From IMG/VR virus record IMGVR_UViG_3300009159_000063, positions 1 through 64,000 of that record: a DNA stretch of 64,000 nt; one strand, given 5' to 3'. The stretch comes from a virus. Both the position numbers and the translations under genes were made by a program. Below, in pieces: positions 1-64,000 of this stretch. A model generated the notes under the pieces. That model was not told the origin of the DNA and did not search any database. It saw only the letters and a list, made by a program, of their open reading frames with translations. How positions within the stretch are numbered: the stretch's first letter is position 1; every line of letters starts with the position of its first letter.

Positions 1-434
1 GTTGGTGTTGATGGCGCAGTTGCCGTCATGTAAGAGGAAGTATTAGTACATGGACCGGCAGCAACTGCGGCACAACTACCTAATACTGTTTGTCCTCCCG
101 TAGTTGCGGTTCCGGCAACTGGTTGTATAGTATTGATTATGATAGATCCTGAGCCATTTAGAACCTGTATACGCATTTCGGAAGGGTAAGACCCTGCGAG
201 TGTTCGGTATACTCTAATGGTTGACCCAACAGATGCGGTAAATGTAGAATTAGTAGGACCTAATCCAACACAACTTAAATTAGATAAAACGGTTACTCCG
301 TTAACGGAAACTGCGACTGTTCCTCCATTCCACCCATCACCAAAGGTATCTGTTCGTTTAATAGTGTGGAGACATGATTGAGAAAATAAGAAAGATGAAA
401 ATAGAACAAAAAGTCCAAGCAATATATTCTTCAT
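1..434 (-). CDS. Secreted protein with GDGWNGG motif (C-terminus beyond window)
   Basis: The reading frame opens with ATG at 434 and stays open to base 1, so the C-terminus lies outside the window. Residues 1-20 form a clear signal peptide (MKK-like start, hydrophobic core, end at FSQS). A Cys at 21 is followed by a DTFGDGWNGG signature at about residues 29-38. That signature is common in secreted and surface proteins of Bacteroidetes, where it starts a small beta-rich domain. The rest of the visible part is Ser/Thr/Gly-rich. Inference: a host-derived exported protein, perhaps a virion or cell-surface moron gene. The only phage-type box upstream (TATTTAT) is 88 nt away. Confidence 0.75.
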   Translation of the reverse strand, partial: MKNILLGLFVLFSSFLFSQSCLHTIKRTDTFGDGWNGGTVAVSVNGVTVLSNLSCVGLGPTNSTFTASVGSTIRVYRTLAGSYPSEMRIQVLNGSGSIIINTIQPVAGTATTGGQTVLGSCAAVAAGPCTNTSSYMTATAPSTP

Positions 435-486
435 AGTAAAAATAAATAAAATAAAATTATTTACTCTCTTGAAGAATCTTTTTAGG

Positions 487-577
487 AAACCCCCATCTTC
501 CATGGGCCGGTCGAGTTCACTAATAAATACGAATATAATTGGGATTAGTGGTTAATAAATCCTCGTATTGAGCAAAC
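487..577. other. Intergenic region with two inverted repeats
   Basis: Between two minus-strand genes. CCCAT-cttcc-ATGGG lies near 492-506. A longer interrupted inverted repeat follows (AATACGA near 525-531 pairs with TCGTATT near 568-574, with an inner GGATT/AATCC pair). There is no clear T-run, so terminator function is not supported. It may be a structured leader or a processing site. Confidence 0.3.
523..529 (-). promoter_or_regulatory. TATTTAT box, distal to the secreted-protein gene
   Basis: Coding-strand TATTTAT, 88 nt before the ATG at 434. It is the most distant of the set and so the least certain. Confidence 0.3.
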
Positions 578-592
578 TATGATTTTAGTTTA

Positions 593-1849
593 TTATTTAA
601 TCTTCCAATCTTTAATTTCGGTTTCTATTTTTCTTTTACCGTATTTTTTTTCCATAAGTTTCTGGTGTAAATCCCAATTTAATATAGATTCGTTTGTTTG
701 TTCTTTCTCATCAGGAATAAGTGAATATATTTTAGAAAGTCTTTTAATTAATTTTGTTGCAACATAATTAAATCTTTCGCACTCATCAACAAAGAACCGT
801 TCTTCTTTATTTCGGTATCTAGCAATGTGGTTTAAAAACTTATTTCTAACTTTCTCCAATCCTTCACTATTATTATCTTTAACCATATGCCCCATACCCA
901 TCATTCTCATAAATGCCGCGGCTCTATCATTCATATCCTCTGTCATTCTATCAAAAATATCTTTTTTAGCACTTATTAGATTAATATAAACCAAATCCAT
1001 AAGTACATATATTTTTTTATCTTCAGACATATCTTCATAAGGTACTCCAGCATGTGATAATAAAGAATCAATTCTATCCATTTGTTCGTGTAGTTTTTTA
1101 ACTAAATTAGTATAACTAAAATATCTAATTTCTTTTAGTTCTTTAACTACTTTATCGTTTTCAAAAAATTCTCTAAACTTTTCTTTTGTAATACCGGTTA
1201 ATTTCATTCTTGTTGCAATTTCAGTTGGTCTAACAAGGTTCTCAACGTGTTGAATAAAATAACTGTGTCTCATAAATTCATTAATCACTGGAATTCCAAA
1301 GTTTAATCCTGAACTAGTGTATGCTTGGTAATCAGCATCTTTACCTATCAAATCCGTTTCTTTTTTTTGTTTATCAAACTTATGTTTAATTTCGTGAGCA
1401 ATTACAGATATAAATTCAACCTTATCTTTACTAAAATAGTTATAAATGTCTTCAGAATCCCAATTATCCTCATTTGATCCAAAATTTAAAGATAATTCAA
1501 TACTATTATCTAATTTATGCACCTTCATTAATATTTTTTTATCAAAATTAAATTGGCTTGCAACTCCAGCAGACATCATAACAAGAGGTCCATCATAATC
1601 ATCCATTTCGTTAATTTCAACTCGTAATTCTAACTCGTGTATTTTATAATCAGATATTGTTAAATCTAAATTGTTTTCAGTAAATGTTTGTGTGGTATTG
1701 TAATCGTCCATACCTTTTAATAGATTCAAAATGATTTCATATAATTTTTCTGCTGATTCAATAATACCTTCTGGAACACCAACTGCCTCACTTAATAGAT
1801 TTTTTACTATCAAGTCCATTTGTCTTTCTGTAATAATAATTTTTGTCAT
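593..1849 (-). CDS. Putative zinc metallopeptidase (HEIKH) with N-terminal leader
   Basis: 418 residues. HEIKH at about 152-156 sits in a hydrophobic helix (FISVIAHEIKHKFDK), the HExxH zinc-binding motif of gluzincin or metzincin-type peptidases. A third zinc ligand is not obvious; E/D/H residues in the helical segment after 200 are candidates. The N-terminus, MTKIIITERQMDLIVKNLLSEA, is an amphipathic leader ending in LSE, like those of several other proteins in this window. The C-terminal half is helical and charged. Nothing resembles a secretion signal. Inference: an intracellular or virion-packaged protease; the substrate is unknown. An exact ATATTTAT box lies 4 nt before the ATG. Confidence 0.55.
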   Translation of the reverse strand: MTKIIITERQMDLIVKNLLSEAVGVPEGIIESAEKLYEIILNLLKGMDDYNTTQTFTENNLDLTISDYKIHELELRVEINEMDDYDGPLVMMSAGVASQFNFDKKILMKVHKLDNSIELSLNFGSNEDNWDSEDIYNYFSKDKVEFISVIAHEIKHKFDKQKKETDLIGKDADYQAYTSSGLNFGIPVINEFMRHSYFIQHVENLVRPTEIATRMKLTGITKEKFREFFENDKVVKELKEIRYFSYTNLVKKLHEQMDRIDSLLSHAGVPYEDMSEDKKIYVLMDLVYINLISAKKDIFDRMTEDMNDRAAAFMRMMGMGHMVKDNNSEGLEKVRNKFLNHIARYRNKEERFFVDECERFNYVATKLIKRLSKIYSLIPDEKEQTNESILNWDLHQKLMEKKYGKRKIETEIKDWKIK

Positions 1850-1853
1850 ACAT

Positions 1854-1861
1854 ATAAATAT
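1854..1861 (-). promoter_or_regulatory. ATATTTAT box of metallopeptidase gene
   Basis: Exact octamer on the coding strand, ending 4 nt before the ATG at 1849. If it acts as a -10 element, the transcript would be nearly leaderless. Confidence 0.5.
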
Positions 1862-1875
1862 TATGGTGTTGCGAT

Positions 1876-2529
1876 TTAACCCACAACACCAACTAATCCA
1901 TCCAAGTGATGATCTCCTGACATATCAGAACCAACTGTTCTTTTATCCATTATTTTAATGATATCAGAAATACTATATGGATCCATCCCATTACCATCAA
2001 CACCAACGTCCATTCTTCTACCATTACCAAATTTTCTATTTTCCGGTAAGTGAACGTGCCCATGAAGGTGTATTACACCTTTGTTTAGTCCATTCCAACT
2101 TTGTAGTGGGTAGTGACATAACACAAAATCTTTACCTTCAATGTTCACTTCCAAATAATGTTGAACACTTAAAAACCTTTTTTGAACAAAATCATAGTTT
2201 CTGTCAATATGGTGATCGTGATTCCCTAATATTAAGTGAATGTTGTGACAAACCAACCTTTCAAGAAAGATTCCAATATTATCAAATCCACCAAATGAAA
2301 CATCACCCAACATAATTAGAGTGTCTTCCTGACCCACAAAATGATTTATACCATCAATCAAACGTTCATTCATCTGTTCAATAGTTTGAAAGTCACGAGT
2401 AGAACCCACCGGTACTTCACCATCTTGTGTTCTCCAATTGGTAGTTCCTCTTACAATATTTTTGTGACCGTAGTGTGTATCACTTGTAATCCACACTTTT
2501 CCTGTTGTCAATATTTTTTTAAAACTCAT
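1876..2529 (-). CDS. Calcineurin-like metallophosphoesterase
   Basis: 217 residues with the full set of motifs of the binuclear metallophosphoesterase fold: SDTHYGH (16-22), GDV (75-77), GNHDHH (102-107), HYP (about 139-141) and HGHVH (about 155-159). These residues bind two metal ions and hydrolyse phosphoesters. The family has many substrates, including nucleic-acid ends, cyclic nucleotides and phosphoproteins. It overlaps the upstream P-loop kinase by 4 nt, so the two are probably translationally coupled. This pairing recalls the kinase and phosphatase domains of bacterial Pnkp end-healing enzymes, but the substrate is not proven. It could equally be a general phage phosphoesterase. Confidence 0.85.
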   Translation of the reverse strand: MSFKKILTTGKVWITSDTHYGHKNIVRGTTNWRTQDGEVPVGSTRDFQTIEQMNERLIDGINHFVGQEDTLIMLGDVSFGGFDNIGIFLERLVCHNIHLILGNHDHHIDRNYDFVQKRFLSVQHYLEVNIEGKDFVLCHYPLQSWNGLNKGVIHLHGHVHLPENRKFGNGRRMDVGVDGNGMDPYSISDIIKIMDKRTVGSDMSGDHHLDGLVGVVG

Positions 2530-2915
2530 AATTTTATATTAAAACGATTACGCATTTGTTCTAACTTATCTTCAGGTACTCCATGTTGGTTTACTCCCCC
2601 ATGCCTGTTTTCAACTACCACTGAAAAAACAGTATACCCATATTCTTTTGCCAATTCAAAGTATACTTCAAGTTCCCACTCTTGTGTTGAGGTATTGGAA
2701 ACCACAATCTTTGGGTACTCCAATATCATGTCTGTTTTAATCATTCCTTGGCACCATTGGTGAGCATCTTTGATTTTAGTAAAATCAAAATTATATTCCC
2801 CATTCTCACTAATGAAGAACATATCCGCTTCATAATGTTGCCCTCCCAAAGTTTTTGCAAATGTTGATTTTCCTGATCCCGGAATTCCTCTAACAATATA
2901 TAATACTTTTTCCAT
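2526..2915 (-). CDS. P-loop kinase, polynucleotide-kinase-like (AAA_33 type)
   Basis: 129 residues. Walker A GIPGSGKST is at 10-18. This start and the short length fit the small zeta-toxin/PNK/ 2-5A-type kinases that phosphorylate 5'-OH nucleic-acid ends or nucleosides. A second conserved element, VSNTSTQEWE, near residues 74-83 matches the family's 'NT' strand before the lid. It is followed without a gap by the phosphoesterase gene (4-nt overlap, ATGA). Together they look like split 5'-kinase and phosphatase activities. No ligase is seen nearby. Confidence 0.8.
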   Translation of the reverse strand: MEKVLYIVRGIPGSGKSTFAKTLGGQHYEADMFFISENGEYNFDFTKIKDAHQWCQGMIKTDMILEYPKIVVSNTSTQEWELEVYFELAKEYGYTVFSVVVENRHGGVNQHGVPEDKLEQMRNRFNIKL

Positions 2916-2918
2916 ATC

Positions 2919-3131
2919 TTACGCCTTTACCCAACCAAAATTATTTCCAGGATTAACTTTAATCATCCCTTTTTCTAACAAATCAAAAGCAATATTCCAA
3001 GCCTTGTACGCGATTACTTTATCATAACCCTTTTTATCTTTAGTGGTGTAAAAAACATAATCAAATTGCCATACAACACCCTCTCTTTCCAAGAGATCCA
3101 TAAATAATTGTTCTTTCTTTGTTATTTTCAT
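2919..3131 (-). CDS. Small conserved hypothetical protein (70 aa)
   Basis: The start is set at MKITKKEQLFMDLLER (ATG at 3131). The frame is open further upstream, but a promoter at 3136-3166 and a terminator at 3164-3194 rule out the longer form. The protein is basic, with a helical N-terminus (KKEQLFMDLLEREGVVW). Function unknown. It is likely expressed early from the host-type promoter, possibly together with the kinase and phosphoesterase genes just downstream. Confidence 0.7.
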   Translation of the reverse strand: MKITKKEQLFMDLLEREGVVWQFDYVFYTTKDKKGYDKVIAYKAWNIAFDLLEKGMIKVNPGNNFGWVKA

Positions 3132-3135
3132 AAGA

Positions 3136-3166
3136 CAAAGATAATGTTTTTTTTTAAATAAACAAA
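3136..3166 (-). promoter_or_regulatory. Host-type promoter TTTG-N19-TATCTTTG
   Basis: On the minus strand, TTTG (3163-3166), a 19-nt spacer and TATCTTTG (3136-3143) match the Bacteroidetes sigma-70 -33/-7 consensus (TTTG, TAnnTTTG). The ATG at 3131 is 4 nt beyond the box, so the transcript would be leaderless or begin at a later codon. The -33 element abuts the T-run of the preceding terminator. Confidence 0.7.
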
Positions 3167-3194
3167 AAAAAGGAACCATTTCTGATTCCTTTTT
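3164..3194 (-). terminator. Rho-independent terminator
   Basis: AAAAAGGAA (3166-3174) pairs with TTCCTTTTT (3186-3194). The minus strand ends in a run of T. It closes the unit containing the gene at 3254-3499. Confidence 0.75.
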
Positions 3195-3253
3195 AGGGTC
3201 GCACAAGGATTGTGTCGATCTTCCACCACTTTGTTTTAAAGTTAACAAAGAAA

Positions 3254-3499
3254 CTATTTTGTCACAAGTGCCTCAATTTTACTCTTAACTTGTTCTACCA
3301 TTGTTATTTCCTTTATGTTTGTAACAATAACAGAGTCTTTTAGAATTCTATTAGGTATGTTCACAAAAAATGTATCTCCATTGAAGAATGTAAGGTCTTC
3401 TCCTAATTCAACACACCCGTGTATCATTTTAAGGAACAATTTAAATTGTATTTGGTCCATGAAAGTTTCGTTGATAAGATCACCAAACTTTTCATTCAT
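3254..3499 (-). CDS. Small hypothetical protein (81 aa)
   Basis: ATGs occur at 3544, 3529 and 3499. The host-type promoter at 3534-3565 would start transcription near 3525, so the ATG at 3499 (MNEKFGDLINETFMDQ) is preferred, with a leader of about 25 nt. The protein is mixed alpha/beta with a VNIPNRILKDSVIVTNIKEI stretch. No recognised domain. Probably an early gene; it has its own promoter and terminator. Confidence 0.6.
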   Translation of the reverse strand: MNEKFGDLINETFMDQIQFKLFLKMIHGCVELGEDLTFFNGDTFFVNIPNRILKDSVIVTNIKEITMVEQVKSKIEALVTK

Positions 3500-3533
3500 A
3501 ACTCTAATATTAAAACCCGTCTTATTCATACCA

Positions 3534-3565
3534 CAAATATACATTATTTATTTAAAAACCACAAA
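3534..3565 (-). promoter_or_regulatory. Host-type promoter TTTG-N20-TATATTTG
   Basis: TTTG at 3562-3565, a 20-nt spacer, TATATTTG at 3534-3541 (minus strand). It matches the Bacteroidetes consensus exactly and decides the start of the downstream gene. Confidence 0.7.
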
Positions 3566-3576
3566 TTTTATTATAA

Positions 3577-3768
3577 TTAATTTTTCATTTCTAACCAAAT
3601 TTCATTCAACTTGTCAATTGAGATCTCCTGACTAAGGTCTTCGTATCTGTTTGTTAGGATTTTAACAAACCGAATTCTTTCTTTAGCCAACTCAGGATTA
3701 AATCCCATTTCAATCAATGCGTCGCTAAGATGACTATTCACGGCAATATACAATTTAGTGCTTCTCAT
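3577..3768 (-). CDS. Small hypothetical protein (63 aa)
   Basis: 63 residues, probably all-helical (MRSTKLYIAVNSHLSDALIE...). The stretch ALIEMGFNPELAKERIRFV looks like a UBA-like or small helical bundle, but this is only an impression. A TATATTTG box lies 14 nt before the ATG and a strong terminator lies upstream, so the gene forms its own short unit. Function unknown. Confidence 0.6.
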   Translation of the reverse strand: MRSTKLYIAVNSHLSDALIEMGFNPELAKERIRFVKILTNRYEDLSQEISIDKLNEIWLEMKN

Positions 3769-3782
3769 ATTTTTTATTTAGA

Positions 3783-3790
3783 CAAATATA
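3783..3790 (-). promoter_or_regulatory. Host-type -7 box TATATTTG
   Basis: Exact TAnnTTTG on the minus strand, 14 nt before the ATG at 3768. No good TTTG is present at the expected -33 distance, so it is weaker than the others. Confidence 0.5.
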
Positions 3791-3806
3791 AAAGAAAATA
3801 TTAGAT

Positions 3807-3846
3807 AAAAAAAATCCACAAAGAAATTTTACAATTTTGTGGATTT
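3807..3846 (-). terminator. Rho-independent terminator after Nudix gene
   Basis: AAATCCACAAA (3812-3822) pairs with TTTGTGGATTT (3836-3846), an 11-bp stem. On the minus strand it is followed by a run of eight T. Confidence 0.8.
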
Positions 3847-3924
3847 AATTTTGATAAACCATTACTAGTTTTGAAAGGGGTAATGCTTTTTGTGTTAAAT
3901 AAATATATGGTACTTTAACAAAAA

Positions 3925-4350
3925 TCAATCTTTATTAAAGATATTCATAATTATTTTCTTAAAATCTTTGTTTTTTTCATTTAATGGGTTATTTGTTTTT
4001 GTAAAATACCCACATTTGGTATGTTCAAACCCATCTCTAGCCTTTTTTAGATCCGGATTAATTTCTTGATTTGTATTATATTGATATACATACATAAGAC
4101 CTTTTTTAGTTTCTCCATCTCTTTTGTACATATTAAGAATGTCAACAATATTTAAATCACCTTTTAATTTAATATTAGTTTCCTCATAAAACTCCCTTAT
4201 AGCCGCCTCTTTTGGGGTTTCATTTCCTTCAACCTTACCAGATGGTATGGACCATTCATTTGGTAAAGTTTTATTCGGTGACCTTTTACAAAGTAAAACT
4301 TTATCTTTGTTTTTTACCACCACACCTGAATATCTGTTAAATTCTGCCAT
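3925..4350 (-). CDS. Nudix hydrolase
   Basis: The Nudix box G-x5-E-x7-REx-x-EE-x-x is complete at residues 38-60 (GKVEGNE..REFYEETNI). It binds Mg2+ and cleaves X-linked nucleoside diphosphates. Start chosen at MAEFNRYSG (4350); an upstream in-frame ATG would run into the divergent DUF192 gene. 141 residues, normal for single-domain MutT-like enzymes. Typical phage roles are hydrolysis of damaged dNTPs or other nucleotides; the substrate cannot be told. It shares a palindromic ATATTTATAAATAT with the divergent gene at 4369. Confidence 0.9.
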   Translation of the reverse strand: MAEFNRYSGVVVKNKDKVLLCKRSPNKTLPNEWSIPSGKVEGNETPKEAAIREFYEETNIKLKGDLNIVDILNMYKRDGETKKGLMYVYQYNTNQEINPDLKKARDGFEHTKCGYFTKTNNPLNEKNKDFKKIIMNIFNKD

Positions 4351-4356
4351 GTTAAT

Positions 4357-4370
4357 ATATTTATAAATAT
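4357..4370. promoter_or_regulatory. Palindromic ATATTTATAAATAT between divergent genes
   Basis: Perfect 14-bp palindrome. It gives an ATATTTAT box to both the Nudix gene (minus) and the DUF192 gene (plus, whose ATG overlaps its end). It could be one bidirectional promoter or an operator. Confidence 0.5.
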
Positions 4371-4716
4371 GGATATAATCATAAATAATAACAAATACAC
4401 AGTTAAACCTGTTATCACACAAAAAGATATCTCAAATGGAATGATGAATAAAAAATTCAATAATTCTTTTGATGGTATGTTATTTATTATGGAAGATGGT
4501 GATCATAGTTTTTGGATGAAAAACTGTATAATCCCTTTAGATATTATATTCATAAAAAATAACGAAGTAACGGAAATACACCACAACTGTCTTCCTTGTA
4601 AAGAAGAAGAGTGTGAAAGATTTGAAGGGTATGGTGATATGATATTAGAAATACCGGCAGGACATTGTGAAGAATATAATATCGTTGAGGGTAATAAGAT
4701 TACTTTTCACTATTAA
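4369..4716 (+). CDS. DUF192 family protein
   Basis: 115 residues matching the DUF192 (COG1430) pattern. There is a GMMNKKF..GMLFIM segment, then the diagnostic SFWMKNCIIPLDIIFI (about 46-61), a Cys near 75, and a C-terminal ILEIPAGHCEEYNIVEGN. The family is a small beta-barrel of uncertain function, often secreted in bacteria; here no signal peptide is present. It is a rare cargo for a phage. The 3' end overlaps the convergent DHH gene by 17 nt. Function unknown beyond the family assignment. Confidence 0.85.
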   Translation: MDIIINNNKYTVKPVITQKDISNGMMNKKFNNSFDGMLFIMEDGDHSFWMKNCIIPLDIIFIKNNEVTEIHHNCLPCKEEECERFEGYGDMILEIPAGHCEEYNIVEGNKITFHY

Positions 4717-6079
4717 TCTTTGTTTGTAAAATTTCGTAAAACTTCTGTTGTATTTCTTTTGTTAGATCAACATAACTTTTTTGTCCATTCCCATCTTTTT
4801 TTCTATATAAAGAATTAATACCTGAAATATTAGTAATACATTTATGTCCACCTGAATTAGCATTTATGATGTCTCTACCATTTAACACAACTTTGTCCAA
4901 TAGTGCAACTTGTTTTACACTTAAATTTCTGTAAGGTCTATCCATTATATTTTCTATAATCGGGAACAATGTCTCTTTTCTACCAAAAACTTTTAAGGAA
5001 GGACTTTTGCCATATATCGCCATAAAGTCTTTGAATGTAAATCCGACTGATTTGAATGTTGCTTTTTGTTCTGAAACAACTTTTAATGTTGATAATGGGA
5101 CTATAATACTTTCTAATTCTGGATTCATCTCATCCAAAACCTCATTTTTTATTTCACCTAAATCAACACCTTTAAGTGCTCTTTCTTTTTTATATGGGTT
5201 ACAGGAAGCCTGAACTAATCCCATTGGCCAAGCAATAACTAAAAAGTCAGCGTCAGGATTATTTTTAAAAGGCGTGTATCTATCGTAAGATCCTTGTGGT
5301 GTCATATAACCTCCACCGTATTGTACCAATATGTTTCCACTAACATTTACGTTAGGACTAACATTCATACTTTGAATATATTTTTGTTGGTTTTGTGTTA
5401 GTTTTTCTTCATTATCAAAACCTTCTCTTTTCATTATAGATTTTATCTTAAGTAGTATATTAAGTAAAGAAGGTTTACAATCTAAAACTAATTCCTCTAA
5501 GAATCCTGGTTTGTTTTTAAATGCCAATAGTAATTTGTTTGCAACTAATCCCATTAACATTTTATTTCTTTTAACGTCAGAATTTCTATCTATCTTAAAT
5601 AGATAATTTATAACTTCATCAACAGAAATATTATATTGAGCAAAATTTGCGGAGTCTACGGTAGAAATTAATGTAATATCTTCATTAGGGAATATTTCTT
5701 TAGGTGAAACACTTTGAGATATTGTCTCTACATTAGATCTTGAACTTCTAAAAGAAGTTGCAGTTCCGTCCTCAACTCCGGCTTGAGTGTCGTGGTGATC
5801 TGTATGAATAACAAACATTGGTTTACCGTGAGCAAAATCAACTAAAACAGGCATTATATCACCTTTAGCGTCTAATTTTTTAATTGCAAACTCTTTATCT
5901 CCATATTGAATAATTTCAGCATCCACAACATTTATGTTATTTGACTCTAAATATTCTTTCATCGCAATGGCGGTTGTTACACCATCTAAATCTTGATGAA
6001 AATAAATTTTTGCTTTAGGGTATCTTTTTGATAAATTTTTGATGTCTCTAATACCCGATTCTTTAATTAGTCTTTTCAT
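4700..6079 (-). CDS. DHH-family phosphoesterase (RecJ/NrnA-like)
   Basis: 459 residues. Motif I HQDLDG (28-33), motif III HTDHHDTQ with DHH at 94-96, and C-terminal DHHA1-like GGHKC (410-414) identify the DHH superfamily. Members use Mn2+ to cleave ssDNA 5'-3' (RecJ), short oligonucleotides (NrnA) or cyclic dinucleotides. The middle section (about 150-400) is longer than in NrnA and has no further motif I recognise. The N-terminus MKRLIKESG resembles a shortened form of the leader ending in IKE seen in other genes here. Role could be nanoRNA/ssDNA turnover or degradation of host signalling dinucleotides. A TATTTAT box lies 5 nt upstream. Confidence 0.8.
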   Translation of the reverse strand: MKRLIKESGIRDIKNLSKRYPKAKIYFHQDLDGVTTAIAMKEYLESNNINVVDAEIIQYGDKEFAIKKLDAKGDIMPVLVDFAHGKPMFVIHTDHHDTQAGVEDGTATSFRSSRSNVETISQSVSPKEIFPNEDITLISTVDSANFAQYNISVDEVINYLFKIDRNSDVKRNKMLMGLVANKLLLAFKNKPGFLEELVLDCKPSLLNILLKIKSIMKREGFDNEEKLTQNQQKYIQSMNVSPNVNVSGNILVQYGGGYMTPQGSYDRYTPFKNNPDADFLVIAWPMGLVQASCNPYKKERALKGVDLGEIKNEVLDEMNPELESIIVPLSTLKVVSEQKATFKSVGFTFKDFMAIYGKSPSLKVFGRKETLFPIIENIMDRPYRNLSVKQVALLDKVVLNGRDIINANSGGHKCITNISGINSLYRKKDGNGQKSYVDLTKEIQQKFYEILQTKINSEK

Positions 6080-6084
6080 ACTAA

Positions 6085-6091
6085 ATAAATA
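6085..6091 (-). promoter_or_regulatory. TATTTAT box of DHH gene
   Basis: Coding-strand TATTTAT ending 5 nt before the ATG at 6079; it directly follows the terminator of the methyltransferase gene. Confidence 0.45.
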
Positions 6092-6102
6092 CCATATAAA
6101 AT

Positions 6103-6128
6103 AAAAAACCCCATTTATGAAAATGGGA
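6103..6128 (-). terminator. Terminator overlapping methyltransferase stop codon
   Basis: CCCATTT (110-116 of 6100s) pairs with AAATGGG (6121-6127) with a 4-nt loop, followed on the minus strand by TTTTTT. The stop codon of the methyltransferase lies at the edge of the stem. Confidence 0.75.
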
Positions 6129-6966
6129 TTTCTTTTATTTGACCTAATGTTTTAAAATATTCAACTCTTGTTTTGGCAATCTCAGTATAATTTGGTGATA
6201 ACTCAATACCCAACCATCTACGCCCCAATATCTCTGCTGCTACCAAACTTGTTCCTGACCCAACAAATGGGTCTAATACTACATCGTTTTTGTAGGACAA
6301 TATTTTAATCGCCTTTGTTGGGATGTCCATTGAGAAGGTCGCCTTGGTGAGTGATTTAGTATCTGCAAAGTAATTCCACTGACCAAAAACAAGTTCCATA
6401 AATTCTTTCTTATCTTGTTCTTCATATACCACTTTATTTTTTATGGTTCCATCCTCCTGAATAATTTCAGTTGGTGTTCCCTTCCACTGTGGTTCTCCTT
6501 TAACCTTTTTGATGTGTAATTTTTTATAACCCAAAATAACACATTCTTTTGGGTTATATATATAAGGACTTGACGGTGACATCCAAGATCCCCACGCAGT
6601 TGTTTTACTACGATGAGGTGATTGTTCTTCAAGGTCAACAATACCAAAGAACCCAAACCCTATCTCTTTCATTATTTGATACATCTCAGAAACAAAAAAG
6701 ATTCTTCCTCCTTTCTTTTGTCTGTTAATTTCATACGGTATGTTTAACGCAATTCTACCATCATCTTTTAACACATTATAGGCTTCAGTTAACCAATTCC
6801 TTGCAAAGACCAAGTATTCTTGAAACTCCACGTCATCATCATGAGTATCATAAGCAATACCAACACCGTATGGTGGTGAGGTAACAATTAAATCAACACA
6901 ACCTTCAGGTAAGGTTTTCATCACTTCAACACAATCTCCAGTTATTATTTTTCCTGTTTCTATCAT
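6115..6966 (-). CDS. DNA methyltransferase, beta class (N4-C or N6-A)
   Basis: 283 residues. Catalytic motif IV TSPPYG (29-34) comes before the AdoMet-binding motif I DPFVGSGTS (232-240), the order of the beta class. SPPY is more often seen in N4-cytosine enzymes but also occurs in N6-adenine ones, so the base is not decided. The family flips a base and methylates it using AdoMet. No restriction endonuclease is adjacent, so self-protection against host restriction or regulation is the likely role. The 5' end overlaps the DUF3310 gene by 4 nt. Confidence 0.9.
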   Translation of the reverse strand: MIETGKIITGDCVEVMKTLPEGCVDLIVTSPPYGVGIAYDTHDDDVEFQEYLVFARNWLTEAYNVLKDDGRIALNIPYEINRQKKGGRIFFVSEMYQIMKEIGFGFFGIVDLEEQSPHRSKTTAWGSWMSPSSPYIYNPKECVILGYKKLHIKKVKGEPQWKGTPTEIIQEDGTIKNKVVYEEQDKKEFMELVFGQWNYFADTKSLTKATFSMDIPTKAIKILSYKNDVVLDPFVGSGTSLVAAEILGRRWLGIELSPNYTEIAKTRVEYFKTLGQIKEIPFS

Positions 6967-7178
6967 TTTTTTTCCAATGTTTTAATGTGATGTTGTAAAT
7001 ACCAAAGTGCCTTTTTAAGATCTTCAAGTTCTTTATCTTTATTTTTCTTACCTGCTCTTGAGATATATTTTACGGTGTTTCCTAAACTAAAACCCAAATC
7101 CCAAGCATCAATGACTTTGATTGCTTCGTATGGATTTTCTTCACCACCGTAATGGTTGGGGTGATTAACTTGTTCCAT
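6963..7178 (-). CDS. DUF3310 family protein
   Basis: 71 residues. The family signature is clear: VNHPNHYGG near the N-terminus and LGNTVKYISRAGKKN...DLKKALWYLQHHI in the C-terminal helix pair. DUF3310 proteins are widespread in phages and often annotated as nucleotide-kinase-like, without firm biochemical support. It is coupled to the methyltransferase (4-nt overlap), which suggests joint action in nucleotide or DNA metabolism. Confidence 0.85.
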   Translation of the reverse strand: MEQVNHPNHYGGEENPYEAIKVIDAWDLGFSLGNTVKYISRAGKKNKDKELEDLKKALWYLQHHIKTLEKK

Positions 7179-7949
7179 TTAAATCGTTTCTTTTTCTTTT
7201 TTAAAATTTTCTGAGATTTTTTTCTGATTAATATATGAAATCAGTTTTCTTTTAAAGATAGGTAACAATGTTTCCTGTATTGGAAAAATCCCTTTACTTG
7301 TCATTTCAAAAACCGGTAACTTATTATTTTCAGAATTCCATATTGAAAAATTATTAATTATTTTTGTAAATGTCAAATCTTTAACGTCAGAATAAATTAA
7401 ATTTACCTTTGTTTTACTTTCCATGGAACCTTTGGCCGCCGGTTTTATGTTATATTCCCAAACATGTATTTTATTATCTGATGTGTTGTTGAAGTAGAAG
7501 TACCCGGTGTCTGACAGGGTTTCTTTTGCTCTTCTATTTGGTTTTATGTCCACATTCTCATAAACTATTGTCCAAACAGATTTTGCTATGTTAAAATACT
7601 CTAACATTCTAGGGGCACTATAACTTAATATTTGTATAAATTCTTTTGATTCATCATCATTTAGTTCAGGTATCTCTTTTAACTTTAGATCCTTAACTAA
7701 TAACTCATCGTCTACTGAGTCTAATTTCTTATTTGTGTAGATAATTTTTTTATCTTTAATAAGTGTCTGCAAATTTGCGAGATGTAATGAAAGTTCTATG
7801 AATCCAGGATAAAGTTCCATTTTATCAAGTTTATCTCCCATTTTTTGAAAGTACGACAATAATTTATATTCTTTGTGTTCTCTGTCAATTGGTTTTTCGA
7901 ACATCCAATCGGTGTCCATCAAAAATTCTATTTTCTTTTTTCTTCTCAT
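7179..7949 (-). CDS. Hypothetical protein (256 aa)
   Basis: Not recognised. Lysine-rich ends (RRKKK at the start, KKEKE at the end) flank a mixed alpha/beta core. A notable N-terminal segment is MDTDWMFEKPIDREHKEYKL, followed by a predicted helix FIELSLHLANLQTLI. No catalytic motif. The stop codon abuts the DUF3310 start, so it heads the three-gene unit with DUF3310 and the methyltransferase. No ATATTTAT or TAnnTTTG box was found in its 40-nt upstream gap. Confidence 0.65.
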   Translation of the reverse strand: MRRKKKIEFLMDTDWMFEKPIDREHKEYKLLSYFQKMGDKLDKMELYPGFIELSLHLANLQTLIKDKKIIYTNKKLDSVDDELLVKDLKLKEIPELNDDESKEFIQILSYSAPRMLEYFNIAKSVWTIVYENVDIKPNRRAKETLSDTGYFYFNNTSDNKIHVWEYNIKPAAKGSMESKTKVNLIYSDVKDLTFTKIINNFSIWNSENNKLPVFEMTSKGIFPIQETLLPIFKRKLISYINQKKISENFKKEKETI

Positions 7950-7988
7950 TTGACATAATAATAATCATAATTTGTTAATCAGTAAATA

Positions 7989-9500
7989 TTAGTCTATTCT
8001 CATTACAACATAATTAGTACCATTAATGTTAACTGTATCATAACTACCATCATAACCATTTAAATCACCATAATCCCCATTTCTAACTAAATCATCTAAT
8101 AACTCTCTTGTATCAATAAAATCGGCAATATCCCCACCCATATTATCTAACCATCCGGCTGGATCATAACCTATCTCATTTTCTAAGTAATTATCAACCG
8201 CCTCTTCAATACTACTTTCGTCAGGATCCCCATCAGGACTTTCTTTTATATCATCTATCTCTGAGTCTATTTCACTAATCCTATTTTCACGATCGGTTTC
8301 ATGTTCTTCGGTGTCCTCATCGTCATATAATTGTCTTGGTGGAACAACTTGACCCTCCTTATATAATATTGAATTATTTCCTTCTCTTCTATATTGTAAT
8401 TCATTATCCTCAGAATCATAAAAATCAAATGTTCCATCTTTTTCTTTTGATGGGTACCTGATTGGGGCTCTTACTCCTTCATTTTCGTAAACCCATTTTT
8501 CCATTTCTAGTAACCAAATTTCTTCTTCTTGAGAATTACTTAATTCTTTTTCAACCCCGTAACTATCAGGTTCATCTCTTATCCATTCTTCTACAGAATC
8601 CCTATAATATTCTTTTATTTTATCTTCATCAACATAACTTGATAGAGTTTCTTTAGAAAAATAATTATCAAGGTCATCAATTTGTTGTTCATAATAATCC
8701 TCCAATGAATCATCGGCTTCCCTATATTCACCAACCGCAAATCTCATTTTTGTTGACAATGACTCAAACTCGGCCAAATTATAATGGGAACCTGTCGGAT
8801 ATAGATCATATACATCATTTTTATCTTCAATTAATCTATCAATGTCTTCTTGTATACTATCTATTTCTTCTTGTATCTCATCAAATTTGTCACTGTAGTC
8901 ATATTCATCAGTATCTGTACTTAAATTTTCTTGCTCTTCTTCTTTATTTTTTATTCTTATTTTAAGTTCCTTAAGTTCTATTTTTTCGTCATCATCAAGA
9001 GATTGTAAATGCCCATCATTTACCGCATATTGAAAAACCGCATTGGCTCTTGGACTTTCGTAACCAGTATTTTCTATATCCCAATCACCATCTTCTCTTT
9101 TTTCATTTTGTTCATTATATTTGGCTTGTAGTTGTCTTCTTTCAATAACCTTTTCGTAAGGGGTTTGCCAAAAAGTTTTATGTCCCGTAACCTTAACATC
9201 ATCCAATGATTTAACATTTGTGTATGAAACATTCAAACCTCCTTCAACCTCAATGTCCCCAATTTTATAAATCTTTTGTTTACCATCAACATTACTAAGA
9301 TTAAGGTCACCTTTAACAACAAGTTTTTTACCCCTAAATTTTGGTAAATAAGGTATTGCATGAGCCATAAAACCAACTTGTCTTAAATATTGCATATATT
9401 GTTCAGGTGAAATATAAACTTTTTCAATTTCATCTTCTTTAATTAATTTAAGAATAATACTAACAAGTTTATTTTCAGTAAGTCTTATTTTCTTTTTCAT
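7989..9500 (-). CDS. Highly acidic protein with RLTEN leader
   Basis: Start set at MKKKIRLTENKLVSIILKLIKEDE (ATG 9500) because an ATATTTAT box lies 6 nt upstream; a TTG/ATG extension to 9521 is unlikely. About 503 residues. The leader ends in IKE. Residues about 40-105 form a short run of beta strands (LVVKGDLNLSNVDG, IGDIEVEGGLNVSYTNV). The middle is a long acidic coiled-coil region (EEEQ, DEIQEEIDSIQEDIDRL), and the C-terminus is also Asp/Glu-rich. No enzymatic motif. The acidic bulk and leader would suit an internal virion or DNA-mimic protein, but this is inference. Confidence 0.7.
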   Translation of the reverse strand: MKKKIRLTENKLVSIILKLIKEDEIEKVYISPEQYMQYLRQVGFMAHAIPYLPKFRGKKLVVKGDLNLSNVDGKQKIYKIGDIEVEGGLNVSYTNVKSLDDVKVTGHKTFWQTPYEKVIERRQLQAKYNEQNEKREDGDWDIENTGYESPRANAVFQYAVNDGHLQSLDDDEKIELKELKIRIKNKEEEQENLSTDTDEYDYSDKFDEIQEEIDSIQEDIDRLIEDKNDVYDLYPTGSHYNLAEFESLSTKMRFAVGEYREADDSLEDYYEQQIDDLDNYFSKETLSSYVDEDKIKEYYRDSVEEWIRDEPDSYGVEKELSNSQEEEIWLLEMEKWVYENEGVRAPIRYPSKEKDGTFDFYDSEDNELQYRREGNNSILYKEGQVVPPRQLYDDEDTEEHETDRENRISEIDSEIDDIKESPDGDPDESSIEEAVDNYLENEIGYDPAGWLDNMGGDIADFIDTRELLDDLVRNGDYGDLNGYDGSYDTVNINGTNYVVMRID

Positions 9501-9506
9501 ATAACA

Positions 9507-9514
9507 ATAAATAT
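9507..9514 (-). promoter_or_regulatory. ATATTTAT box of acidic-protein gene
   Basis: Exact octamer, ending 6 nt before the ATG at 9500. Back to back with the plus-strand box at 9544. Confidence 0.5.
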
Positions 9515-9543
9515 GAAACATTTACAAATAAGACAATAGACTG

Positions 9544-9551
9544 ATATTTAT
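9544..9551 (+). promoter_or_regulatory. ATATTTAT box of the GCGC mini-protein gene
   Basis: Exact octamer, 30 nt before the ATG at 9582, giving a leader of about 20 nt if it is a -10 element. Confidence 0.5.
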
Positions 9552-9581
9552 GTTTAAATAAACATTAAAAAACAATTTGTT

Positions 9582-9725
9582 ATGGGATGTGGTTGTAAAA
9601 ATAAAGGAAATCAACAAGCTTCAGCTCCTCAACAGGCAGCAAGACCTCAAAATGAACAGGTTAAAAATCAATCAGTTCAAGAGTCAGTAAAGAAGATAGT
9701 TGAAAAATATTATAATAAAAAGTAA
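9582..9725 (+). CDS. Mini-protein with MGCGCK start (47 aa)
   Basis: A 47-codon ORF between an ATATTTAT box and a strong terminator. It begins MGCGCKNKGN, with two Cys in a Gly-Cys-Gly-Cys turn, then a Gln/Ala/Pro-rich linker and a basic C-terminal helix (SVQESVKKIVEKYYNKK). The CxC pair could bind metal or be modified; there is no hydrophobic signal peptide. The C-terminal helix resembles the leader helices of other proteins in the window. Function unknown. Confidence 0.65.
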   Translation: MGCGCKNKGNQQASAPQQAARPQNEQVKNQSVQESVKKIVEKYYNKK

Positions 9726-9733
9726 TTAATTTC

Positions 9734-9745
9734 CTTTGGCCAAAG
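9734..9745. repeat. Perfect 12-bp palindrome CTTTGGCCAAAG
   Basis: Lies between the stop codon of the mini-protein and the terminator stem. Possible operator or extra hairpin; no further evidence. Confidence 0.3.
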
Positions 9746-9750
9746 AAATT

Positions 9751-9776
9751 AAGGTGGAGTTTTTTCCACCTTTTTT
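9751..9776 (+). terminator. Rho-independent terminator
   Basis: AAGGTGG (9751-9757) pairs with CCACCTT (9766-9772), followed by TTTTTT. Confidence 0.85.
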
Positions 9777-9777
9777 G

Positions 9778-9784
9778 TATTTAT
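9778..9784 (+). promoter_or_regulatory. TATTTAT box immediately after terminator
   Basis: TATTTAT ends 4 nt before the ATG at 9789 and starts within 2 nt of the preceding T-run, so it must serve the next gene. Confidence 0.5.
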
Positions 9785-9788
9785 AATT

Positions 9789-10901
9789 ATGGACAATTCA
9801 AACTTAAAAGAACTAATTGAACTATTCAATAATGGGTATTGGGAAAAGAGCGTAAAACCATACTTTAAAAGAGTCCGTACTTTTTTAAAGTACGTTGCAG
9901 TAAAAGGTTTATCTGAAGAAATTAGTGTTGAGGTATTAGATAGTGAAGATTATAATGAAGGTCCTGATTTTTTTGGGTTTTTAAATGAGAATGGTTATTT
10001 AAAAGGAAAAGAGTATGATGACTTTGATAATGAACTTAGAAATTACTTTTTATCTTATTGGATTTCAGTTGCTCCAAATAACGCATTTAAATATATAACG
10101 AATAATATTATAACCGATGTAGAAATTAGAGATGATGGATTTTGGTTATATTTAAGGGATCGAGATGAATTGGCCCCTCTTTTTGATGGTAGAGGTCGTG
10201 ATACGACGGCTAGAAATGTTGCCGAACATGTTTTTGGTGAAGATATGTGGGAACCTTATTGGGACACAACATCTGACGTATATAGTGATGTAATTGAGGA
10301 ACTTGATGAATCTAACTATAGACATTTAGAAAATTATATTTTAAAAATGATCGGTAATCAGGATTTGGTTGTTGACGATTATAGTTCTGATTTTTTTCAT
10401 GATTTGGCAAAGTCTCAAAATAGAGGCGAGTTTTTTATGATAACCCAAAATGATGTTAATGAGTTACTAAAGGATTCTGAGGCAATGAACGAACTTCTTG
10501 ATGGTGATCTATCCGATTTAAAAAGTGAATTATATTCTATACATAATAACGCCTATAATGGTGCATATCAAGATGAATGTTACGCACTTGTTTATGGTGG
10601 TCTTGAGGAATTTTTTTCCTCTAAGATTGAGGACGTTCAGATTAAGTCAGGAGATAAAACAAAATGGGCATCGTATATTAAGATCGGGGATTTTAAAAGG
10701 GATATTATGGAATTTATTGGCCTTGAGGGTGGTAGTGGATATAATGAATCAAATTTAGAATACTGGGGTGGTTATGTTAGTATGTTAGGACATCTAATGG
10801 ATAATGATGTATATGACGAAATTGACTTTAGAGTACCTGATTATGCAGATTGGACCTATATTAGAAAAAATATAAACGATCTTTTTACAGACTATATATA
10901 A
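9789..10901 (+). CDS. Acidic hypothetical protein (370 aa)
   Basis: Not recognised. Strongly acidic (many DD, DE, EY pairs) with aromatic residues, e.g. WEPYWDTTSDVYSDVIEELD. No leader peptide, signal or membrane segment, and no catalytic motif. The gene is flanked by a terminator upstream and a separate TATTTAT-led gene downstream. Acidic, DNA-mimic-like composition is shared with the gene at 7989-9500 but there is no clear sequence homology. Confidence 0.65.
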   Translation: MDNSNLKELIELFNNGYWEKSVKPYFKRVRTFLKYVAVKGLSEEISVEVLDSEDYNEGPDFFGFLNENGYLKGKEYDDFDNELRNYFLSYWISVAPNNAFKYITNNIITDVEIRDDGFWLYLRDRDELAPLFDGRGRDTTARNVAEHVFGEDMWEPYWDTTSDVYSDVIEELDESNYRHLENYILKMIGNQDLVVDDYSSDFFHDLAKSQNRGEFFMITQNDVNELLKDSEAMNELLDGDLSDLKSELYSIHNNAYNGAYQDECYALVYGGLEEFFSSKIEDVQIKSGDKTKWASYIKIGDFKRDIMEFIGLEGGSGYNESNLEYWGGYVSMLGHLMDNDVYDEIDFRVPDYADWTYIRKNINDLFTDYI

Positions 10902-10928
10902 TACGTTTTTTAAACTAAATCACTTAAC

Positions 10929-10935
10929 TATTTAT
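10929..10935 (+). promoter_or_regulatory. TATTTAT box
   Basis: 41 nt before the ATG at 10977; the intervening leader is AT-rich and has no Shine-Dalgarno sequence. Confidence 0.4.
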
Positions 10936-10976
10936 ATATTAAAATAAAACTCATATCCATTATAAAAAAATAGATT

Positions 10977-11672
10977 ATGAGATTATTAAACAAAAATTCA
11001 AAAAGATTTATAGTAAATTTATTTTCTGATTTTATTCTTTCAAAGATAGATAAAACAGAAAAAACTATAATACAAGTTTCTGACTGTAATAGCTTTATTG
11101 TTGTCGCAGGTAAAAGTACCAGTAAGGAGATACTTGATCTACAATCAATAAAAGGAGAGTTCTTTATTAAATTTAAATCTTATTTAGATGACGTTGGTAT
11201 TGATCACATGAATATAATTGATATAATCACCTATGGTGCAACTTTAGAACCATTAGAATGTGGTTGGGTGAATGTTACTAAAGATCTGTATTATAATGTT
11301 CCTGAACCTGTGACAAACATTATAACGACTTCAGAATTTCCTTACGGACATAGTTTAAGTTGTGGTAGATCTATGGTGTATTACTCTAACTACATATTCA
11401 ATCATATGTATAGTTTGCTTGGTGTAAAAGATTTAAAATTTTATTTCACAACTGATGTTGACTCTGATGAAGATTTTAAAATTGAAATTTTATCTAAATC
11501 TAAAGTTAGTCCTAATGAAATTAAATCTTTGATTTTGGATGTTTTTGATTTTAACCTAAATGAGTTCAATAATAAATTAACTAACTATAACCTTATTGAA
11601 GACATTTTATACCAAGATAACAATAAGCCATACATGGTACAGGACAGATTAGAACATGTAGTTTTATTATAA
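10977..11672 (+). CDS. Hypothetical protein (231 aa)
   Basis: Not recognised. Starts MRLLNKNSKRFIVNLFSDFI, with a mixed alpha/beta pattern after it. It contains two segments rich in hydrophobic beta strands (IIQVSDCNSFIVVAGK and GEFFIKFKSYL). Cys residues are scattered and do not form a zinc motif. It ends right before a bidirectional terminator shared with the convergent glutaredoxin-like gene. Function unknown. Confidence 0.65.
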   Translation: MRLLNKNSKRFIVNLFSDFILSKIDKTEKTIIQVSDCNSFIVVAGKSTSKEILDLQSIKGEFFIKFKSYLDDVGIDHMNIIDIITYGATLEPLECGWVNVTKDLYYNVPEPVTNIITTSEFPYGHSLSCGRSMVYYSNYIFNHMYSLLGVKDLKFYFTTDVDSDEDFKIEILSKSKVSPNEIKSLILDVFDFNLNEFNNKLTNYNLIEDILYQDNNKPYMVQDRLEHVVLL

Positions 11673-11674
11673 AG

Positions 11675-11700
11675 AAAAACCACTATTAGGTGGTTTTTTT
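11675..11700. terminator. Bidirectional terminator
   Basis: AAAAACCAC and GTGGTTTTTT form a stem with T-runs on both strands, between convergent genes. The stop codon of the minus gene lies at its edge. Confidence 0.8.
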
Positions 11701-11986
11701 ATTTCTTAAAAAATTCTTTTATTATTTTCACCCCATCTTCAATTTCGTCAAAATCTCTTTCAGGAGCAAATAATTTAGTTTTTGGTCTTTTTGAGTTTGG
11801 GTTCTCTATTGTCATAAAAGATGGTACGTATTCATTCTTTGTTATTTCTGTAAAAATATCATACTCCTCTTTATAATCGTCAATATCCCTATCAAAGTAT
11901 TTAATGTTTTCTTTATCCAACATATTTTTTAAGTCGTGACAATAAGAACAACTTTTCATGGTATATAGTACAACTATCTTATCCAT
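11699..11986 (-). CDS. Glutaredoxin-like thiol oxidoreductase
   Basis: 95 residues with a redox-active CSYC at positions 13-16 after the first beta strand (DKIVVLYTMKSCSYCHDLK), the layout of glutaredoxins. A VPSFM segment (about 54-58) supplies the expected cis-proline. CxYC fits glutaredoxins that reduce ribonucleotide reductase or other thiols. It is the last gene of a run with a small lipoprotein and a thioredoxin, only 3 nt separating it from the lipoprotein. Confidence 0.85.
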   Translation of the reverse strand: MDKIVVLYTMKSCSYCHDLKNMLDKENIKYFDRDIDDYKEEYDIFTEITKNEYVPSFMTIENPNSKRPKTKLFAPERDFDEIEDGVKIIKEFFKK

Positions 11987-11989
11987 ATT

Positions 11990-12130
11990 TTATTTATTTA
12001 AGTAATTTATACTATCATTATAATAGTTTTTATTTTGGTTCGACCCATAAGCATCGCAATTAGCGGATTTTGTTGTCTTACATGAAAATAAAACAAAGGT
12101 TAACAAAACTGATAAAATTATTCTATACAT
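11990..12130 (-). CDS. Tiny lipoprotein (46 aa)
   Basis: 46 codons fill the space between the thioredoxin and glutaredoxin genes (1 nt after the thioredoxin stop, 3 nt before the next ATG). MYRIILSVLLTFVLFSC is a lipoprotein signal peptide with lipobox LFSC (Cys17). The mature part of about 30 residues has one more Cys in NCDAYGSN and ends Asn/Tyr-rich. It would be anchored in a membrane of the host envelope. Small phage lipoproteins often act in superinfection exclusion or as the outer spanin; the distance from the lysis genes favours neither. Function unknown. Confidence 0.75.
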   Translation of the reverse strand: MYRIILSVLLTFVLFSCKTTKSANCDAYGSNQNKNYYNDSINYLNK

Positions 12131-12131
12131 A

Positions 12132-12446
12132 TTAATTTAATAAAAGATTTTTAACTAAACTTTTTATGTTGTTTTCGGCCATAACACCAACTCGTGTATC
12201 AACAACATTTCCCTCATTGAAAATTTTTACAGTAGGGATGCTTCTAATCCCTAGAGTTGAACTAATCTCTTTATTAAGATCCACATTCATCGTATACATT
12301 TCAACTTCTGTTTCATTTTCCGTTGATACTTTTTCAAAAACTGGTTTCATCATCTTACATGGTCCGCACCATTCCGCCCAAAACTCAACAATAACTTTTT
12401 TACCTGAGTTTATTTTTTTTGTTAGTTCATCACCACTAATTTCCAT
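12132..12446 (-). CDS. trxA: Thioredoxin
   Basis: 104 residues, the full length of a thioredoxin. Active site WCGPC is at 26-30, preceded by VIVEFWAE, and the cis-Pro is in SIPTVKIF (Pro71). Reduces disulfides, typically of ribonucleotide reductase or as a DNA-polymerase processivity factor in some phages. The start overlaps the stop of the upstream gene by 1 nt. Next to a glutaredoxin and a Cys-containing lipoprotein, it forms a small redox cluster. Confidence 0.95.
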   Translation of the reverse strand: MEISGDELTKKINSGKKVIVEFWAEWCGPCKMMKPVFEKVSTENETEVEMYTMNVDLNKEISSTLGIRSIPTVKIFNEGNVVDTRVGVMAENNIKSLVKNLLLN

Positions 12447-12784
12447 TATTTTAATTTTATTAAATTTTTTATGAAGAATTTTATTTCTTCTAATCTTTCA
12501 GGGTCAAAATATATCATGGTTTGATAACCAACTTCATTTGTTTCCTTTTTTGATAAATATATGAATATGTCAGACTTATTTCTAAAAATGGTATCCGTAT
12601 AAAAAAACCCATTTTCATATGTTAACATATCACAATACTCTATCTTATAATTCTTTTCAAGTAATAATTCAGGAGTTAAATTAAGAGTTCCCTGTACCCT
12701 ATTTTTGGATAATAGTTTACCTTCTTTATCGTAAATTGATTTTAAGAACTCATCTTCCTTTCCAAAATAATCTTTTTTATCCAT
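12446..12784 (-). CDS. Hypothetical protein (112 aa)
   Basis: Not recognised. N-terminal basic/acidic helix (MDKKDYFGKEDEFLKSIYDKE), then beta-rich sequence and a C-terminal helix (LEEIKFFIKNLIKLK). It shares 1 nt with the thioredoxin start, so the two are coupled. It sits directly below a terminator, and no promoter box was found in the 10-nt space, so read-through may feed it. Confidence 0.65.
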   Translation of the reverse strand: MDKKDYFGKEDEFLKSIYDKEGKLLSKNRVQGTLNLTPELLLEKNYKIEYCDMLTYENGFFYTDTIFRNKSDIFIYLSKKETNEVGYQTMIYFDPERLEEIKFFIKNLIKLK

Positions 12785-12794
12785 AATATAAGAA

Positions 12795-12823
12795 TAAAAA
12801 AAGTGGTGAAAAAGTCACCACTT
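12795..12823 (-). terminator. Rho-independent terminator after DUF932 gene
   Basis: AAGTGGTGA (12801-12809) pairs with TCACCACTT (12815-12823); T-run on the minus strand. Confidence 0.85.
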
Positions 12824-12828
12824 CTTTA

Positions 12829-13584
12829 TTAAATCATTTCTTCGGCCAATTCCCAAAGTTTTGTGTTAATTGTGTTTTGTGCGATTATGTTATCAATTTT
12901 TCGCATCTTTGCCATATTACCTCTTTGGTTTGACACTTGTACCCCACCACGGATAAATTTCTCTTGTACGGTGTTAAAAACTCTCCAAAGGTCATCTCCT
13001 TCATCTTCTTGTCGATTAGGCGTTAGAAGACCCAAGATTTCCATATCATTTAATGTTTTTTCAGCATTAAATCTAATTTTTGCAGATTCACGTACGAAAT
13101 TTATTTTTTCATCAACCGTTAGTTCTCGAGACATCATACGACCAACAGATTGTTCAATAAATGGAAGTTTTTTAGAAAAGTTGTCTGCCAACTCTTTAAC
13201 GTCGTCTAATTGAAAGTGGTTATGTCTCATTGTGAATCTCTCAGCGACTGCGGTTGGTACTGTTAATCCGTTTGAACACACAAGTCTGAATAGTCCTGCA
13301 CTCAATGAAAATGCCGATGAACCGTTGTGTGAGTTTTTTACGATCGCCTCAACCAAAGTGTCACCTACTTTTGGTAGTTCACTATTACGGAATCTGATCT
13401 CGTGTAGAGAATGTACTCCCTTCCCTGTTTGTTTTACTGATGCGATTTGCCAACCTTCTCTATCAAAGAATTCCAAAACCTGGTCTGTTGGTACAAATGT
13501 GTACTTTTCTGTCATCTTAGGTGAGGCTGAAGTTGCAAATACTGAAGGTGCTTGTGTTTTAATAAGTTCTGGTGTGTAGATCAT
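12829..13584 (-). CDS. DUF932 family protein
   Basis: 251 residues from MIYTPELIKTQAPSVFAT (ATG 13584). Matches the phage/plasmid DUF932 pattern: an early APSVFAT..SxKxxEKYTFVPT segment, then HEIRFRN, then a central NSHNGSSAFSLSAGLFRLVCSNG block. The family is common in phages and plasmids; its biochemical function is unknown. The ATG at 13611 is excluded because the host-type promoter at 13609-13639 lies over it. Own promoter and own terminator: a single-gene early unit. Confidence 0.85.
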   Translation of the reverse strand: MIYTPELIKTQAPSVFATSASPKMTEKYTFVPTDQVLEFFDREGWQIASVKQTGKGVHSLHEIRFRNSELPKVGDTLVEAIVKNSHNGSSAFSLSAGLFRLVCSNGLTVPTAVAERFTMRHNHFQLDDVKELADNFSKKLPFIEQSVGRMMSRELTVDEKINFVRESAKIRFNAEKTLNDMEILGLLTPNRQEDEGDDLWRVFNTVQEKFIRGGVQVSNQRGNMAKMRKIDNIIAQNTINTKLWELAEEMI

Positions 13585-13608
13585 GTCTTTAGATTTAAAA
13601 TTATAAAA

Positions 13609-13639
13609 CAAATGTAATGGTTTATTTTAAATAAACAAA
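13609..13639 (-). promoter_or_regulatory. Host-type promoter TTTG-N19-TACATTTG
   Basis: TTTG (13636-13639), 19-nt spacer, TACATTTG (13609-13616) on the minus strand; 24 nt before the ATG at 13584. It also fixes the start of that gene. Confidence 0.75.
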
Positions 13640-13640
13640 A

Positions 13641-13931
13641 TTAATTTAAAATAATATCACCAAATTTTGTTCTTTGTATTATCTTATCAATATAAGGTTT
13701 TTTTTCTCCCTTAATGATAGGTAATTTTAATTCCAATACCACCTCAACAATTTGTGACTTTGTTAAAATATAATCCTGACCCTTTTCAAAATTAGAAATA
13801 GCTCTTTCTTTTAATTTTACATAGAATTCATCCTTTTGTAAGTCACCTATTAAAACAAGCAAATCATTAGGATTTTTTTCAAAAAAATTAATGAGGTTAC
13901 TAATATAAACCTCTATGTCTACGTTTTTCAT
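13641..13931 (-). CDS. Small hypothetical protein (96 aa)
   Basis: Start chosen at MKNVDIEVYISNLINF (ATG 13931), directly after the stop of the upstream gene at 13933; an ATG at 13988 would give a 55-nt overlap. Predicted helical (NLINFFEKNPNDLLVLIGDL). A KSQIVEVVLELKLP segment may be a helix-turn-helix-like region but this is weak. Function unknown. It is coupled to the LRR protein gene. Confidence 0.65.
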   Translation of the reverse strand: MKNVDIEVYISNLINFFEKNPNDLLVLIGDLQKDEFYVKLKERAISNFEKGQDYILTKSQIVEVVLELKLPIIKGEKKPYIDKIIQRTKFGDIILN

Positions 13932-13932
13932 T

Positions 13933-15867
13933 TTAGTCTTCGCTTTTACAACCTCTTTTCTTTTTAAGTTCCGGTGGGAAATTAACAATAAAGAAGTCTT
14001 CGGTTGGTATCATGTATTTAAATAACTCTTTAGGTAGTCTATCAACATCAATACCAGAATCTAACACTGACACAAATGTCAGACAGTATAATGTTGATAA
14101 TGATTTTGGTAAAGTTTTAAGTTCCTTATTCCCGGTAACGTTTAGGAATGATAATACCCCACACTCACCAATAGATTCAGGTAAACTTTTTATTATGTTG
14201 TCAGCAACAAAGGTCTTTAAATTTTTAAATCTTGATATATTTGCTGGCACATCAAATGGTTTTACTTTATCTGATTTGTTTTCTAAGTTAATAAACTGAG
14301 TATCTTTAGGTAACATTTCGAATAAAGTTTCTAACCCAAACATCATAGCAAATTTGGCAACAGAATCATTAGGGAAAGAAATAGGTAAATATGACAGGTC
14401 AAGATTTTTCTTAGCCAATTGTTTTGCATATGAATTAATAAGTGCCTCATGGTAAGGAGCCATCTCATCACTCATAATTAAGGAAACATCCGCTTCACTT
14501 AATTTGTCAATATCTGTTAACAACAACGATTTTCTTTTCTTTGAAAGGTAATAATCCTTACTTTCTTTGTCACTTACTTTAAGCATTTCACCATTAATCT
14601 TACCATCCATACCAATGTATTTGTGTCTTAAGTATGGCGTAAAGTTTGCCCATATTTGATCACCATTACCAACAGTTGTTAAGTCAGGTGTTCTTAATTC
14701 TAACCATAATTCAACATTCTCTTCTGATCCTAATTCCTTTATCGCATCGTCTGTTGTTAAATTTTTTCTTTCAAAAGTCATCATCATACTTTGTTGTTCA
14801 CTTGAGTATGGATTAGGTTTGAAGTATTTTTCTTTTCCGTTTAGGTTTGGTATTTTTTGTACAATCTCACTAAAAGGCATAATCGTAGATCCTGCGAATC
14901 TACCTGAGTTAGTTCCATCCGCTAATCTAAATTGTGTGTTATTTCTCCAATCGTTATCAACTAAGATTACCACCGCATAATTAACATCACTTTCTTTTAA
15001 ATTTTTATTAATTACATAGTATAAAGTTAAATTCTGTCTTAATCTATAATTGTAATAATAGTTTGAGGATCCCTCCCAAGATGTACACCATCTTCTATCA
15101 GGAGCGAATTTTTTTCTAATATTAATACACTTATGTTTTTGATCAGGTGCAAATATTAATATAGTGTCATCCTCATATGTGACATCAACATCATTAACAT
15201 CAACTTCAGGCATTTTATATTCATCCTGCATAGGTAAAACGTCAACAACATGTTCAAACTCAATAAAAGTCATCATACCCGCCGGTTTAGTATTAATAGG
15301 GACCAAAGGATAGTTTGCAATATATCTATCAACCCTATTAACGACTTGTTCTATATTTTCTTGGGGATTTTCTTTAACCAACTTTTCAGTTAACTTTTCT
15401 TTCATAAAATTTTCAAAGTCTCTTCTTATTAAAGCAGAAAGTTCTATGGATGTCATAGTTAAAATGTCTTTTCTGAACTTCTTAGAATCCAAAGCTTTCA
15501 TTTCAAAAAATTTCTTAATGTTTAACTTTGTTAATCTTTTATCTGCTCCGGCATTTTTTTCCATGAAAGTCTTATAAATGTCATCAAAAGATTTTTTAGA
15601 CTTTTGACTCTCAGACTTGGAGTTTACAACATCTTTTAGTTTTTGATAGTCATAAGTAAAGATATCTCTCTCATTACCCTGTAAAGTACCTTTAAATCTT
15701 TCAAAATCAGATATTGTTTGTTTAATAACCTCAATCGAATCTTCTGTTTGGCCAGAAAATTTTCCAACAAGTTTTTTAACGGTAGATTCTGGATATTCAA
15801 GTAATAACCTATTTTTTTTATTCGTATTTTCTTTAACTATATTTGATAATAATTTAACAAGTTCCAT
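13933..15867 (-). CDS. Leader-bearing protein with leucine-rich repeats (644 aa)
   Basis: N-terminus MELVKLLSNIVKENTNKKNRLLLEYPES resembles the (L/I)xE-ended leaders. Residues about 30-190 are helical and basic. The centre has a distinctive block, DRRWCTSWEGSSNYYYNYRL then LYYVINKN (about 255-290), of a kind seen in other large-phage proteins, function unknown. The C-terminus (about 520-620) has leucine-rich-repeat-like units such as IKSLPESIGECGVLSFLNV and KTLPKSLSTLYCLTFV, a protein-binding fold. No catalytic motif. Inference: a large, possibly packaged protein that binds a host partner. ATATTTAT box 15 nt upstream. Confidence 0.65.
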   Translation of the reverse strand: MELVKLLSNIVKENTNKKNRLLLEYPESTVKKLVGKFSGQTEDSIEVIKQTISDFERFKGTLQGNERDIFTYDYQKLKDVVNSKSESQKSKKSFDDIYKTFMEKNAGADKRLTKLNIKKFFEMKALDSKKFRKDILTMTSIELSALIRRDFENFMKEKLTEKLVKENPQENIEQVVNRVDRYIANYPLVPINTKPAGMMTFIEFEHVVDVLPMQDEYKMPEVDVNDVDVTYEDDTILIFAPDQKHKCINIRKKFAPDRRWCTSWEGSSNYYYNYRLRQNLTLYYVINKNLKESDVNYAVVILVDNDWRNNTQFRLADGTNSGRFAGSTIMPFSEIVQKIPNLNGKEKYFKPNPYSSEQQSMMMTFERKNLTTDDAIKELGSEENVELWLELRTPDLTTVGNGDQIWANFTPYLRHKYIGMDGKINGEMLKVSDKESKDYYLSKKRKSLLLTDIDKLSEADVSLIMSDEMAPYHEALINSYAKQLAKKNLDLSYLPISFPNDSVAKFAMMFGLETLFEMLPKDTQFINLENKSDKVKPFDVPANISRFKNLKTFVADNIIKSLPESIGECGVLSFLNVTGNKELKTLPKSLSTLYCLTFVSVLDSGIDVDRLPKELFKYMIPTEDFFIVNFPPELKKKRGCKSED

Positions 15868-15882
15868 GATATTTTTTTATTA

Positions 15883-15890
15883 ATAAATAT
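15883..15890 (-). promoter_or_regulatory. ATATTTAT box of LRR-protein gene
   Basis: Exact octamer, 15 nt before the ATG at 15867. Confidence 0.5.
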
Positions 15891-15910
15891 TAGAATTATG
15901 AAAAAAAATC

Positions 15911-16756
15911 TTAATAGTTCATTATTAATATCTCTTCTCCCATATTTTGTTTTTTACCTTTTTTTGCTGCCGCGGCCTTTGCAAACTCCTTTGATTCCCA
16001 TCTGTATTCATTTTTAGGGAACCATTCGGATAATAAAGGGAAATCATAATACGATAAAGAAAACTTACCTTCAATGTTTTTCAACGTGTTTGCCAATCTT
16101 TCATGGTCTTGTCTATCAAAATCATGGTTAGAATAATAGTTTTCTGTTTTCCAATATGGTGGATCCAAATAAATGTATGTGGATGGTGAGTCATATTTTT
16201 TAATTACATCCGCAAAGTCCATATTTTCCACTTTTGTGATCTTAATAAAATGATCAATCCAATCAGGCTTTGATAGTTTATCTCTAAACGTCAAATACTT
16301 TGACTTGTACTTACCTTTAAGATCAATAAAAGAACTTGTTTCAGGTTTTGATCCACTAAATACTTGAGTTAAAACGTAAACATATTTTGCTGCAACTTCA
16401 TAATCGCCAGGTTTTACGCTGAAACCTTCATTAAATATTTCAGCTTGGAACCTGGTAAATTGTTCTTTATATAATGGTGGAGTTGTCACCTCACCAAATT
16501 TTTGACAATCAATTGAGTTTATTGCCTTCAATAACTCCGTTGGGTTTTGGATACACTTAAATAAGTTGTAGTTTAATGGGTTAAAGTCGTTGTAAACAAC
16601 TTTCTTTAGGTTGGGGAACTCTTTTAAGTCCATATTATAAAAACACCAAAACATTCCTCCAAACGTCTCAACATACGTTTCCATATTCTTATCATAGAAA
16701 GGGACGATCCACTTTCCTATTTTACTTTTTCCTCCGATATAACTTAACATATTCAA
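15911..16756 (-). CDS. dam: DNA adenine methyltransferase, Dam-like (D12 class)
   Basis: 281 residues. LSYIGGKSK (4-12) is motif X; ETFGG (30-34) is the AdoMet-binding motif I; YLDPPYW (196-202) is catalytic motif IV. Motif I before IV is the alpha class (Dam/T4 Dam/DpnIIA), which methylates N6 of adenine. The target sequence cannot be told (GATC would be typical). With the beta-class enzyme at 6115 the phage has two methyltransferases, consistent with protection against host restriction. Confidence 0.92.
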   Translation of the reverse strand: MNMLSYIGGKSKIGKWIVPFYDKNMETYVETFGGMFWCFYNMDLKEFPNLKKVVYNDFNPLNYNLFKCIQNPTELLKAINSIDCQKFGEVTTPPLYKEQFTRFQAEIFNEGFSVKPGDYEVAAKYVYVLTQVFSGSKPETSSFIDLKGKYKSKYLTFRDKLSKPDWIDHFIKITKVENMDFADVIKKYDSPSTYIYLDPPYWKTENYYSNHDFDRQDHERLANTLKNIEGKFSLSYYDFPLLSEWFPKNEYRWESKEFAKAAAAKKGKKQNMGEEILIMNY

Positions 16757-16807
16757 AAAATAATAAACTTATAGTAATTAATCAACAAGAAAAAAATATA
16801 AAAAAAC

Positions 16808-16839
16808 TTTGGTGGATAAATATAAAACAACTATATTTG
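16808..16839 (+). promoter_or_regulatory. Host-type promoter TTTG-N20-TATATTTG
   Basis: TTTG (16808-16811), 20-nt spacer, TATATTTG (16832-16839). It is the only host-type promoter seen on the plus strand. Transcription would start near 16845, about 25 nt before a small ORF. Confidence 0.75.
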
Positions 16840-16869
16840 TATTGTGGATGTGGTTAACCACTAAACAAA

Positions 16870-16968
16870 ATGGATGATTTGGTACACCATTTAAAAAACG
16901 CAAGTCGTGATGTCATCTTACGGTTATTAGAGACAGGTCAAAATACCTTCCTAACAGGAAAAATATAA
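16870..16968 (+). CDS. Mini-ORF in its own transcription unit (32 aa)
   Basis: A 32-codon ORF that fills the space between a strong host-type promoter and a strong terminator, on the strand opposite its upstream neighbour. MDDLVHHLKNASRDVILRLL... is predicted to form one amphipathic helix. Such a tiny, strongly expressed early peptide would suit a host-takeover factor. The transcript (about 150 nt) could also be a small regulatory RNA. No Shine-Dalgarno; A-rich before the ATG, as in Bacteroidetes. Confidence 0.55.
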   Translation: MDDLVHHLKNASRDVILRLLETGQNTFLTGKI

Positions 16969-16995
16969 AGAGGGGACTTTTGGTCCCCTTTTTTT
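16969..16995 (+). terminator. Rho-independent terminator
   Basis: GGGGAC-TTTTG-GTCCCC followed by TTTTTTTTT (16972-16995). Confidence 0.9.
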
Positions 16996-17003
16996 ATTTC
17001 ATT

Positions 17004-17011
17004 ATATTTAT
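17004..17011 (+). promoter_or_regulatory. ATATTTAT box
   Basis: Exact octamer, 5 nt before the ATG at 17017 and 8 nt after the preceding terminator. Confidence 0.55.
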
Positions 17012-17016
17012 TAATA

Positions 17017-17523
17017 ATGAAAACATTAAATGTTCTTAAAAATTTAATTTTAGAAAATAGAGGTAAGTACCATAGGTTATTTACTTCTCCTGAAGGAGTT
17101 AAATTTATTTCAACAACTCATCAAACAGAAGATAGAAAGAGTAATTTAAGTTATGATGAAATAAAAGACATAATTCTAACTGCGATTAGTTCCAATATTA
17201 ATATACATACACGAGTTGGTGTCCCTAACCTTATGATTTCAAAATTAATAAGAGACAAATATAGAAAAATACTTAATGAATTTTCATTAAACCCGGAAGA
17301 GAAAAAAATAAAATTTGTACACAAAAGAAATAATAATGAAGATGAGGAGGTTTTTGACTACATTGAATTTATCCTTGCTCGTGGCGAAGATAATACTTTT
17401 TTAGTGGTGTCAAGTACTTTTTCCGATAATGGTAATTATTTAAAACTTTACGGTAGAGATGTTGTCCAAGCAAGAAAAGTTATAATAGAAAAGTATTTTC
17501 ATTTAAGAACCGTGTTATTATAA
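17017..17523 (+). CDS. Leader-bearing hypothetical protein (168 aa)
   Basis: The N-terminus MKTLNVLKNLILENRGKYHR is a short amphipathic leader ending in ILE, like others here. The rest is basic alpha/beta with a C-terminal beta section (DNTFLVVSSTFSDNGNYLKL). That end resembles small nuclease/RelE-like folds in length and spacing only, and I do not assign it. It is followed after 7 nt by a small membrane protein gene. Confidence 0.6.
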   Translation: MKTLNVLKNLILENRGKYHRLFTSPEGVKFISTTHQTEDRKSNLSYDEIKDIILTAISSNINIHTRVGVPNLMISKLIRDKYRKILNEFSLNPEEKKIKFVHKRNNNEDEEVFDYIEFILARGEDNTFLVVSSTFSDNGNYLKLYGRDVVQARKVIIEKYFHLRTVLL

Positions 17524-17530
17524 TTAATTT

Positions 17531-17689
17531 ATGGAAAAGAAAGAAGCAACTAAAGTCACAGGATGTCGTAAATGTAATAAAGGACAAGAAAATTTACAAA
17601 TGTTTTTAGTAATCTCAGGTGGATTATTATTTTCTTTGGCAATTTACGGAGCCGTTAGATTGGTTCAAGACATCGTATCTTGGTTTTAA
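17531..17689 (+). CDS. Small membrane protein with CRKC (52 aa)
   Basis: 52 codons. A cytosolic N-terminus with GCRKCNKGQ (a CxxC pair) precedes one clear transmembrane helix (MFLVISGGLLFSLAIYGAV). It ends WF and overlaps the stop of the convergent dnaJ gene by 4 nt. One TM plus short tail would also suit a holin-like or inner-membrane regulatory role; no further evidence. Confidence 0.65.
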   Translation: MEKKEATKVTGCRKCNKGQENLQMFLVISGGLLFSLAIYGAVRLVQDIVSWF

Positions 17690-18609
17690 TCCCTATCATA
17701 TTTCAAATATGGTCTTATTAGCAGATCTCCTATAACAGTCTGTAATCTAAATCCTTTACTCTTAATTCTCAATGGTTTAGATGTATCCATATGTTTTGGG
17801 AAATTGACCGATATGTCCCCATCAGGGTGTGGAACTATAAAATTATCCTTGTTAATCTCTTCTAAATTAAAAAACTTATTATAAATTAAATGTTCCCCAA
17901 ATTTTTCAAATCCACTCTCATTTGTTAAACTAATTTTTAATAATAAATCCCCGTATATTCCATTACCATAATCGCCCATATCATTTAGTCTCAACATTTG
18001 TCCATCATCAATACCATGTGGTACTTTAACTTCAACTGACTTTACCTCATCTTTTGTACCAGATCCATGACAAGCATAACAAGCATTCGTTATAATTGTT
18101 CCAAATCCTCGACAAGAGTCACATGGAGATTGTACCATTTGTACGAACATTCCACTCCCCATTTGTTTCCAAGTAATCCCTTCTCCTTTACATGTTTCAC
18201 AAACTTTTTTATCACCACCAGTACCATTACAAGGATCACACTTTTCTTTTCTTTTATAATTTAACGAAACTTTTTCATTAGTGAAACTTTTTAAAACATC
18301 CACACTTAAGTTGATTACTCTTGATGGTTTTCTTTGTTGTCTAAATTGATTATTAAACATCTCATACATATCCGAAAATTGGTCGAACTTTGAATTGCCG
18401 AATGGGTTCTTTCTTTGGATGTCATATTCTCTACGTTTATTGTCATCCCCAATCACATCATAAGCACCAGATATTTTCTTAAACAATTCTTCATCCCCGC
18501 CTTTATCTGGGTGGTTTTCCTTTGCTAAACTTCTATAAGCCTTCTTAATTTCGTCTTGTGTTGCCGTCTCCTCAACGCCTAATATGTTATAATAATTTTC
18601 AGAGTTCAT
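17686..18609 (-). CDS. dnaJ: DnaJ-like co-chaperone
   Basis: 307 residues. J domain at 1-70 with HPD at 33-35, then a Phe/Gly-poor linker. The Cys-rich zinc domain follows with all four CxxCxGxG-type repeats (C124/127, 137/140, 163/166, 177/180). The C-terminal substrate-binding domain (about 185-305) is present but shorter than in E. coli DnaJ (376 aa). It stimulates Hsp70 ATPase. No DnaK is seen in the window, so it must work with the host one, perhaps for replication-complex remodelling or capsid folding. Confidence 0.93.
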   Translation of the reverse strand: MNSENYYNILGVEETATQDEIKKAYRSLAKENHPDKGGDEELFKKISGAYDVIGDDNKRREYDIQRKNPFGNSKFDQFSDMYEMFNNQFRQQRKPSRVINLSVDVLKSFTNEKVSLNYKRKEKCDPCNGTGGDKKVCETCKGEGITWKQMGSGMFVQMVQSPCDSCRGFGTIITNACYACHGSGTKDEVKSVEVKVPHGIDDGQMLRLNDMGDYGNGIYGDLLLKISLTNESGFEKFGEHLIYNKFFNLEEINKDNFIVPHPDGDISVNFPKHMDTSKPLRIKSKGFRLQTVIGDLLIRPYLKYDRD

Positions 18610-18653
18610 TTATTAATTTTTTGTTGTATTATTTGTAATATAGGATAAAAAAT

Positions 18654-19292
18654 ATGAAATATCTAATAGTCTTATTTAAAAATAAGAAAAGAAAAAAGAT
18701 TTTAAATAAATTTAAAACATTAGAGAGGGCAAACAAATATTTTAACGATACCCTTAAAACAAGTAACAATGTTTTATTTTCAAAATCATTCGAGAATGGT
18801 AAACCTTGTAAGTATGAGATTGGTTTTTTAGAATCAGGTTCAACAGACTTTAATTTATATTTTGTTAAAGACGAACTAGGAAGACAAATAAAAGTGGATA
18901 TTGATGATCCTGATTACCGTCTTACTAAGATTGTTGATTATAATATTGAAGAGTTACTATATGATGTTGATGAAAAGAATAAAATATCTTTCGGTGGTTT
19001 TATTAAAAAGTATCTAACAAGGTCAGGAATAAAACTAATATCTAAACTTAATAATAAAGTTGCAATACAAAATGATGATAAGGTAAATTTGGTTTCTTTA
19101 AAATCTATTGATGAATGCTCAAGATTTATAGATGTTCTTGAGGATTATTTAATAAAAAATGGTAGGTTGGATTGTATCTTGGTTAAGGATACCTCTAAAC
19201 AACAAAAAAAATACCTTTATACTATTTTAGAGTCTAAAGGTATTGATAAATCATTTCTTTATAGAAGGTTTACTACGTTTACTAGGGAATAG
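18654..19292 (+). CDS. Hypothetical protein (212 aa)
   Basis: Not recognised. MKYLIVLFKNKKRKKILNKF start is basic, followed by an alpha/beta region with ALNRANKYF-like helix (residues 24-34). The middle has FGGFIKKYLTRSGIKLISKL. C-terminus is a basic helix (YTILESKGIDKSFLYRRF). No leader of the (L/I)xE type and no catalytic motif. The 3' end overlaps a convergent gene by 42 nt. Confidence 0.6.
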   Translation: MKYLIVLFKNKKRKKILNKFKTLERANKYFNDTLKTSNNVLFSKSFENGKPCKYEIGFLESGSTDFNLYFVKDELGRQIKVDIDDPDYRLTKIVDYNIEELLYDVDEKNKISFGGFIKKYLTRSGIKLISKLNNKVAIQNDDKVNLVSLKSIDECSRFIDVLEDYLIKNGRLDCILVKDTSKQQKKYLYTILESKGIDKSFLYRRFTTFTRE

Positions 19293-19580
19293 TCTTTCCC
19301 AAAAACTTATTTTTTTCTTTTCAATAACTTCTTCTTCAATAACTTCTTCCTCGTAAATTTTATTATTGATAAAAACAATTTCTGTCCCTGAAATTTCAAC
19401 TTTAAATCTTAATCTATTACTATCAACTTTTCTAAAATTTTTTTGTACTTCTTTAAAATCTTCATTGTCTAATTCATACACCAAAATTGTTTTTCCTGAA
19501 GGAAAAATATTATTAGCGGCATCAGTAACAATAACTAATTTTTCTAAGATATCATTAATATTTTTTTCAGTTTCTCCCAT
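19251..19580 (-). CDS. Small hypothetical protein ending in KISFWERL motif (109 aa)
   Basis: Not recognised. N-terminal helix, beta strands (TILVYEL, RLRFKVEI, EIVFINNK), then a repeated acidic VIEEE VIE segment and a basic tail KKKISFWERLFPSKRSK. The tail matches the KLTLWEKLKKIL tail of the next protein. Last gene of a compact minus-strand set (19251-20492). Confidence 0.6.
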   Translation of the reverse strand: MGETEKNINDILEKLVIVTDAANNIFPSGKTILVYELDNEDFKEVQKNFRKVDSNRLRFKVEISGTEIVFINNKIYEEEVIEEEVIEKKKISFWERLFPSKRSKPSIKK

Positions 19581-19744
19581 AAAGTAAGTTTCTTAGGTTT
19601 TTTTGGTAATATATCCTCTTTTTTTAATTCTTTGATCTTATTGATAAAGTTATTTTTTTCAAAATTTAAATCTTTAGAGTCTCTTTCTATTTCATTTTTT
19701 AGCCAATCAATCTCAGCTTCCAATTTGCTTTTCTTCTTCATCAT
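19544..19744 (-). CDS. Small coiled-coil protein ending in KLTLWEKL motif (66 aa)
   Basis: Starts at MMKKKSKLEAEIDWLKNEIE; a coiled coil over most of its length, with a basic C-terminal motif KKLTLWEKLKKIL. Overlaps both neighbours (37 nt and 32 nt), unusual for this genome. It may be coupled to both. Confidence 0.5.
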   Translation of the reverse strand: MMKKKSKLEAEIDWLKNEIERDSKDLNFEKNNFINKIKELKKEDILPKKPKKLTLWEKLKKILMIS

Positions 19745-20129
19745 CTTCTAACTCAATTTTAGGTGATTTTATTTCAAATTTCAATCCTTGTAGGTCATTT
19801 AATTTTTGTTTTTCAAAAATATGTTTTAGTTCGTCTATCTTTTGTTGAAATAATTTATCTTTGTCTTCTCTCTCCTTATTGTAAGCAATTATATTTTTTA
19901 TATTAGTGATCTGATTATCAATTAATTGTTCATTAAATTCACTAACAAAAGAAAACAACCTTACGTTAGGGGTTTGGGTTTTACTTTCTAGTACGCTTTT
20001 TTCATCGACAAATTTTTTAGGTAATTTCCAAGTGTCTGGAAATTCTATGTCAAATGATAGATAATTTTTTAATTTTCTTACCGATTGTAAGTACGGAAAT
20101 AAGATATTAAATTCTTGGAACATGCTCAT
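19713..20129 (-). CDS. Hypothetical coiled-coil protein (138 aa)
   Basis: Not recognised. An N-terminal globular section (FQEFNILFPYLQSVRKL) is followed by a long charged helix with coiled-coil pattern (about 65-115), and an acidic end (ELEDDEEEKQ). Its start overlaps the membrane-protein stop by 4 nt (ATGA-type coupling). Confidence 0.6.
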   Translation of the reverse strand: MSMFQEFNILFPYLQSVRKLKNYLSFDIEFPDTWKLPKKFVDEKSVLESKTQTPNVRLFSFVSEFNEQLIDNQITNIKNIIAYNKEREDKDKLFQQKIDELKHIFEKQKLNDLQGLKFEIKSPKIELEDDEEEKQIGS

Positions 20130-20320
20130 TCGTTTGTTTGTATTAAAAATGTTATTATATAAGTTAAAGATAAACCATACAAAAATATTTCCCTACCACT
20201 TAAATCAATTGGTTTAGGATTACTATGTAGTAGGGAAATAACAAATTTTAGAAAAATTCTAAATATTGATAATATTGAAAATATAAATACAAAAAGATAT
20301 AATGTATTAATGTTTGTCAT
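20126..20320 (-). CDS. Small two-TM membrane protein (64 aa)
   Basis: Hydrophobic segments at about 5-30 (LYLFVFIFSILSIFRIFLKF) and 45-60 (FLYGLSLTYIITFLI). Short size and two helices could fit a holin, but its place between a histone-like gene and coiled-coil genes gives no support. One base separates it from the histone-like gene. Confidence 0.6.
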   Translation of the reverse strand: MTNINTLYLFVFIFSILSIFRIFLKFVISLLHSNPKPIDLSGREIFLYGLSLTYIITFLIQTNE

Positions 20321-20321
20321 A

Positions 20322-20492
20322 TTATACTTTTTTACTTTCTAAAATTTCACCTCTTAGTTGTTGCATTAAAGCCTTTAACTCCTGAGCCGATTTTCTTGCT
20401 CTTGTTCCCGCACTTTTATTACCCTCAAAAAATTTTGTGGTATCTACGCTAAGTTGTTCTGTTAAAACTTTGATTTTTTCAAGTGTTTCCAT
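20322..20492 (-). CDS. Histone H1-like protein
   Basis: 56 codons. The core NKSAGTRARKSAQELKALMQ (about 25-44) is the hallmark of the Bacteroidetes histone H1-like family, in which a GNKAAGTRARK-like segment bridges two helices. METLEKIKVLTEQLSV forms the first helix. These proteins bind DNA and compact chromosomes. Length matches the family (about 55-60). In a phage it may compact or shield viral DNA, or interfere with the host nucleoid. It heads a minus-strand run with three downstream genes spaced by 1 nt or overlapping. Confidence 0.85.
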   Translation of the reverse strand: METLEKIKVLTEQLSVDTTKFFEGNKSAGTRARKSAQELKALMQQLRGEILESKKV

Positions 20493-20552
20493 TTTTTATT
20501 ATTATATGTTTATTTAATATTAAAAATATCAATTTTAAGATCTTAGTAAATA

Positions 20553-21026
20553 TTAAACAGTTAAATTGTTATCTAATGATTTGTATATATTTAACATTAT
20601 GTCAAGATCTGATTGTGTGAAAGTTTTTTCTATGTTGAATATGTCATCAAAAAACTCCCCTATTGATTCTTTAATTTTTTTATCGTTTTGATTATAAAAG
20701 ATCTCTATAAAAAATAATACAAAGTATTCGTAGTGTTTTCCCTCGTTGGTAAAAAATATACCTTCTTTACCAAAATTATCTATTGTTTTATTCCAACACC
20801 ATTTAAAATGATTGACTATATCTTCTTCCGACATTTTTATTTTGGTTTCAGAATTATCTTCCTCCCCTAAAAATGTTTTTTTAATTAAATCATATAATGA
20901 ATATGAAAAATCATAATACAATTCTAATTTTTCCGGTAAGATATTGTTAATTTTAAACCAAGTATCAATATCTTCTTTATTGATAGGTTTAGAGATATAG
21001 TTAAAAAAATTATCCATAGAGTTCAT
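20553..21026 (-). CDS. Hypothetical protein (157 aa)
   Basis: Not recognised. Helical, Trp/Phe-rich: a conserved-looking block MSEEDIVNHFKWCWNKTIDNFGKEGIFF lies at about 67-94. No catalytic motif. Its start codon sits in the loop of a terminator hairpin (21010-21036), so expression may depend on the state of that hairpin. Confidence 0.6.
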   Translation of the reverse strand: MNSMDNFFNYISKPINKEDIDTWFKINNILPEKLELYYDFSYSLYDLIKKTFLGEEDNSETKIKMSEEDIVNHFKWCWNKTIDNFGKEGIFFTNEGKHYEYFVLFFIEIFYNQNDKKIKESIGEFFDDIFNIEKTFTQSDLDIMLNIYKSLDNNLTV

Positions 21027-21036
21027 CTATGGATAA
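21003..21036 (-). terminator. Terminator hairpin overlapping a start codon
   Basis: TTATCCATAG (21010-21019) pairs perfectly with CTATGGATAA (21027-21036), loop AGTTCAT. On the minus strand a run of seven T follows. The minus-strand loop contains the ATG of the gene at 20553-21026, so the hairpin both ends the preceding transcript and hides the next start codon. Confidence 0.65.
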
Positions 21037-21063
21037 TTATAGGTTATTATATTTTTATGTAAA

Positions 21064-22506
21064 TTATTGTGTTTTTCTACCGTATGAAATTAAATTTCCT
21101 ATTCTTTCTAAATCCTCGTTAATTTTTTTAGACTTTTTACTACTTCTTTTTTCCCCACTTTCAACTTTATTTAAAAGATCAGAAGCATCATCACTTCCTG
21201 GTCTATCTTTAACAATAGGTTGTGGAGATTTATTATAAGCCTTTTTCTTAATTTGACCTAACAAATTCTTTTCTCTAATTTCATTTCTTCTTTTGTTTGT
21301 TGGTGTTTCTACCGCATTTGCCCATTTAGGGTTGTTTCCTGTTCTTGACGATCCAAGAACATTATCTTCAACCCACTCTTTATTAGGTGCGAATTCATCG
21401 TATTCAATATTTTCTAATGCTGCTGCAGTAAAGTTTTCAACGTATTCTGCAACACTATCTGAAGGAACATACGCCATCTTATCCATTTCTTCTATCTCTC
21501 CATTACCCATTGGGAAATGTTTAGGTTCCATAGTAAATGACTCTTTAGATCCATCTTTCATGTAATCTTTCATTTTTTTAGAAACTTCTTTGTAGTAATC
21601 TTGATTTTCTTTTCCTGATTTATCAAAAGATCTTTCATACTCAGAATATCCTCTAGTTTTTTTAGATGGTTTTAATTTCTCTTCGGCCAAAGTCTCAATT
21701 AAATTAACAACTTGTTCTTCACTTAATCTTACGGTTCTACCTAACTTATCGTTGAATATTTCGTACTCATACATTTTTGTTCTGAAGGTTTTTTCTCCGT
21801 CATTCCAAAAATCAGATGTTTTTTTCGCATTATCAAACATGTCTTCTTCAAGTTTTGGTTCGTACTGGAAGTCGATACCTTGAGAAAAACCTTCTCCTCC
21901 ACACCATTCACATTCAGTGTCATTAAATTCGTCGTATCCTGTTCCATTACAATGTGAACACTCCTCTTCATGATCACCATAATAAGGGTTAAACATACTT
22001 AAATCTTTATAATCATCACCTTTAAATTCTAAAAGATCAGACTCTTTCATTCCACATTCAGAACATTCTCCCTCCATTTTCAATCCACCACACTCACAAA
22101 CATCACTTTCATTAACCTCAAATTCGTAGATTGTTTCTTCTTCCATTGGCCATTTACCTCCACATTCCATACATTCTCCACGACCTTCTTTTGTTTCTTT
22201 TTTGTTTCTTAACATTTTGAAGTCCTCTCTATCGATTCTACCATTTTTGTTTTTGTCTATATTTCTTTGTTTACCATATAGTTTTTCGCTAAGGTCTTTT
22301 TCCATACTTTCTTTTGTTTCTTTTTTGTTTCTTAACATTTTAAAATCTTCACTATCAATTCTACCGTTTTTGTTTTTGTCTATATTTCTTTGTTTACCAT
22401 ATAGTCTTTCATTAAGATCTTCTTCCACATAATCAAAAGAATTTCCGGCTTTATTGAATTTCATTGTATCGTATTTTTCGGATATTTTTCCTCTATAGTT
22501 TTTCAT
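21064..22506 (-). CDS. EF-hand/zinc-motif protein (480 aa)
   Basis: Start at MKNYRGKISEKYD (ATG 22506), 13 nt after an ATATTTAT box. Two identical EF-hand-like calcium loops DKNKNGRIDSED at residues 43-54 and 84-95 lie in a 41-residue tandem repeat. Then come CxxC pairs (CMECGGKW, CECGG, CSECG; about 112-155). Next is a DnaJ-type CSHCNGTGYD...CEWCGGEG pair (about 185-205). An RLSEEQVVNLIETLAEE segment (about 265-281) resembles the leader helices of other proteins here but is internal. Charged, soluble, no signal. Possibly structural or scaffolding; function unknown. The stop lies 28 nt before a terminator. Confidence 0.65.
   Translation of the reverse strand: MKNYRGKISEKYDTMKFNKAGNSFDYVEEDLNERLYGKQRNIDKNKNGRIDSEDFKMLRNKKETKESMEKDLSEKLYGKQRNIDKNKNGRIDREDFKMLRNKKETKEGRGECMECGGKWPMEEETIYEFEVNESDVCECGGLKMEGECSECGMKESDLLEFKGDDYKDLSMFNPYYGDHEEECSHCNGTGYDEFNDTECEWCGGEGFSQGIDFQYEPKLEEDMFDNAKKTSDFWNDGEKTFRTKMYEYEIFNDKLGRTVRLSEEQVVNLIETLAEEKLKPSKKTRGYSEYERSFDKSGKENQDYYKEVSKKMKDYMKDGSKESFTMEPKHFPMGNGEIEEMDKMAYVPSDSVAEYVENFTAAALENIEYDEFAPNKEWVEDNVLGSSRTGNNPKWANAVETPTNKRRNEIREKNLLGQIKKKAYNKSPQPIVKDRPGSDDASDLLNKVESGEKRSSKKSKKINEDLERIGNLISYGRKTQ
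22177..22422 (-). repeat. Tandem 123-bp repeat encoding EF-hand units
   Basis: Two in-frame copies (period 123 bp, 41 codons) with only a few differences; each contains one DKNKNGRID loop. Confidence 0.8.
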
Positions 22507-22519
22507 TTCTTTTTTTATT

Positions 22520-22527
22520 ATAAATAT
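22520..22527 (-). promoter_or_regulatory. ATATTTAT box inside the 3' end of upstream gene region
   Basis: Exact octamer, 13 nt before the ATG at 22506 and 5 nt past the upstream gene's stop codon end at 22532. Confidence 0.5.
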
Positions 22528-22531
22528 ATGA

Positions 22532-23257
22532 TTATCCAAGTTTATTCATTTCACTTAAGATAATATCTTTAATAATATCCTCATGAATTTCATACTTATC
22601 ACTTATTCTTTTTATTACATTTTCTACCGATTGATTCTCAAAAATGTTAAGAGCTTTGATATCACCTTGGTTACAATATGGGAAACGTTTACATTTTTTT
22701 TTAACCTGAACAAATTTTCCTCCAGGTAATTGTGTTTTGGCTCTACCTCTCCAATTTTTCTTACTCATAGATTTAGCCCAAGCTCCTGTTGTTTCATATG
22801 ATCCGGAAGATGAAGATGAGGTTGCCTCAGTTGCCTCAATTTTTTTCGGTTCTTCACCTGAAAATAAAGGTTCAAAGGATCCTGATCCTCCTGTTGCGGT
22901 CGCCTCTTTGGTTTCTGAATTATTTTTTTTAGTAGTAACTACCATTTCTAAAAAATCCTTTAATTCTTCAGGATCTTTTAAATATTTTTTCATTTCCTGT
23001 TTTATCTTGTTTTTTGATAACTTTTTGTTTTTAATAAGTTTGTACATTTCAATTATATCCTTCTTATCTTTTAAAAAATCCATATAATGATTTTTTGTAT
23101 TTTCTCCGTTATCTTCTTCTGTTTGTATTGTTGATAATAAATCGTTTTTTGATTGGATGGCAGAGGTAGGATCTAATTGACCTCCACCCTCATAACCTCT
23201 AGCATTTGCAATTACTTCGGAAAAACTTTTTTGTATTGCCCCTTTCCAATCTTCCAT
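22532..23257 (-). CDS. Hypothetical protein with conserved C-terminal block (241 aa)
   Basis: N-terminus MEDWKGAIQKSFSEVIANAR, then a charged helical region, a low-complexity linker (TEATSSSSSGSY), and a conserved-looking block with WRGRAKTQLPGGKFVQVKKKCKRFPYCNQGD (split by the linker). The last 35 residues (IKRISDKYEIHEDIIKDIIL) form a leader-like helix. Resembles proteins I associate with large phages of Bacteroidetes, but has no assigned function. A structural or scaffold role is possible given the linker architecture. Confidence 0.6.
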   Translation of the reverse strand: MEDWKGAIQKSFSEVIANARGYEGGGQLDPTSAIQSKNDLLSTIQTEEDNGENTKNHYMDFLKDKKDIIEMYKLIKNKKLSKNKIKQEMKKYLKDPEELKDFLEMVVTTKKNNSETKEATATGGSGSFEPLFSGEEPKKIEATEATSSSSSGSYETTGAWAKSMSKKNWRGRAKTQLPGGKFVQVKKKCKRFPYCNQGDIKALNIFENQSVENVIKRISDKYEIHEDIIKDIILSEMNKLG

Positions 23258-23259
23258 TT

Positions 23260-23676
23260 TTATTTAAAAATTAAAATATATGTTAATGCTCCAACTATTG
23301 ATCCTGAAACTATTTCAATAATTGTGTTTTTTGTTTTTATTTTTTTAATATCTTTTCTTAACTCTTTGTTTTCAGTATCTAATAGTGTTACCTTTTCTTC
23401 GGTATCTTTTATTATTATTTCACTATTTTTATCTTTTTGTTCCAAAAATTTAACAACACCCTCTTCTTTAATTACTTTGGTTTCTAATTCTTTTATTTCT
23501 TTTTGATCTAAAATAGATTGTTTTTTTAATTTATCTAAGTCATTAAGATCTAATAGTATTTGTTTCCCCACATTAACAGGAAAACATATTGTAGTGGTAT
23601 CTTCTTTTTGTGGTTTAGTTTGACTAAAACCTATAAAAGACACCATAAAAAATGTTAATAAAATAATTTTTTTCAT
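23260..23676 (-). CDS. Exported coiled-coil protein with C-terminal TM, spanin-like
   Basis: 138 residues. N-terminal signal peptide (MKKIILLTFFMVSFIGFS). A TICFPVNVGKQILLDLNDLD block with one Cys follows, then a periplasmic coiled coil (about 50-110), and a C-terminal membrane segment (IVSGSIVGALTYILIF). The topology is that of an envelope-spanning lysis protein. A u-spanin would have a lipobox at the N-terminus, which is absent here, so the exact class is open. It lies 2 nt from another coiled-coil membrane protein and close to the endolysin gene. Confidence 0.55.
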   Translation of the reverse strand: MKKIILLTFFMVSFIGFSQTKPQKEDTTTICFPVNVGKQILLDLNDLDKLKKQSILDQKEIKELETKVIKEEGVVKFLEQKDKNSEIIIKDTEEKVTLLDTENKELRKDIKKIKTKNTIIEIVSGSIVGALTYILIFK

Positions 23677-23678
23677 AA

Positions 23679-24032
23679 TTAATATTTGTATCTTTGTTTG
23701 AACGAACTGTCAATTTCTTTTTTGTCCATTCCTTTTATTTGATCTTTCTTTTGTTCGTAATAATTATTTACGGTTGTTTTTTCACTTTTTATTTTTAATA
23801 TATTTTCATCAATCTTTTCAATATCTTTTTTATATGATGTGATAGAATCATTTAATTGTAGTTGTAAGTTTTTAACTTTACTAATGTTTTGATCTAATTG
23901 ATCTAACTTATAATTTAATAATTCAGACCTATCTTCAATTGGTTTAAATATCTTAATTAGAATTATTGTTAATAATAATGTTAATACTACTAATAAGATT
24001 TCTTTATAATATTTAACTAAAAAATTTTTCAT
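23679..24032 (-). CDS. N-anchored coiled-coil membrane protein, i-spanin-like
   Basis: 117 residues: one N-terminal transmembrane helix (ILLVVLTLLLTIILIKIF, about 12-29), then a long periplasmic coiled coil (about 35-95), and a basic, Tyr-containing end (SSFKQRYKY). This is the classic inner-membrane spanin layout. The start overlaps the upstream gene by 4 nt. With the exported gene downstream it may form a two-component spanin. Tape-measure or pilus-like roles are less likely given the size. Confidence 0.6.
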   Translation of the reverse strand: MKNFLVKYYKEILLVVLTLLLTIILIKIFKPIEDRSELLNYKLDQLDQNISKVKNLQLQLNDSITSYKKDIEKIDENILKIKSEKTTVNNYYEQKKDQIKGMDKKEIDSSFKQRYKY

Positions 24033-24604
24033 TTTTCTTTTGGTGTTTTTTTTCTGTTAGCGATAACTTTTGACCATTTTGCCTTAAACTTTTCGTAATA
24101 AGTTCTTAACTTAGTGGTAAATTCAACAAATTCATCATTAATGTTTATCATGTCTCCGTTTATGTAAACCCCATTTGTTTCACCAATAGAGAAGAAAAAT
24201 TCAATATCTAAGTCTTGTATTTTACCTGACCATTCTACGTTATTTGGGTATAAATTAAGAGTATTAAAATCAACTAATTCAGATACTTCACCAACAAACT
24301 CGTCCATTGATTCCTGAAATGCGTTTTTATCGTCTGTTGTTAATTGTAATTCTTTTTTATCTTTACCATTTATTGTCATAAGTCCTCCTGAAATCCTATA
24401 GGTTGTTTTCTTTTCAAACTTTCTATCTTCAGGAGTTTCTTCATTATCTTCGTCGTTGGGTTCTGCGGTTTCATATTCATCATCAGATTCCTTAATTATA
24501 CCGTAATACTTATTAAGTATGTCTGTTGATTCCTTCACCATATCTTTGTTAAGAAGATTTCTTGATGCTGACAATAATTTTTTTATTTCTTCCTGTCTAT
24601 TCAT
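24029..24604 (-). CDS. Hypothetical acidic protein in lysis region (191 aa)
   Basis: N-terminal helix MNRQEEIKKLLSASRNLLNKDMVKE resembles a relaxed leader, then an acidic linker (DDEYETAEPNDEDNEETPED), and a beta-rich C-terminus. Conserved-looking segments include YRISGGLMTING and VEWSGKIQDLDIEFFF. Overlaps the amidase gene by 8 nt and the spanin-like gene by 4 nt, so it is part of the same operon. Function unknown. Confidence 0.6.
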   Translation of the reverse strand: MNRQEEIKKLLSASRNLLNKDMVKESTDILNKYYGIIKESDDEYETAEPNDEDNEETPEDRKFEKKTTYRISGGLMTINGKDKKELQLTTDDKNAFQESMDEFVGEVSELVDFNTLNLYPNNVEWSGKIQDLDIEFFFSIGETNGVYINGDMININDEFVEFTTKLRTYYEKFKAKWSKVIANRKKTPKEK

Positions 24605-25193
24605 TTTCTAATAATTTACTAAATAATTCAAAATTAAAGGCCGGACTTAAGTCTGTAATCTCACTTAAATAATTACTTTTTGTGACAATACCTTCAAAAT
24701 TTTCAATACCATTTATTTTTGTGTTGTTTCCCAAAATTTTGACCTCAATATTGTTATCACCACATAATTTTAAACATAAGTCTGAAGTAGATTTCATCTG
24801 ATCTTCAGTATATGGTTGCCAATAATAATAATCTCTCCATCTTCTTTGGAAAACTTCACTATTATAAATATTGCCAATCCAGTTAATGTAACCAGTTTTT
24901 AATGGTTGTTTTTCTAACCAACCTAAATTTTCTAAACAAACAAAAATTGCGTTTTTATTTAAATCATTTTTATTAAAAAATTTTGAGTATTCTTGATCCT
25001 CCAATAACTTAACTATTTTACCTTCCCGATCAATAAAATAGTTAGGTATTTTATTGTATGACTCGTTGTGCCTGTATTTTAGGGATGTAATATATTCTTC
25101 AGAATATCTGGAGGAATGTATTAATATGATTTGTTTTTTTAAATCTGATACATTTTTAGATTTAAAGTTTCCATATTTTATTATGTCCACCAT
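24597..25193 (-). CDS. Amidase-like endolysin (N-acetylmuramoyl-L-alanine amidase fold)
   Basis: 198 residues. ILIHSSRYSEEY (23-34), YNKIPNYFIDREGKIVKL (about 50-67), AIFVCLENLGWL (about 86-97) and a closing FEGIVTKSNY...DLSPAFNFELF (about 168-192) follow the order of amidase-2 enzymes, which cut the bond between MurNAc and L-Ala. The first zinc His is present (H26). At the positions of the second (usually GIVSH..) and of the DP motif, Lys and DLS appear, so zinc binding may be altered. It neighbours two spanin-like genes and so is the likely lysis enzyme. Confidence 0.65.
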   Translation of the reverse strand: MVDIIKYGNFKSKNVSDLKKQIILIHSSRYSEEYITSLKYRHNESYNKIPNYFIDREGKIVKLLEDQEYSKFFNKNDLNKNAIFVCLENLGWLEKQPLKTGYINWIGNIYNSEVFQRRWRDYYYWQPYTEDQMKSTSDLCLKLCGDNNIEVKILGNNTKINGIENFEGIVTKSNYLSEITDLSPAFNFELFSKLLENE

Positions 25194-26326
25194 TATTTTT
25201 TATAAATCAATCTTTTCTTATTGTTTTCTTCAACATAGTCGGTTTCCCCCAAATCTTCAATTTCATATGGGGTAAATACCAATGCGGTAGGTTCATCAAT
25301 CTTTTCTTCTTCTGTTTGTTCAAGAGGTAATAAACCTTTTTTTCTTAATTTTTTAACCCTTTCCCAAACCTTTTTTACTTCGTCGGTACTTAGTCGGTAC
25401 TTAGTCGGTACTTCGTCGGTAACTTGAGGGGTATGATGAGTTAAATAACTTTCAGGAATCTCAACCTCATCATGTATGGTAACTTGGGGGGTAACTTGGG
25501 GGGTAACTTGGGGGGTAAGTTCGTCTTTTCTTTTTCCTTTAAACGCTTGGTTTGTTGCAATAACTAACGTGATTGCCAATGGATCAAACACAAATATCAG
25601 AATTAAAATAAAAAGATTTGCCGTTCTTTTAATATCCCAATCAAGTAGTTCGCTAACATACTTTAGAGCTCCCAATTCACTTCCTGAAATTTCTTTTGAT
25701 TCCATGTTTAAAATATCAATATCAAGTTGTGTGATACTATCATTCATATTATCAATTCTTTTTGCTATAGTGTCCCTTCTAACTTGTGCTTGCGATAATT
25801 GAGATTCAAATAATTTTCTATTACCGTCGTTGGCTCTTGTAATTACCTGTCCTGTTCTTCTATCTATAGATTGTGTTGTTGTGTTATTAGATACCCCATC
25901 TCTTAACTTAGTAATGTCTCCATCTAAAGTGTTTTTTTCTTTGGTTAACTCAACTTTAACTTCATCAAATCGTTTCTTTTTGACTTCAATATTTTTAACT
26001 TGTTTTTCATTTATTTCAAGTTTTGCGATATTACTCTGAAAACCGGTACTTAACAGTCCGTATATCCCTAAAGAGGTAATTATAGATAGTACTATAAGAG
26101 CAATTGATAGGTAAATCTTAAGAATACCATAGGTTTCTTTCCATTTATCGTGTAAGTATGTTGCAATTGCAATCTTGGATATTTCAAGAAATGATCCCAT
26201 AATGATAACGGGTAATGCTACACCAACAAATACTATTGATAAACCAACTACTGAATAATATGCCGCAGTTCCAGATAAACCCAACGCACAAAATAACATA
26301 AACCAAGGTAAAAATTTTTCTTTCAT
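25193..26326 (-). CDS. Multi-TM membrane protein with coiled coil (377 aa)
   Basis: Three N-terminal hydrophobic segments (about 7-23, 28-50, 70-92), a long periplasmic or cytosolic coiled coil (about 95-215), a fourth TM (NLFILILIFVFDPLAITLVI, about 235-254) and a charged cytosolic tail. The tail holds a TPQVT triplet repeat and a VPTKYRLSTDEV region coded by an 11-bp repeat. Layout resembles DUF4407-like proteins of Bacteroidetes. Its place just upstream of the endolysin suggests a role in lysis (a holin-like part) but it is far larger than typical holins. Function not proven. 1 nt is shared with the amidase gene. Confidence 0.6.
   Translation of the reverse strand: MKEKFLPWFMLFCALGLSGTAAYYSVVGLSIVFVGVALPVIIMGSFLEISKIAIATYLHDKWKETYGILKIYLSIALIVLSIITSLGIYGLLSTGFQSNIAKLEINEKQVKNIEVKKKRFDEVKVELTKEKNTLDGDITKLRDGVSNNTTTQSIDRRTGQVITRANDGNRKLFESQLSQAQVRRDTIAKRIDNMNDSITQLDIDILNMESKEISGSELGALKYVSELLDWDIKRTANLFILILIFVFDPLAITLVIATNQAFKGKRKDELTPQVTPQVTPQVTIHDEVEIPESYLTHHTPQVTDEVPTKYRLSTDEVKKVWERVKKLRKKGLLPLEQTEEEKIDEPTALVFTPYEIEDLGETDYVEENNKKRLIYKK
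25377..25420. repeat. Four 11-bp direct repeats (acttNgtcggt)
   Basis: Four head-to-tail copies, two with c and two with a at the variable position. The period is not a multiple of 3, so the repeat is read in all three frames inside the membrane-protein gene. Spacing of one helical turn puts the copies on the same DNA face. Confidence 0.75.
25478..25513. repeat. Three 12-bp repeats encoding TPQV
   Basis: Unit ggtaacttgggg repeated three times in frame; gives TPQVTPQVTPQV in the protein on the minus strand. Confidence 0.75.
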
Positions 26327-26344
26327 ATTAATAAACTATACTTA

Positions 26345-26352
26345 ATAAATAT
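26345..26352 (-). promoter_or_regulatory. ATATTTAT box of membrane/lysis operon
   Basis: Exact octamer, 18 nt before the ATG at 26326; heads the run through the endolysin and spanin-like genes. Confidence 0.5.
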
Positions 26353-26362
26353 AAAAGATAAA

Positions 26363-26390
26363 GAAAAACCCCCATTTTAGGTGGGGGTTT
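26363..26390 (-). terminator. Rho-independent terminator
   Basis: AAACCCCCA (26366-26374) pairs with TGGGGGTTT (26382-26390), T-run on the minus strand; ends the unit containing the gene at 26417. Confidence 0.85.
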
Positions 26391-26416
26391 ATATATGATA
26401 GGGTTGTTATTTTAAA

Positions 26417-26863
26417 TTAACGATCTTCAATTGTAAAACCAGAAGAATCAACTTCAGGACCATTGTTAATTAACATTTCAACTTTGATCTCACCATCAAC
26501 AAATCTTGACACAGAACAGAATTCAATTTCAACATCCTCATTAAGATTTAATTTAAATTCATTATATTGTTCCTCAGTTTCAAAAGAACCACACTGAGTT
26601 GCTGGTGATTGATAAACTTTTAACCGGTAAGAACCGTATGGATTTTTTAATTCATTAGTTTCCCATATTAGATTATCAAAAGTGTAATTTTCAGTACCAT
26701 CCTCGGTAAGAAATTTACCATCCTCACCTCTTTTATAAAATCCAGATCTATGATATCCACAATTGTTACAATTTAAATATTCTTCTCCTGTTTTGTAATA
26801 GAAATCACTAAAGGCTTCTTGTTTACAATTTGGACATTCAATAAAGTCAATTACACTTCCCAT
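26417..26863 (-). CDS. Zinc-ribbon protein (148 aa)
   Basis: An N-terminal zinc ribbon: CPNCKQE (10-16) and CNNCGYH (about 32-38), i.e. two CxxC knuckles about 20 residues apart. The C-terminal 90 residues are beta-rich and acidic with no motif. Such ribbons bind nucleic acids or RNA polymerase in many phages. It has its own terminator; the spacing to the next gene is 20 nt. Function unknown beyond the fold. Confidence 0.7.
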   Translation of the reverse strand: MGSVIDFIECPNCKQEAFSDFYYKTGEEYLNCNNCGYHRSGFYKRGEDGKFLTEDGTENYTFDNLIWETNELKNPYGSYRLKVYQSPATQCGSFETEEQYNEFKLNLNEDVEIEFCSVSRFVDGEIKVEMLINNGPEVDSSGFTIEDR

Positions 26864-26883
26864 TTTAATTTATATATTTTTTA

Positions 26884-27066
26884 TTAATTTTTATTTTTCC
26901 ATTCTTTCCAAGTATCAAAGTCCTTGAGTTTCTCCATCTCTTCTTCCATCCATTTAGCTCCTGATATAAACATATCTTTCCAATAACCTGCATCTGATGG
27001 TCGATGATAAGGGTATTTCCTATCTAATACTTTAGTAGCTGCTTCTTCAACTGTTTCTTTTTCCAT
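26884..27066 (-). CDS. Small phage protein with GAKWM motif (60 aa)
   Basis: Residues about 28-40 read FISGAKWMEEEME, a motif that recurs in small proteins of Bacteroidetes phages ('F..GAKWQ'). No enzymatic motif. The C-terminus repeats WKEWKNKN. Function unknown. Typical small early protein. Confidence 0.6.
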   Translation of the reverse strand: MEKETVEEAATKVLDRKYPYHRPSDAGYWKDMFISGAKWMEEEMEKLKDFDTWKEWKNKN

Positions 27067-27077
27067 ATCACTTATTT

Positions 27078-27413
27078 TTATTTTGTTTCAACTACGTATT
27101 TTCTTCCTTCTTTTTCTAATTTCCCGACAAAATCATTTTCGTGATTAATACCACCATAAAAACCACTTCCGTCCGACCAAACACCTTTTTTATTATTTTT
27201 ATAAACCATTTCACCATCGAATGTAATATATTCAGGTTGGTCATTTTTAGTCAAAGCGTAAGCTCTTGTCATTTCTCTCTTCTCAGATGGTGAGTAATTA
27301 CCTGACCAATCTTGACGACACATAAATGTTGCTTGTCCAACAACAACCTTCTCTCCGTTGAAGGTTGCGTTCTTATCAAATTTTTTCTTGTAGGTATAAA
27401 TGTAGGTTCCCAT
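27078..27413 (-). CDS. Hypothetical protein (111 aa)
   Basis: Start set at MGTYIYTYKKKFD (ATG 27413), 4 nt after the upstream stop; an ATG further upstream would overlap that gene by 68 nt. Beta-rich (TFNGEKVVVGQATFM, YITFDGEMVYKN) with aromatic and Gly residues. Not recognised. Part of the operon led by the host-type promoter at 27888. Confidence 0.6.
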   Translation of the reverse strand: MGTYIYTYKKKFDKNATFNGEKVVVGQATFMCRQDWSGNYSPSEKREMTRAYALTKNDQPEYITFDGEMVYKNNKKGVWSDGSGFYGGINHENDFVGKLEKEGRKYVVETK

Positions 27414-27417
27414 AATT

Positions 27418-27864
27418 TTAATTTTGTTTAAATGATTTGTCTGCCCAAGTTTTTGCTCCCATTCTACCCCACAATTCCATGTCACACATATCAGGGAATG
27501 ACTCTCTCATAGTTCCTACGGTTAACACGTCCAAGAACCCTTTGTCGATTGAGTACCATTTACCTCCTTTGACAGTGTAAACGTTCATCCAGTATCCGTA
27601 CTCATTTTTTGCTTGGATATTAACCAATGAGTTTTTTTGGTATCCACGGATTACTGATTCTGCGGTTCCTTTAGTGTCGTGGATATTGATAAACCCTGCC
27701 TGACATTTATTTGCGATACGGAATTCGTATTCTTTGTTCACATCTTTAAGGTGGTTAGATACCCCAACGGTAATTCTTTTACCTTTGATGTTTGTGTTAA
27801 AAGATCCGTAGAATACATCTCCGGACATTATCCCTTCAGTTACTTTGATGATGTCAGTTGTCAT
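27418..27864 (-). CDS. Hypothetical early protein (148 aa)
   Basis: Start set at MTTDIIKVTEG (ATG 27864), because the host-type promoter at 27888-27918 lies over any longer frame. Beta-rich, with FNTNIKGKRITVGVSNHL and GGKWYSIDKGF segments. No recognised domain. First gene of an early operon that includes the genes at 27078 and perhaps 26884 and 26417. Confidence 0.65.
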   Translation of the reverse strand: MTTDIIKVTEGIMSGDVFYGSFNTNIKGKRITVGVSNHLKDVNKEYEFRIANKCQAGFINIHDTKGTAESVIRGYQKNSLVNIQAKNEYGYWMNVYTVKGGKWYSIDKGFLDVLTVGTMRESFPDMCDMELWGRMGAKTWADKSFKQN

Positions 27865-27887
27865 AATATTTCGTTTTAGATACATTA

Positions 27888-27918
27888 CAAAGGTAATGAT
27901 TTTTTTTAAACCACCAAA
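27888..27918 (-). promoter_or_regulatory. Host-type promoter TTTG-N19-TACCTTTG
   Basis: TTTG (27915-27918), 19-nt spacer, TACCTTTG (27888-27895) on the minus strand; leader of about 15 nt to the ATG at 27864. Confidence 0.75.
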
Positions 27919-27938
27919 CAAAAAGTATGAAAAATTAT

Positions 27939-28739
27939 TTAAATATATTCAAATAATACAGAACCACCATTTCTAAGTCTTCGTAACGCTTTTTCTTTAA
28001 TCTGTCTAACTCTTTCTTTTGTTAGGCCAAAATCAGTCCCAATGTCCTCAAGGGTTCTTGGTGTTCCTGTTAACCCAAAATAATCTCCAACAATTATTTT
28101 TTCACGATCGTCTAAAACATTTAACAAAGACATTAATTTATCTTTTAATAAATCTTTAGTATTAAATGCTGAATCAGGTTGTTCGGCATCTGGGTTTGAG
28201 ATCATGTCAATTAAAGTATCTCCTTCATCATTAATTTTCATATCTAAATCAATTATTGATGGTAAAGATGAGAACTTATCTTCAAGTTTTTTACCTGTTT
28301 GTTCTAACTCTTTCTTTGCTCTTTGTAGATCCTGAACAACATTAACTGGTAGTCTTATTGTTCTTGCGTTATCATTTAATGATTGGATTATAGATTGTTT
28401 AACCCACCACACTGCGTATGAGATAAATCTTAAGTCCTTATTCCAATCAAAGTGTTTAATTGCCTTCATAAGACCTAAATTACCTTCAGCGATTAAATCT
28501 GAAAGATCCAATCCTTGGTTTTGGTATTGTTTTGCGACTGTTATCACAAAACGTAAGTTACCTCTAAGTAATTCTTCCTCAATTTGTTTTCTTTGGTCCA
28601 CACTTATTTCATCTGACTTCATAAGTTTTGCCATTTCCTTTTCTCTATCGGGAGTCATAACTTTTATTTTCCTAATGTCTTTAAGGTAGTGTTGAATTTC
28701 TTCTTGGTTTATTGGTGCCCCAACATTTTTGTCTTTCAT
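27939..28739 (-). CDS. RNA polymerase sigma-70 family factor, RpoD-like
   Basis: 267 residues from MKDKNVGAPINQEEIQHYLK (ATG 28739), beginning right after the upstream stop. Region 1.2 (about 10-40) leads to region 2. Region 2 holds NLRFVITVAKQYQNQGLDL (2.1/2.2), then FISYAVWWVKQSIIQSL (2.3) and NARTIRLP (2.4/3.0). Region 4 near the C-terminus has the helix-turn-helix TLEDIGTDFGLTKERVRQIK. Length and region content match Bacteroidetes RpoD (about 290 aa), so it is probably host-derived. It binds core RNA polymerase and directs promoter choice. Cotranscribed with the gene at 28741, behind a host-type box. Likely switches transcription to phage promoters. Confidence 0.93.
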   Translation of the reverse strand: MKDKNVGAPINQEEIQHYLKDIRKIKVMTPDREKEMAKLMKSDEISVDQRKQIEEELLRGNLRFVITVAKQYQNQGLDLSDLIAEGNLGLMKAIKHFDWNKDLRFISYAVWWVKQSIIQSLNDNARTIRLPVNVVQDLQRAKKELEQTGKKLEDKFSSLPSIIDLDMKINDEGDTLIDMISNPDAEQPDSAFNTKDLLKDKLMSLLNVLDDREKIIVGDYFGLTGTPRTLEDIGTDFGLTKERVRQIKEKALRRLRNGGSVLFEYI

Positions 28740-28740
28740 A

Positions 28741-29271
28741 TTATACGTTTTTAGAATATTCGTCAAGTTTATTTTTTTCTGATTTAGTTAAAGAGTTAAT
28801 ACCATTATCTGTTATTTTATCTAATATCTCATCAACTGTAAGGATACAAATATCTTCATTTTTTTCCTTATAATCAACAGATGATAGATAATTTTTTATA
28901 AACTCCTCTTCGTTGAGTTCAATTTTAGGTAATTCAAAGATACCTTTATTACTTTTTCTTTTTTTCTTATTTGGATAAAGATCCATTAGGTGGTCTAAAT
29001 TTTGTTTCTCAATATTACTTGCAAAATTCCTTCCTTTTGGGATTAAGAAGTACGTAAAGTCATCAAAGTCTTTACTAACTAATTCCAAATAGATATTCAA
29101 TTCAGGAAATGACATTTCTGTTTCAAAATGGTAAACCGCGTTTGTATCACCAAAAACAAATTTAATTTCGTCTGATTTAACAATTGGACTTAATTCTTGA
29201 GCAATTCCTCCAACAAATTCGGTTTTGTTTTTTTTATCGTCACAACGGTAGATAAATAAGATATATTTCAT
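28741..29271 (-). CDS. Hypothetical protein with DUF6576-like tail (176 aa)
   Basis: Start at MKYILFIYRCDDKKNK (ATG 29271). N-terminal alpha/beta, then basic linker KKKRKSNK. The tail TVDEILDKITDNGINSLTKSEKNKL (shortened here) matches the 'ILDKI..G..SLT..E...L' pattern found at the end of Bacteroidetes rhomboid and related proteins (DUF6576). No protease core is present. First gene of the sigma-factor unit (2 nt before the sigma start codon). Confidence 0.6.
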   Translation of the reverse strand: MKYILFIYRCDDKKNKTEFVGGIAQELSPIVKSDEIKFVFGDTNAVYHFETEMSFPELNIYLELVSKDFDDFTYFLIPKGRNFASNIEKQNLDHLMDLYPNKKKRKSNKGIFELPKIELNEEEFIKNYLSSVDYKEKNEDICILTVDEILDKITDNGINSLTKSEKNKLDEYSKNV

Positions 29272-29319
29272 TTTTATAATTTTCGTAAGAATTAAAACAA
29301 CTATACTGTTATTGTTGTA

Positions 29320-29327
29320 CAAATATA
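29320..29327 (-). promoter_or_regulatory. Host-type -7 box TATATTTG of sigma unit
   Basis: Exact TAnnTTTG, 48 nt before the ATG at 29271. No clear TTTG at -33, so it is rated below the four full matches. It is placed to drive the sigma gene early. Confidence 0.5.
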
Positions 29328-29376
29328 GTTGTTTTTTTTTGATTTACAGAATTTTTAATGAATAAATATTTTTTAA

Positions 29377-31752
29377 TTATTTTGATAGTCTTGAGACATT
29401 ATTTTGTTTGGATATCTTAACCGTTGAGTCTGCCCATTGATTAACCAAAGGATTGTGCGAAATAAGGAATATCTTATCAAAATATGTCTTAATTTTGATG
29501 AAAAATTCGGAAACCATTTCTAAATTATCGTTAGATATTTTACCAAATACCTCATCAAAGACAACAACATTTGGTTTTGGTAACGAACAAACCTTACTTA
29601 ATACCGATCTTAACGCTAACGAAGCAATTGTTTTTTCGTAACCTGAACCTGAAACCATCAATTTTTCAATACCAGTTCCATTATCAACCATAATAAATTC
29701 AACCTCACTTTTATCATTAATTCTCACCTCCAATTTAAAATATGAACTATCTTCCATTAATCTTTGTAATTCAGAATTAATTAGTGGCATCATAGTTTTC
29801 ATTATTGATTTTGATACCCCATTTTTTCCGTAAGATTCAAGATACATTTTATAAATTTTATCTTTTTCGTCCTCTTCTTTTATTTTAACGATTAATTTTT
29901 TATTATGTTCTATTTTTTCTTCATTTGTTTTTATATTGTATTCACAGTTAGATATTTCAGTGTTCTTATTCTTTTTTAATCTATCTAATTCCTCTAAACG
30001 AAGATCTGCCTTTATTAATTGACCGTCTATTTGGGTATTTAATTTGATCTTGTCTTGTACTTCGGACCATCTTTTTAATTTATCATTTAAACCATTAATC
30101 TTAAGGTCACAACTTTCCACACTTAAATCATATTTTTCTTTGATTAATTTGTTTTTTTCATACTCATCAAATTCTTTTTTAAGTCTAACAAATGTTTGTT
30201 CTGTGCCGGTTAAAACCTGCATTATGGTATAAATTTGGTCTTTTTGCATGATATAACCATCAAGTTCGGCAATTTTAGATTGTGTGATTGAGGCCATCAT
30301 TAAGTCAATTCCACAGTGTTCACATTTGATTCCACCGTCAACAGAACTCTTTAATTCTTCAATTGATTTAATCTTACTTTCAACCTCAACCATTTGTTTA
30401 AATGATTTGTTGTATTCATCTTTAACTTTATCGTGATCATCCTCATAATAAAACGAAGATGGTTCAATAACTTTAAGTTCGGTTAACTTAACTAAGAATT
30501 CTTCTTTTTCTTTTTTTAACTTAACAACCTCGTCTTGAGTTTTATCAGGGTTCATCAGAGCAATTTCTTTATCAATGTCGTTATGTTTTTTCTTTAACAT
30601 ATCGTCACGATATTCTTTACCTTTGGATATCTTATCTTCGATGTCCTCTAGTTCTTTTTTGTTTTCCTCAATCTGATCATTGTATTCAACAATTTTAGTC
30701 GCATAAGTTTCTATATCCGTTTTTAATTGTTCAGAACTATACAAATTTGATAGTTTTGATTTTCCAAACGAACTATATATTTCTTTCGCGACCTCCTCTT
30801 TCCTTTTTAAAAACTCAAGACCCATAAATCTTGATAGGACTTGCCCTCTTGCAGTTGGTTTTGACTCCAACAACTCTTCAAGATTTGTCGAAGTTGTAAG
30901 TATTGTCATTAAAAAATCTTCTTTTGTTCCAATAGAATTTTTAATGAAAGCTTCGGTTTCTCTTCTTTGTTCACCAGTAAAATTTTGTAAACTACCGTCG
31001 GAAAGTTTTTTAAAGAAATCTAATTCTGTTTTTACATTCCAATCACCTTTTTTTGATTTCTTTCTTTCAATTTTTCTTAAGATTATATAATCTTCACCAT
31101 CAATTGTGATTTCACCTTTAACAACTACCGAGTCTTTATCGGTAAATCGATTAAAGATTTCTTCGGCCTTGGTTGTTTTTGTTGTCTCATTAAAGAATAA
31201 GAACATTAATAAGTCCACAGACAAAACTGTTTTCCCTCCAAAATTTGGTGGGTCGGACTCAACAACAATTAATCCATTTAAAGTATCAAAATTTAATTTT
31301 TGATTTTCACCATAGGATAGAAAATTTGAGAACTCAATATTTCTAATGTACCATTTTTTAAATTGGGTTACATCAACGTCACCTTCTTCCATTTTATGTT
31401 CTACAGTTCTGTTTAGATCTAATATTTGGTCTAAGTTTTTATCATAACCTTTAGATTGTAAAAAATTTTTCAAAAGATCTATTTGATAATTACTATCAGT
31501 GATATTAACAGACACATCAACTGTTTGCATTGTTTCTTGATCTACGTTTTTAACTTTTGTTAATACGTTGACGTTTGTTGTATTATATTTTTTTTGAAAA
31601 TAGTATTTAACACTTTTAATTTTATCTTGAGTAAAATTTTCTTGTAAGTCCTCCCAAACAACTTGTATTGTTGGGTTTTCAAACTTAGTAAAGTCTAAAT
31701 CTTTTATCATAATTTTGTAGTTGTATATTTTTGGTGGATTAAAGAGATCCAT
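29377..31752 (-). CDS. SbcC/Rad50-like recombination nuclease subunit (T4 gp46-like)
   Basis: 791 residues. A lead section of about 145 residues (not seen in the usual family start) precedes the ATPase. The ATPase opens with SNFLSYGENQKLNFDTLNG, and the P-loop-like PPNFGGKTVLS (about 167-177) lacks the first Gly of the usual GxxGxGKS/T. Two long coiled coils flank a zinc hook KCEHCG (about 476-481). A signature SGSGYEKTIASLALRS (about 700-715) and Walker B VVVFDEVFG (about 733-741) close the ATPase. It works with the SbcD-like nuclease at 33054 to process DNA ends in recombination-dependent replication. Three small genes lie between the two. Confidence 0.9.
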   Translation of the reverse strand: MDLFNPPKIYNYKIMIKDLDFTKFENPTIQVVWEDLQENFTQDKIKSVKYYFQKKYNTTNVNVLTKVKNVDQETMQTVDVSVNITDSNYQIDLLKNFLQSKGYDKNLDQILDLNRTVEHKMEEGDVDVTQFKKWYIRNIEFSNFLSYGENQKLNFDTLNGLIVVESDPPNFGGKTVLSVDLLMFLFFNETTKTTKAEEIFNRFTDKDSVVVKGEITIDGEDYIILRKIERKKSKKGDWNVKTELDFFKKLSDGSLQNFTGEQRRETEAFIKNSIGTKEDFLMTILTTSTNLEELLESKPTARGQVLSRFMGLEFLKRKEEVAKEIYSSFGKSKLSNLYSSEQLKTDIETYATKIVEYNDQIEENKKELEDIEDKISKGKEYRDDMLKKKHNDIDKEIALMNPDKTQDEVVKLKKEKEEFLVKLTELKVIEPSSFYYEDDHDKVKDEYNKSFKQMVEVESKIKSIEELKSSVDGGIKCEHCGIDLMMASITQSKIAELDGYIMQKDQIYTIMQVLTGTEQTFVRLKKEFDEYEKNKLIKEKYDLSVESCDLKINGLNDKLKRWSEVQDKIKLNTQIDGQLIKADLRLEELDRLKKNKNTEISNCEYNIKTNEEKIEHNKKLIVKIKEEDEKDKIYKMYLESYGKNGVSKSIMKTMMPLINSELQRLMEDSSYFKLEVRINDKSEVEFIMVDNGTGIEKLMVSGSGYEKTIASLALRSVLSKVCSLPKPNVVVFDEVFGKISNDNLEMVSEFFIKIKTYFDKIFLISHNPLVNQWADSTVKISKQNNVSRLSK

Positions 31753-31755
31753 TTA

Positions 31756-31989
31756 TTATTTGTCTTCTTCCTTATTTTCTTCATTAATTTCAGGAGTATC
31801 TTGATCAACAACATTAAAAGTTAATGGTTGTCCCGATAAACTAACGTCAACCCCATTATTTTCTTGTAATCTTTCTATTTGTTGTTTCATTAAGATATCA
31901 AATGCTTTTTGCATTCCTGATTTTTGTTCTTTTACTTTTGCATTTCTTTTTGCAACCTTTGCTCTGTGTTCTTTATCTTTTTTTCCCAT
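31756..31989 (-). CDS. Small basic/acidic protein (77 aa)
   Basis: Lys/Arg-rich first half (MGKKDKEHRAKVAKRNAKVKEQ) and an acidic tail (EINEENKEEDK). Lies between the gp46- and gp47-like genes in an operon; 3 nt before the SbcC-like start. DNA-binding chaperone-like composition, but no domain. Function unknown. Confidence 0.65.
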   Translation of the reverse strand: MGKKDKEHRAKVAKRNAKVKEQKSGMQKAFDILMKQQIERLQENNGVDVSLSGQPLTFNVVDQDTPEINEENKEEDK

Positions 31990-32001
31990 TTTATTTATTA
32001 T

Positions 32002-32403
32002 TTAATCGTTTAAAATTTGTTCTTCAGTTTCTGTTGTTTCTTCAACATATTGATTTTGTTTCATTGGTCTGTTTTCTTCAAACCATTCAATTATAGAATT
32101 TATTGCCCACACAAAACCTGCGGATAATATCCCATCAAAAAATACCGATAAATATTTATTAAGTCCAATGAAACAAGTGTTCGGAGAAAAGTACGCCAAG
32201 GACAGGAAGAACCCTACCCAAGTAGATGTACATAAAACACAAGATATTAATTCAGATAAAAATTTACCAAAGTGATTAAAGGGAGCATATTTATTATTTC
32301 CCCATTTATGGATTGAGTTTCTTAATCCGTTAAATATTGACCCATAAACTAAAATGTTTGTCATACCATAGGCAACCATTGCCCAAATTACTAATTCTAT
32401 CAT
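32002..32403 (-). CDS. Membrane protein with LCTSTW segment (133 aa)
   Basis: Hydrophobic segments at about 3-22, 48-72 and 88-105. The stretch LISCVLCTSTWVGFFLSL recalls the 'CPxCTGFWVG' signature of DUF1360 membrane proteins of phages and bacteria. Tail is acidic (EETTETEEQ). Overlaps the next upstream gene by 4 nt. Role within a recombination operon unknown. Confidence 0.6.
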   Translation of the reverse strand: MIELVIWAMVAYGMTNILVYGSIFNGLRNSIHKWGNNKYAPFNHFGKFLSELISCVLCTSTWVGFFLSLAYFSPNTCFIGLNKYLSVFFDGILSAGFVWAINSIIEWFEENRPMKQNQYVEETTETEEQILND

Positions 32404-33050
32404 AATATATCTTTTAAGTTTGATCCTTTCATAAAAAATGCGTTCATCGCATTATTGTTAGGTTCTTTGTTTATTTTTTCTAACTCTTCTATTTTTTTAT
32501 TTTTTTCTGAAATCTCTTTTCTTAATTTCTGTAGTGTCTCTTGAAGTAACTTTACTTGGTCGTCATCTTTTTTAATGTCTAAATTACGTCTAAGTTCGTC
32601 TAACTCTTTATCCTTTTTAGACATCTCATAATGGAAAATATTTTCTATTTCTTCCGTCTTAGTGGAAAATATTTGTCTTTCTTTATCTAATTCTTCATCC
32701 TTTTTAGACATTTCTTCTTCCAACTGTTGTATTTTTAACAACAGTTCATTTTCACCTGTTTTGTCACTAATGTATTCTATTTTTGTGACAATTTTCTCAA
32801 CTTCTTTAATAACTTCAACAGGTACTTCCACCCGTATTTCACGGATTACCTCAATTTCTACCTGTTTTTCACCAACAATACCCGTTTTTAAGTCTTTTTC
32901 ACCTTCATTAAGTGTTTTACCCAAAAGCCCATAAACTTCAACATCTAACCCTTTTTTTATTGTTTTAATAATAAAACCGTTTACGTCGGTTATATCATTT
33001 AATCTACAATAATTCCAAACTTTGTCTTTTAAGTCTTTTGGTAATTCCAT
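32400..33050 (-). CDS. RHH-like N-terminus plus coiled-coil protein (216 aa)
   Basis: The first 42 residues (LPKDLKDKVWNYCRLNDITD...FIIKTIKKGLDVE) look like a short ribbon-helix-helix-type segment that recurs in large T4-like phages near recombination genes. The rest is coiled coil (about 70-205) with repeated SKKDEELDKER/SKKDKELDELR units. It lies between SbcC- and SbcD-like genes, 3 nt from the latter's stop. May bind DNA and link to the recombination complex; not proven. Confidence 0.65.
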   Translation of the reverse strand: MELPKDLKDKVWNYCRLNDITDVNGFIIKTIKKGLDVEVYGLLGKTLNEGEKDLKTGIVGEKQVEIEVIREIRVEVPVEVIKEVEKIVTKIEYISDKTGENELLLKIQQLEEEMSKKDEELDKERQIFSTKTEEIENIFHYEMSKKDKELDELRRNLDIKKDDDQVKLLQETLQKLRKEISEKNKKIEELEKINKEPNNNAMNAFFMKGSNLKDIL

Positions 33051-33053
33051 TAA

Positions 33054-33833
33054 TTAAAAATTTTGTATTTTTTCCGTTCCTTTTTCAATATCTTCAAATG
33101 ACTTCATTGAGAATTTTAAAAAAGGTTTTGGGTTAAATAAGTCTCTATAAGTATAGTCGTTTGTTTCAACATTATAAACACCATAACCATGTCTACCGAT
33201 ACTTTCACCAATATTGTTTTGTATTGTTGATCCAATCATATAACCTTTACCTGTCTTAAACTTAAATTCCGCTCTTTTGTGAATATCTCCACATAAAACA
33301 ACATCAAGTCCATCAAACTTTTCAACATCATACGCCTCTTCCCCAAATTCGAAACCTAAATCAGTTTTAAGTCCTGATATTGGTCCATGGAATAATCCAA
33401 CCTTAATTCCAGTTGCAACATTTAAATCAGGTGGTATGTTTCCTTGATATTGAGAATAGACACACCAACTTATATTTTCATCCTCATACACACCCCTATC
33501 TCTGTAATAAAATATATTTGGGTTGTTTAGTGAATTAATTACGGGTGAAAGTGCGTCTAATCTTTCTGTATTATTAACTAAGAAATCGTGATTACCTGGT
33601 ATTATAATTGTTGGTGCAATGTATGAACATTCTTTTAATATCCAAGAAACCATTTCAATAAGCTCAGGTGTCATTTGATTTTTAGAGTGTACTAAATCTC
33701 CCGTAAATACAATTCTATCAGGTTCAAGTTCTCTCCATTGATTAATAGCCTCTTCTAAAATTGATTTATATAAGTCGTGATCTTTAAATAATCTTATATG
33801 TAAATCAGAAAAATGTATAATAGTTTTTATCAT
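33054..33833 (-). CDS. SbcD/Mre11-like nuclease (T4 gp47-like)
   Basis: The start is the ATG at 33833 (MIKTIIHFSDLHI); a TTG two codons upstream also gives an open frame. Metallophosphoesterase motifs: SDLHI (9-13), GDLV (about 46-49), GNHDF (about 82-86), LFHG (about 151-154) and GDIH (about 185-188). With the SbcC-like ATPase it resects DNA ends; in T4 gp46/47 is needed for recombination-dependent replication and host DNA breakdown. 260 residues, shorter than T4 gp47 (339). Confidence 0.9.
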   Translation of the reverse strand: MIKTIIHFSDLHIRLFKDHDLYKSILEEAINQWRELEPDRIVFTGDLVHSKNQMTPELIEMVSWILKECSYIAPTIIIPGNHDFLVNNTERLDALSPVINSLNNPNIFYYRDRGVYEDENISWCVYSQYQGNIPPDLNVATGIKVGLFHGPISGLKTDLGFEFGEEAYDVEKFDGLDVVLCGDIHKRAEFKFKTGKGYMIGSTIQNNIGESIGRHGYGVYNVETNDYTYRDLFNPKPFLKFSMKSFEDIEKGTEKIQNF

Positions 33834-33873
33834 ACACAAAATATAAACTATTTTAAATTAATTGTCAATCAAC

Positions 33874-33901
33874 AAAAAACCCACCTTTTTGGGGTGGGTT
33901 T
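33874..33901 (-). terminator. Rho-independent terminator
   Basis: AAACCCACC pairs with GGTGGGTTT (33877-33885 with 33893-33901); T-run on the minus strand. It ends the transcript of the gene at 33922 and separates it from the recombination operon. Confidence 0.85.
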
Positions 33902-33921
33902 AATAATTCTTTTACTAAAAA

Positions 33922-34278
33922 TTAAAATCCTTCATAAAGTCTTAAAATATTTGTTCCGTCCCCTTCTTCAATATAAAAAGATTCTTCTTCTGTTACACAT
34001 GTATCTTCACAAACACATCCTTTTACATCATAACTTCCTGCCTTATCTTCGGGAGTTTTAGTGAATTTATATAATTTTTTTCCATTTTCTTCACCTGAAG
34101 GAGTTAAAAATGATATTGACTCGGAAGATAAAGTATTTAAATTACCATCACAAGATTGCCATTTTATGTCTGTAGGTAGAGTATTTTCAAATAAATAAAA
34201 TTTAGATGTTGCCTTTTTATGCATTTCAAGAATTCTATTTTTTTCATTGTTTGTTAAACTTGATAGTATGTTTTTCAT
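33922..34278 (-). CDS. Leader-bearing Cys-containing protein (118 aa)
   Basis: N-terminus MKNILSSLTNNEKNRILEMHKKA with ILE and then LFE (about 31) is one of the leader type. After residue 35 a small domain has four Cys: one in WQSCDGN (about 42) and three in VKGCVCEDTCV (about 87-92). It may bind metal or form disulfides. A TATTTAT box lies 15 nt upstream. Single-gene unit with its own terminator. Function unknown. Confidence 0.65.
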   Translation of the reverse strand: MKNILSSLTNNEKNRILEMHKKATSKFYLFENTLPTDIKWQSCDGNLNTLSSESISFLTPSGEENGKKLYKFTKTPEDKAGSYDVKGCVCEDTCVTEEESFYIEEGDGTNILRLYEGF

Positions 34279-34293
34279 AATTTTAATTTACTA

Positions 34294-34300
34294 ATAAATA
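34294..34300 (-). promoter_or_regulatory. TATTTAT box
   Basis: Coding-strand TATTTAT, 15 nt before the ATG at 34278. Confidence 0.45.
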
Positions 34301-34322
34301 CCTTAATACTTTAAAAAATTAA

Positions 34323-34562
34323 TCACATAATAATTTTTGGTGGTGAACCTAAATCATCATAACCATCTTCTTTAAAAGGGTTATGTGGTATTGGTATTTG
34401 AATTGGAGAGACCATTGTTCTTGGGTTAGGAAAAAATGGATCGTTATTATTAACTTTTTTCATTTTTTCTTTAATACTTTCAATATCAACCTCTTTAATT
34501 GTCGTCCAATCTCTGTTGGTCATAAAACCATCTAACCAAACGTAAAATTCTTTGTGTGTCAT
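34323..34562 (-). CDS. Small hypothetical protein (79 aa)
   Basis: MTHKEFYVWLDGFMTNRDWTTI start with a compact helix-rich N-terminus; then Pro-rich (NPRTMVSPIQIPIPHNPF). A TLDGFM/N-type segment recurs in small phage proteins of this kind. Coupled to the gene upstream by an ATGA overlap (34559-34562). Function unknown. Confidence 0.65.
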   Translation of the reverse strand: MTHKEFYVWLDGFMTNRDWTTIKEVDIESIKEKMKKVNNNDPFFPNPRTMVSPIQIPIPHNPFKEDGYDDLGSPPKIIM

Positions 34563-34705
34563 ACCAATTCTCTATTATAAAGGTTTACTAATATAAGTCT
34601 AGCAAATCTAAATTCCCTAACTCTATTTAAGTTTAATCCATAAGACAAATCCACACTTTTAAGGTGTGGGTATGCCTCATTTATTGTCATTTTCCCTATT
34701 TCCAT
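34559..34705 (-). CDS. Small hypothetical protein (48 aa)
   Basis: 48-codon ORF filling the gap between two genes, sharing 1 nt with the stop of the upstream gene and overlapping the next ATG by 4 nt. Sequence MEIGKMTINEAYPHLKSVDL, ending in a basic/hydrophobic helix. Helix-turn-helix-like pattern is possible (TINEAYPHLKSV). Translational coupling supports it as a real gene. Confidence 0.6.
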   Translation of the reverse strand: MEIGKMTINEAYPHLKSVDLSYGLNLNRVREFRFARLILVNLYNRELV

Positions 34706-34917
34706 TATTCAAAAATTAAAAATTCTTCATTTACGAATCCACAACTATCACACATATAGGTTGGGAACGGTACAATGGTATCCTCTGGGGTTCCTGTCAA
34801 TAACTTAGGTACTTTTTTTATCATCGTAACTTCTTTGAAGAATTTAGATTCACATTTTTCGCATTTAATTGTTTCTTGTTTTTTAAGATCAATTCTTGGT
34901 TTAATAATATCGTCCAT
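34705..34917 (-). CDS. Zinc-ribbon protein (70 aa)
   Basis: CEKCESKFF (about 19-27) and MCDSCGFVN (about 54-62) form two CxxC knuckles 35 residues apart, a small zinc ribbon. The linker TMIKKVPKLLTGTPEDTIVPFPT recurs in a conserved family of large T4-like phages with no assigned role. Coupled to the flanking small genes by 1-nt overlaps. Confidence 0.75.
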   Translation of the reverse strand: MDDIIKPRIDLKKQETIKCEKCESKFFKEVTMIKKVPKLLTGTPEDTIVPFPTYMCDSCGFVNEEFLIFE

Positions 34918-35006
34918 TATTTTATAATATAATTTATGTTTATTTTAAATTTTGGGTAGTCCCAACTAGTGTTGGTATACCAAATAGGTGTGATTGTACT
35001 TTCCAT
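34917..35006 (-). CDS. Micro-ORF, translationally coupled (29 aa)
   Basis: 29 codons, MESTITPIWYTNTSWDYPKF...; its stop TAATG shares a base with the next ATG, the same coupling seen in the next two genes. The start lies 22 nt after the nuclease gene. Too short to judge by sequence; included because of the overlaps. Confidence 0.35.
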   Translation of the reverse strand: MESTITPIWYTNTSWDYPKFKININYIIK

Positions 35007-35028
35007 GGTAAAAATATAGTTTTTTATT

Positions 35029-35883
35029 TTATTTTTTCAAGTATTTGGTCATATCCATTTCAAGGATTGTTTTAATTGTTTTTCTTGAGACTCTGTACTC
35101 AACGTACTCTCTTTCGTCCGTTAATCTTACGACTATACAACCCATTAATTGTATGTCTTCATACTTAGACCCTTCTAACATTTTTAAAAGTAGTTTACCG
35201 TAGAATGGTAACTGAGTATTATAATGTCCGAGAGCGTTATTTGGTAAGTCCTCAAATGGTTTTCTCATTGGTTTTGTGTATTTGTTGGTAACAAAGTTTT
35301 TTTCCTTATTTGTTTTCCAATCTGTTATTAAAATACCAAGTTTACCATTAACCCCAATAACCAACCAAACCTTATCAGGTTGTCCCGTATATCCTAATTC
35401 AGGATGTCCCAAAACAATTTCAGTGTCCAATAAAATACAACCTCTTTCTTTGATTAAATCAATGTATCGTTTACCGGCAACTATCATCGAGTCTCCTTTG
35501 ACTATCTGTTCGGCATCACACTCAAATATTGGTTGTCTTATTTCTTTTTCAATACCAAATTCTTTTAATGTATGAGTTTCAAGTATGTAGTGAACACGAG
35601 ATCCCATATTTGTTGAGTATGTTCCGGCGTCTGACCATTCTTTTAATAAACGTTCTTTTTCGTCAGGATTACCACCTGATTTATATTCCGCAATTCCTTC
35701 TGAATCAAATTCCTCATAAAACAATTTCATTAATTTTGAAACTGAGGGAAATTTAGAAGTTAGATTACCCTCAAGGTCAATCATTGTGTACTTGTGAGAT
35801 TCTTCCTCAAAAGTTAATTGTAATTCTTTTTGTTTTTCTGAAATAATTTGTCTTATTTCTTCTGCTATTAATAATAAATCCAT
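35029..35883 (-). CDS. PD-(D/E)xK nuclease, RecB/Cas4-like exonuclease
   Basis: 284 residues. The nuclease core is ELGYTGQPDKVW (about 158-169, the GxxD part) and ILITDWKTNKE (about 182-192, the D-x-K motif with following N). Upstream lies HYILETH (about 104-110). This order matches RecB-type and Cas4-like exonucleases. Probably processes DNA ends in replication or host DNA degradation. Lies directly after the primase gene (1-nt overlap). No Fe-S Cys cluster as in true Cas4 is seen. Confidence 0.8.
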   Translation of the reverse strand: MDLLLIAEEIRQIISEKQKELQLTFEEESHKYTMIDLEGNLTSKFPSVSKLMKLFYEEFDSEGIAEYKSGGNPDEKERLLKEWSDAGTYSTNMGSRVHYILETHTLKEFGIEKEIRQPIFECDAEQIVKGDSMIVAGKRYIDLIKERGCILLDTEIVLGHPELGYTGQPDKVWLVIGVNGKLGILITDWKTNKEKNFVTNKYTKPMRKPFEDLPNNALGHYNTQLPFYGKLLLKMLEGSKYEDIQLMGCIVVRLTDEREYVEYRVSRKTIKTILEMDMTKYLKK

Positions 35884-36782
35884 TAATCTCTTATTTCTAT
35901 AAAGTATTCATTTATATTACCTCTCAAATCACATACGTCTTGATCTTTAGGTAATTTTACTATTTTTATTTTTTCATATAATTCTCCACCATTTAATTCG
36001 TGGTAAAGTTTAATTGCATTATTCCATGCGTCCCCATCCAACGCAATTATCACATTTCCTTTTGCGTTATTATAAACTTTATCAAATAACATTTCTGACA
36101 TATGTTTACCCAACATTGGTATTGAGTTCTCTAAGAAAAATCCATCGAATACTCCCTCAACCAAATAAATGTCTTTTTTCCAATCTATTAGTTTTTCATT
36201 AAAGATTATTTTGTCTTTCTCAGCTTCTGGGTTTTTATATTTAAATTTAGTATGTGGGTCCCAACTACGGGCAACATAATAATTTAATTCTCCTTTTTTA
36301 TCGTACGATGGAACAACTATTCTACCAACATGACTTCCCTTATCACAAAAACCAATACCATATTTTTCAATAATATCATCTGTTATTCCACGACTTTGTA
36401 AATAATTATAAGCCTGTCTTCTAACAGGATAAATTTTATGAGAGTCTTTAAATAACGTAAAACTTTCAGGTAACTTTAATTTTTTGTATTTTTTTTCTTT
36501 TACGGGTACGGTTTCTGGTTTTAAAATATAATATAACTTTTTTTGTTTTTTATTACCAAATTTGTCAAATAACTTACCCAAAGATCCGTGAGTATTCTCA
36601 ATATCACCACAAGACCAACACTTATAAACATTACTTATGTAATTTATTTCCAAATTATGTTTATTTCTACCTTCATCGCAAACGGGACAATTGAAGGATA
36701 TTTGACCTCTGTTGTCATAATGCAACCCGTGGTCTCCCAAAATTTCTTCTAATAATTCAACTAAAGCCTCATTTTCTTCCAT
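35883..36782 (-). CDS. DNA primase (DnaG-type, zinc finger plus TOPRIM)
   Basis: 299 residues. An N-terminal CHC2-like zinc finger with Cys at 32, 35, 55 and 58 (CPVC...CWSC) is followed by an RNA-polymerase-like region. The TOPRIM domain has IYLVEGVFDG (about 205-214) with the conserved Glu and ALDGDAWNN (about 246-254) with the DxD. It makes RNA primers for lagging-strand synthesis. 299 aa is short; in T4 the primase gp61 is 342 aa. No helicase is seen in the window. Shares 1 nt with the downstream nuclease. Confidence 0.9.
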   Translation of the reverse strand: MEENEALVELLEEILGDHGLHYDNRGQISFNCPVCDEGRNKHNLEINYISNVYKCWSCGDIENTHGSLGKLFDKFGNKKQKKLYYILKPETVPVKEKKYKKLKLPESFTLFKDSHKIYPVRRQAYNYLQSRGITDDIIEKYGIGFCDKGSHVGRIVVPSYDKKGELNYYVARSWDPHTKFKYKNPEAEKDKIIFNEKLIDWKKDIYLVEGVFDGFFLENSIPMLGKHMSEMLFDKVYNNAKGNVIIALDGDAWNNAIKLYHELNGGELYEKIKIVKLPKDQDVCDLRGNINEYFIEIRD

Positions 36783-36842
36783 TACCTAAAATATAGTCCA
36801 AATAATTAAGTTAATCAACTTCACAAGTTTTTTCAATTTTCT

Positions 36843-36868
36843 ATATTTATTATAGATAATATATTTAT
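36843..36868 (+). promoter_or_regulatory. Two ATATTTAT boxes before plus-strand fibre genes
   Basis: Exact octamers at 36843-36850 and 36861-36868. The second overlaps the ATG at 36867; the first leaves 16 nt. Confidence 0.5.
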
Positions 36869-37082
36869 GCCAACAAACGTAACAATAACAAATTTAACAG
36901 GATCTTCACCTTATAACGTGTGGGTTTGTGATACAACTTTAACAACCTGTATATATGTTAGTACATTTAGTACGGTACCTTACACATTTGAGGTTCCTTA
37001 CGTATACTCTTCTTTAACAGATTTTATTGTAAAAATTGTTGACAATAATAATTGTATAAAAACTAATACCATTACCGTATAA
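36867..37082 (+). CDS. Stand-alone 71-aa fibre-associated domain
   Basis: MPTNVTITNLTGSSPYNVWVCD followed by LTTCIYVS and a closing FIVKIVDNNNCIKT. The same pattern (VxVCD...xxC.LV...P....VKIxD...C) recurs at the N-terminus of the protein at 47543 and in the 102-aa protein at 47235. Beta-rich, likely an extracellular virion domain. It lies 1 nt from the plus-strand fibre gene and is probably co-assembled with it. Opposite strand to the main tail operon. Confidence 0.7.
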   Translation: MPTNVTITNLTGSSPYNVWVCDTTLTTCIYVSTFSTVPYTFEVPYVYSSLTDFIVKIVDNNNCIKTNTITV

Positions 37083-37083
37083 T

Positions 37084-38706
37084 ATGACTTGTGTTTTACT
37101 TGGAACGTTTTCCTACTCATCAACTAGTCCTGAATTACTTTGTGACGAAATTAAAACTATATCAATTTATGGTGATGATTTAAACTTGGGATCCTTAATC
37201 TATTCAGATTCCTTATGTACAGTGTTGGTAAATAATGGATTTTATTCTGACGGGATTAATACATATACAGTTGGTGAAACAAGTGACAGGGGAACCATAG
37301 AAACCATAGAACCTTGTGCCGAATGTAATACAGAATACTGTATCTCAGGTACAGACACGTATGACGATAACTATACGTTTAATGGATCTTATAACGGTTT
37401 CCCATATTATACAGGACAAAGTGGGAGTTATTTGATTTACTATTCGACAGGCGAGACTTGTTGGTGCGTTTCTTCCGTATTAGATGGCCCTTGTGAACTT
37501 TTTGGTAAATCGCCTTGTCTTAGTAATTGTCCTGATTTATGTGAAACATTTTTTACTGAAGGATATTGTGTTGTAAGTACAACAACAACATATAATAGTT
37601 GTGACATAATTGATTTTGAGGCATTATTTAATTGTGATGTCACTCCAACTCCAACTGTTACTCCAACATCAACACCAACACCAACCCCTACAGTAACTCC
37701 AACACCATCTAATGTGTGTAATAGTTTAAATTTTGTCGCAACAGGTATAACATATACCCCAACACCCACACCAACACCTAGCGACACACCAAGTCCAACT
37801 CCAACACCAACAATAGATTGTTTGGTTTCAGGTTTAGTTACATTTAATATTATTGATGATTACATAAGATGTTCAAATAGTAAGAAATTTAGAGATTGTT
37901 TTACAGGAACTGAATATTTTAGTGCCGATCTAATTCTTATAAATGGTGAAATCCCTATACAAGGTTATGTTTATAAAACAATAATTAATGATGAATCTAT
38001 TTGTGCAACTTTCTTAGGTTTAGTGGATAACATAAGTGGTGTTGATAAAATAGAATTAGTGTCAGAACTTGGTCCTGAAAATGAAGGTAAGTGTTTGGAT
38101 TGTATTCCGAGTCCTTCAAATACCCCAACACCTACACCGACATCAACCCCAACACCTACACCGACAACTCCGGTTGGTTGTATTGAGTGTTCATCAATAA
38201 CTAACTTACCTCAAGTCGGTAATTCAATTACGGTTAATGGTATAACAATTACAGGTAATGGAACAGGTACCATAGAAGAAGGAATACTTGGTGGTTTCTT
38301 GGGTTGGTGTCTTACGGGTCCTTTAATACAAAACGGGTTTTTATATTTAGGTAATGGTGTTTTACCTGTGAATTACCCATTCTCATATACTTTAACATTT
38401 AGTCAACCCGTAAATAATATAAGTTTAAGAATAAATGGTTATAATTATTTAAGTCCAACAAATTATGAAACCTTTGCGTTTACGACAAATTCAGGTAACC
38501 CATCTATTTCAAGTTGTAGTTATTGTTGCGCTAAAATTAATAGTAATAACATAGAGGCATCTCCTTGTCCTCAAACATCCCCTCAAGGTAATATTGGTTC
38601 AGGTATATTCACCTTTACAACTTTGACACCATACACAACTCTTACAATAACAGGTAATGGAGCTGCAAATTGTGGAGGTACTGTTTTTGATTTATGTGAT
38701 TTTTAA
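37084..38706 (+). CDS. Tail fibre-like protein with Pro-Thr linkers (540 aa)
   Basis: Cys-rich domains are joined by Pro-Thr linkers at about residues 185-209 (TPTPTVTPTSTPTPTPT), 224-243 and 344-361. An early YNGFPYYTGQSGSYLIYYS segment matches the 'YNGKxYY...W....RWE' module found in the proteins at 43160 and 49763. The C-terminal domain (about 365-540) is a beta-rich region with SLRINGYNYLSPTNYETFAF. It resembles host surface proteins with such linkers. Probably a receptor-binding or accessory fibre. Ends before a bidirectional terminator. Plus-strand placement, opposite the other fibres, is unusual. Confidence 0.7.
   Translation: MTCVLLGTFSYSSTSPELLCDEIKTISIYGDDLNLGSLIYSDSLCTVLVNNGFYSDGINTYTVGETSDRGTIETIEPCAECNTEYCISGTDTYDDNYTFNGSYNGFPYYTGQSGSYLIYYSTGETCWCVSSVLDGPCELFGKSPCLSNCPDLCETFFTEGYCVVSTTTTYNSCDIIDFEALFNCDVTPTPTVTPTSTPTPTPTVTPTPSNVCNSLNFVATGITYTPTPTPTPSDTPSPTPTPTIDCLVSGLVTFNIIDDYIRCSNSKKFRDCFTGTEYFSADLILINGEIPIQGYVYKTIINDESICATFLGLVDNISGVDKIELVSELGPENEGKCLDCIPSPSNTPTPTPTSTPTPTPTTPVGCIECSSITNLPQVGNSITVNGITITGNGTGTIEEGILGGFLGWCLTGPLIQNGFLYLGNGVLPVNYPFSYTLTFSQPVNNISLRINGYNYLSPTNYETFAFTTNSGNPSISSCSYCCAKINSNNIEASPCPQTSPQGNIGSGIFTFTTLTPYTTLTITGNGAANCGGTVFDLCDF
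37641..37815 (+). repeat. Pro-Thr coding DNA repeat (ccaacn-type)
   Basis: Simple repeat of CCAACA/CCTACA units coding for TP; a second block lies at 38118-38168. Similar blocks on the opposite strand are at 41257-41400, 43795-43920 and 50742-51185. Confidence 0.85.
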
Positions 38707-38719
38707 CTTTTATGATAAA

Positions 38720-38748
38720 AAAAAATACCATCTAAAAAGATGATATTT
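38720..38748. terminator. Terminator between convergent genes
   Basis: AAATAcCATC (38723-38732) pairs with GATGaTATTT (38739-38748); T-run on the minus strand, weaker on the plus strand. Confidence 0.6.
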
Positions 38749-38773
38749 AAAATTATTAGTATTTTAATAGATA

Positions 38774-39373
38774 TTATTTCCAAATTTCTTTTGATTTCAT
38801 ATATCCAAGAACACAAGCATATGCGTCAGTTTGATCAAAGTTTTCTTTTTTAAGGGTATTGTTTCTTGTGTATAGCCATTTTATTTGTGGTTCTCTTTTT
38901 GCAACTTTTTCCCATATCAACATCTTCTTATCAACGTCTTTTGGTAATCCTCCAAATAAAACATATTTACCTTTATCATTTTCTTTAACCAACTCAGGAA
39001 AAGCAAATTTCCTTGAATTGTATGTTGATATAAATTCGGGTACTATATTTAGAGTTTCATATATTTCTTTAAATATAAAACTGTTAAATCTTAATAAAGT
39101 TTGTACTGTATACACATTATTAGAGTTCATTAACGGTTCTTCAATAATAACACTAACAACCCCTAAATTTTTATATTGTATTAACTTTTCTCTAAAAATC
39201 TCACACTTAAGTAATAATTCTTTTAACTTTTCGTCCTCTTTCATTTTTGGTCTTGGCGACACATGTGTTAACTCCAACAATTGTTGTGATTGAATGTCAA
39301 ATAACGCCCATCCTATTGTCTTAGTTGATATATCTAAACCAAGGACCTTTGGTGAATTTTTTATTTTTGCCAT
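38774..39373 (-). CDS. RuvC-like Holliday junction resolvase
   Basis: 199 residues. GLDISTKTIGWA (12-23) holds the first catalytic Asp; VIIEEPLMN (about 75-83) holds the second acidic pair; FDQTDAYACVLGY (about 177-189) ends with the third Asp cluster. This is the RNase H-fold layout of RuvC-type resolvases, which cut Holliday junctions. T4 uses endonuclease VII instead. It works with the gp46/47-like proteins in DNA processing and packaging. Located between the plus-strand fibre gene and the main tail module. Confidence 0.85.
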   Translation of the reverse strand: MAKIKNSPKVLGLDISTKTIGWALFDIQSQQLLELTHVSPRPKMKEDEKLKELLLKCEIFREKLIQYKNLGVVSVIIEEPLMNSNNVYTVQTLLRFNSFIFKEIYETLNIVPEFISTYNSRKFAFPELVKENDKGKYVLFGGLPKDVDKKMLIWEKVAKREPQIKWLYTRNNTLKKENFDQTDAYACVLGYMKSKEIWK

Positions 39374-39397
39374 AAAGTGTTTTTATTATAAAATAAA

Positions 39398-39422
39398 TTA
39401 AACTTTAAAAAATTAAAGTTTA
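39398..39422 (-). terminator. AT-rich hairpin after tail gene
   Basis: TAAACTTTAA pairs with TTAAAGTTTA around the stop codon of the gene at 39420; followed on the minus strand by a T-rich stretch. Low GC makes it a weak terminator. Confidence 0.4.
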
Positions 39423-42125
39423 AAAATCTATTTTAACTAAGTACTGTTGGATTCCCTGTCTTAAAACAGGTGATTGTAATTTAGACATAACTAATATATC
39501 TTTATCTTCATCTAACAATGCAATTTCGGTTATATAAGATTTTGTACCTTGTTTCCAAGTTGGGTTTGTTGTATTTTGGAACTCGGTAAAATTTAAATTA
39601 ATTTTATATTTCATCTCATATATTGTTGCCATAATATCAGACTCAAAAGACCCATAAAAATAGTATTCATCACCAAAATTTAAATCAGGTACATCATTAC
39701 CAATTTTTGTTAAATTAATGTAATTACCTAAATCATAATATGGTGCTTTATCATATTGATCTTTAGTTATAACAAATGTATTATTTGTTAATGTGTCTTG
39801 GGTTACTATACCTCCTAAATCACTCGTATAATCAATTACTCTCCAATTTGATGGGTCAGGTCTTTGACCTGTTACCACTTTTTGACAAATTATTTGGAAG
39901 TATTCCGCAAAATAACCTTTTGTGATGTCACAAGTTTGTGGACATATTGTTGTTGTGGTGGTGATTGGGTAATAAGTAGTGGTTGTACTTGTGATTGGAT
40001 AATAAGTGGTACTTGTAGTTGTGATTGGATAATAAGTTGTAGTTGTTGTTGTTATTGGATTTTCCCCCAAACAATTAAACTCTCTTCCAAATCTTACCGC
40101 CACGTTTTGTGAAACATTAGGACTACAATCATTATTATTACCGACTAATTTAACATAGTAATTACAATGTAGTGAATTAGTACTACATGTTTTATTTGTA
40201 AATCTATAAGTTACATACATAGTTTCTCCATTACCTGTAAGAACCCCATCAGCATTTAAAGATGCTTGTCCACAAGTGTTAGGGGTTATTAACGATAGTT
40301 GTGGTGCTGGTAATGTAAAGTTTCTATTTGACTTGTAAGACATTGCAGCAATTACCTCTTCATCATCAATAATAATTAATTTACTATCAGGGAATACTTT
40401 ACCAATTCTATTAGGTAGTCCATTTTTATTTTTATTGTTATCCCAAAGATGATAATATCTAATTCCAGGATTATTCATATCATCATTTTTAGTTGTTTGT
40501 ACATATCTCACTTGGAATAGTCCCTTACCTTCAAATTCTGGAGGATCTACCCAAAACGTTTGTCCAAAACAACAATCGGGATTTTTATGCCACATTAACC
40601 ATGGTATATGTAGTCTAAAATTTCTTGCTTGACCTGTAGTATCATCAAGATTTGACGGATCATAAGGTTCTAACGCAAATTTTTCACCATAGAAGAAATC
40701 TATGGTTTGATTAGTGTAGTGTATAATTGCAATCGCTTTTTGTTCTTCAGGTTCAACATCAACAACTTCACCTAAAGAGTTATAATAGAATGTATCTGTT
40801 GTCTCAGCACTTAAAGTGTTATTAATAAAAAATGTCTGACCTGAATTTGAATTGTACCCAAAGTATTCTTTAGACCCGATATAATCTACAGATCCAAAAT
40901 ATTCATACCCTTCATATTTTGTTGGTACTAAACCAGCAGGATTTTCAGTCCATGGAATGTTCATATTCCAAATTTTTACATCAAACTGATCGGTATCACA
41001 TATTGATTCAAAATCAATAACTTGTTCACCCCAATGTGGGTTTGGTGTTAGACTATCATATATAGATGTCATGTTTGGCGGATAAATTAAAGTTCTCGCA
41101 TAACAATGACTAATAACGGTACCGCAAAAATCAGGTGTATTTCTATCTAATGTTATTATATCTTCACAAACATCAACAATTCTATATGTTAATATCTGAT
41201 AACAAGAGTTCATAGAGACCACACAATTAGGTGGTGGTGGTGCCGGACACAATCTACTAGGTGTAGGTGTCAAACATGGTGTTTTAGTTGGCGTAGGTGT
41301 AGGTGTTGGCGACTCACAAGGATTATAATTTTTAGTAACACTTGGTGTCGGTGTCGGTGTTGGTGTTTGAGATGATGTCGGTGTAGGTGTTAATGCCGGA
41401 ACGTCTTGACAATCTCCCCATACCAAGAAATCTCCATCTTCTGTTGTTAAAAATTCAGATAATTCTGTCATTAATATACATGTCTCTGAAATTGGCATTT
41501 GAGATGATGTGGGTGTTGGTGTGAGTGTTGGGGTTACGCTTGGGGTTGGTGTTGGTAAATTAATACAACTACAGTCATACTCTCCAAAACCATCATAATA
41601 AATTGTTATAATATCACCTATAGATGGTTTATTTAAATTCGTATAGTTACATCCAGAATATATTATTTGTACTTTATTTGACCCACTTAATGTGGACATA
41701 TCTATAACATAATTAGAACTAACAACATACTGATCATTAGTTAATGCACTCCAAACTATTGTGTCGGCGGTGGTATTACCCGTAAAAAAACCTCTTAATG
41801 GGGCTCTATTATAAACAGGTTCAACAACAGAGTCCATATATGGTATACCATATGTTGATCCACTAGATCCATCAACATAATAAGGATATTTAATACTTTG
41901 TCTATTTGATTCAGGTACTCCCGCAGAGTTTTGTGTATTGAACGCAGGTTCTAACACAAATAAATTATTGTAATTATAATTTGATGGTAATTTATCGTAC
42001 GACACTTCACTATCCCCTACTTGGAAATACGCAATCTTAAAACTACCCTGTGATAATTTTTTTCTACCTGTGTCAGTAACTCTAGTGTTAACTAACCCTG
42101 ATGTATTTTTAATTATATATGCCAT
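39420..42125 (-). CDS. Tail/baseplate protein with Pro-Thr linkers and TTTTYYPITT repeats (901 aa)
   Basis: The N-terminus TRVTDTGRKKLSQG..IAYFQVGDSEVSYD (about 14-44) is a signature I associate with virion attachment domains of tail proteins ('T.tGR..l..G.l.i..f.iGDsE'). Pro-Thr linkers follow at about 190-207 and 241-295, with Cys-containing pieces between them. A TTTTTYYPITTT repeat is at about 688-722. The C-terminal part (about 725-901) is beta-rich and ends KIDF. Together this suits a long fibre or spike fixed to the baseplate. ATATTTAT box 7 nt upstream. Confidence 0.7.
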   Translation of the reverse strand: MAYIIKNTSGLVNTRVTDTGRKKLSQGSFKIAYFQVGDSEVSYDKLPSNYNYNNLFVLEPAFNTQNSAGVPESNRQSIKYPYYVDGSSGSTYGIPYMDSVVEPVYNRAPLRGFFTGNTTADTIVWSALTNDQYVVSSNYVIDMSTLSGSNKVQIIYSGCNYTNLNKPSIGDIITIYYDGFGEYDCSCINLPTPTPSVTPTLTPTPTSSQMPISETCILMTELSEFLTTEDGDFLVWGDCQDVPALTPTPTSSQTPTPTPTPSVTKNYNPCESPTPTPTPTKTPCLTPTPSRLCPAPPPPNCVVSMNSCYQILTYRIVDVCEDIITLDRNTPDFCGTVISHCYARTLIYPPNMTSIYDSLTPNPHWGEQVIDFESICDTDQFDVKIWNMNIPWTENPAGLVPTKYEGYEYFGSVDYIGSKEYFGYNSNSGQTFFINNTLSAETTDTFYYNSLGEVVDVEPEEQKAIAIIHYTNQTIDFFYGEKFALEPYDPSNLDDTTGQARNFRLHIPWLMWHKNPDCCFGQTFWVDPPEFEGKGLFQVRYVQTTKNDDMNNPGIRYYHLWDNNKNKNGLPNRIGKVFPDSKLIIIDDEEVIAAMSYKSNRNFTLPAPQLSLITPNTCGQASLNADGVLTGNGETMYVTYRFTNKTCSTNSLHCNYYVKLVGNNNDCSPNVSQNVAVRFGREFNCLGENPITTTTTTYYPITTTSTTYYPITSTTTTYYPITTTTTICPQTCDITKGYFAEYFQIICQKVVTGQRPDPSNWRVIDYTSDLGGIVTQDTLTNNTFVITKDQYDKAPYYDLGNYINLTKIGNDVPDLNFGDEYYFYGSFESDIMATIYEMKYKINLNFTEFQNTTNPTWKQGTKSYITEIALLDEDKDILVMSKLQSPVLRQGIQQYLVKIDF
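39961..40060 (-). repeat. 30-bp tandem repeat encoding TTTTYYPITT
   Basis: Three full units and a partial fourth (30-bp period, 10 codons), differing at a few Ser/Thr codons. Confidence 0.9.
41257..41400 (-). repeat. Pro-Thr coding repeat, minus strand
   Basis: Runs of ggtgtn units (read on the plus strand) code for TPTPTP on the minus strand; another block at 41505-41555. Confidence 0.85.
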
Positions 42126-42132
42126 TTAAATT

Positions 42133-42140
42133 ATAAATAT
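42133..42140 (-). promoter_or_regulatory. ATATTTAT box of tail gene
   Basis: Exact octamer, 7 nt before the ATG at 42125. Confidence 0.5.
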
Positions 42141-42153
42141 TAAATAACTTTTT

Positions 42154-43158
42154 TTATTTGTTAAAAACTACCTTCGTAACATTACAACAATTGCAATTAA
42201 TTACTTGTAAATTTTTTAAAGTTAATGTCAAATCTTGACTACCATTATAACATAAAGTTTTAACGTCAATATTTGGACTAATACTACTCATAATATATCC
42301 TATTAACGTGTCCCCACTTTCAATGGTTAAATTTTGCCATTCTTTTATTTTAATTATTCTATAATTACTACCAATACATGGTCTTTGTAAGTTAGTAACT
42401 TGGGTGTTTTCACTAAAATTTGTGTATTCACTTATATCTCTATTATTAATATAGACTTGTTCGGTATAATTTTGTATAACAGAATTTACTTCTGGTCCAT
42501 AATTTAAAACATTTTGATAAACAAGATCAAATTTTAATTTTATATTATTTGTTAATTCAGGATTACAAACAACACTAAATTCTCCATTAGTTTTATTATA
42601 ATTTAATGTAACAAAATATTGTGTAGATTTATTTTTTGGTATTATAACTTCCTTAATTGTTTCCGATTCTTTACTATCAACAACTTTAACAACATATTTA
42701 CCTTCACATAGATTTTCAATTATGTTTCCAAGTTGTTTTTTATCATTTAAAAAATATTTAAAAGGTCCTATCCCACTAAAAGTATCAATGATTAAAGATC
42801 CGTCACATTTACAAGAACTGTTTTTTATGTTAACACTATAATCAACTATCACATTATTAACGCAATCTCCTGTTGTAATTCTAATATTTTTTATTTGTTT
42901 AGGTGGTCTTGATCCCAAAATCTGCCATCCAGATAATGGAACATCATTTGTGGTATATGTGAAAATAAAAGTATTTTCAACCCCACTTAATACCCATTGG
43001 TTTGTATCTCCCGTATACCAAAATATGGTATATCCATTAGAATTAACCCAACTATTTTTTCCATTAACTTCATTTGATGGTTCAAAAGCGTAAGTCTCAA
43101 CTTTTCTAACGTTATTCTCCAATACTTCAGATAAAAGACATAATTCCATACTATTCAT
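42154..43158 (-). CDS. Tail fibre-associated protein with SprB-like domain (334 aa)
   Basis: An N-terminal WVNSNGYTIFWYTGDTNQWVLSG segment resembles the 'x-x-W....RWE' module of the neighbours. Next is GWQILGSRPPKQIKNIRI. A C-terminal SprB-like unit follows: CDGSLIIDTFSGIGPFKYFL...ENLCEGKYVVKVVDSKE (about 137-173). The last 150 residues are beta-rich with CNCCNV near the end. Likely a minor fibre part. It starts 1 nt after the stop of the gene at 43160. Confidence 0.6.
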   Translation of the reverse strand: MNSMELCLLSEVLENNVRKVETYAFEPSNEVNGKNSWVNSNGYTIFWYTGDTNQWVLSGVENTFIFTYTTNDVPLSGWQILGSRPPKQIKNIRITTGDCVNNVIVDYSVNIKNSSCKCDGSLIIDTFSGIGPFKYFLNDKKQLGNIIENLCEGKYVVKVVDSKESETIKEVIIPKNKSTQYFVTLNYNKTNGEFSVVCNPELTNNIKLKFDLVYQNVLNYGPEVNSVIQNYTEQVYINNRDISEYTNFSENTQVTNLQRPCIGSNYRIIKIKEWQNLTIESGDTLIGYIMSSISPNIDVKTLCYNGSQDLTLTLKNLQVINCNCCNVTKVVFNK

Positions 43159-43159
43159 A

Positions 43160-44215
43160 TTATACGCAATGACCTAAAGTAGATTCGTTTATTCCGTATA
43201 TTACAGATGGATTATTAATCCAATTTTCGGTGATAGTACTATTAGGATAATCAGAAGAATTACTCAAATATGAATAATAAGACCCTGAAGGTCCTGCCGT
43301 TGGGTTAAATATTTGCCAAAACTCCCATCTATTATCAACATCATCCCAAAATACGTATCCAATTAATGATGGTGGGAATGTTGAAGGATTATATACTCCA
43401 TAGTAAAACTTATTATTATACGTTCCTGCAACATAAGCATTACTTGTAATTATTATAGGTGTTGTCCCATTTTTAACCACAGTAAAACACATATCTGTTG
43501 GCGGATAACTACATAAACCATATGATGTTAACATATATGTAACTCTTTCACTAACCCAATCAACTGTGTTATCAACAGGGAAACTATTTGTTGATGGTAA
43601 ATACGCAAGTAGTAACCCTCCACCTAAAACTAAAGTCATTTCCCATCTATTTAACGTTGAGTTCCACCAAACGTAAGCATTTCCTCCAACACCAACTAAA
43701 GTATAATAGTACTTACCATTATAAAGTCCTGTTGATGGTATTGTTGTATATATTGGGCCCAAAAATTCATATTCAGTTGTAAAACAAATGATTGGTTCTG
43801 GAGTTGCCGATGGTGTTAGACTAGGTATCGGTGTTGCCGTTGGTGTTAAAGTAGGTGTAGGCGTAATGGTAGGTGTCGGTGTAGGTGTTGGTGTTCCTGT
43901 TGGTGTGGGCGTTGGTAATGCCGTAGCACTTAAAATACATGTTGTATTAACAATAAAATCACCATAAGAATCTGTTATTGTAACAGGGTATTCTCCAACC
44001 CCTAAATTTGTAATTGCTGGAGCTATATTTCCGTTTTCCCAAGAAATTGTATATGGTGGTGTTCCTCCCGTAACTCCAACCGCAATAGATCCATTAAAAG
44101 TTGTAACATTTGTTGGTTCTTTACTGAAGCATTTAGCCCCCATAGGAAATATTGTGAGAACGTCACATTCATTTCTTGGTTCAATACTTGGTTTTGGTCT
44201 ATCAGGTGATGCCAC
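43160..44215 (-). CDS. Pro-Thr linker fibre protein with duplicated C-terminal domain (351 aa)
   Basis: GTG start at 44215 (MASPDRPKP), supported by a TATTTAT box 14 nt upstream. An SprB-like N-terminal domain (GGTPPYTISWENGNIAPAIT..GEYPVTITDSYGD, about 50-90) precedes a 40-residue Pro-Thr linker (about 98-140). Then two copies of a 'YNGKYYY...W....RWE' domain of about 100 residues each. Each begins with CFT and ends near a Cys. The same domain is in the protein at 49763. Likely a receptor-binding fibre or adaptor. Just upstream in the transcript lies the glycosyltransferase gene. Confidence 0.7.
   Translation of the reverse strand: MASPDRPKPSIEPRNECDVLTIFPMGAKCFSKEPTNVTTFNGSIAVGVTGGTPPYTISWENGNIAPAITNLGVGEYPVTITDSYGDFIVNTTCILSATALPTPTPTGTPTPTPTPTITPTPTLTPTATPIPSLTPSATPEPIICFTTEYEFLGPIYTTIPSTGLYNGKYYYTLVGVGGNAYVWWNSTLNRWEMTLVLGGGLLLAYLPSTNSFPVDNTVDWVSERVTYMLTSYGLCSYPPTDMCFTVVKNGTTPIIITSNAYVAGTYNNKFYYGVYNPSTFPPSLIGYVFWDDVDNRWEFWQIFNPTAGPSGSYYSYLSNSSDYPNSTITENWINNPSVIYGINESTLGHCV
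43795..43920 (-). repeat. Pro-Thr coding repeat, minus strand
   Basis: TP-rich linker of the protein at 43160; near-identical units recur in the genes at 39420 and 49763. Confidence 0.85.
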
Positions 44216-44229
44216 TTTCTTTTTTATTT

Positions 44230-44236
44230 ATAAATA
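44230..44236 (-). promoter_or_regulatory. TATTTAT box
   Basis: 14 nt before the GTG at 44215 and 4 nt from the end of the glycosyltransferase gene. Confidence 0.45.
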
Positions 44237-44239
44237 CAA

Positions 44240-45217
44240 TTATTTGTCGTTTTCAATGAAAGATTTCATAACTTCTATATATTTGATCGTTGAATTATTA
44301 ACTTCAACATAATCAAAATGATTAGGGTTATTCCTTAATTTTTCAATTGGGTCTACATTTATATACTCGCCCTTGTAAAACTTAATTCTTTTAAGATTGT
44401 CAGTTACTCCGGCCATGTGTAGTATTGGTTTTTTTTCGTACACTTGTATTGGGTCTGTTGCCCAAGAAAAATCTAACTCTTTTGTTATTTTTGTGTCGTT
44501 ACCGTTTAACCAAAGATTCCAAAGTAATGACCACATCTCTGCAGTCCAAAATTGGATCTCTCCTGGATTTATTGGGAATCTTTTTTGATAATCTAACATT
44601 TGGTTATACAAAGGAGTACAATCGGTATATATTTTTTTCCACAGATTATGATCTGTATTTTTGATTAGGTACTGTCCTCCTCCTGAATTTTCTTGATTAC
44701 ATTTAACACAATCAACACTAACTCCAATAACATCAACCATTTCTTGTAATAATTGACCTTTTTCAGATGTTGGGTGGTTTTTTTCATATCTATTACAACA
44801 ATCCATAATATAATTGTAACCTATGTAACCAATTGTGTCTGAAAGATATGTTATATCATCATCTAATAATAAATTAAAATTAGGTAAATAATTAAATATA
44901 ATATCGGCATCGTGTAGAAAAAATAACTTACCAAATTCAGGATATTCCTCTAACCATTTAGAGATTAGGTAAGGTTTAACGCTTGGTATATACGTTTTTA
45001 CGTCTCTATTATCCTCATAAAAATGAATGTTTATTCCAAAATCTTTTAATTTTAAGGCATCTTCAGTCGGGGTTTTAGCTCCGTGTACCATGGCAAAAAT
45101 TACGTGAATTTGGTTTGGGTCAATTCCTTTTTCTATAAAATTGTGAACATAAAGTTTAATTTGCCAATGAAAATATGGAACATCGGGTTGTGCGGTTACA
45201 AATACAATATCTTTCAT
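44240..45217 (-). CDS. Glycosyltransferase-like protein in the tail module
   Basis: 325 residues. An alpha/beta start (MKDIVFVTAQPDVPYFHWQI) leads to a GT-A-like core with a DxD motif HDADIIF (102-108) that would bind Mn2+ and the nucleotide-sugar. Later come SGGGQYLIK (about 180-188) and KKPILHMAGVTDN (about 275-287). The layout resembles hydroxyproline/protein O-glycosyltransferases of the HPAT type, but that subgroup is a guess. Its flanks are Pro-Thr fibre genes, so the target may be the Thr- and Pro-rich linkers. Host glycan or DNA modification is the alternative. No TATTTAT box directly upstream. Confidence 0.65.
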   Translation of the reverse strand: MKDIVFVTAQPDVPYFHWQIKLYVHNFIEKGIDPNQIHVIFAMVHGAKTPTEDALKLKDFGINIHFYEDNRDVKTYIPSVKPYLISKWLEEYPEFGKLFFLHDADIIFNYLPNFNLLLDDDITYLSDTIGYIGYNYIMDCCNRYEKNHPTSEKGQLLQEMVDVIGVSVDCVKCNQENSGGGQYLIKNTDHNLWKKIYTDCTPLYNQMLDYQKRFPINPGEIQFWTAEMWSLLWNLWLNGNDTKITKELDFSWATDPIQVYEKKPILHMAGVTDNLKRIKFYKGEYINVDPIEKLRNNPNHFDYVEVNNSTIKYIEVMKSFIENDK

Positions 45218-45252
45218 ATTGAAAATATATTCGTAAAAGTAAAAAAGTGAAT

Positions 45253-47211
45253 TTAATAAATTTTGTTTAACGTGAATATCTCTGAATATATTGAGTTTCC
45301 TGCGTTATTAGTATTCCATTCAGCAGTGACAAGAAGTGTATTAGATATTGTAGTATCAAAAGTTGTGTTGTTTACAATACTGAAATTTACTCCTTCAAAG
45401 TCAAGTCCTCCATTTTTAGTGTATGAAAACAATCCCCCTGATGCTATAGAACCTACACTTGCAACTCCTAATTGTCTAATAGTGAAGTTCACATCTAGTT
45501 TCCAATGTTTATTAGTGGTGGCATTCATTGCCATTACCCCTGTTTCCGCTAATAATACACCCGAATCCGTTTTAATTCTAATATGTAAAGTGGCAGAACC
45601 CACACAAGATAGATGCCCTATTAACACTCCATGAAAACCATCACCCACACTAAACCCATTTGCGGGAATTATAATAGATCCTACTCCCCCACTTATTAAT
45701 GTAGTCTCAACAGTTGTTGCACTTACTGCAACGCTGGTTCCTGTTTGAGAAAATAAACCATATACCGTTGGTCCAGGAATTGTTTTAACTTTAACTTCAC
45801 CCGTTGATCCGTCTCTTGTTAAATAATTTAGGGTTGTTCCCGTATCTGTTGTTGGTGTTGATGATATGTTTAATGTTGTTGCCGTAAGTCCACTTGATAT
45901 AATAGTATTACCACTTACGTGTAGTTTTTTTGATGGTGTGGTTGTCCCAATACCAACGTTACCTGTACTAGTGATATTTATTACACCAGATGATGGTGCA
46001 GACGTTCCAATACCACCTATTGACATAGTACCACCAGAAGGGGTATTAATCCAAAAAGATGTACCTAATCCATATTGTAATCTTAAACCGGTATTAGTAT
46101 TACCTGACCCCCATATAAATTGATTACCATCTACTATGGACACTTTTTCACCGGGGTTTGTTATTCCAATACCAACACGACCAATTGAGTCAATTACAAA
46201 TGGTGTTGAATCAGGGTTGGTGCTATCTTCTACTAAGAATGAGTTACCGGCATTTAAATTATTTATGTGAAGTTTAGCAGTTGGTGATGTTATACCAATA
46301 CCCACATCACCTGATGAAGAGATAACCATTCTAGGTGTACTGTTTGGTCTAAATGATATACTATTACTTCCTAGAGTTCCTATAATAAACTCATTACCTG
46401 CGTTAAATAACTCATTATTATCTATACCAATACCGTTATTAATTGTACCAACTAATAATGTTGAACCTGATAAACTAGTACCACCAATTGTTGATGATCC
46501 ACTAATAGCGATTTGTAATCGTTGAGTAGGGTTTGAATTACCAATACCCACATTACCAGATGATGATATATACATTCTAGGGTTAAATTCAGTACCGAAT
46601 ATAAGTTTTCCACCAGAAACTTGATTAAAAACATTTAAATTAGTACTACCAGATGTTTCATACCCAATAAAACCAAATCTACCGGCTGATATCCCTTGTG
46701 GGTAATATTCTTGATATACATGATCAATACCTTCATATCTAACAGAATTAGCGTTACCACTGATCTGTAGGGCAACTGCTGGTGTAGGTGTTCCAATACC
46801 AACACGACCAATTGAGTCAATTACAAATGGTGTTGAATCAGGGTTTGTATCATCCTCTACTAAGAATGTATTACCTGATGTTGTGTTGTTTATATGAAGT
46901 TTTGCTGTTGGATTTGCAATCCCAACCCCTAATCTATTATTTGCTAAATCAATGGTAACCGCACTTGTAGACCCAAAATAAACATTTCCTTCATCTAAAG
47001 GGTTTATGTTAAGAGGTGAACAAGAATGGATGTTAGAAACGTATAAATCGGTAATACAATAACCTGTTATTGAGTCGAAAACTTGTGATATTTTAGCCTT
47101 ATAGGAAGATCCCGCCGGGTTTCCTTGTGATGTGTCACCTGTTATAACAATATGAATTAAATCATTTAATGTTACTCCTGTCGCTAAAGATCTGTCTGTT
47201 AAAAATGCCAT
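45253..47211 (-). CDS. Tail fibre with GxGIGT...KLH repeats (652 aa)
   Basis: Six copies of a 'NVGIGTTTPSKKLHVSG'-type repeat (e.g. RLGVGIANPTAKLHINN, RVGIGTPTPAVALQISG) are spread over about residues 110-430. This repeat is typical of trimeric tail fibres and surface adhesins. The S74-type chaperone domain often found after such repeats is absent. The last 170 residues are beta-rich with WKLDVNFTI. The N-terminus MAFLTDRSLATGVTLNDLIHIV may attach to the tail. Probable host-binding fibre. ATATTTAT box 14 nt upstream. Confidence 0.8.
   Translation of the reverse strand: MAFLTDRSLATGVTLNDLIHIVITGDTSQGNPAGSSYKAKISQVFDSITGYCITDLYVSNIHSCSPLNINPLDEGNVYFGSTSAVTIDLANNRLGVGIANPTAKLHINNTTSGNTFLVEDDTNPDSTPFVIDSIGRVGIGTPTPAVALQISGNANSVRYEGIDHVYQEYYPQGISAGRFGFIGYETSGSTNLNVFNQVSGGKLIFGTEFNPRMYISSSGNVGIGNSNPTQRLQIAISGSSTIGGTSLSGSTLLVGTINNGIGIDNNELFNAGNEFIIGTLGSNSISFRPNSTPRMVISSSGDVGIGITSPTAKLHINNLNAGNSFLVEDSTNPDSTPFVIDSIGRVGIGITNPGEKVSIVDGNQFIWGSGNTNTGLRLQYGLGTSFWINTPSGGTMSIGGIGTSAPSSGVINITSTGNVGIGTTTPSKKLHVSGNTIISSGLTATTLNISSTPTTDTGTTLNYLTRDGSTGEVKVKTIPGPTVYGLFSQTGTSVAVSATTVETTLISGGVGSIIIPANGFSVGDGFHGVLIGHLSCVGSATLHIRIKTDSGVLLAETGVMAMNATTNKHWKLDVNFTIRQLGVASVGSIASGGLFSYTKNGGLDFEGVNFSIVNNTTFDTTISNTLLVTAEWNTNNAGNSIYSEIFTLNKIY
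46164..46218 (-). repeat. 55-bp direct repeat, copy A
   Basis: Identical over 55 bp to 46791-46845 within the fibre gene; codes for NPDSTPFVIDSIGRVGIG. Confidence 0.85.
46791..46845 (-). repeat. 55-bp direct repeat, copy B
   Basis: Identical partner of 46164-46218, 627 bp away. Confidence 0.85.
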
Positions 47212-47225
47212 TTAAGTTTTTTTTA

Positions 47226-47233
47226 ATAAATAT
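47226..47233 (-). promoter_or_regulatory. ATATTTAT box of fibre gene
   Basis: Exact octamer, 14 nt before the ATG at 47211; lies just past the stop of the gene at 47235. Confidence 0.5.
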
Positions 47234-47234
47234 T

Positions 47235-47543
47235 TTAAGTTTGGAAATCATATTCCTCGTTATCCATAAAATAAAAGTCGTCTCCGTCTTGAAATTGTTT
47301 TATTGTAAGAGATTGTTGTGTACAATCAACTATTTTAAATATTTCACAACCTAACGAGTCAATTAGTTTTATACCAACCGCAGGTGCGGTGTTAAATTGT
47401 GATGGTATTGTTAATACTATTGTTGGTGGTTGTGGTGGTAACACATTTGCAACCAAAACACATTGATTACCATAGACATCACAAACAAACACATTATATG
47501 ATGTGAAAATAAAACTTGTTGTTTGTATCTGTATCTGTGCCAT
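47235..47543 (-). CDS. 102-aa fibre-associated protein
   Basis: MAQIQIQTTSFIFTSYNVFVCDVYG..CVLVANVLPPQPP....VGIKLIDSLGCEIFKIV repeats the VCD...C...VKIxD...C pattern of the 71-aa protein at 36867. It ends with an extra acidic tail (GDDFYFMDNEEYDFQT). Its start overlaps the stop of the gene at 47543 by 1 nt, so it is coupled. Function: a small virion domain, not proven. Confidence 0.65.
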   Translation of the reverse strand: MAQIQIQTTSFIFTSYNVFVCDVYGNQCVLVANVLPPQPPTIVLTIPSQFNTAPAVGIKLIDSLGCEIFKIVDCTQQSLTIKQFQDGDDFYFMDNEEYDFQT

Positions 47544-49735
47544 TATATAAAATAAGTTGGGTCTATTATGTTTGGTACTCCTCCAATGTTTTCGTAAATT
47601 TTAAATAGGGTTGTTACGTACTGTGAGGGATATGTTGCGGTATCATATGTCCATATTTCAAAGTCACCACTTAAACTTGTTATTCTAAATTGATAACAAA
47701 CCATTGTCCAACTATATGTTCCAAGATTTTTAGTTGGTGTGTAGTTATAAAAATAAAAATTAGATAGGTCACATGTTTCGGCACTTAAAGATGGTATTGT
47801 CGTTAGTGGTGATCCGGAATATGGGATTGTTTGAATAACATATTTTGGGATCTCCACAGAAGCGGTCACAGTAGTTGAGGAAAAAGTATTAGTAGATGAG
47901 TTTAGTAATCTAAAACGGTAAAACGGATTATCTACTTTTGATCCAGTATTGGTTATAATTGATATATTATTTGTTACTGCCGTTGAGGAATTGTTTATAA
48001 AATCACATATCCCATTTGTATAACCACTACAATTAATGTCACAACTTCCCCACGTTAAAGAATTTGAGATTGTTGGCATTGTAATTGACATTGTCCAAGG
48101 ACCGGTCCCTCCTGTTGTTACTACTGAAGATGGGTGAATGTAGTATTCTTGGAATCCAGTTATATCCCCACATTGTTGTGTGCCTGAAGCTAATGGTATT
48201 CTAAGATTAAAAAATCTATAATAATCAATATCTAATGGGTTTGTTGGGTTTCCCGAATAAGAAGTATAAAAATTATCCCAACTAAAGTTATAATGTTCTA
48301 AATCAGAATATGTATTAAATGTCATGACAATTAAACCCTCACCAAGAACCACAGATTTATCATATGTAATTGTATTTGTATTTGGAACATCACAAGTCGG
48401 GGTAAATATATTAAAGAATGGGTTTCCACATGTAGTTATTGGGTTATAATATAAAATTGACGTGTTTAAATCATATGGTACTGTATCATAAATAAACCCA
48501 TTTATACTTCCATTATATGACGTACCGTCAATAAATCCATTATCGGTATTTAGATATCTAAAAATATTACTATCGTTACATCCCGAAATTTTAAATCCAT
48601 AATAATACCCATCACATGGTTGTGAAATTTTATTTATGGTAGATTCGACAATTCTAATTGGGGGTATTAATGTATCGTAACACAATTCACAATCAAAAGT
48701 CTCTAAACACTCACACAGTAATCCCCAATTTGTGTTATTATTTAAAGGGTTAGGGGTTATTTCTATTTCTAAATAATCCCCACTATTTACAGTAATTCCT
48801 GTTAAACATAAAACTTTTGGGAAAAGCGTATATGTTGTTAGGTTTTTTATAGTTTTTGGGGTAACTAATGGACTAAAATTTGTTTCTGATTGGTTCATCC
48901 CCATACTAATATACTCCAAAACTATAGGGACAGAATAATTAGACCCAAAAAAAGTAATTTTTAAGTCATCATAAATTTGTTGTCCCTTAAATGAATAAGC
49001 AAAATATGGCTTTAATGGATCCAAAGCAAATGTTGTCACAACAGGTTGTGGTGTTATACTTGTGGTGGCACTAAAACTAAACCCGTGAGAATAATAAGGA
49101 CTTGTTGATCCAGGTCCGTTATCACAAGTTAACGCATCTACATTAACTGTAGTAGAGTTAAAACAATTAAGGTCCGTATATTCCGTTCCATTTAATTTAA
49201 TTTTTTGTATTACAGGAGTATAAACTCCGGCAACTATAGGAACTTCGCTTGATCCTGTTAATGGGTGTGTATATAAATAATCACCAACATAATCCGTCCC
49301 ATATCCTGACGTGAAAGCAACTGTTGTACTTACAATTCCAGGTCCGTACCATTCAATGACGTAATCAGTTACACTAGGATCACAACTTGCGGTAATTATT
49401 CCCACTGAAATTACTCCTATTGGGTTTGTATCATAAAAATCAAATCCAATATCACAACTAACACATAATGGATTAATGGTTGTTGTTGATGTTGTCGATG
49501 TTGATGTCGTGGTCGTTCCTTGGAACGTTTGACAATATTCACAATTTGCTGCGTCTATAATTTTAACACCAAAAGATGAATATCCACTATATGGTCCTGG
49601 AATTGTTATTGTTGCGGGGACAGAACTAATTGTATCAACTAAAGTACAATCTATATCAGGACAATCTCTACATACATACACATCAACAGGATATGTTACT
49701 TGTGATATATTTGTTATATTAACTTCTAAAGGCAT
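47543..49735 (-). CDS. Cys-rich fibre protein with Thr-Ser linker (730 aa)
   Basis: The first 70 residues repeat the VYVCRDC...CTLVDT...FGVKIIDAANCEYC module. A TTTTSTSTTSTTTINP linker follows at about 75-90. The long C-terminal part is beta-rich with many Cys (e.g. CDIGFDF, CDPSV, CGNPF, CDVPNT), suggesting several Ig-like or jelly-roll domains. No SprB repeats. Probably a large host-binding fibre. ATG at 49735 with no ATATTTAT box; it lies 27 nt after the gene at 49763. Confidence 0.65.
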   Translation of the reverse strand: MPLEVNITNISQVTYPVDVYVCRDCPDIDCTLVDTISSVPATITIPGPYSGYSSFGVKIIDAANCEYCQTFQGTTTTSTSTTSTTTINPLCVSCDIGFDFYDTNPIGVISVGIITASCDPSVTDYVIEWYGPGIVSTTVAFTSGYGTDYVGDYLYTHPLTGSSEVPIVAGVYTPVIQKIKLNGTEYTDLNCFNSTTVNVDALTCDNGPGSTSPYYSHGFSFSATTSITPQPVVTTFALDPLKPYFAYSFKGQQIYDDLKITFFGSNYSVPIVLEYISMGMNQSETNFSPLVTPKTIKNLTTYTLFPKVLCLTGITVNSGDYLEIEITPNPLNNNTNWGLLCECLETFDCELCYDTLIPPIRIVESTINKISQPCDGYYYGFKISGCNDSNIFRYLNTDNGFIDGTSYNGSINGFIYDTVPYDLNTSILYYNPITTCGNPFFNIFTPTCDVPNTNTITYDKSVVLGEGLIVMTFNTYSDLEHYNFSWDNFYTSYSGNPTNPLDIDYYRFFNLRIPLASGTQQCGDITGFQEYYIHPSSVVTTGGTGPWTMSITMPTISNSLTWGSCDINCSGYTNGICDFINNSSTAVTNNISIITNTGSKVDNPFYRFRLLNSSTNTFSSTTVTASVEIPKYVIQTIPYSGSPLTTIPSLSAETCDLSNFYFYNYTPTKNLGTYSWTMVCYQFRITSLSGDFEIWTYDTATYPSQYVTTLFKIYENIGGVPNIIDPTYFI

Positions 49736-49762
49736 ATATTATATATGTTTAATTTTATTTTT

Positions 49763-52700
49763 TTAAGGTATAAAACTTATTGTTTCACACGATGATATTT
49801 GAGATGCCCCCCCAAACGGTATTGTTGCGGTTTGTAAATATGTTAAAGTATATGGTGAATTTTCATCTATTTGATAGACTTCTCCCCCATTATTTAATAT
49901 ATGTATTTTACCTGAGTCAGTGAATAAACCGTATGGGTTTAGTATGGTTGGGGATATTAATTGGTCAAATTCTAATGTTCCTGTTGAGTAGTCATACTGT
50001 GAAATATATCTGTCAAACCCAATTTGGGTTGTTAATATTAATTTATTACTTGTTGTATAAATAAAATCCCCTGAAATTGTTCTACCCGCAGGTATATTAA
50101 ATTTATTTGTTACTATGGGACTAACACCACTTATATCAATTTCTACCACAGTTTGAGGGGTACTAAAATTTGTAACTCCTGTTGTTGTGATAAGAGTAGT
50201 ATCATCAATTGCGGTTAATCCAGCACCAATAGTGCAGTTACTAATAACAATATTTCTATTGTAAGACCCACTAAATGGACTTAAAATTATGTCATATTCT
50301 GTTATTGCACTTGTGGATGCATAACTTAACCACATTTTATTTGAGGTATGTGCAATATCTCCAGGTCCAGCATCTAAAGTTCCACTTATAAATGGTGTTA
50401 ATAATATATTAGTATTTGTTAATGGATAATAAACATATATACTATTGTCCAAATAAAAAGATGTCATTATATCACATGTCAATAAATTTGGTGGTGTAGG
50501 AGGTATAGGGGATGGGGTTGGTGTAACAGGAGGCCCACAAACATCGGCAACACAAGTATATAGAGATAAACTATAACCACCTGTACCACTATCTAATGTA
50601 GGTACGGTACTTGCACAAACATATGTTGTTGCGCCTCTTCCAACCCCAACTCCCTGAGGAATAGGTTTACAATCGGTATAACTAAATGTTGACCCAGTTG
50701 ATGCCGAACCACCACTTAACTCATAACAATCACAAGGAAAGGCCGGAGTTTGGGTTGGTGTTGGTGTTACTGTTGGTGTTGGTGTTGGATTTAAACAGTT
50801 ACCCAAGGTTGAGTCTTCTATTACACATCCAAAGGCAATCATAAGATCAGTAACCCATGGATACGTTACATTACTTTCTGGAAAATATGATGGATTATCA
50901 TTATGTTGTAAAATTATTGTTGGTGCCGAAATGTTAACATGTTCCCATCTGTTTGTTATATCATTCCAATATACAATACTGTTACAACTTGTTGTACAGT
51001 CTGATTGATAAATTATATAGTATGGTTTACCGTTTATTATACCAACAGGATTTAAACTACAATCCCAAGAAGGTAATACCATTAAGTCAGTATTTACGGT
51101 AAAACACATAATTGTTGCGGGAGTTGCGGTTGGGGTTAACGTTGGTGTAGGTGTAACGGTTGGTGTTGGCGTTAATGTGGGCCCCACTAATGTCATATCT
51201 GCATTAAACCCTAAACATTCAGGTGCCTTACCACAATCTTTACAAGAAATTAAATATTCAATTAGTAAATTGATTTTAACGTTTGTATCCCCTAAATCAT
51301 TAAAATTTGTTAACTGACAATCCTTAATTTTCTCATTACAGTTATTTGTGATTGTTATCTTATTTTTTCCAAGATCAATTATAACATCACCAATTTCAGG
51401 ATATTCTTGTATTGTGTCTTTAAGACTTTGTATCCATATTGTGTCCGCATATTGAGCAAAACTACCACCTGTATATGTATAAAATAAATCTTCTTTTATA
51501 ACCCCATCGATTTCTACTTGGGTTCTGAATGTCGCATTTACAATATAACAACCAATATCTCCTGATGTTAGATCAAAAAACCCTTCATTCATCATTTGTA
51601 GTATTCCTCTCTTACCATATATTCCGGTATTAACAAAATCATCAGAACATACTGTATATGAAGCATAACTAGTTGTTAATTCAGTACCATTTAATATTAT
51701 TGTATCACTTTTTAAACAACCTTCACTATCTGTCACTAATACAGAGTAATTTCCATTTGATAACCCCGTTAAATGTAGTCCTGTTTGAGCCCCAACATTT
51801 GAACTCCAAACAATTGTGAAAGGTGGTACTCCACTTGTTATATTTAAATAAATTTCACCGTCATTACCAATAGTTGGTTGTACACCAACTAAAGTAAAAT
51901 CAACAGGTTGGGAATCTGCAATATAGAAATTTTCAGTTTGTGTACAGGTAGGTGATCCCGAATCTGTTACTGTTGCAACATAAAACCCAGAACTTAAATT
52001 GTTAAATACATTTGTTAATTGGGTTGTTGTTGTAACGGGTGTTCCTCCTGATAAATTATATGATAACGGTAATGTTCCTCCTGAAGTAGCGGTTATTATT
52101 GCGGTACCATTATTTAAACCACATGTTGTATCTGAATAACTTACTGATATTTCATATTTATTTACATTTACAACAGTAAAATGTCCAGTATATATACATC
52201 CCGAATTATTAGGGACATCTTGTATTAATATTGTATAACTTCCACTTTCTAAACCAAAAAAATCACAAATTGAGTTTGTGGTAGTTACGGTAGAATTTCC
52301 GTTGAAGTCATATAAAGTGTATTGGTAGTTTCCCGGAGATAGTCCATTATTTAATTCTATGTGAACAGATCCATCACTTGAATTACAATTAGAGTTTGTT
52401 ACTGACATTGTCGTAACAATAAAACCATTTGGTGTTAATAACGAAACGGAACTTATCACATTACAAAGTCCTGCATCTGTTACTGACACTGTAAATACTC
52501 CCGAAGATAAACCTGTAAAAGTATAGATATTACTATACTGTATTGTTATTTCACCGTTTGAACCTGAAAAATAATAAGGTGCGGTTCCTCCTGAAACAAT
52601 AACCTCAACCTCTCCATCATTTGAAAAACAAGAGGGTTGTATTGTTGTTAACATTGCGGCAACTCCCAAATCAGGAACATCAGATAGTACAACACTTTTA

Positions 52701-53434
52701 GTTATCGTACATCCTTCAAAGTCGGTTATTGTAAGTGTGTAGGTTCCCAAAGTTAGTCCTGTAACTTCAGGGCCTGTTTGCGTTCCAACATTAGGACTCC
52801 AACTATACGTATAAGGCGGATTTCCTGTTAGACCTGTCACAAATATTTTTCCTGTACCATCAATAGGTACACAACTTGCATCATTTACAACATATAGACC
52901 AAAGTCCAAAGGACTTGTTTCTTTAATTAAACAAACTTCACTTCTTCCTGTACATCCACCACCATCATCACCGATCACATAATATAGTCCTGGTGAAAGA
53001 TTTGTAAAAACATTACTTGTACTGTCACCACTTGTTATATACCCTAAAGTGTTTTCGTATAAATAAAACGATCCAACACCATAATAATTTGTTGTTGATG
53101 CGGTAATCGTACCATTATTTAGTCCACAAGTAGTCCCACTACTTTCTATAGACACACAGGTTCCTGAAGATATTGTAAATTCAACATATCTAGGAATAAA
53201 AGGTGGTTCTAAACAACTATCTATAATCTCTAAAATATAAGTATCAGGAGTTAGACCTGTAACAAAATAAGTTGTTGTATTTGATGATAGCGGTAATAAA
53301 CCTGATGTTGATATCTCACTTACAGTATAATTTGGGGATCCTCCTGTAATAGAAAAGGAAACTCCCCCAAATCCTGAGTTTGTGCAGTCTCCACTTACAC
53401 TATAATTATATATATTTATTGACCCACAACTCAT
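49763..53434 (-). CDS. Giant fibre protein with seven SprB-like repeats and Pro-Thr linkers (1223 aa)
   Basis: About seven units of 75-85 residues over about 1-580 have the SprB pattern: a Cys, then GxxPPYTYSWS, TGLxxGTYTLTITD and GC. The clearest is GNPPYTYSWSPNVGTQTGP..LGTYTLTITDFEGC. SprB is the gliding adhesin of Flavobacterium. Pro-Thr linkers are at about 751-775, 880-895 and 968-985. Between the first two is a 'YYI..YWNDITNRWEHV' module shared with the gene at 43160. The C-terminal 250 residues look like a beta-propeller (repeated DTT/ITTT, YDIILSPFSG, YISQYDYSTG). Likely a long host-binding or tip fibre. 4-nt overlap with the gene upstream. Confidence 0.75.
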   Translation of the reverse strand: MSCGSINIYNYSVSGDCTNSGFGGVSFSITGGSPNYTVSEISTSGLLPLSSNTTTYFVTGLTPDTYILEIIDSCLEPPFIPRYVEFTISSGTCVSIESSGTTCGLNNGTITASTTNYYGVGSFYLYENTLGYITSGDSTSNVFTNLSPGLYYVIGDDGGGCTGRSEVCLIKETSPLDFGLYVVNDASCVPIDGTGKIFVTGLTGNPPYTYSWSPNVGTQTGPEVTGLTLGTYTLTITDFEGCTITKSVVLSDVPDLGVAAMLTTIQPSCFSNDGEVEVIVSGGTAPYYFSGSNGEITIQYSNIYTFTGLSSGVFTVSVTDAGLCNVISSVSLLTPNGFIVTTMSVTNSNCNSSDGSVHIELNNGLSPGNYQYTLYDFNGNSTVTTTNSICDFFGLESGSYTILIQDVPNNSGCIYTGHFTVVNVNKYEISVSYSDTTCGLNNGTAIITATSGGTLPLSYNLSGGTPVTTTTQLTNVFNNLSSGFYVATVTDSGSPTCTQTENFYIADSQPVDFTLVGVQPTIGNDGEIYLNITSGVPPFTIVWSSNVGAQTGLHLTGLSNGNYSVLVTDSEGCLKSDTIILNGTELTTSYASYTVCSDDFVNTGIYGKRGILQMMNEGFFDLTSGDIGCYIVNATFRTQVEIDGVIKEDLFYTYTGGSFAQYADTIWIQSLKDTIQEYPEIGDVIIDLGKNKITITNNCNEKIKDCQLTNFNDLGDTNVKINLLIEYLISCKDCGKAPECLGFNADMTLVGPTLTPTPTVTPTPTLTPTATPATIMCFTVNTDLMVLPSWDCSLNPVGIINGKPYYIIYQSDCTTSCNSIVYWNDITNRWEHVNISAPTIILQHNDNPSYFPESNVTYPWVTDLMIAFGCVIEDSTLGNCLNPTPTPTVTPTPTQTPAFPCDCYELSGGSASTGSTFSYTDCKPIPQGVGVGRGATTYVCASTVPTLDSGTGGYSLSLYTCVADVCGPPVTPTPSPIPPTPPNLLTCDIMTSFYLDNSIYVYYPLTNTNILLTPFISGTLDAGPGDIAHTSNKMWLSYASTSAITEYDIILSPFSGSYNRNIVISNCTIGAGLTAIDDTTLITTTGVTNFSTPQTVVEIDISGVSPIVTNKFNIPAGRTISGDFIYTTSNKLILTTQIGFDRYISQYDYSTGTLEFDQLISPTILNPYGLFTDSGKIHILNNGGEVYQIDENSPYTLTYLQTATIPFGGASQISSCETISFIP
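50742..51185 (-). repeat. Pro-Thr coding repeats, minus strand
   Basis: Two TP linkers (50742-50795 and 51112-51185) bracket the small domain shared with the protein at 43160. Confidence 0.8.
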
Positions 53435-56433
53435 TGGTTACAAAGTAGATTAAAGTTTATTCCAACATTTATTTTAAAATCTTGAGTAACACTTAATGGA
53501 ATACAATTACCATTATATACAGTAACAGTATCATCAGTATTAATAACATAATTTAAACCTTCTGATTGTAAATTACTTAAACTCGATTCAAGTGCGGTTA
53601 TCCAATCGTTTTGAGATGGGTAACTAGCAATAGGACTTGTATTACCATATCCCGTAAAAAATTCATCATGAACTAAAGTATTACCATTTAAAACTAAATC
53701 AATATACCAAGTACTTTCTAATGAATTAAGATCACAACCAGTCAAAACATATCCTTGAGATTGTAATAAACTATTTAACACAACCGCAAATGAGGTCACT
53801 GTTGGATTAGACCCCCAAGGATAGATAGGACAAGTAACTTCTTGTATAGGACAATCAACCGCAAATAATTGACCAACCAACGCACAAGGTTTACATGGTA
53901 TTGGAACTATTTGACAACCCATTTGTCTTCTCCAAACAAATTTTTGTCTATGAAATATAGAATTTTCCAATCTTACTCCTGATGTTACCAATGTTGTTGC
54001 TGGTATCATTTGTCCAACTAATTTTATCCAATAATCGCCTATTCCATTAACATAGTCGATCATTGTTCTATATGTAAAGTTATCGTTAGGGATATTAATC
54101 GCCTGTTCAGATTCTAAGTATTTCCAATATATAGACTGTAATGTTGGGTATCCTCCTGTTTTACCATCGGTAATAAATTGTCTATTTCTAACATTGATCA
54201 TGTTATGCCAAAATGTTTGAGCAAACTCAAAGAATGTTTTTTGTTTTGGTTTTGGGTTAATTTCAGTCCAATCTATACCTCCCCTATTTGGGTATGGTCC
54301 GTTTGGATTAGGGTTACAATATGTTGGTTCAACATAGTCTAATCCCTCATTTGGTATTGGGTAATTATACTGTCTTGACATTGACCAAACATCATAAACC
54401 AACCCTTGAGCCGGATTTAAAAATACGTCAACATTTTTAACGTTTACAACAAATCTTTCATCATAAACCCTATAGTATGCAGTAAATCCACCATCAGACG
54501 TATTTCTTAAACCAACATTATCAATAGTCCAACTTTTTTTATTATCAATTACTTTAACTAAATCATAACCTAAAGACATAAATGGAAATTTACGATACCT
54601 ATCAAGGTATGTTTGACCATAATTAAATGGTAATAGAACAGTTTGGTAATTAGGGTTTTGACCAACAAATACTTGATTTGTCTCTACAACTTGTTCAGGC
54701 ATGTGATGATCAGGTGTTGATTCATACCAACCTCCTCCTATTTGGAAGAAATACCCTTCGCTTTCTTGTGCTGCGGTTGGGTAACCTAAACTATCCATTG
54801 GATAATCTAACCTTGTTGTTGTTACTCCACTAATAGTCGTTTGTAATGTAAAACCGCTATATAGGACTCCCATTATTGAAAATGTATCTGTAGGGTCTGA
54901 AACAGGAAGTTGTTGTACATACAGACCACCTGAAATATTTAAATATTGATTTTCAAACTGAGAAAGGTTTATTCTTTCATCTGCAATGTATATGTATTCA
55001 TTAAAATCAATTAAAGCCTCAGGTGCTCCAATCAATCTTAATAAAATTTCAATAGATCTTCTTGTTCCCTTTGATTTAAACAAATAGGCGGCATTTAAAA
55101 TTAAATTTTTATAGAATTGGTAATTAATTTCATCAGGAGTTAACGCTCTTGAGTATCCAGGAAAATTACTTTCTTGATTGGTACCAAAAATTGAATCTAA
55201 AAGCGATTCATTACTTATTGGTGAAATGTTTGTTTTCCACCCTAATGTTTCTGCAAGATTTTTTAATAATTGTGATGGTATGTCATTACCTGTATTGTAA
55301 TTAACGGATGTCATATTTGCCAATGACATAACAAATTTTCTCACCTCATCAAAACTTCTTCCGTATATCTGTAATACCTTTTCTAATTTTCTATCACCAG
55401 TATCAAATTCTTTTAATGCTCCTGTGGTTAAAAACCTTGATATTAAATTAGTATTATATGAGTCTAAGTTTTCACATAAGTCATTTAAAGTTGTTAAATA
55501 TTTATCAAAATCGTTAGTTCTAATATCTAAATTCCACAATCCATCCAAAGGCCATGTAATGTTTTGACTTGTTGTTGTGTAAGTACCATCATTGTTTTCT
55601 TGTGGAACTTGGAAAGTTGCGGTATAAATTGGTTGTATTAATCTATTTAAAAGAAATTTTTCTACCTCATCAAAAAAATCATTAAACGATTTTTCCGTAT
55701 AAGTAGTGTTGGGTCTTAATATGATATTATCTGTTGTTGCGGACATCCCTGAAAAAGGATTTCCATTTACATAAAGTTTTAAATAATTATCAGTTTCATC
55801 AGTAGGATCTAAAAATACTACGTTATATTCGGAATTATTAACAAATATTGAATAGTTCCTATATTGAACTGTTAAATTTCTTAAAGGTGATTGCTCAACC
55901 TCACTTAATTCAAAGTTTCTTGTTGCGTTTGTTGTAAAATCAATATCAAATGGATTTCTTATCCAATTTAAAGGTATCTCTAAATATGTTTCATTTAAAA
56001 TTTTGTTATATAAAATATTAACTGCCGTTAGTCCTGTTTGAAAATTAAGGTTATTCTTTAAACATTCTACGGATGCCGGAAAATAATTAATTATTCTTGT
56101 TATAGACGTTGAAATTCTTTTTGTTAGTGATCCAAATAATGTAAAGTTGGTTATTTCACTTAAATCAAAATTTGGGTAAACTTGTAAATTTTTAGCAATT
56201 AAGACTTTTGACTCTTCGATACTTTTTAAATCTAAATCAGATAAACTTATCGGATCTGAAAAAGCACCAATATTAAATGTTCTGTTTTGTTTTTCAGTAA
56301 TTCCTGTTGTGAACTCAAAATTAGCGTTAGTTAATCCCCCACCGGCAACTAATTGAACCCCAACTAAATCGTCAGAAAATGTACTATCTCCTGTATCAGT
56401 TTGTGGAGGCCATTTATATTTTATTACTGCCAT
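53431..56433 (-). CDS. Tail/baseplate structural protein (1000 aa)
   Basis: The segment LFKSKGTRRSIEILLRLIGAP (about 452-471) matches a helix seen in tail proteins of the P2 gpI/baseplate kind, where 'KGT..sie.ll...G' recurs. The long N-terminal half has alternating helices and strands; the rest is beta-rich with many aromatic residues (YRKFPFMSLGYDLV). It is flanked by large structural genes and overlaps both neighbours by 1-4 nt. Probable baseplate wedge or tail-tip protein; exact T4 counterpart unknown. Confidence 0.6.
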   Translation of the reverse strand: MAVIKYKWPPQTDTGDSTFSDDLVGVQLVAGGGLTNANFEFTTGITEKQNRTFNIGAFSDPISLSDLDLKSIEESKVLIAKNLQVYPNFDLSEITNFTLFGSLTKRISTSITRIINYFPASVECLKNNLNFQTGLTAVNILYNKILNETYLEIPLNWIRNPFDIDFTTNATRNFELSEVEQSPLRNLTVQYRNYSIFVNNSEYNVVFLDPTDETDNYLKLYVNGNPFSGMSATTDNIILRPNTTYTEKSFNDFFDEVEKFLLNRLIQPIYTATFQVPQENNDGTYTTTSQNITWPLDGLWNLDIRTNDFDKYLTTLNDLCENLDSYNTNLISRFLTTGALKEFDTGDRKLEKVLQIYGRSFDEVRKFVMSLANMTSVNYNTGNDIPSQLLKNLAETLGWKTNISPISNESLLDSIFGTNQESNFPGYSRALTPDEINYQFYKNLILNAAYLFKSKGTRRSIEILLRLIGAPEALIDFNEYIYIADERINLSQFENQYLNISGGLYVQQLPVSDPTDTFSIMGVLYSGFTLQTTISGVTTTRLDYPMDSLGYPTAAQESEGYFFQIGGGWYESTPDHHMPEQVVETNQVFVGQNPNYQTVLLPFNYGQTYLDRYRKFPFMSLGYDLVKVIDNKKSWTIDNVGLRNTSDGGFTAYYRVYDERFVVNVKNVDVFLNPAQGLVYDVWSMSRQYNYPIPNEGLDYVEPTYCNPNPNGPYPNRGGIDWTEINPKPKQKTFFEFAQTFWHNMINVRNRQFITDGKTGGYPTLQSIYWKYLESEQAINIPNDNFTYRTMIDYVNGIGDYWIKLVGQMIPATTLVTSGVRLENSIFHRQKFVWRRQMGCQIVPIPCKPCALVGQLFAVDCPIQEVTCPIYPWGSNPTVTSFAVVLNSLLQSQGYVLTGCDLNSLESTWYIDLVLNGNTLVHDEFFTGYGNTSPIASYPSQNDWITALESSLSNLQSEGLNYVINTDDTVTVYNGNCIPLSVTQDFKINVGINFNLLCNQ

Positions 56434-57341
56434 TATTGTGTTATATTTGCAAAGTTTTTACTAAAATCTATGTTATCACCTCTATCTTGTTTTACTTCAT
56501 ATAAAAGTTCGTTATATTGATCTCTAATTTCAAATAAATTGTATTGTTTGTAAATGTTATTCTGAGTATCGTAAAGTGTATAAATTCCATCATTAAGAGA
56601 CTTAGTCTGATTACCAAACAAAGAAATTGCCAATGTGGAAATGTCGTGTTCAACCATTTCAATCTCCATAGTAACAGGATTAAAGAATGTATTACTTATT
56701 ATTATTTCTTGATCTGGTTGACCAATAAATGGTGTTGCGTTTGGTTTGTTAGATGGTGATGAAGAAGGTGATAATGTACAAAATATTAAATTTGTAACCC
56801 CATTCACATATTGATATCTAACAGTGCTTGTTGAGGTGTTTGTGGTATTTTGGACCACGGGTTCGCAGTAAAAAGATGAGGTAACTATTCTGAAAAAATT
56901 TGGTATTTTAGCCCCACTTGTCTGTAAGTATTCAACCCTATAACCAATTAAACCTTGATTAACAAATTTATCTCTGAATGAAACGGGAACGTTACTTATA
57001 TCTATTACTATCCCTTTTATGTTTGGTAGTGCTGCCAATATACCACAATCAGTTATTCTAGTTCTAATTTCTGCGGGTCTTATATATAATGTATAAATCC
57101 CTAATTGATTAAAAATATTTGATGGTAGTCTTAAATTATATAGTCCACCTAAGATTTCTACACCTGAATTACCTCCAGTATTTGTGTTGTGAAAATAAGG
57201 GGTCAAAACCGCAGAAGAATTTAATTTTGTCAACTGAAAGTTGTTTGTAACGTCTCTTGACTCCGTATAATTTAATATAATATCAACGTCAGTTGGACTT
57301 ACGTCCGCCGGTCTTATTGTTCCATATGTTCCTGTTGCCAT
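56433..57341 (-). CDS. Structural protein in tail operon (302 aa)
   Basis: Not recognised. MATGTYGTIRPADVSPTDVDI start, beta-rich with Ig-like spacing (YTLYIRPAEIRTRI, YRVEYLQTSG). A Ser-Pro-rich patch (CTLSPSSSPSNKPNAT) divides it. Led by an ATATTTAT box 21 nt upstream and overlapping the next gene by 1 nt. Likely a minor tail protein. Confidence 0.6.
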   Translation of the reverse strand: MATGTYGTIRPADVSPTDVDIILNYTESRDVTNNFQLTKLNSSAVLTPYFHNTNTGGNSGVEILGGLYNLRLPSNIFNQLGIYTLYIRPAEIRTRITDCGILAALPNIKGIVIDISNVPVSFRDKFVNQGLIGYRVEYLQTSGAKIPNFFRIVTSSFYCEPVVQNTTNTSTSTVRYQYVNGVTNLIFCTLSPSSSPSNKPNATPFIGQPDQEIIISNTFFNPVTMEIEMVEHDISTLAISLFGNQTKSLNDGIYTLYDTQNNIYKQYNLFEIRDQYNELLYEVKQDRGDNIDFSKNFANITQ

Positions 57342-57362
57342 GTAATTTTACTTTGTTATTTT

Positions 57363-57370
57363 ATAAATAT
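57363..57370 (-). promoter_or_regulatory. ATATTTAT box within tail operon
   Basis: Exact octamer, 21 nt before the ATG at 57341; it starts a second transcription unit inside the operon. Confidence 0.45.
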
Positions 57371-57376
57371 TAATAA

Positions 57377-58519
57377 TTAAGTTTCCACGTTAAAAAAACC
57401 ATAACCATATTTGACTAAATCTCCTATGTTATCAACTTCTCCTAATCTTTCGATAGATTCTAACGCCGAATTTTTCCCCCTTTCAATAAATAAATCAGAT
57501 CTTATTTCAGGTTCATAAGCCACCCCAATTAATGCTTCTTCTTTTGTCATCGCAGATAAAACCAAATCATTTTGTGTTAATCCCGAAGATTGAACAAAAT
57601 ATAATGTTGTACCTCCACTTAGGTCCCAATAATCCACACCATTTATTGTATACGCAGAATACGATCCATTTGGTACTGATCCGTAATAGATACCAACAAC
57701 TCCTGTTTCTCCTGTTACTTGTATTCCTAATGGGTATGGTACTGGTCCATACTGTTCTAAGTCAGATAATGTAGAATTTGTCGTTCCTGTTACCAAAAAT
57801 GGTACTCCAACATAACTTGAACTTATATAATCTATAATATTTGGGTTCGAGTCTCCTGTAAATAAGAAATCATAACTTACGGGAATGTTTGCCCAATTAC
57901 CCCCTTGTTGGTAAAATACTACCGTTCCATTTGGATTAATTGGTACTATATTTTGGTAAGGTACGTTTATGGTTTTTGTAACTTCAGTTATCCCCCAAGG
58001 TGTAGTTCCTTTAATTTTTATTGTATAAATACCATTAGATGCGGGGTACGTATGGTTTAATGATGAGGGTGAAAAAATATTAATAGGGACTATCGGCGAT
58101 CCATCCCCCCAATCTATTTCAAATACCGATTGAGTTACATTATTTGATGTATTAAAAACATAAAATGTATATGGATTAATAGTGTCAGATGAAAAAATAA
58201 AGTTATTTAAAGTTTCTTTTTGGTAAATTAAACCATCAAACACAGAATACCATCCCATATCGTATGTTGTCTGTGTTAACATGATTGGAATAGTTAACCC
58301 TGTTAAGGTTGAGTCTCCGTTTGTTCCCCCTGATAATAATTGGGTCATGGAAGAATAAACATATGTTGTCCCTGTTTCACAATTAACGTAAGTTACCCCT
58401 GTAGGACAACAAGGATCTTCCACATATATTTCTTCACAATCTCCTGTCCAATTAATAGGAAATATTTTATTCTTTATATCTTCAAGACCAATCTGTATAT
58501 AATATCTTTGTTCTTCCAT
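57377..58519 (-). CDS. PKD-like structural protein (380 aa)
   Basis: A PKD-like domain at about 145-195 has the FEIDWGDGSP...NHTYPASNGIYTIKI signature; PKD domains are common in surface proteins and in phage fibres. The C-terminal segment YEPEIRSDLFIERGKNSALE..LGEVDNIGDLVKYGYGFF recurs in phage structural proteins, possibly for assembly. Its N-terminus (EEQRYYIQIGLEDIKNKIF) may bind the next protein in the tail. 1-nt overlap with the next gene upstream. Confidence 0.65.
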   Translation of the reverse strand: MEEQRYYIQIGLEDIKNKIFPINWTGDCEEIYVEDPCCPTGVTYVNCETGTTYVYSSMTQLLSGGTNGDSTLTGLTIPIMLTQTTYDMGWYSVFDGLIYQKETLNNFIFSSDTINPYTFYVFNTSNNVTQSVFEIDWGDGSPIVPINIFSPSSLNHTYPASNGIYTIKIKGTTPWGITEVTKTINVPYQNIVPINPNGTVVFYQQGGNWANIPVSYDFLFTGDSNPNIIDYISSSYVGVPFLVTGTTNSTLSDLEQYGPVPYPLGIQVTGETGVVGIYYGSVPNGSYSAYTINGVDYWDLSGGTTLYFVQSSGLTQNDLVLSAMTKEEALIGVAYEPEIRSDLFIERGKNSALESIERLGEVDNIGDLVKYGYGFFNVET

Positions 58520-59301
58520 TATGGGTTCATATATTCATACCAGTTTATTGGTGTTGTTGTTCCAACTCTATTATTATTGTTGTCTTTAATAGTATATGTA
58601 AAATCACTGTAATCTAAATTAACTTCATAATAAAAATACTCAGCGGGATCAAAATTATATTGTGTAGGTAAAATACTTGTTTGTGGAGTGTTTGTCATAA
58701 TAACATAACTTCCCGTTTTACCGTTAAAGAATTTGGCCCTCATATAAAAAGTATCTATATCAATAAAATCTCTACTTCTAACCCAATAAATAAAAAACCC
58801 TTCTTTATCTCCAACAAAGTCTAACTTAAATTCAGGTTTTTTTATGTTAACAGTAGGGATGGACGGACTTAAAACTAAACCGTTTTCTATTCCCCCTTGT
58901 TGTACTGGTAAAATTATTGTTAAATAATTTCTTTGTGTTGCAGAATCTTTAGTATCATATAGGTCTAACTTGAAGAAACTTTTTGTGAATGGTTTTGTGT
59001 AATAATAGACTTCATTAACGGAAAATCCTTCGGTTAAATAAGAAGAGTTCCATAAATTAAGAGATTGATCAAAAAATCCAAAATCGTAATTTATATCGGT
59101 CTTATCAGTATTATCATGTTTTTTATGTGAGAATCTTGCAACCTCAAAATCATTTTCTTTACCAATAACCTCATCAATAGTTTTAAGAACAAATTCATCA
59201 ATGGCGTCATCATTACCATCTATGTCCCACTTAACTTCAACAGGTATATTAATATAAACGTCTGTTGGTTTTTTCAATATTTTATAATTATTCACAATCA
59301 T
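58519..59301 (-). CDS. Structural protein (260 aa)
   Basis: Not recognised. Beta-rich, with segments KPTDVYINIPVEVKWDIDGN and FFIYWVRSRDFIDIDTFYMR. No linkers, no Cys. Flanked by structural genes with 1-nt and 14-nt overlaps, so part of the tail operon. Could be a baseplate or neck protein. Confidence 0.6.
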   Translation of the reverse strand: MIVNNYKILKKPTDVYINIPVEVKWDIDGNDDAIDEFVLKTIDEVIGKENDFEVARFSHKKHDNTDKTDINYDFGFFDQSLNLWNSSYLTEGFSVNEVYYYTKPFTKSFFKLDLYDTKDSATQRNYLTIILPVQQGGIENGLVLSPSIPTVNIKKPEFKLDFVGDKEGFFIYWVRSRDFIDIDTFYMRAKFFNGKTGSYVIMTNTPQTSILPTQYNFDPAEYFYYEVNLDYSDFTYTIKDNNNNRVGTTTPINWYEYMNP

Positions 59302-61021
59302 CTATAATAGGTTCTGCAATTACGTTTGGATTATTTATATTACTTCCGTCTCCAATTAATCTGAATATAATTTGATCGTAAGGGTAATGACTACCATTTA
59401 AAAATGGGTAATCAACTCCGAATCCTTCACTATCTTTGTACCCATATGGGTAAATATCTCTCCATCTAAAAGTTTGACTTGTTATTGAGAAATATGAGTA
59501 GTCAGGAACTAAATCTATATTTTGATATCCTTCTTCATTTACAGATGTTGAGAAAACTTTAATTGTCATTGGGTGGTGTACTTTATAGTAATACCCTAAT
59601 TGATTTGATGGTGTTAACAAACTTGTTGATGTAAAGTAGTTAGGATTAAATGTGAATTTTTGATAGGTACTTGATATAACTCGTTCTTTTTGTTCATAAG
59701 GATTAAATTCACAAAAGTCTCCATTTATGTTATCTCCAATATTTAAATTATCGACATAATAAAAAACATTACCATTAGATGTGTAATTGTTTGTTAAAAA
59801 CCCTGTATCCGATTGTGTATTTGTTTGATCCCACCAAACACTAGGTTGGTTATTCTCTAAAGGTAAATTAAATTCGTAACCCTCTTTAAGATTTGTATTC
59901 GGACCTAATGTCCACCCAAAATATCCTTTCCAAATAAAACTAAAAAATAACTCGCTTACAGGTCTGTTAAGGTTATCCCTTAAACCGTCAATATCAATGT
60001 TATTATTAAACATTAAATTGTAACTGTCATTACCTTCTTTAATTGAAGATCTATCAACCCCATTTGGTGTTAAGACCGCTTTTTCAAATTTAACGGCTTT
60101 ACTAAAAATATTTTTTTCAAATCCGGCATTAACTAAAACAGAATCTTCAATACTAGTTAATATTTTGTGAACCCTAACATAATAGTTTGAGGTTGTGTCT
60201 ATTTCATTAGTTGCGTTTATAATTCTTTTAAATGTCCCTGTTGTGTTCACACTGAAAGTGGTACCTAAATACCCTATATTTTGTATGTTAAAAATGTAAT
60301 CTTCAGAATCATAATTTTCATTACCCAAAGAAGTCACTTGAAAGGTGTCTGTTCCATTGTAATTAAAGTTAAGTTTAACTGATTCTCCAACAGATAATCC
60401 ATGATTCATAGGACATCTAAATGATATTACATCGTCACCATATAAAGTGTTGTTTTCAATAATAAACGGTATTCCATCAAAAGCCTGCCAAGACCATGTG
60501 TTTGTAGTATCTTGATCATCAGCATATAATTGTCGATCAACATTTAAATGTGGGTACGTTAAATAATACATCCAATTATATGTTGTTGCACTTTTATTAA
60601 TAAAACTAACATGATTACCCACACCTGTTGTGTATCCATTTACATTATTATCTGTCCTAATAAGATCAAATTCATAATATTGTGGAAATCCATCCCAAGG
60701 TGCTGATGGATTACCTATTGATGTAACCGCATTTGATATAGCGTTTGTGTAATATAAATTATTTCTATATGGAACATAAGACGTTCCTCCACTGTATTGG
60801 TTTTTAAATAAAAATACTATCTTTGTTGTTGGTCTAAATATTGTAGATTCTCCTCTTTCTTTTTGAAACAACTCAGCCAAATTTATTTCTTCGGTTCTAT
60901 CATATTCAACTTGTTGTTTAAACGTTTGATTTAGAGGAACTCTTACCGCTTCATCAACATTTGAGGATATTTTATTCTTTTTAGATCCTAATAATATTTG
61001 TATAGTTTCATTATTACCCAT
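59288..61021 (-). CDS. Structural protein (577 aa)
   Basis: Not recognised. N-terminus MGNNETIQILLGSKKNKISS; the rest is beta-rich with many Asn/Tyr, e.g. FLFKNQYSGGTSYVPY and YYEFDLIRTDNNVNGY. A long, low-charge, Asn-rich composition fits a phage tail or fibre protein. Overlaps both neighbours (8 nt and 14 nt). No chaperone or enzyme motif. Confidence 0.6.
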   Translation of the reverse strand: MGNNETIQILLGSKKNKISSNVDEAVRVPLNQTFKQQVEYDRTEEINLAELFQKERGESTIFRPTTKIVFLFKNQYSGGTSYVPYRNNLYYTNAISNAVTSIGNPSAPWDGFPQYYEFDLIRTDNNVNGYTTGVGNHVSFINKSATTYNWMYYLTYPHLNVDRQLYADDQDTTNTWSWQAFDGIPFIIENNTLYGDDVISFRCPMNHGLSVGESVKLNFNYNGTDTFQVTSLGNENYDSEDYIFNIQNIGYLGTTFSVNTTGTFKRIINATNEIDTTSNYYVRVHKILTSIEDSVLVNAGFEKNIFSKAVKFEKAVLTPNGVDRSSIKEGNDSYNLMFNNNIDIDGLRDNLNRPVSELFFSFIWKGYFGWTLGPNTNLKEGYEFNLPLENNQPSVWWDQTNTQSDTGFLTNNYTSNGNVFYYVDNLNIGDNINGDFCEFNPYEQKERVISSTYQKFTFNPNYFTSTSLLTPSNQLGYYYKVHHPMTIKVFSTSVNEEGYQNIDLVPDYSYFSITSQTFRWRDIYPYGYKDSEGFGVDYPFLNGSHYPYDQIIFRLIGDGSNINNPNVIAEPIIDDCE

Positions 61022-64000
61022 TTGTATCTGCGTTATTTACATAAAGTTTAATGAATCTATCAAGTGCGGTAAAACCGTTATTCAATCCAAAATAAAAATG
61101 GAACGGTGCCCCAACAAGAATAGGGTCTAAACCAGGTGTGTTTGGTGCTCCATAAGTAACGTTAACTGTTGTTGGGTTAGGTCCTGGGGTAAAGTTTGCA
61201 ATATGACCTTCTTGTGTTGTTGTGGTTTTAAAATAATCTGAGGTTTGGAAATCTAAACTCTGGTATTTGTTTTTATAAAACCCTCCACTTGTTATAAATG
61301 GGGATGTATACCAATTATTATTCTCCGTCCCAAAAATGTAATTTGATGGGGAAGTAATTTGCCATTTATAGAATGGAACTTCTTGTGTGGATGGATACCC
61401 ATAATTATAACCAACAAATGGTGAAATGTTATATGTTTGTATTCCAGGTGTTAATTTTTTTCTTGTTATTTTTTCCTCGTTATTGTCTTGAAAGAAAATA
61501 CCAAAAATAGGTCTTGATGGTGATTGGGTGTCGTCTCCAATGAATAAGTAGTTATTTGGGTAGTTCTGTTCTAAATAAGGATTTACTTTAAATTCACTAT
61601 TTGTTGAGATTGCTTGTGCAAAATCTCCGTCAATTCTATCACCACCTCTCGTACTATTAAAGAACTGAACAACACCTATACCTTCTCCTTGATTTCCGTT
61701 TGTAGATACCGGAAACATTTGTTGTATTATAGTTTGATTCAGTAATCTAGAAATGAATCCCATTTGCATAATATCAGAATCATCACTATATGAAGTTGAT
61801 TTTAATTGGTTTGCAAAATAACCCTCTAAATTTTCATTATTACATATTTGATTAATGAATTCATCTCTTGGTCCTAAATCTACAATTGTTGTTGGACTTT
61901 GTATTTGTTTGTCGTTATATCCTGGATTATTGATAAATAATGCCGCCAAGTTATTTGGTGGGGTTGGTGATGGTTTACCAATGAATTGGTTAACAAATCT
62001 ATCCCAAGGAGATGATCTATAATAGAAAGTATTTTGTGCGTCATCAAAAACTACAGTATCTTTACAGTAATTGTATGTTGGGTCAGTAACTGAATTATTT
62101 GCATATGTGGATGTCTTATTAAATGAAGGCATATATAAAAATCCATTTATCCAATTGTTTTGGAATACTCTTGCAAAGACCCCTCTACATGCCGCTAACA
62201 TTAACAAGTATCTAACTTTCCATTCTAAAAATAATTTCACATCTTCATCGTATTGTGAAATATATTTTTTATTTAAAAGGCAATAACATCCTTTAACAAC
62301 TCTATTACTTGGTACATCACAATTTGGGTTTACGGTAATTCCGGTACCTGAACCTGAGTAACATTGTAACGAAACCAAACCATCACAAGTTAATGTTGAG
62401 GTTAATCCCGTAACTAATCCTGTTGAGTCAGCATAATTACCTGTTGGTAGTGTTCCTGGACCACCAATACTAGGGTTTGACTGAACCCCACTACCCTTAA
62501 AGAAATAAAAGTTATTATTTTGATGTAGTCCATATCCTGTTTGAGAATCGTTACCATCTTGAGTTCTTGTTGATGTTGGTATTCTATCACTTCTCATCAC
62601 AAGTTTAGTTTCATCCAAGAAGTTAACTGTCGTAGTTAAATATCTATAATATGCTCTTGAGTATAATCCATTATACCCATCGAATGGCGTACCATAATCA
62701 TTATTCGATCCAACTGAATCATAAAAATTATATATTACAGGGTTTAATGCTGGTCCTGCCTGTGAAAAAGAACCTATAAACGTACCACCAACAAAATAGT
62801 CTTGAACATATTTTGGTATAACCCAATTATATGGTGATGATGTAAACAAATTGTATGGTGATGATGATATTGTTGATAACGGAGGGAACGTTATGTCAGG
62901 TCTATAAGAACCTGAGTTATCATCTGTTGATAAATAATAGTAAGGTAATGTTGACGTAAATCCTGTATATTGACCTGGTGTAAGATCAAATATTAATGAT
63001 GGAAAATATAAATTGTTTGTTGTATTATCAACAGTATCGTGAGATAATGGTTTAATATTATTTGTTGATAATGGTTGTATAGGGTAATTTAAATAATAGT
63101 TACCAGTAATTATAGGTCCAACCCCATATGAAGAATTACCAAATATTATTGATAAATCGTATTCTATTTCTTGTTTAGGGGTAAAAGGGTCCACCCCTCT
63201 TGTTAATATTATAACCTCTAAAGTATTTCTAACACTATTTTCAATTGCATCTATTGCGTTACCCGATGAATATAATGCTGGAGTTAATAACCCCACACTA
63301 CATTCATCACCATAAACAAATCCTATATCGTGTAATAAGTATTTCTTAGGGAATTTATTTAAATCGGCAATACTAAAGTTTGTATTACCTGTAAATGAAT
63401 TAACCGTATATCCAGTTATTACTTGAAAATACTCAATGTCGGTAGGGTATTCTAAATAATAGTCAGTTTGACCTGTATTAATTACGTATATTGTTGACTG
63501 CAGTAGTCCTGACCCATTTGATGCGGGGTCGGCATAATCTATTGTTCTAACTATTGGTGTTACAGAATCACCTGTAAATGTAGTACCTGTAATTGAGGTG
63601 TTATTAAATTGATTTTGGGTTGCTCCTGTTAAATTAACCCAACCTCCCGACAATTTTGGGTCTTGGAAGGTTATTACTTCTCCCACACCTAATTGTTGGA
63701 TCATACCAGCTTTTGCAATAACAACTAATACCTGATCTTCAAAAGGGTCACTTGGTGTTCCAACTAAAGATGGATTTACCTTGGTTTTAACTTTATTAAC
63801 ACCTGAGTTTGCACCTCCTGAAGGAGAGTTTTTAAAATATTTATCTCTAGTATTAAACTCATTTAATTTTTGTGGGTATGTTTCTTTAGTGGGATACGCA
63901 AACCATCTTTCATCACTACCGACACTTTTTTCGGCACCAAATAGAAATGGTTGTGGGGCATGTAATTTATAAAGATTTGTGGAATCTATTAGATCATAAC
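61014..64000 (-). CDS. Large structural protein, N-terminus beyond window
   Basis: The frame stays open from the stop at 61014 to the right edge (64000), so at least 995 codons are present and the true start lies outside. An in-frame ATG at 63704 (MIQQLGVGEVITFQD) is internal: residues upstream (e.g. SPSGGANSGVNKVKTKVNPS, FEDQVLVVIAKAG) continue the same protein-like composition. Beta-rich and Asn/Tyr-rich, with sparse Cys (YCKDTVVFD, CDVPSNRVVKGCYCL). Probably a long tail, baseplate or capsid-decorating protein, by position; no recognised domain. Confidence 0.7.
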   Translation of the reverse strand, partial: YDLIDSTNLYKLHAPQPFLFGAEKSVGSDERWFAYPTKETYPQKLNEFNTRDKYFKNSPSGGANSGVNKVKTKVNPSLVGTPSDPFEDQVLVVIAKAGMIQQLGVGEVITFQDPKLSGGWVNLTGATQNQFNNTSITGTTFTGDSVTPIVRTIDYADPASNGSGLLQSTIYVINTGQTDYYLEYPTDIEYFQVITGYTVNSFTGNTNFSIADLNKFPKKYLLHDIGFVYGDECSVGLLTPALYSSGNAIDAIENSVRNTLEVIILTRGVDPFTPKQEIEYDLSIIFGNSSYGVGPIITGNYYLNYPIQPLSTNNIKPLSHDTVDNTTNNLYFPSLIFDLTPGQYTGFTSTLPYYYLSTDDNSGSYRPDITFPPLSTISSSPYNLFTSSPYNWVIPKYVQDYFVGGTFIGSFSQAGPALNPVIYNFYDSVGSNNDYGTPFDGYNGLYSRAYYRYLTTTVNFLDETKLVMRSDRIPTSTRTQDGNDSQTGYGLHQNNNFYFFKGSGVQSNPSIGGPGTLPTGNYADSTGLVTGLTSTLTCDGLVSLQCYSGSGTGITVNPNCDVPSNRVVKGCYCLLNKKYISQYDEDVKLFLEWKVRYLLMLAACRGVFARVFQNNWINGFLYMPSFNKTSTYANNSVTDPTYNYCKDTVVFDDAQNTFYYRSSPWDRFVNQFIGKPSPTPPNNLAALFINNPGYNDKQIQSPTTIVDLGPRDEFINQICNNENLEGYFANQLKSTSYSDDSDIMQMGFISRLLNQTIIQQMFPVSTNGNQGEGIGVVQFFNSTRGGDRIDGDFAQAISTNSEFKVNPYLEQNYPNNYLFIGDDTQSPSRPIFGIFFQDNNEEKITRKKLTPGIQTYNISPFVGYNYGYPSTQEVPFYKWQITSPSNYIFGTENNNWYTSPFITSGGFYKNKYQSLDFQTSDYFKTTTTQEGHIANFTPGPNPTTVNVTYGAPNTPGLDPILVGAPFHFYFGLNNGFTALDRFIKLYVNNADTNG

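Follow-up and report, generated by a model that had tools for sequence, protein, structure and literature searches.

SprB-type repeats in a probable baseplate fibre of a jumbo phage with a contractile tail and a likely Bacteroidota host

The repeats of Pfam family PF13573 are Ig-like units found in SprB of Flavobacterium johnsoniae and in many other surface proteins of Bacteroidota, which are secreted and carry up to dozens of units. SprB itself is about 6500 amino acids long. It is a type B substrate of the T9SS (PMC10994853), and proteins of the gliding machinery are required for the adsorption of some flavobacterial phages, with SprB and RemA as suggested receptors (PMC13288928, PMC7345892). 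Repeat domains of Bacteroidota type are also present in phages: the tandem BACON repeats of crAssphage are tail-associated and have been proposed to play a role in host binding (PMC6949934). Phage-encoded T9SS cargo is reported from Cryophage (PMC7468147).

The window analysed here is a stretch of 64,000 nucleotides from a 69,658-bp IMG/VR virus record of lake origin (IMGVR_UViG_3300009159_000063). At 49763..53434 it carries an open reading frame with an ATG start, encoding a 1223-amino-acid tail protein with SprB-type repeats; all features located below lie, like this gene, on the minus strand. The gene probably encodes a fibre attached to the baseplate, or adhesin carrier, in a jumbo phage that has a contractile tail and infects Bacteroidota. 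In the proposed arrangement, seven Ig-like units of the SprB family would make up an arm of fixed length, a CAP domain related to the C-terminal domain of a neighbouring 1000-amino-acid protein would tie this arm to the tail, and C-terminal modules joined by Thr/Pro linkers, which recombine between close relatives, would serve as receptor-binding tips. The location in the virion and the geometry of the fibre are, in this arrangement, predictions from sequence and models.

Judged by its relatives, the window most likely belongs to a larger jumbo phage genome of about 290 kb. A 91-kb contig is 99.98% identical to the tail region of the window over 23.7 kb, and its further genes encode a tail sheath, a baseplate hub, a head-tail adaptor, a DnaB-type helicase, a DNA polymerase and a ribonucleotide reductase. 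The same tail cluster is found on contigs of 274, 290.7 and 290.9 kb, with protein identities to the window of 79-93% for the upstream genes and 76% for the repeat region. Two proteins of the tail operon that were tested have no relative among 50,697 phage records.

The operon includes a gp25-like wedge gene (positions 68401-68859 of the record; PF04965, E 3e-11) and a gp6/J-like wedge gene (66555-68396 of the record; phrog_219, E 1.3e-17 for its counterpart on the identical contig), both upstream of the repeat gene on the same strand. Between these wedge genes and the fibre, synteny places five conserved genes encoding proteins of 302, 380, 260, 577 and 896 amino acids (56433..63704), for which profile comparisons with the PDB and PHROGs returned no named family. 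They are followed by the gene for the 1000-amino-acid tail protein (53431..56433) and then by the repeat gene, whose start overlaps the stop of the preceding gene by 4 nt (53431-53434). In the relatives examined, the arrangement from the 896-amino-acid gene to the repeat gene is preserved as far as each contig extends, and the repeat gene adjoins the 1000-amino-acid gene in every relative whose contig extends that far, with the exception of two (L051 and L052). In these two, the 1000-amino-acid protein is fused directly to C-terminal modules like those of the repeat protein, without any SprB units, which links such modules to the baseplate protein. P2-like phages keep their tail fibre at the corresponding operon position. 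The same cluster includes a separate tail fibre gene of 652 amino acids (45253..47211; phrog_18345 tail fiber, E 3.9e-17). The initial annotation had called the repeat protein a phage tail protein, and its gene does lie in a tail/baseplate module, with the gp25-like and gp6/J-like genes upstream; the 91-kb contig, from the same phage, carries the sheath and hub genes.

The initial annotation had also read seven units of 75-85 residues with the SprB pattern across the first 580 residues, and coordinates, number and approximate length all prove right. Searched with the SprB family model, the check that the annotation had proposed, the repeat protein matches PF13573 with an E-value of 2.2e-13 and a score of 50 bits, where the curated cut-off is 28; five stretches exceed this cut-off individually, and so do 25 of the 29 records that were related to it or used for comparison. 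An AlphaFold2 model built from an alignment of 20 relatives has a row of seven beta-sandwich domains, each 75-88 residues long, over residues 5-582 (mean pLDDT 78); its pTM is low (0.34), which is normal for a flexible chain. Scored with a profile that contains bacterial repeats only, the protein reaches 231.6 bits, where the maximum of 500 shuffles of the same residues is 10.1 bits. Because a phage-repeat profile had served to gather the bacterial units, this score is somewhat favourable; the Pfam result is independent of it. Together, these results support membership of the repeats in the SprB family and not merely among generic phage Ig-like domains.

The bacterial profile matches all seven units, at 10-56 bits against a shuffle maximum of 8.6. 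The first, D1 (residues 5-92; 53159..53422), is a beta-sandwich in the AlphaFold2 model and the weakest match, barely above the shuffles at 10 bits. D2 (residues 93-174; 52913..53158), likewise delimited by AlphaFold2, reaches 22 bits; it contains an invariant YYVIG-DGGGC-G-S motif and is the most diverged unit, its own position profile finding no bacterial match above 20 bits. D3 (residues 177-253; 52676..52906) lies near the bacterial SprB repeats, with 56 bits from the bacterial profile and 64 bits when its own profile is run against bacterial units (shuffled, 9). D4 (residues 254-335; 52430..52675) is the best Pfam stretch and has 53 bits with the bacterial profile, which gives 29 bits for D5 (residues 336-422; 52169..52429), 40 bits for D6 (residues 425-507; 51914..52162) and 56 bits for D7 (residues 508-582; 51689..51913). 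The detailed SprB motif is carried by D3, D4, D6 and D7, the position profiles of which match bacterial repeats at 50-67 bits (shuffled controls about 9 or less), whereas D1, D2 and D5 are more diverged.

The array is old and fixed, since each position forms its own clade and the units are collinear. A tree was computed, on only 68 columns, for the 84 units of 12 phages together with some 175 units of bacteria; in it all seven positions are monophyletic across the 12 phages (support 0.63-1.0; 0.96 for D1), and the seven units are collinear in the alignment of 20 relatives. The array therefore predates the split of the phage group, with no expansion or shuffling since. In the free tree the phage units fall into no common clade, and the AU test does not reject a tree in which they are constrained to one (p 0.68), so that a single origin of the phage units and several origins are both compatible with these trees.

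Related single units had been noted in two proteins downstream, and both are present. The 351-amino-acid protein at 43160-44215 has one SprB-type unit (43949..44113) above the Pfam cut-off (31.1 bits; 53 bits with the bacterial profile). The unit in the 334-amino-acid protein at 42154-43158 (42634..42846) is recognised by the bacterial profile at 35.6 bits and lies below the Pfam cut-off at 15.2 bits. In one related record a single ORF of 759 amino acids, with two Pfam SprB stretches, unites the homologues of both genes.

Directly after the array comes the CAP domain, an alpha/beta domain of about 150 amino acids delimited by the secondary structure of the AlphaFold2 model (residues 583-735; 51230..51688). 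By hhalign it is related to the C-terminal domain of the 1000-amino-acid protein (residues 862-1000 of that protein; 53434..53850): the match of CAP to these C-terminal ∼140 residues has a probability of 90.8 and an E-value of 1.2e-6, while 13 control comparisons gave a probability of 0.8 or less each. The order of secondary structure elements is the same in the models of both domains, although the model of the 1000-amino-acid protein is of poor quality (pLDDT 41). CAP may thus be an assembly or docking domain of the baseplate, and the 1000-amino-acid protein is proposed as its putative attachment partner. Profile searches of the PDB and PHROGs yielded no significant family match for the 1000-amino-acid protein; a match to Tail_P2_I is non-significant (E 0.33, with 1 of 11 members), and it is possible that the gene occupies the position of P2 gpI.

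The remainder of the repeat protein (residues 736-1223; 49766..51229) is a variable region of Thr/Pro linkers and swappable modules. One of these, the WN--(N)RWE module at about residues 775-881 (50792..51112), was found by blastp between proteins of the window (E 2e-6); it occurs twice more in the 43160 protein, and several copies are present in the fused protein of L051. Comparison with a close relative, L020, shows where the variation lies. Upstream of and into the repeat gene, over 12.7 kb, it matches the window at about 97% identity, and downstream, over 6.6 kb, at 98.7%. The repeat protein itself has 86-100% identity up to residue ∼900 and 2-38% thereafter, and the gene next to it has 77% DNA identity. 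In other relatives the C-terminal region is absent, or is replaced by, for example, DUF285 leucine-rich repeats or modules shared with the 43160 protein. A diversity-generating retroelement was considered as the source of this variation and rejected: none of nine records, including the contigs of 91 and 290 kb, contains a reverse transcriptase (RVT_1), and the variation accordingly looks like recombination. Swapping of this kind is typical of the receptor-binding tips of phage fibres in general. The C-terminal modules are thus candidate host-binding tips, and the L020 comparison and the CAP homology give the protein the conserved attachment part and variable tip of a contractile-tail baseplate fibre.

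The host is very likely a member of the Bacteroidota, because the repeats are nearly confined to this phylum, Shine-Dalgarno-like sites are missing and sister phages encode T9SS-tagged proteins. In one scan of genome contigs, nearly all relatives among the matches listed are Bacteroidota. Bacterial contigs encoding the phage protein itself were sought among them as a direct link to the host, but the phage-specific DGGGC[TS]G[KRQ]S motif occurs in none of the 76 loci listed, which look like bacterial repeat proteins. A Shine-Dalgarno-like site was found in none of 34 genes checked, and missing sites are usual for Bacteroidota. An origin of the repeats from Bacteroidota, at the level of the family, is plausible given these matches and the nearest solved structure, a surface protein of Aureispira. 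Of 148 sampled genomes of Bacteroidota, 31 have SprB repeats above the cut-off, frequently in large numbers, and 14 control genomes have none; with such a distribution they are no marker of gliding.

Further SprB-repeat proteins are encoded by other phages. In the 290-kb sister phages, another part of the genome holds an 839-amino-acid ORF that combines a signal peptide with SprB repeats and a CHU_C type 9 sorting domain (E 8e-14); these phages also encode another protein, which bears a type A T9SS sorting domain. An SprB-repeat ORF of 338 amino acids with a signal peptide is present in a 177-kb relative, and the 642-kb phage LR756502 has a 1670-amino-acid ORF with 14 SprB stretches and CHU_C; the signal peptides were judged by eye. 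The window's own record, an incomplete genome, has no such T9SS-tagged SprB-repeat gene. The SprF/PorP carrier (PF11751) had no match in nine phage records, and the controls gave none either. Like the Cryophage cargo (PMC7468147), the tagged proteins of the sister phages are phage-encoded and carry sorting domains; the Cryophage cargo consists of type A enzymes, whereas the sister phages also have an SprB-repeat protein of type B (CHU_C). These jumbo phages might conceivably use SprB repeats twice, as the arm of the virion fibre and in a T9SS-exported surface protein of the infected cell, with the two functionally paired, although we regard this as a long shot. If it were so, the exported protein might take up or mask the surface that serves the fibre, for example excluding other phages, and the repeats would not be mere spacers.

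Several relatives of the repeat protein terminate after CAP and possess only repeats and CAP, so receptor binding cannot always reside in the C-terminus of the repeat protein. The SprB units might instead themselves bind the receptor, for example surface glycans or SprB-repeat adhesins of the host, mimicking or competing with the host adhesin; the same repeat family decorates Bacteroidota surfaces, and gliding proteins matter in the adsorption of some flavobacterial phages (PMC13288928, PMC7345892). This is nevertheless rather unlikely, as the array is conserved at 94-100% identity in L020 where the C-terminus has been swapped, and its positions are fixed in 12 of 12 phages placed in the tree, unlike typical receptor-binding domains. 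Nor does any feature point to SprB in particular and not to the general family, and the best solved-structure match, GhpA, is not a gliding adhesin. The initial annotation had linked the protein to SprB and suggested mimicry of, or competition with, the gliding adhesin, or capture from the host. What holds of this is the repeat family and a plausible origin in Bacteroidota; a specific connection to the gliding adhesin is not supported. At 1223 amino acids the protein is far from the size of SprB. Its N-terminus, MSCGSINIYNYSVSGDC, has by eye no hydrophobic leader or signal peptide, Pfam finds neither the type B T9SS sorting domain CHU_C (PF13585) nor a Por_Secre_tail domain in it, and CHU_C is likewise absent from G000. 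As SprB's signal peptide, T9SS domain and size are all lacking and the repeats are general Bacteroidota modules, mimicry of the gliding adhesin is unsupported, the repeats being the slow, fixed part of the protein and the fast-swapping part being C-terminal.

Ig-like domains are common in phage tails, and Foldseek finds many Ig/FN3 matches to the repeat protein in BFVD and the PDB. The units could on these grounds be ordinary structural domains of a phage lineage that resemble SprB by convergence and not by descent from Bacteroidota, in keeping with the single phage clade that the AU test does not reject and with the weak scores of D1 and D2 against bacterial repeats. Convergence would scarcely be expected, however, to give four units (D3, D4, D6 and D7) the same detailed motif at 40-56 bits against 8.6 for shuffles, or to place D6 nearer to bacterial units (67 bits) than to any other phage position (≤52 bits), and we consider it improbable. 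The T9SS-tagged SprB-repeat proteins of the sister phages and LR756502 raise the further idea that the repeat protein is displayed on the infected cell and has no part in the virion. That is very hard to reconcile with a protein that starts MSCGSINIYNYSV, with no signal peptide and neither sorting domain, and with a gene that sits in a baseplate operon beside a neighbour with a paralogous domain. A baseplate-attached fibre with an SprB-type arm thus stays the preferred reading.

SprB repeats in phages are already known from UniProt annotations, and no direct report of them in phage tails was found in the open literature searched; what is described here is the fixed array, its operon, the relation of CAP to the neighbouring protein and the swapping of tips. 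The uncultured Caudovirales protein A0A6J5LD72, annotated 'SprB repeat' in UniProt, is evidently the same kind of protein (31% identity over the 740-residue model, Foldseek E 9.5e-56), and the literature searched held no functional or evolutionary study of it. The best solved-structure match is Aureispira GhpA (PDB 9flp, 9fly and 9flw; E 6e-18), a long-chain surface protein of Bacteroidota that differs in being bacterial and only 17% identical. GhpA has about 5000 residues and serves predation. The bacterial PF13573 proteins share the motif and the Ig-like unit, but the phage protein has seven fixed units and is encoded in a tail operon. The fibre genes of P2 (gpH, in the order W-J-I-H) and of T4-type phages likewise follow gp25-like and J/gp6-like baseplate genes, but they have no sequence relation to the repeat gene, and here other genes intervene. 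A group-wide fixed array with swapped tips would separate scaffold from specificity within one gene, and the repeats, together with the T9SS-tagged proteins of the sister phages, provide a host marker for a jumbo-phage lineage without a cultured member in the phage collection. A comparable case is that of the BACON repeats, which belong to another domain family and to gut crAss-like phages, whereas here the phage is a contractile-tailed jumbo phage with an invariant seven-unit array. After crAssphage BACON, this would be a second clear case in which phages of Bacteroidota build tail proteins from repeats whose family typifies the surface proteins of their hosts.

The gene adjoining the SprB-repeat fibre gene (window 47543-49735, 730 aa) has only 77% DNA identity to its counterpart in the relative L020, against 97-99% in the surroundings, so that it is hypervariable, like the fibre gene itself; its product has no family match. 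The fibre cluster also encodes a conserved 325-aa protein (window 44240-45217) belonging to phrog_4417 (E 2e-68), a phrog without assigned function, which by eye looks like a putative glycosyltransferase. None of the 34 window genes checked has a Shine-Dalgarno-like sequence before its start codon.

Relatives carry other modules at the C-terminal end: DUF285 leucine-rich repeats (E 2e-46) in one of them (L023:10001-13360), and WN-RWE modules fused to the 1000-aa baseplate protein, the product of the gene directly upstream of the fibre gene, in both L051 and L052. The fusion (L051:4667-11266, and L052) reaches 2199 aa and ends in a propeller-like domain; the SprB units are absent from it. At locus L173, the tail sheath is unusually long (1109 aa; L173:12119-15448), and its sheath-family match is limited to the C-terminal ∼280 residues.

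SprB repeats also occur together with signal peptides in other phage ORFs. The 642 kb huge phage LR756502.1 encodes a 1670-aa ORF (L159:13246-18255) with a signal peptide, 14 SprB repeat stretches, and PKD and CHU_C domains; elsewhere it has CHU_C at two further places and Por_Secre_tail at one. In the 177-kb relative G013, a 338-aa SprB-repeat ORF with a signal peptide (L176:3661-4677) has a C-terminus without a family match that by eye is similar to a type A sorting domain. Signal peptides and type A type 9 secretion system (T9SS) sorting domains are combined in two other phage ORFs (L187:79-1686 and L189:1492-2928). A jumbo-phage ORF of the 290,710-bp contig G006 (L175:3509-6028), found in G180 and G181 too, combines a signal peptide and SprB repeats with the type 9 secretion domain CHU_C at its C-terminus; the product is apparently a phage protein sent to the host surface.
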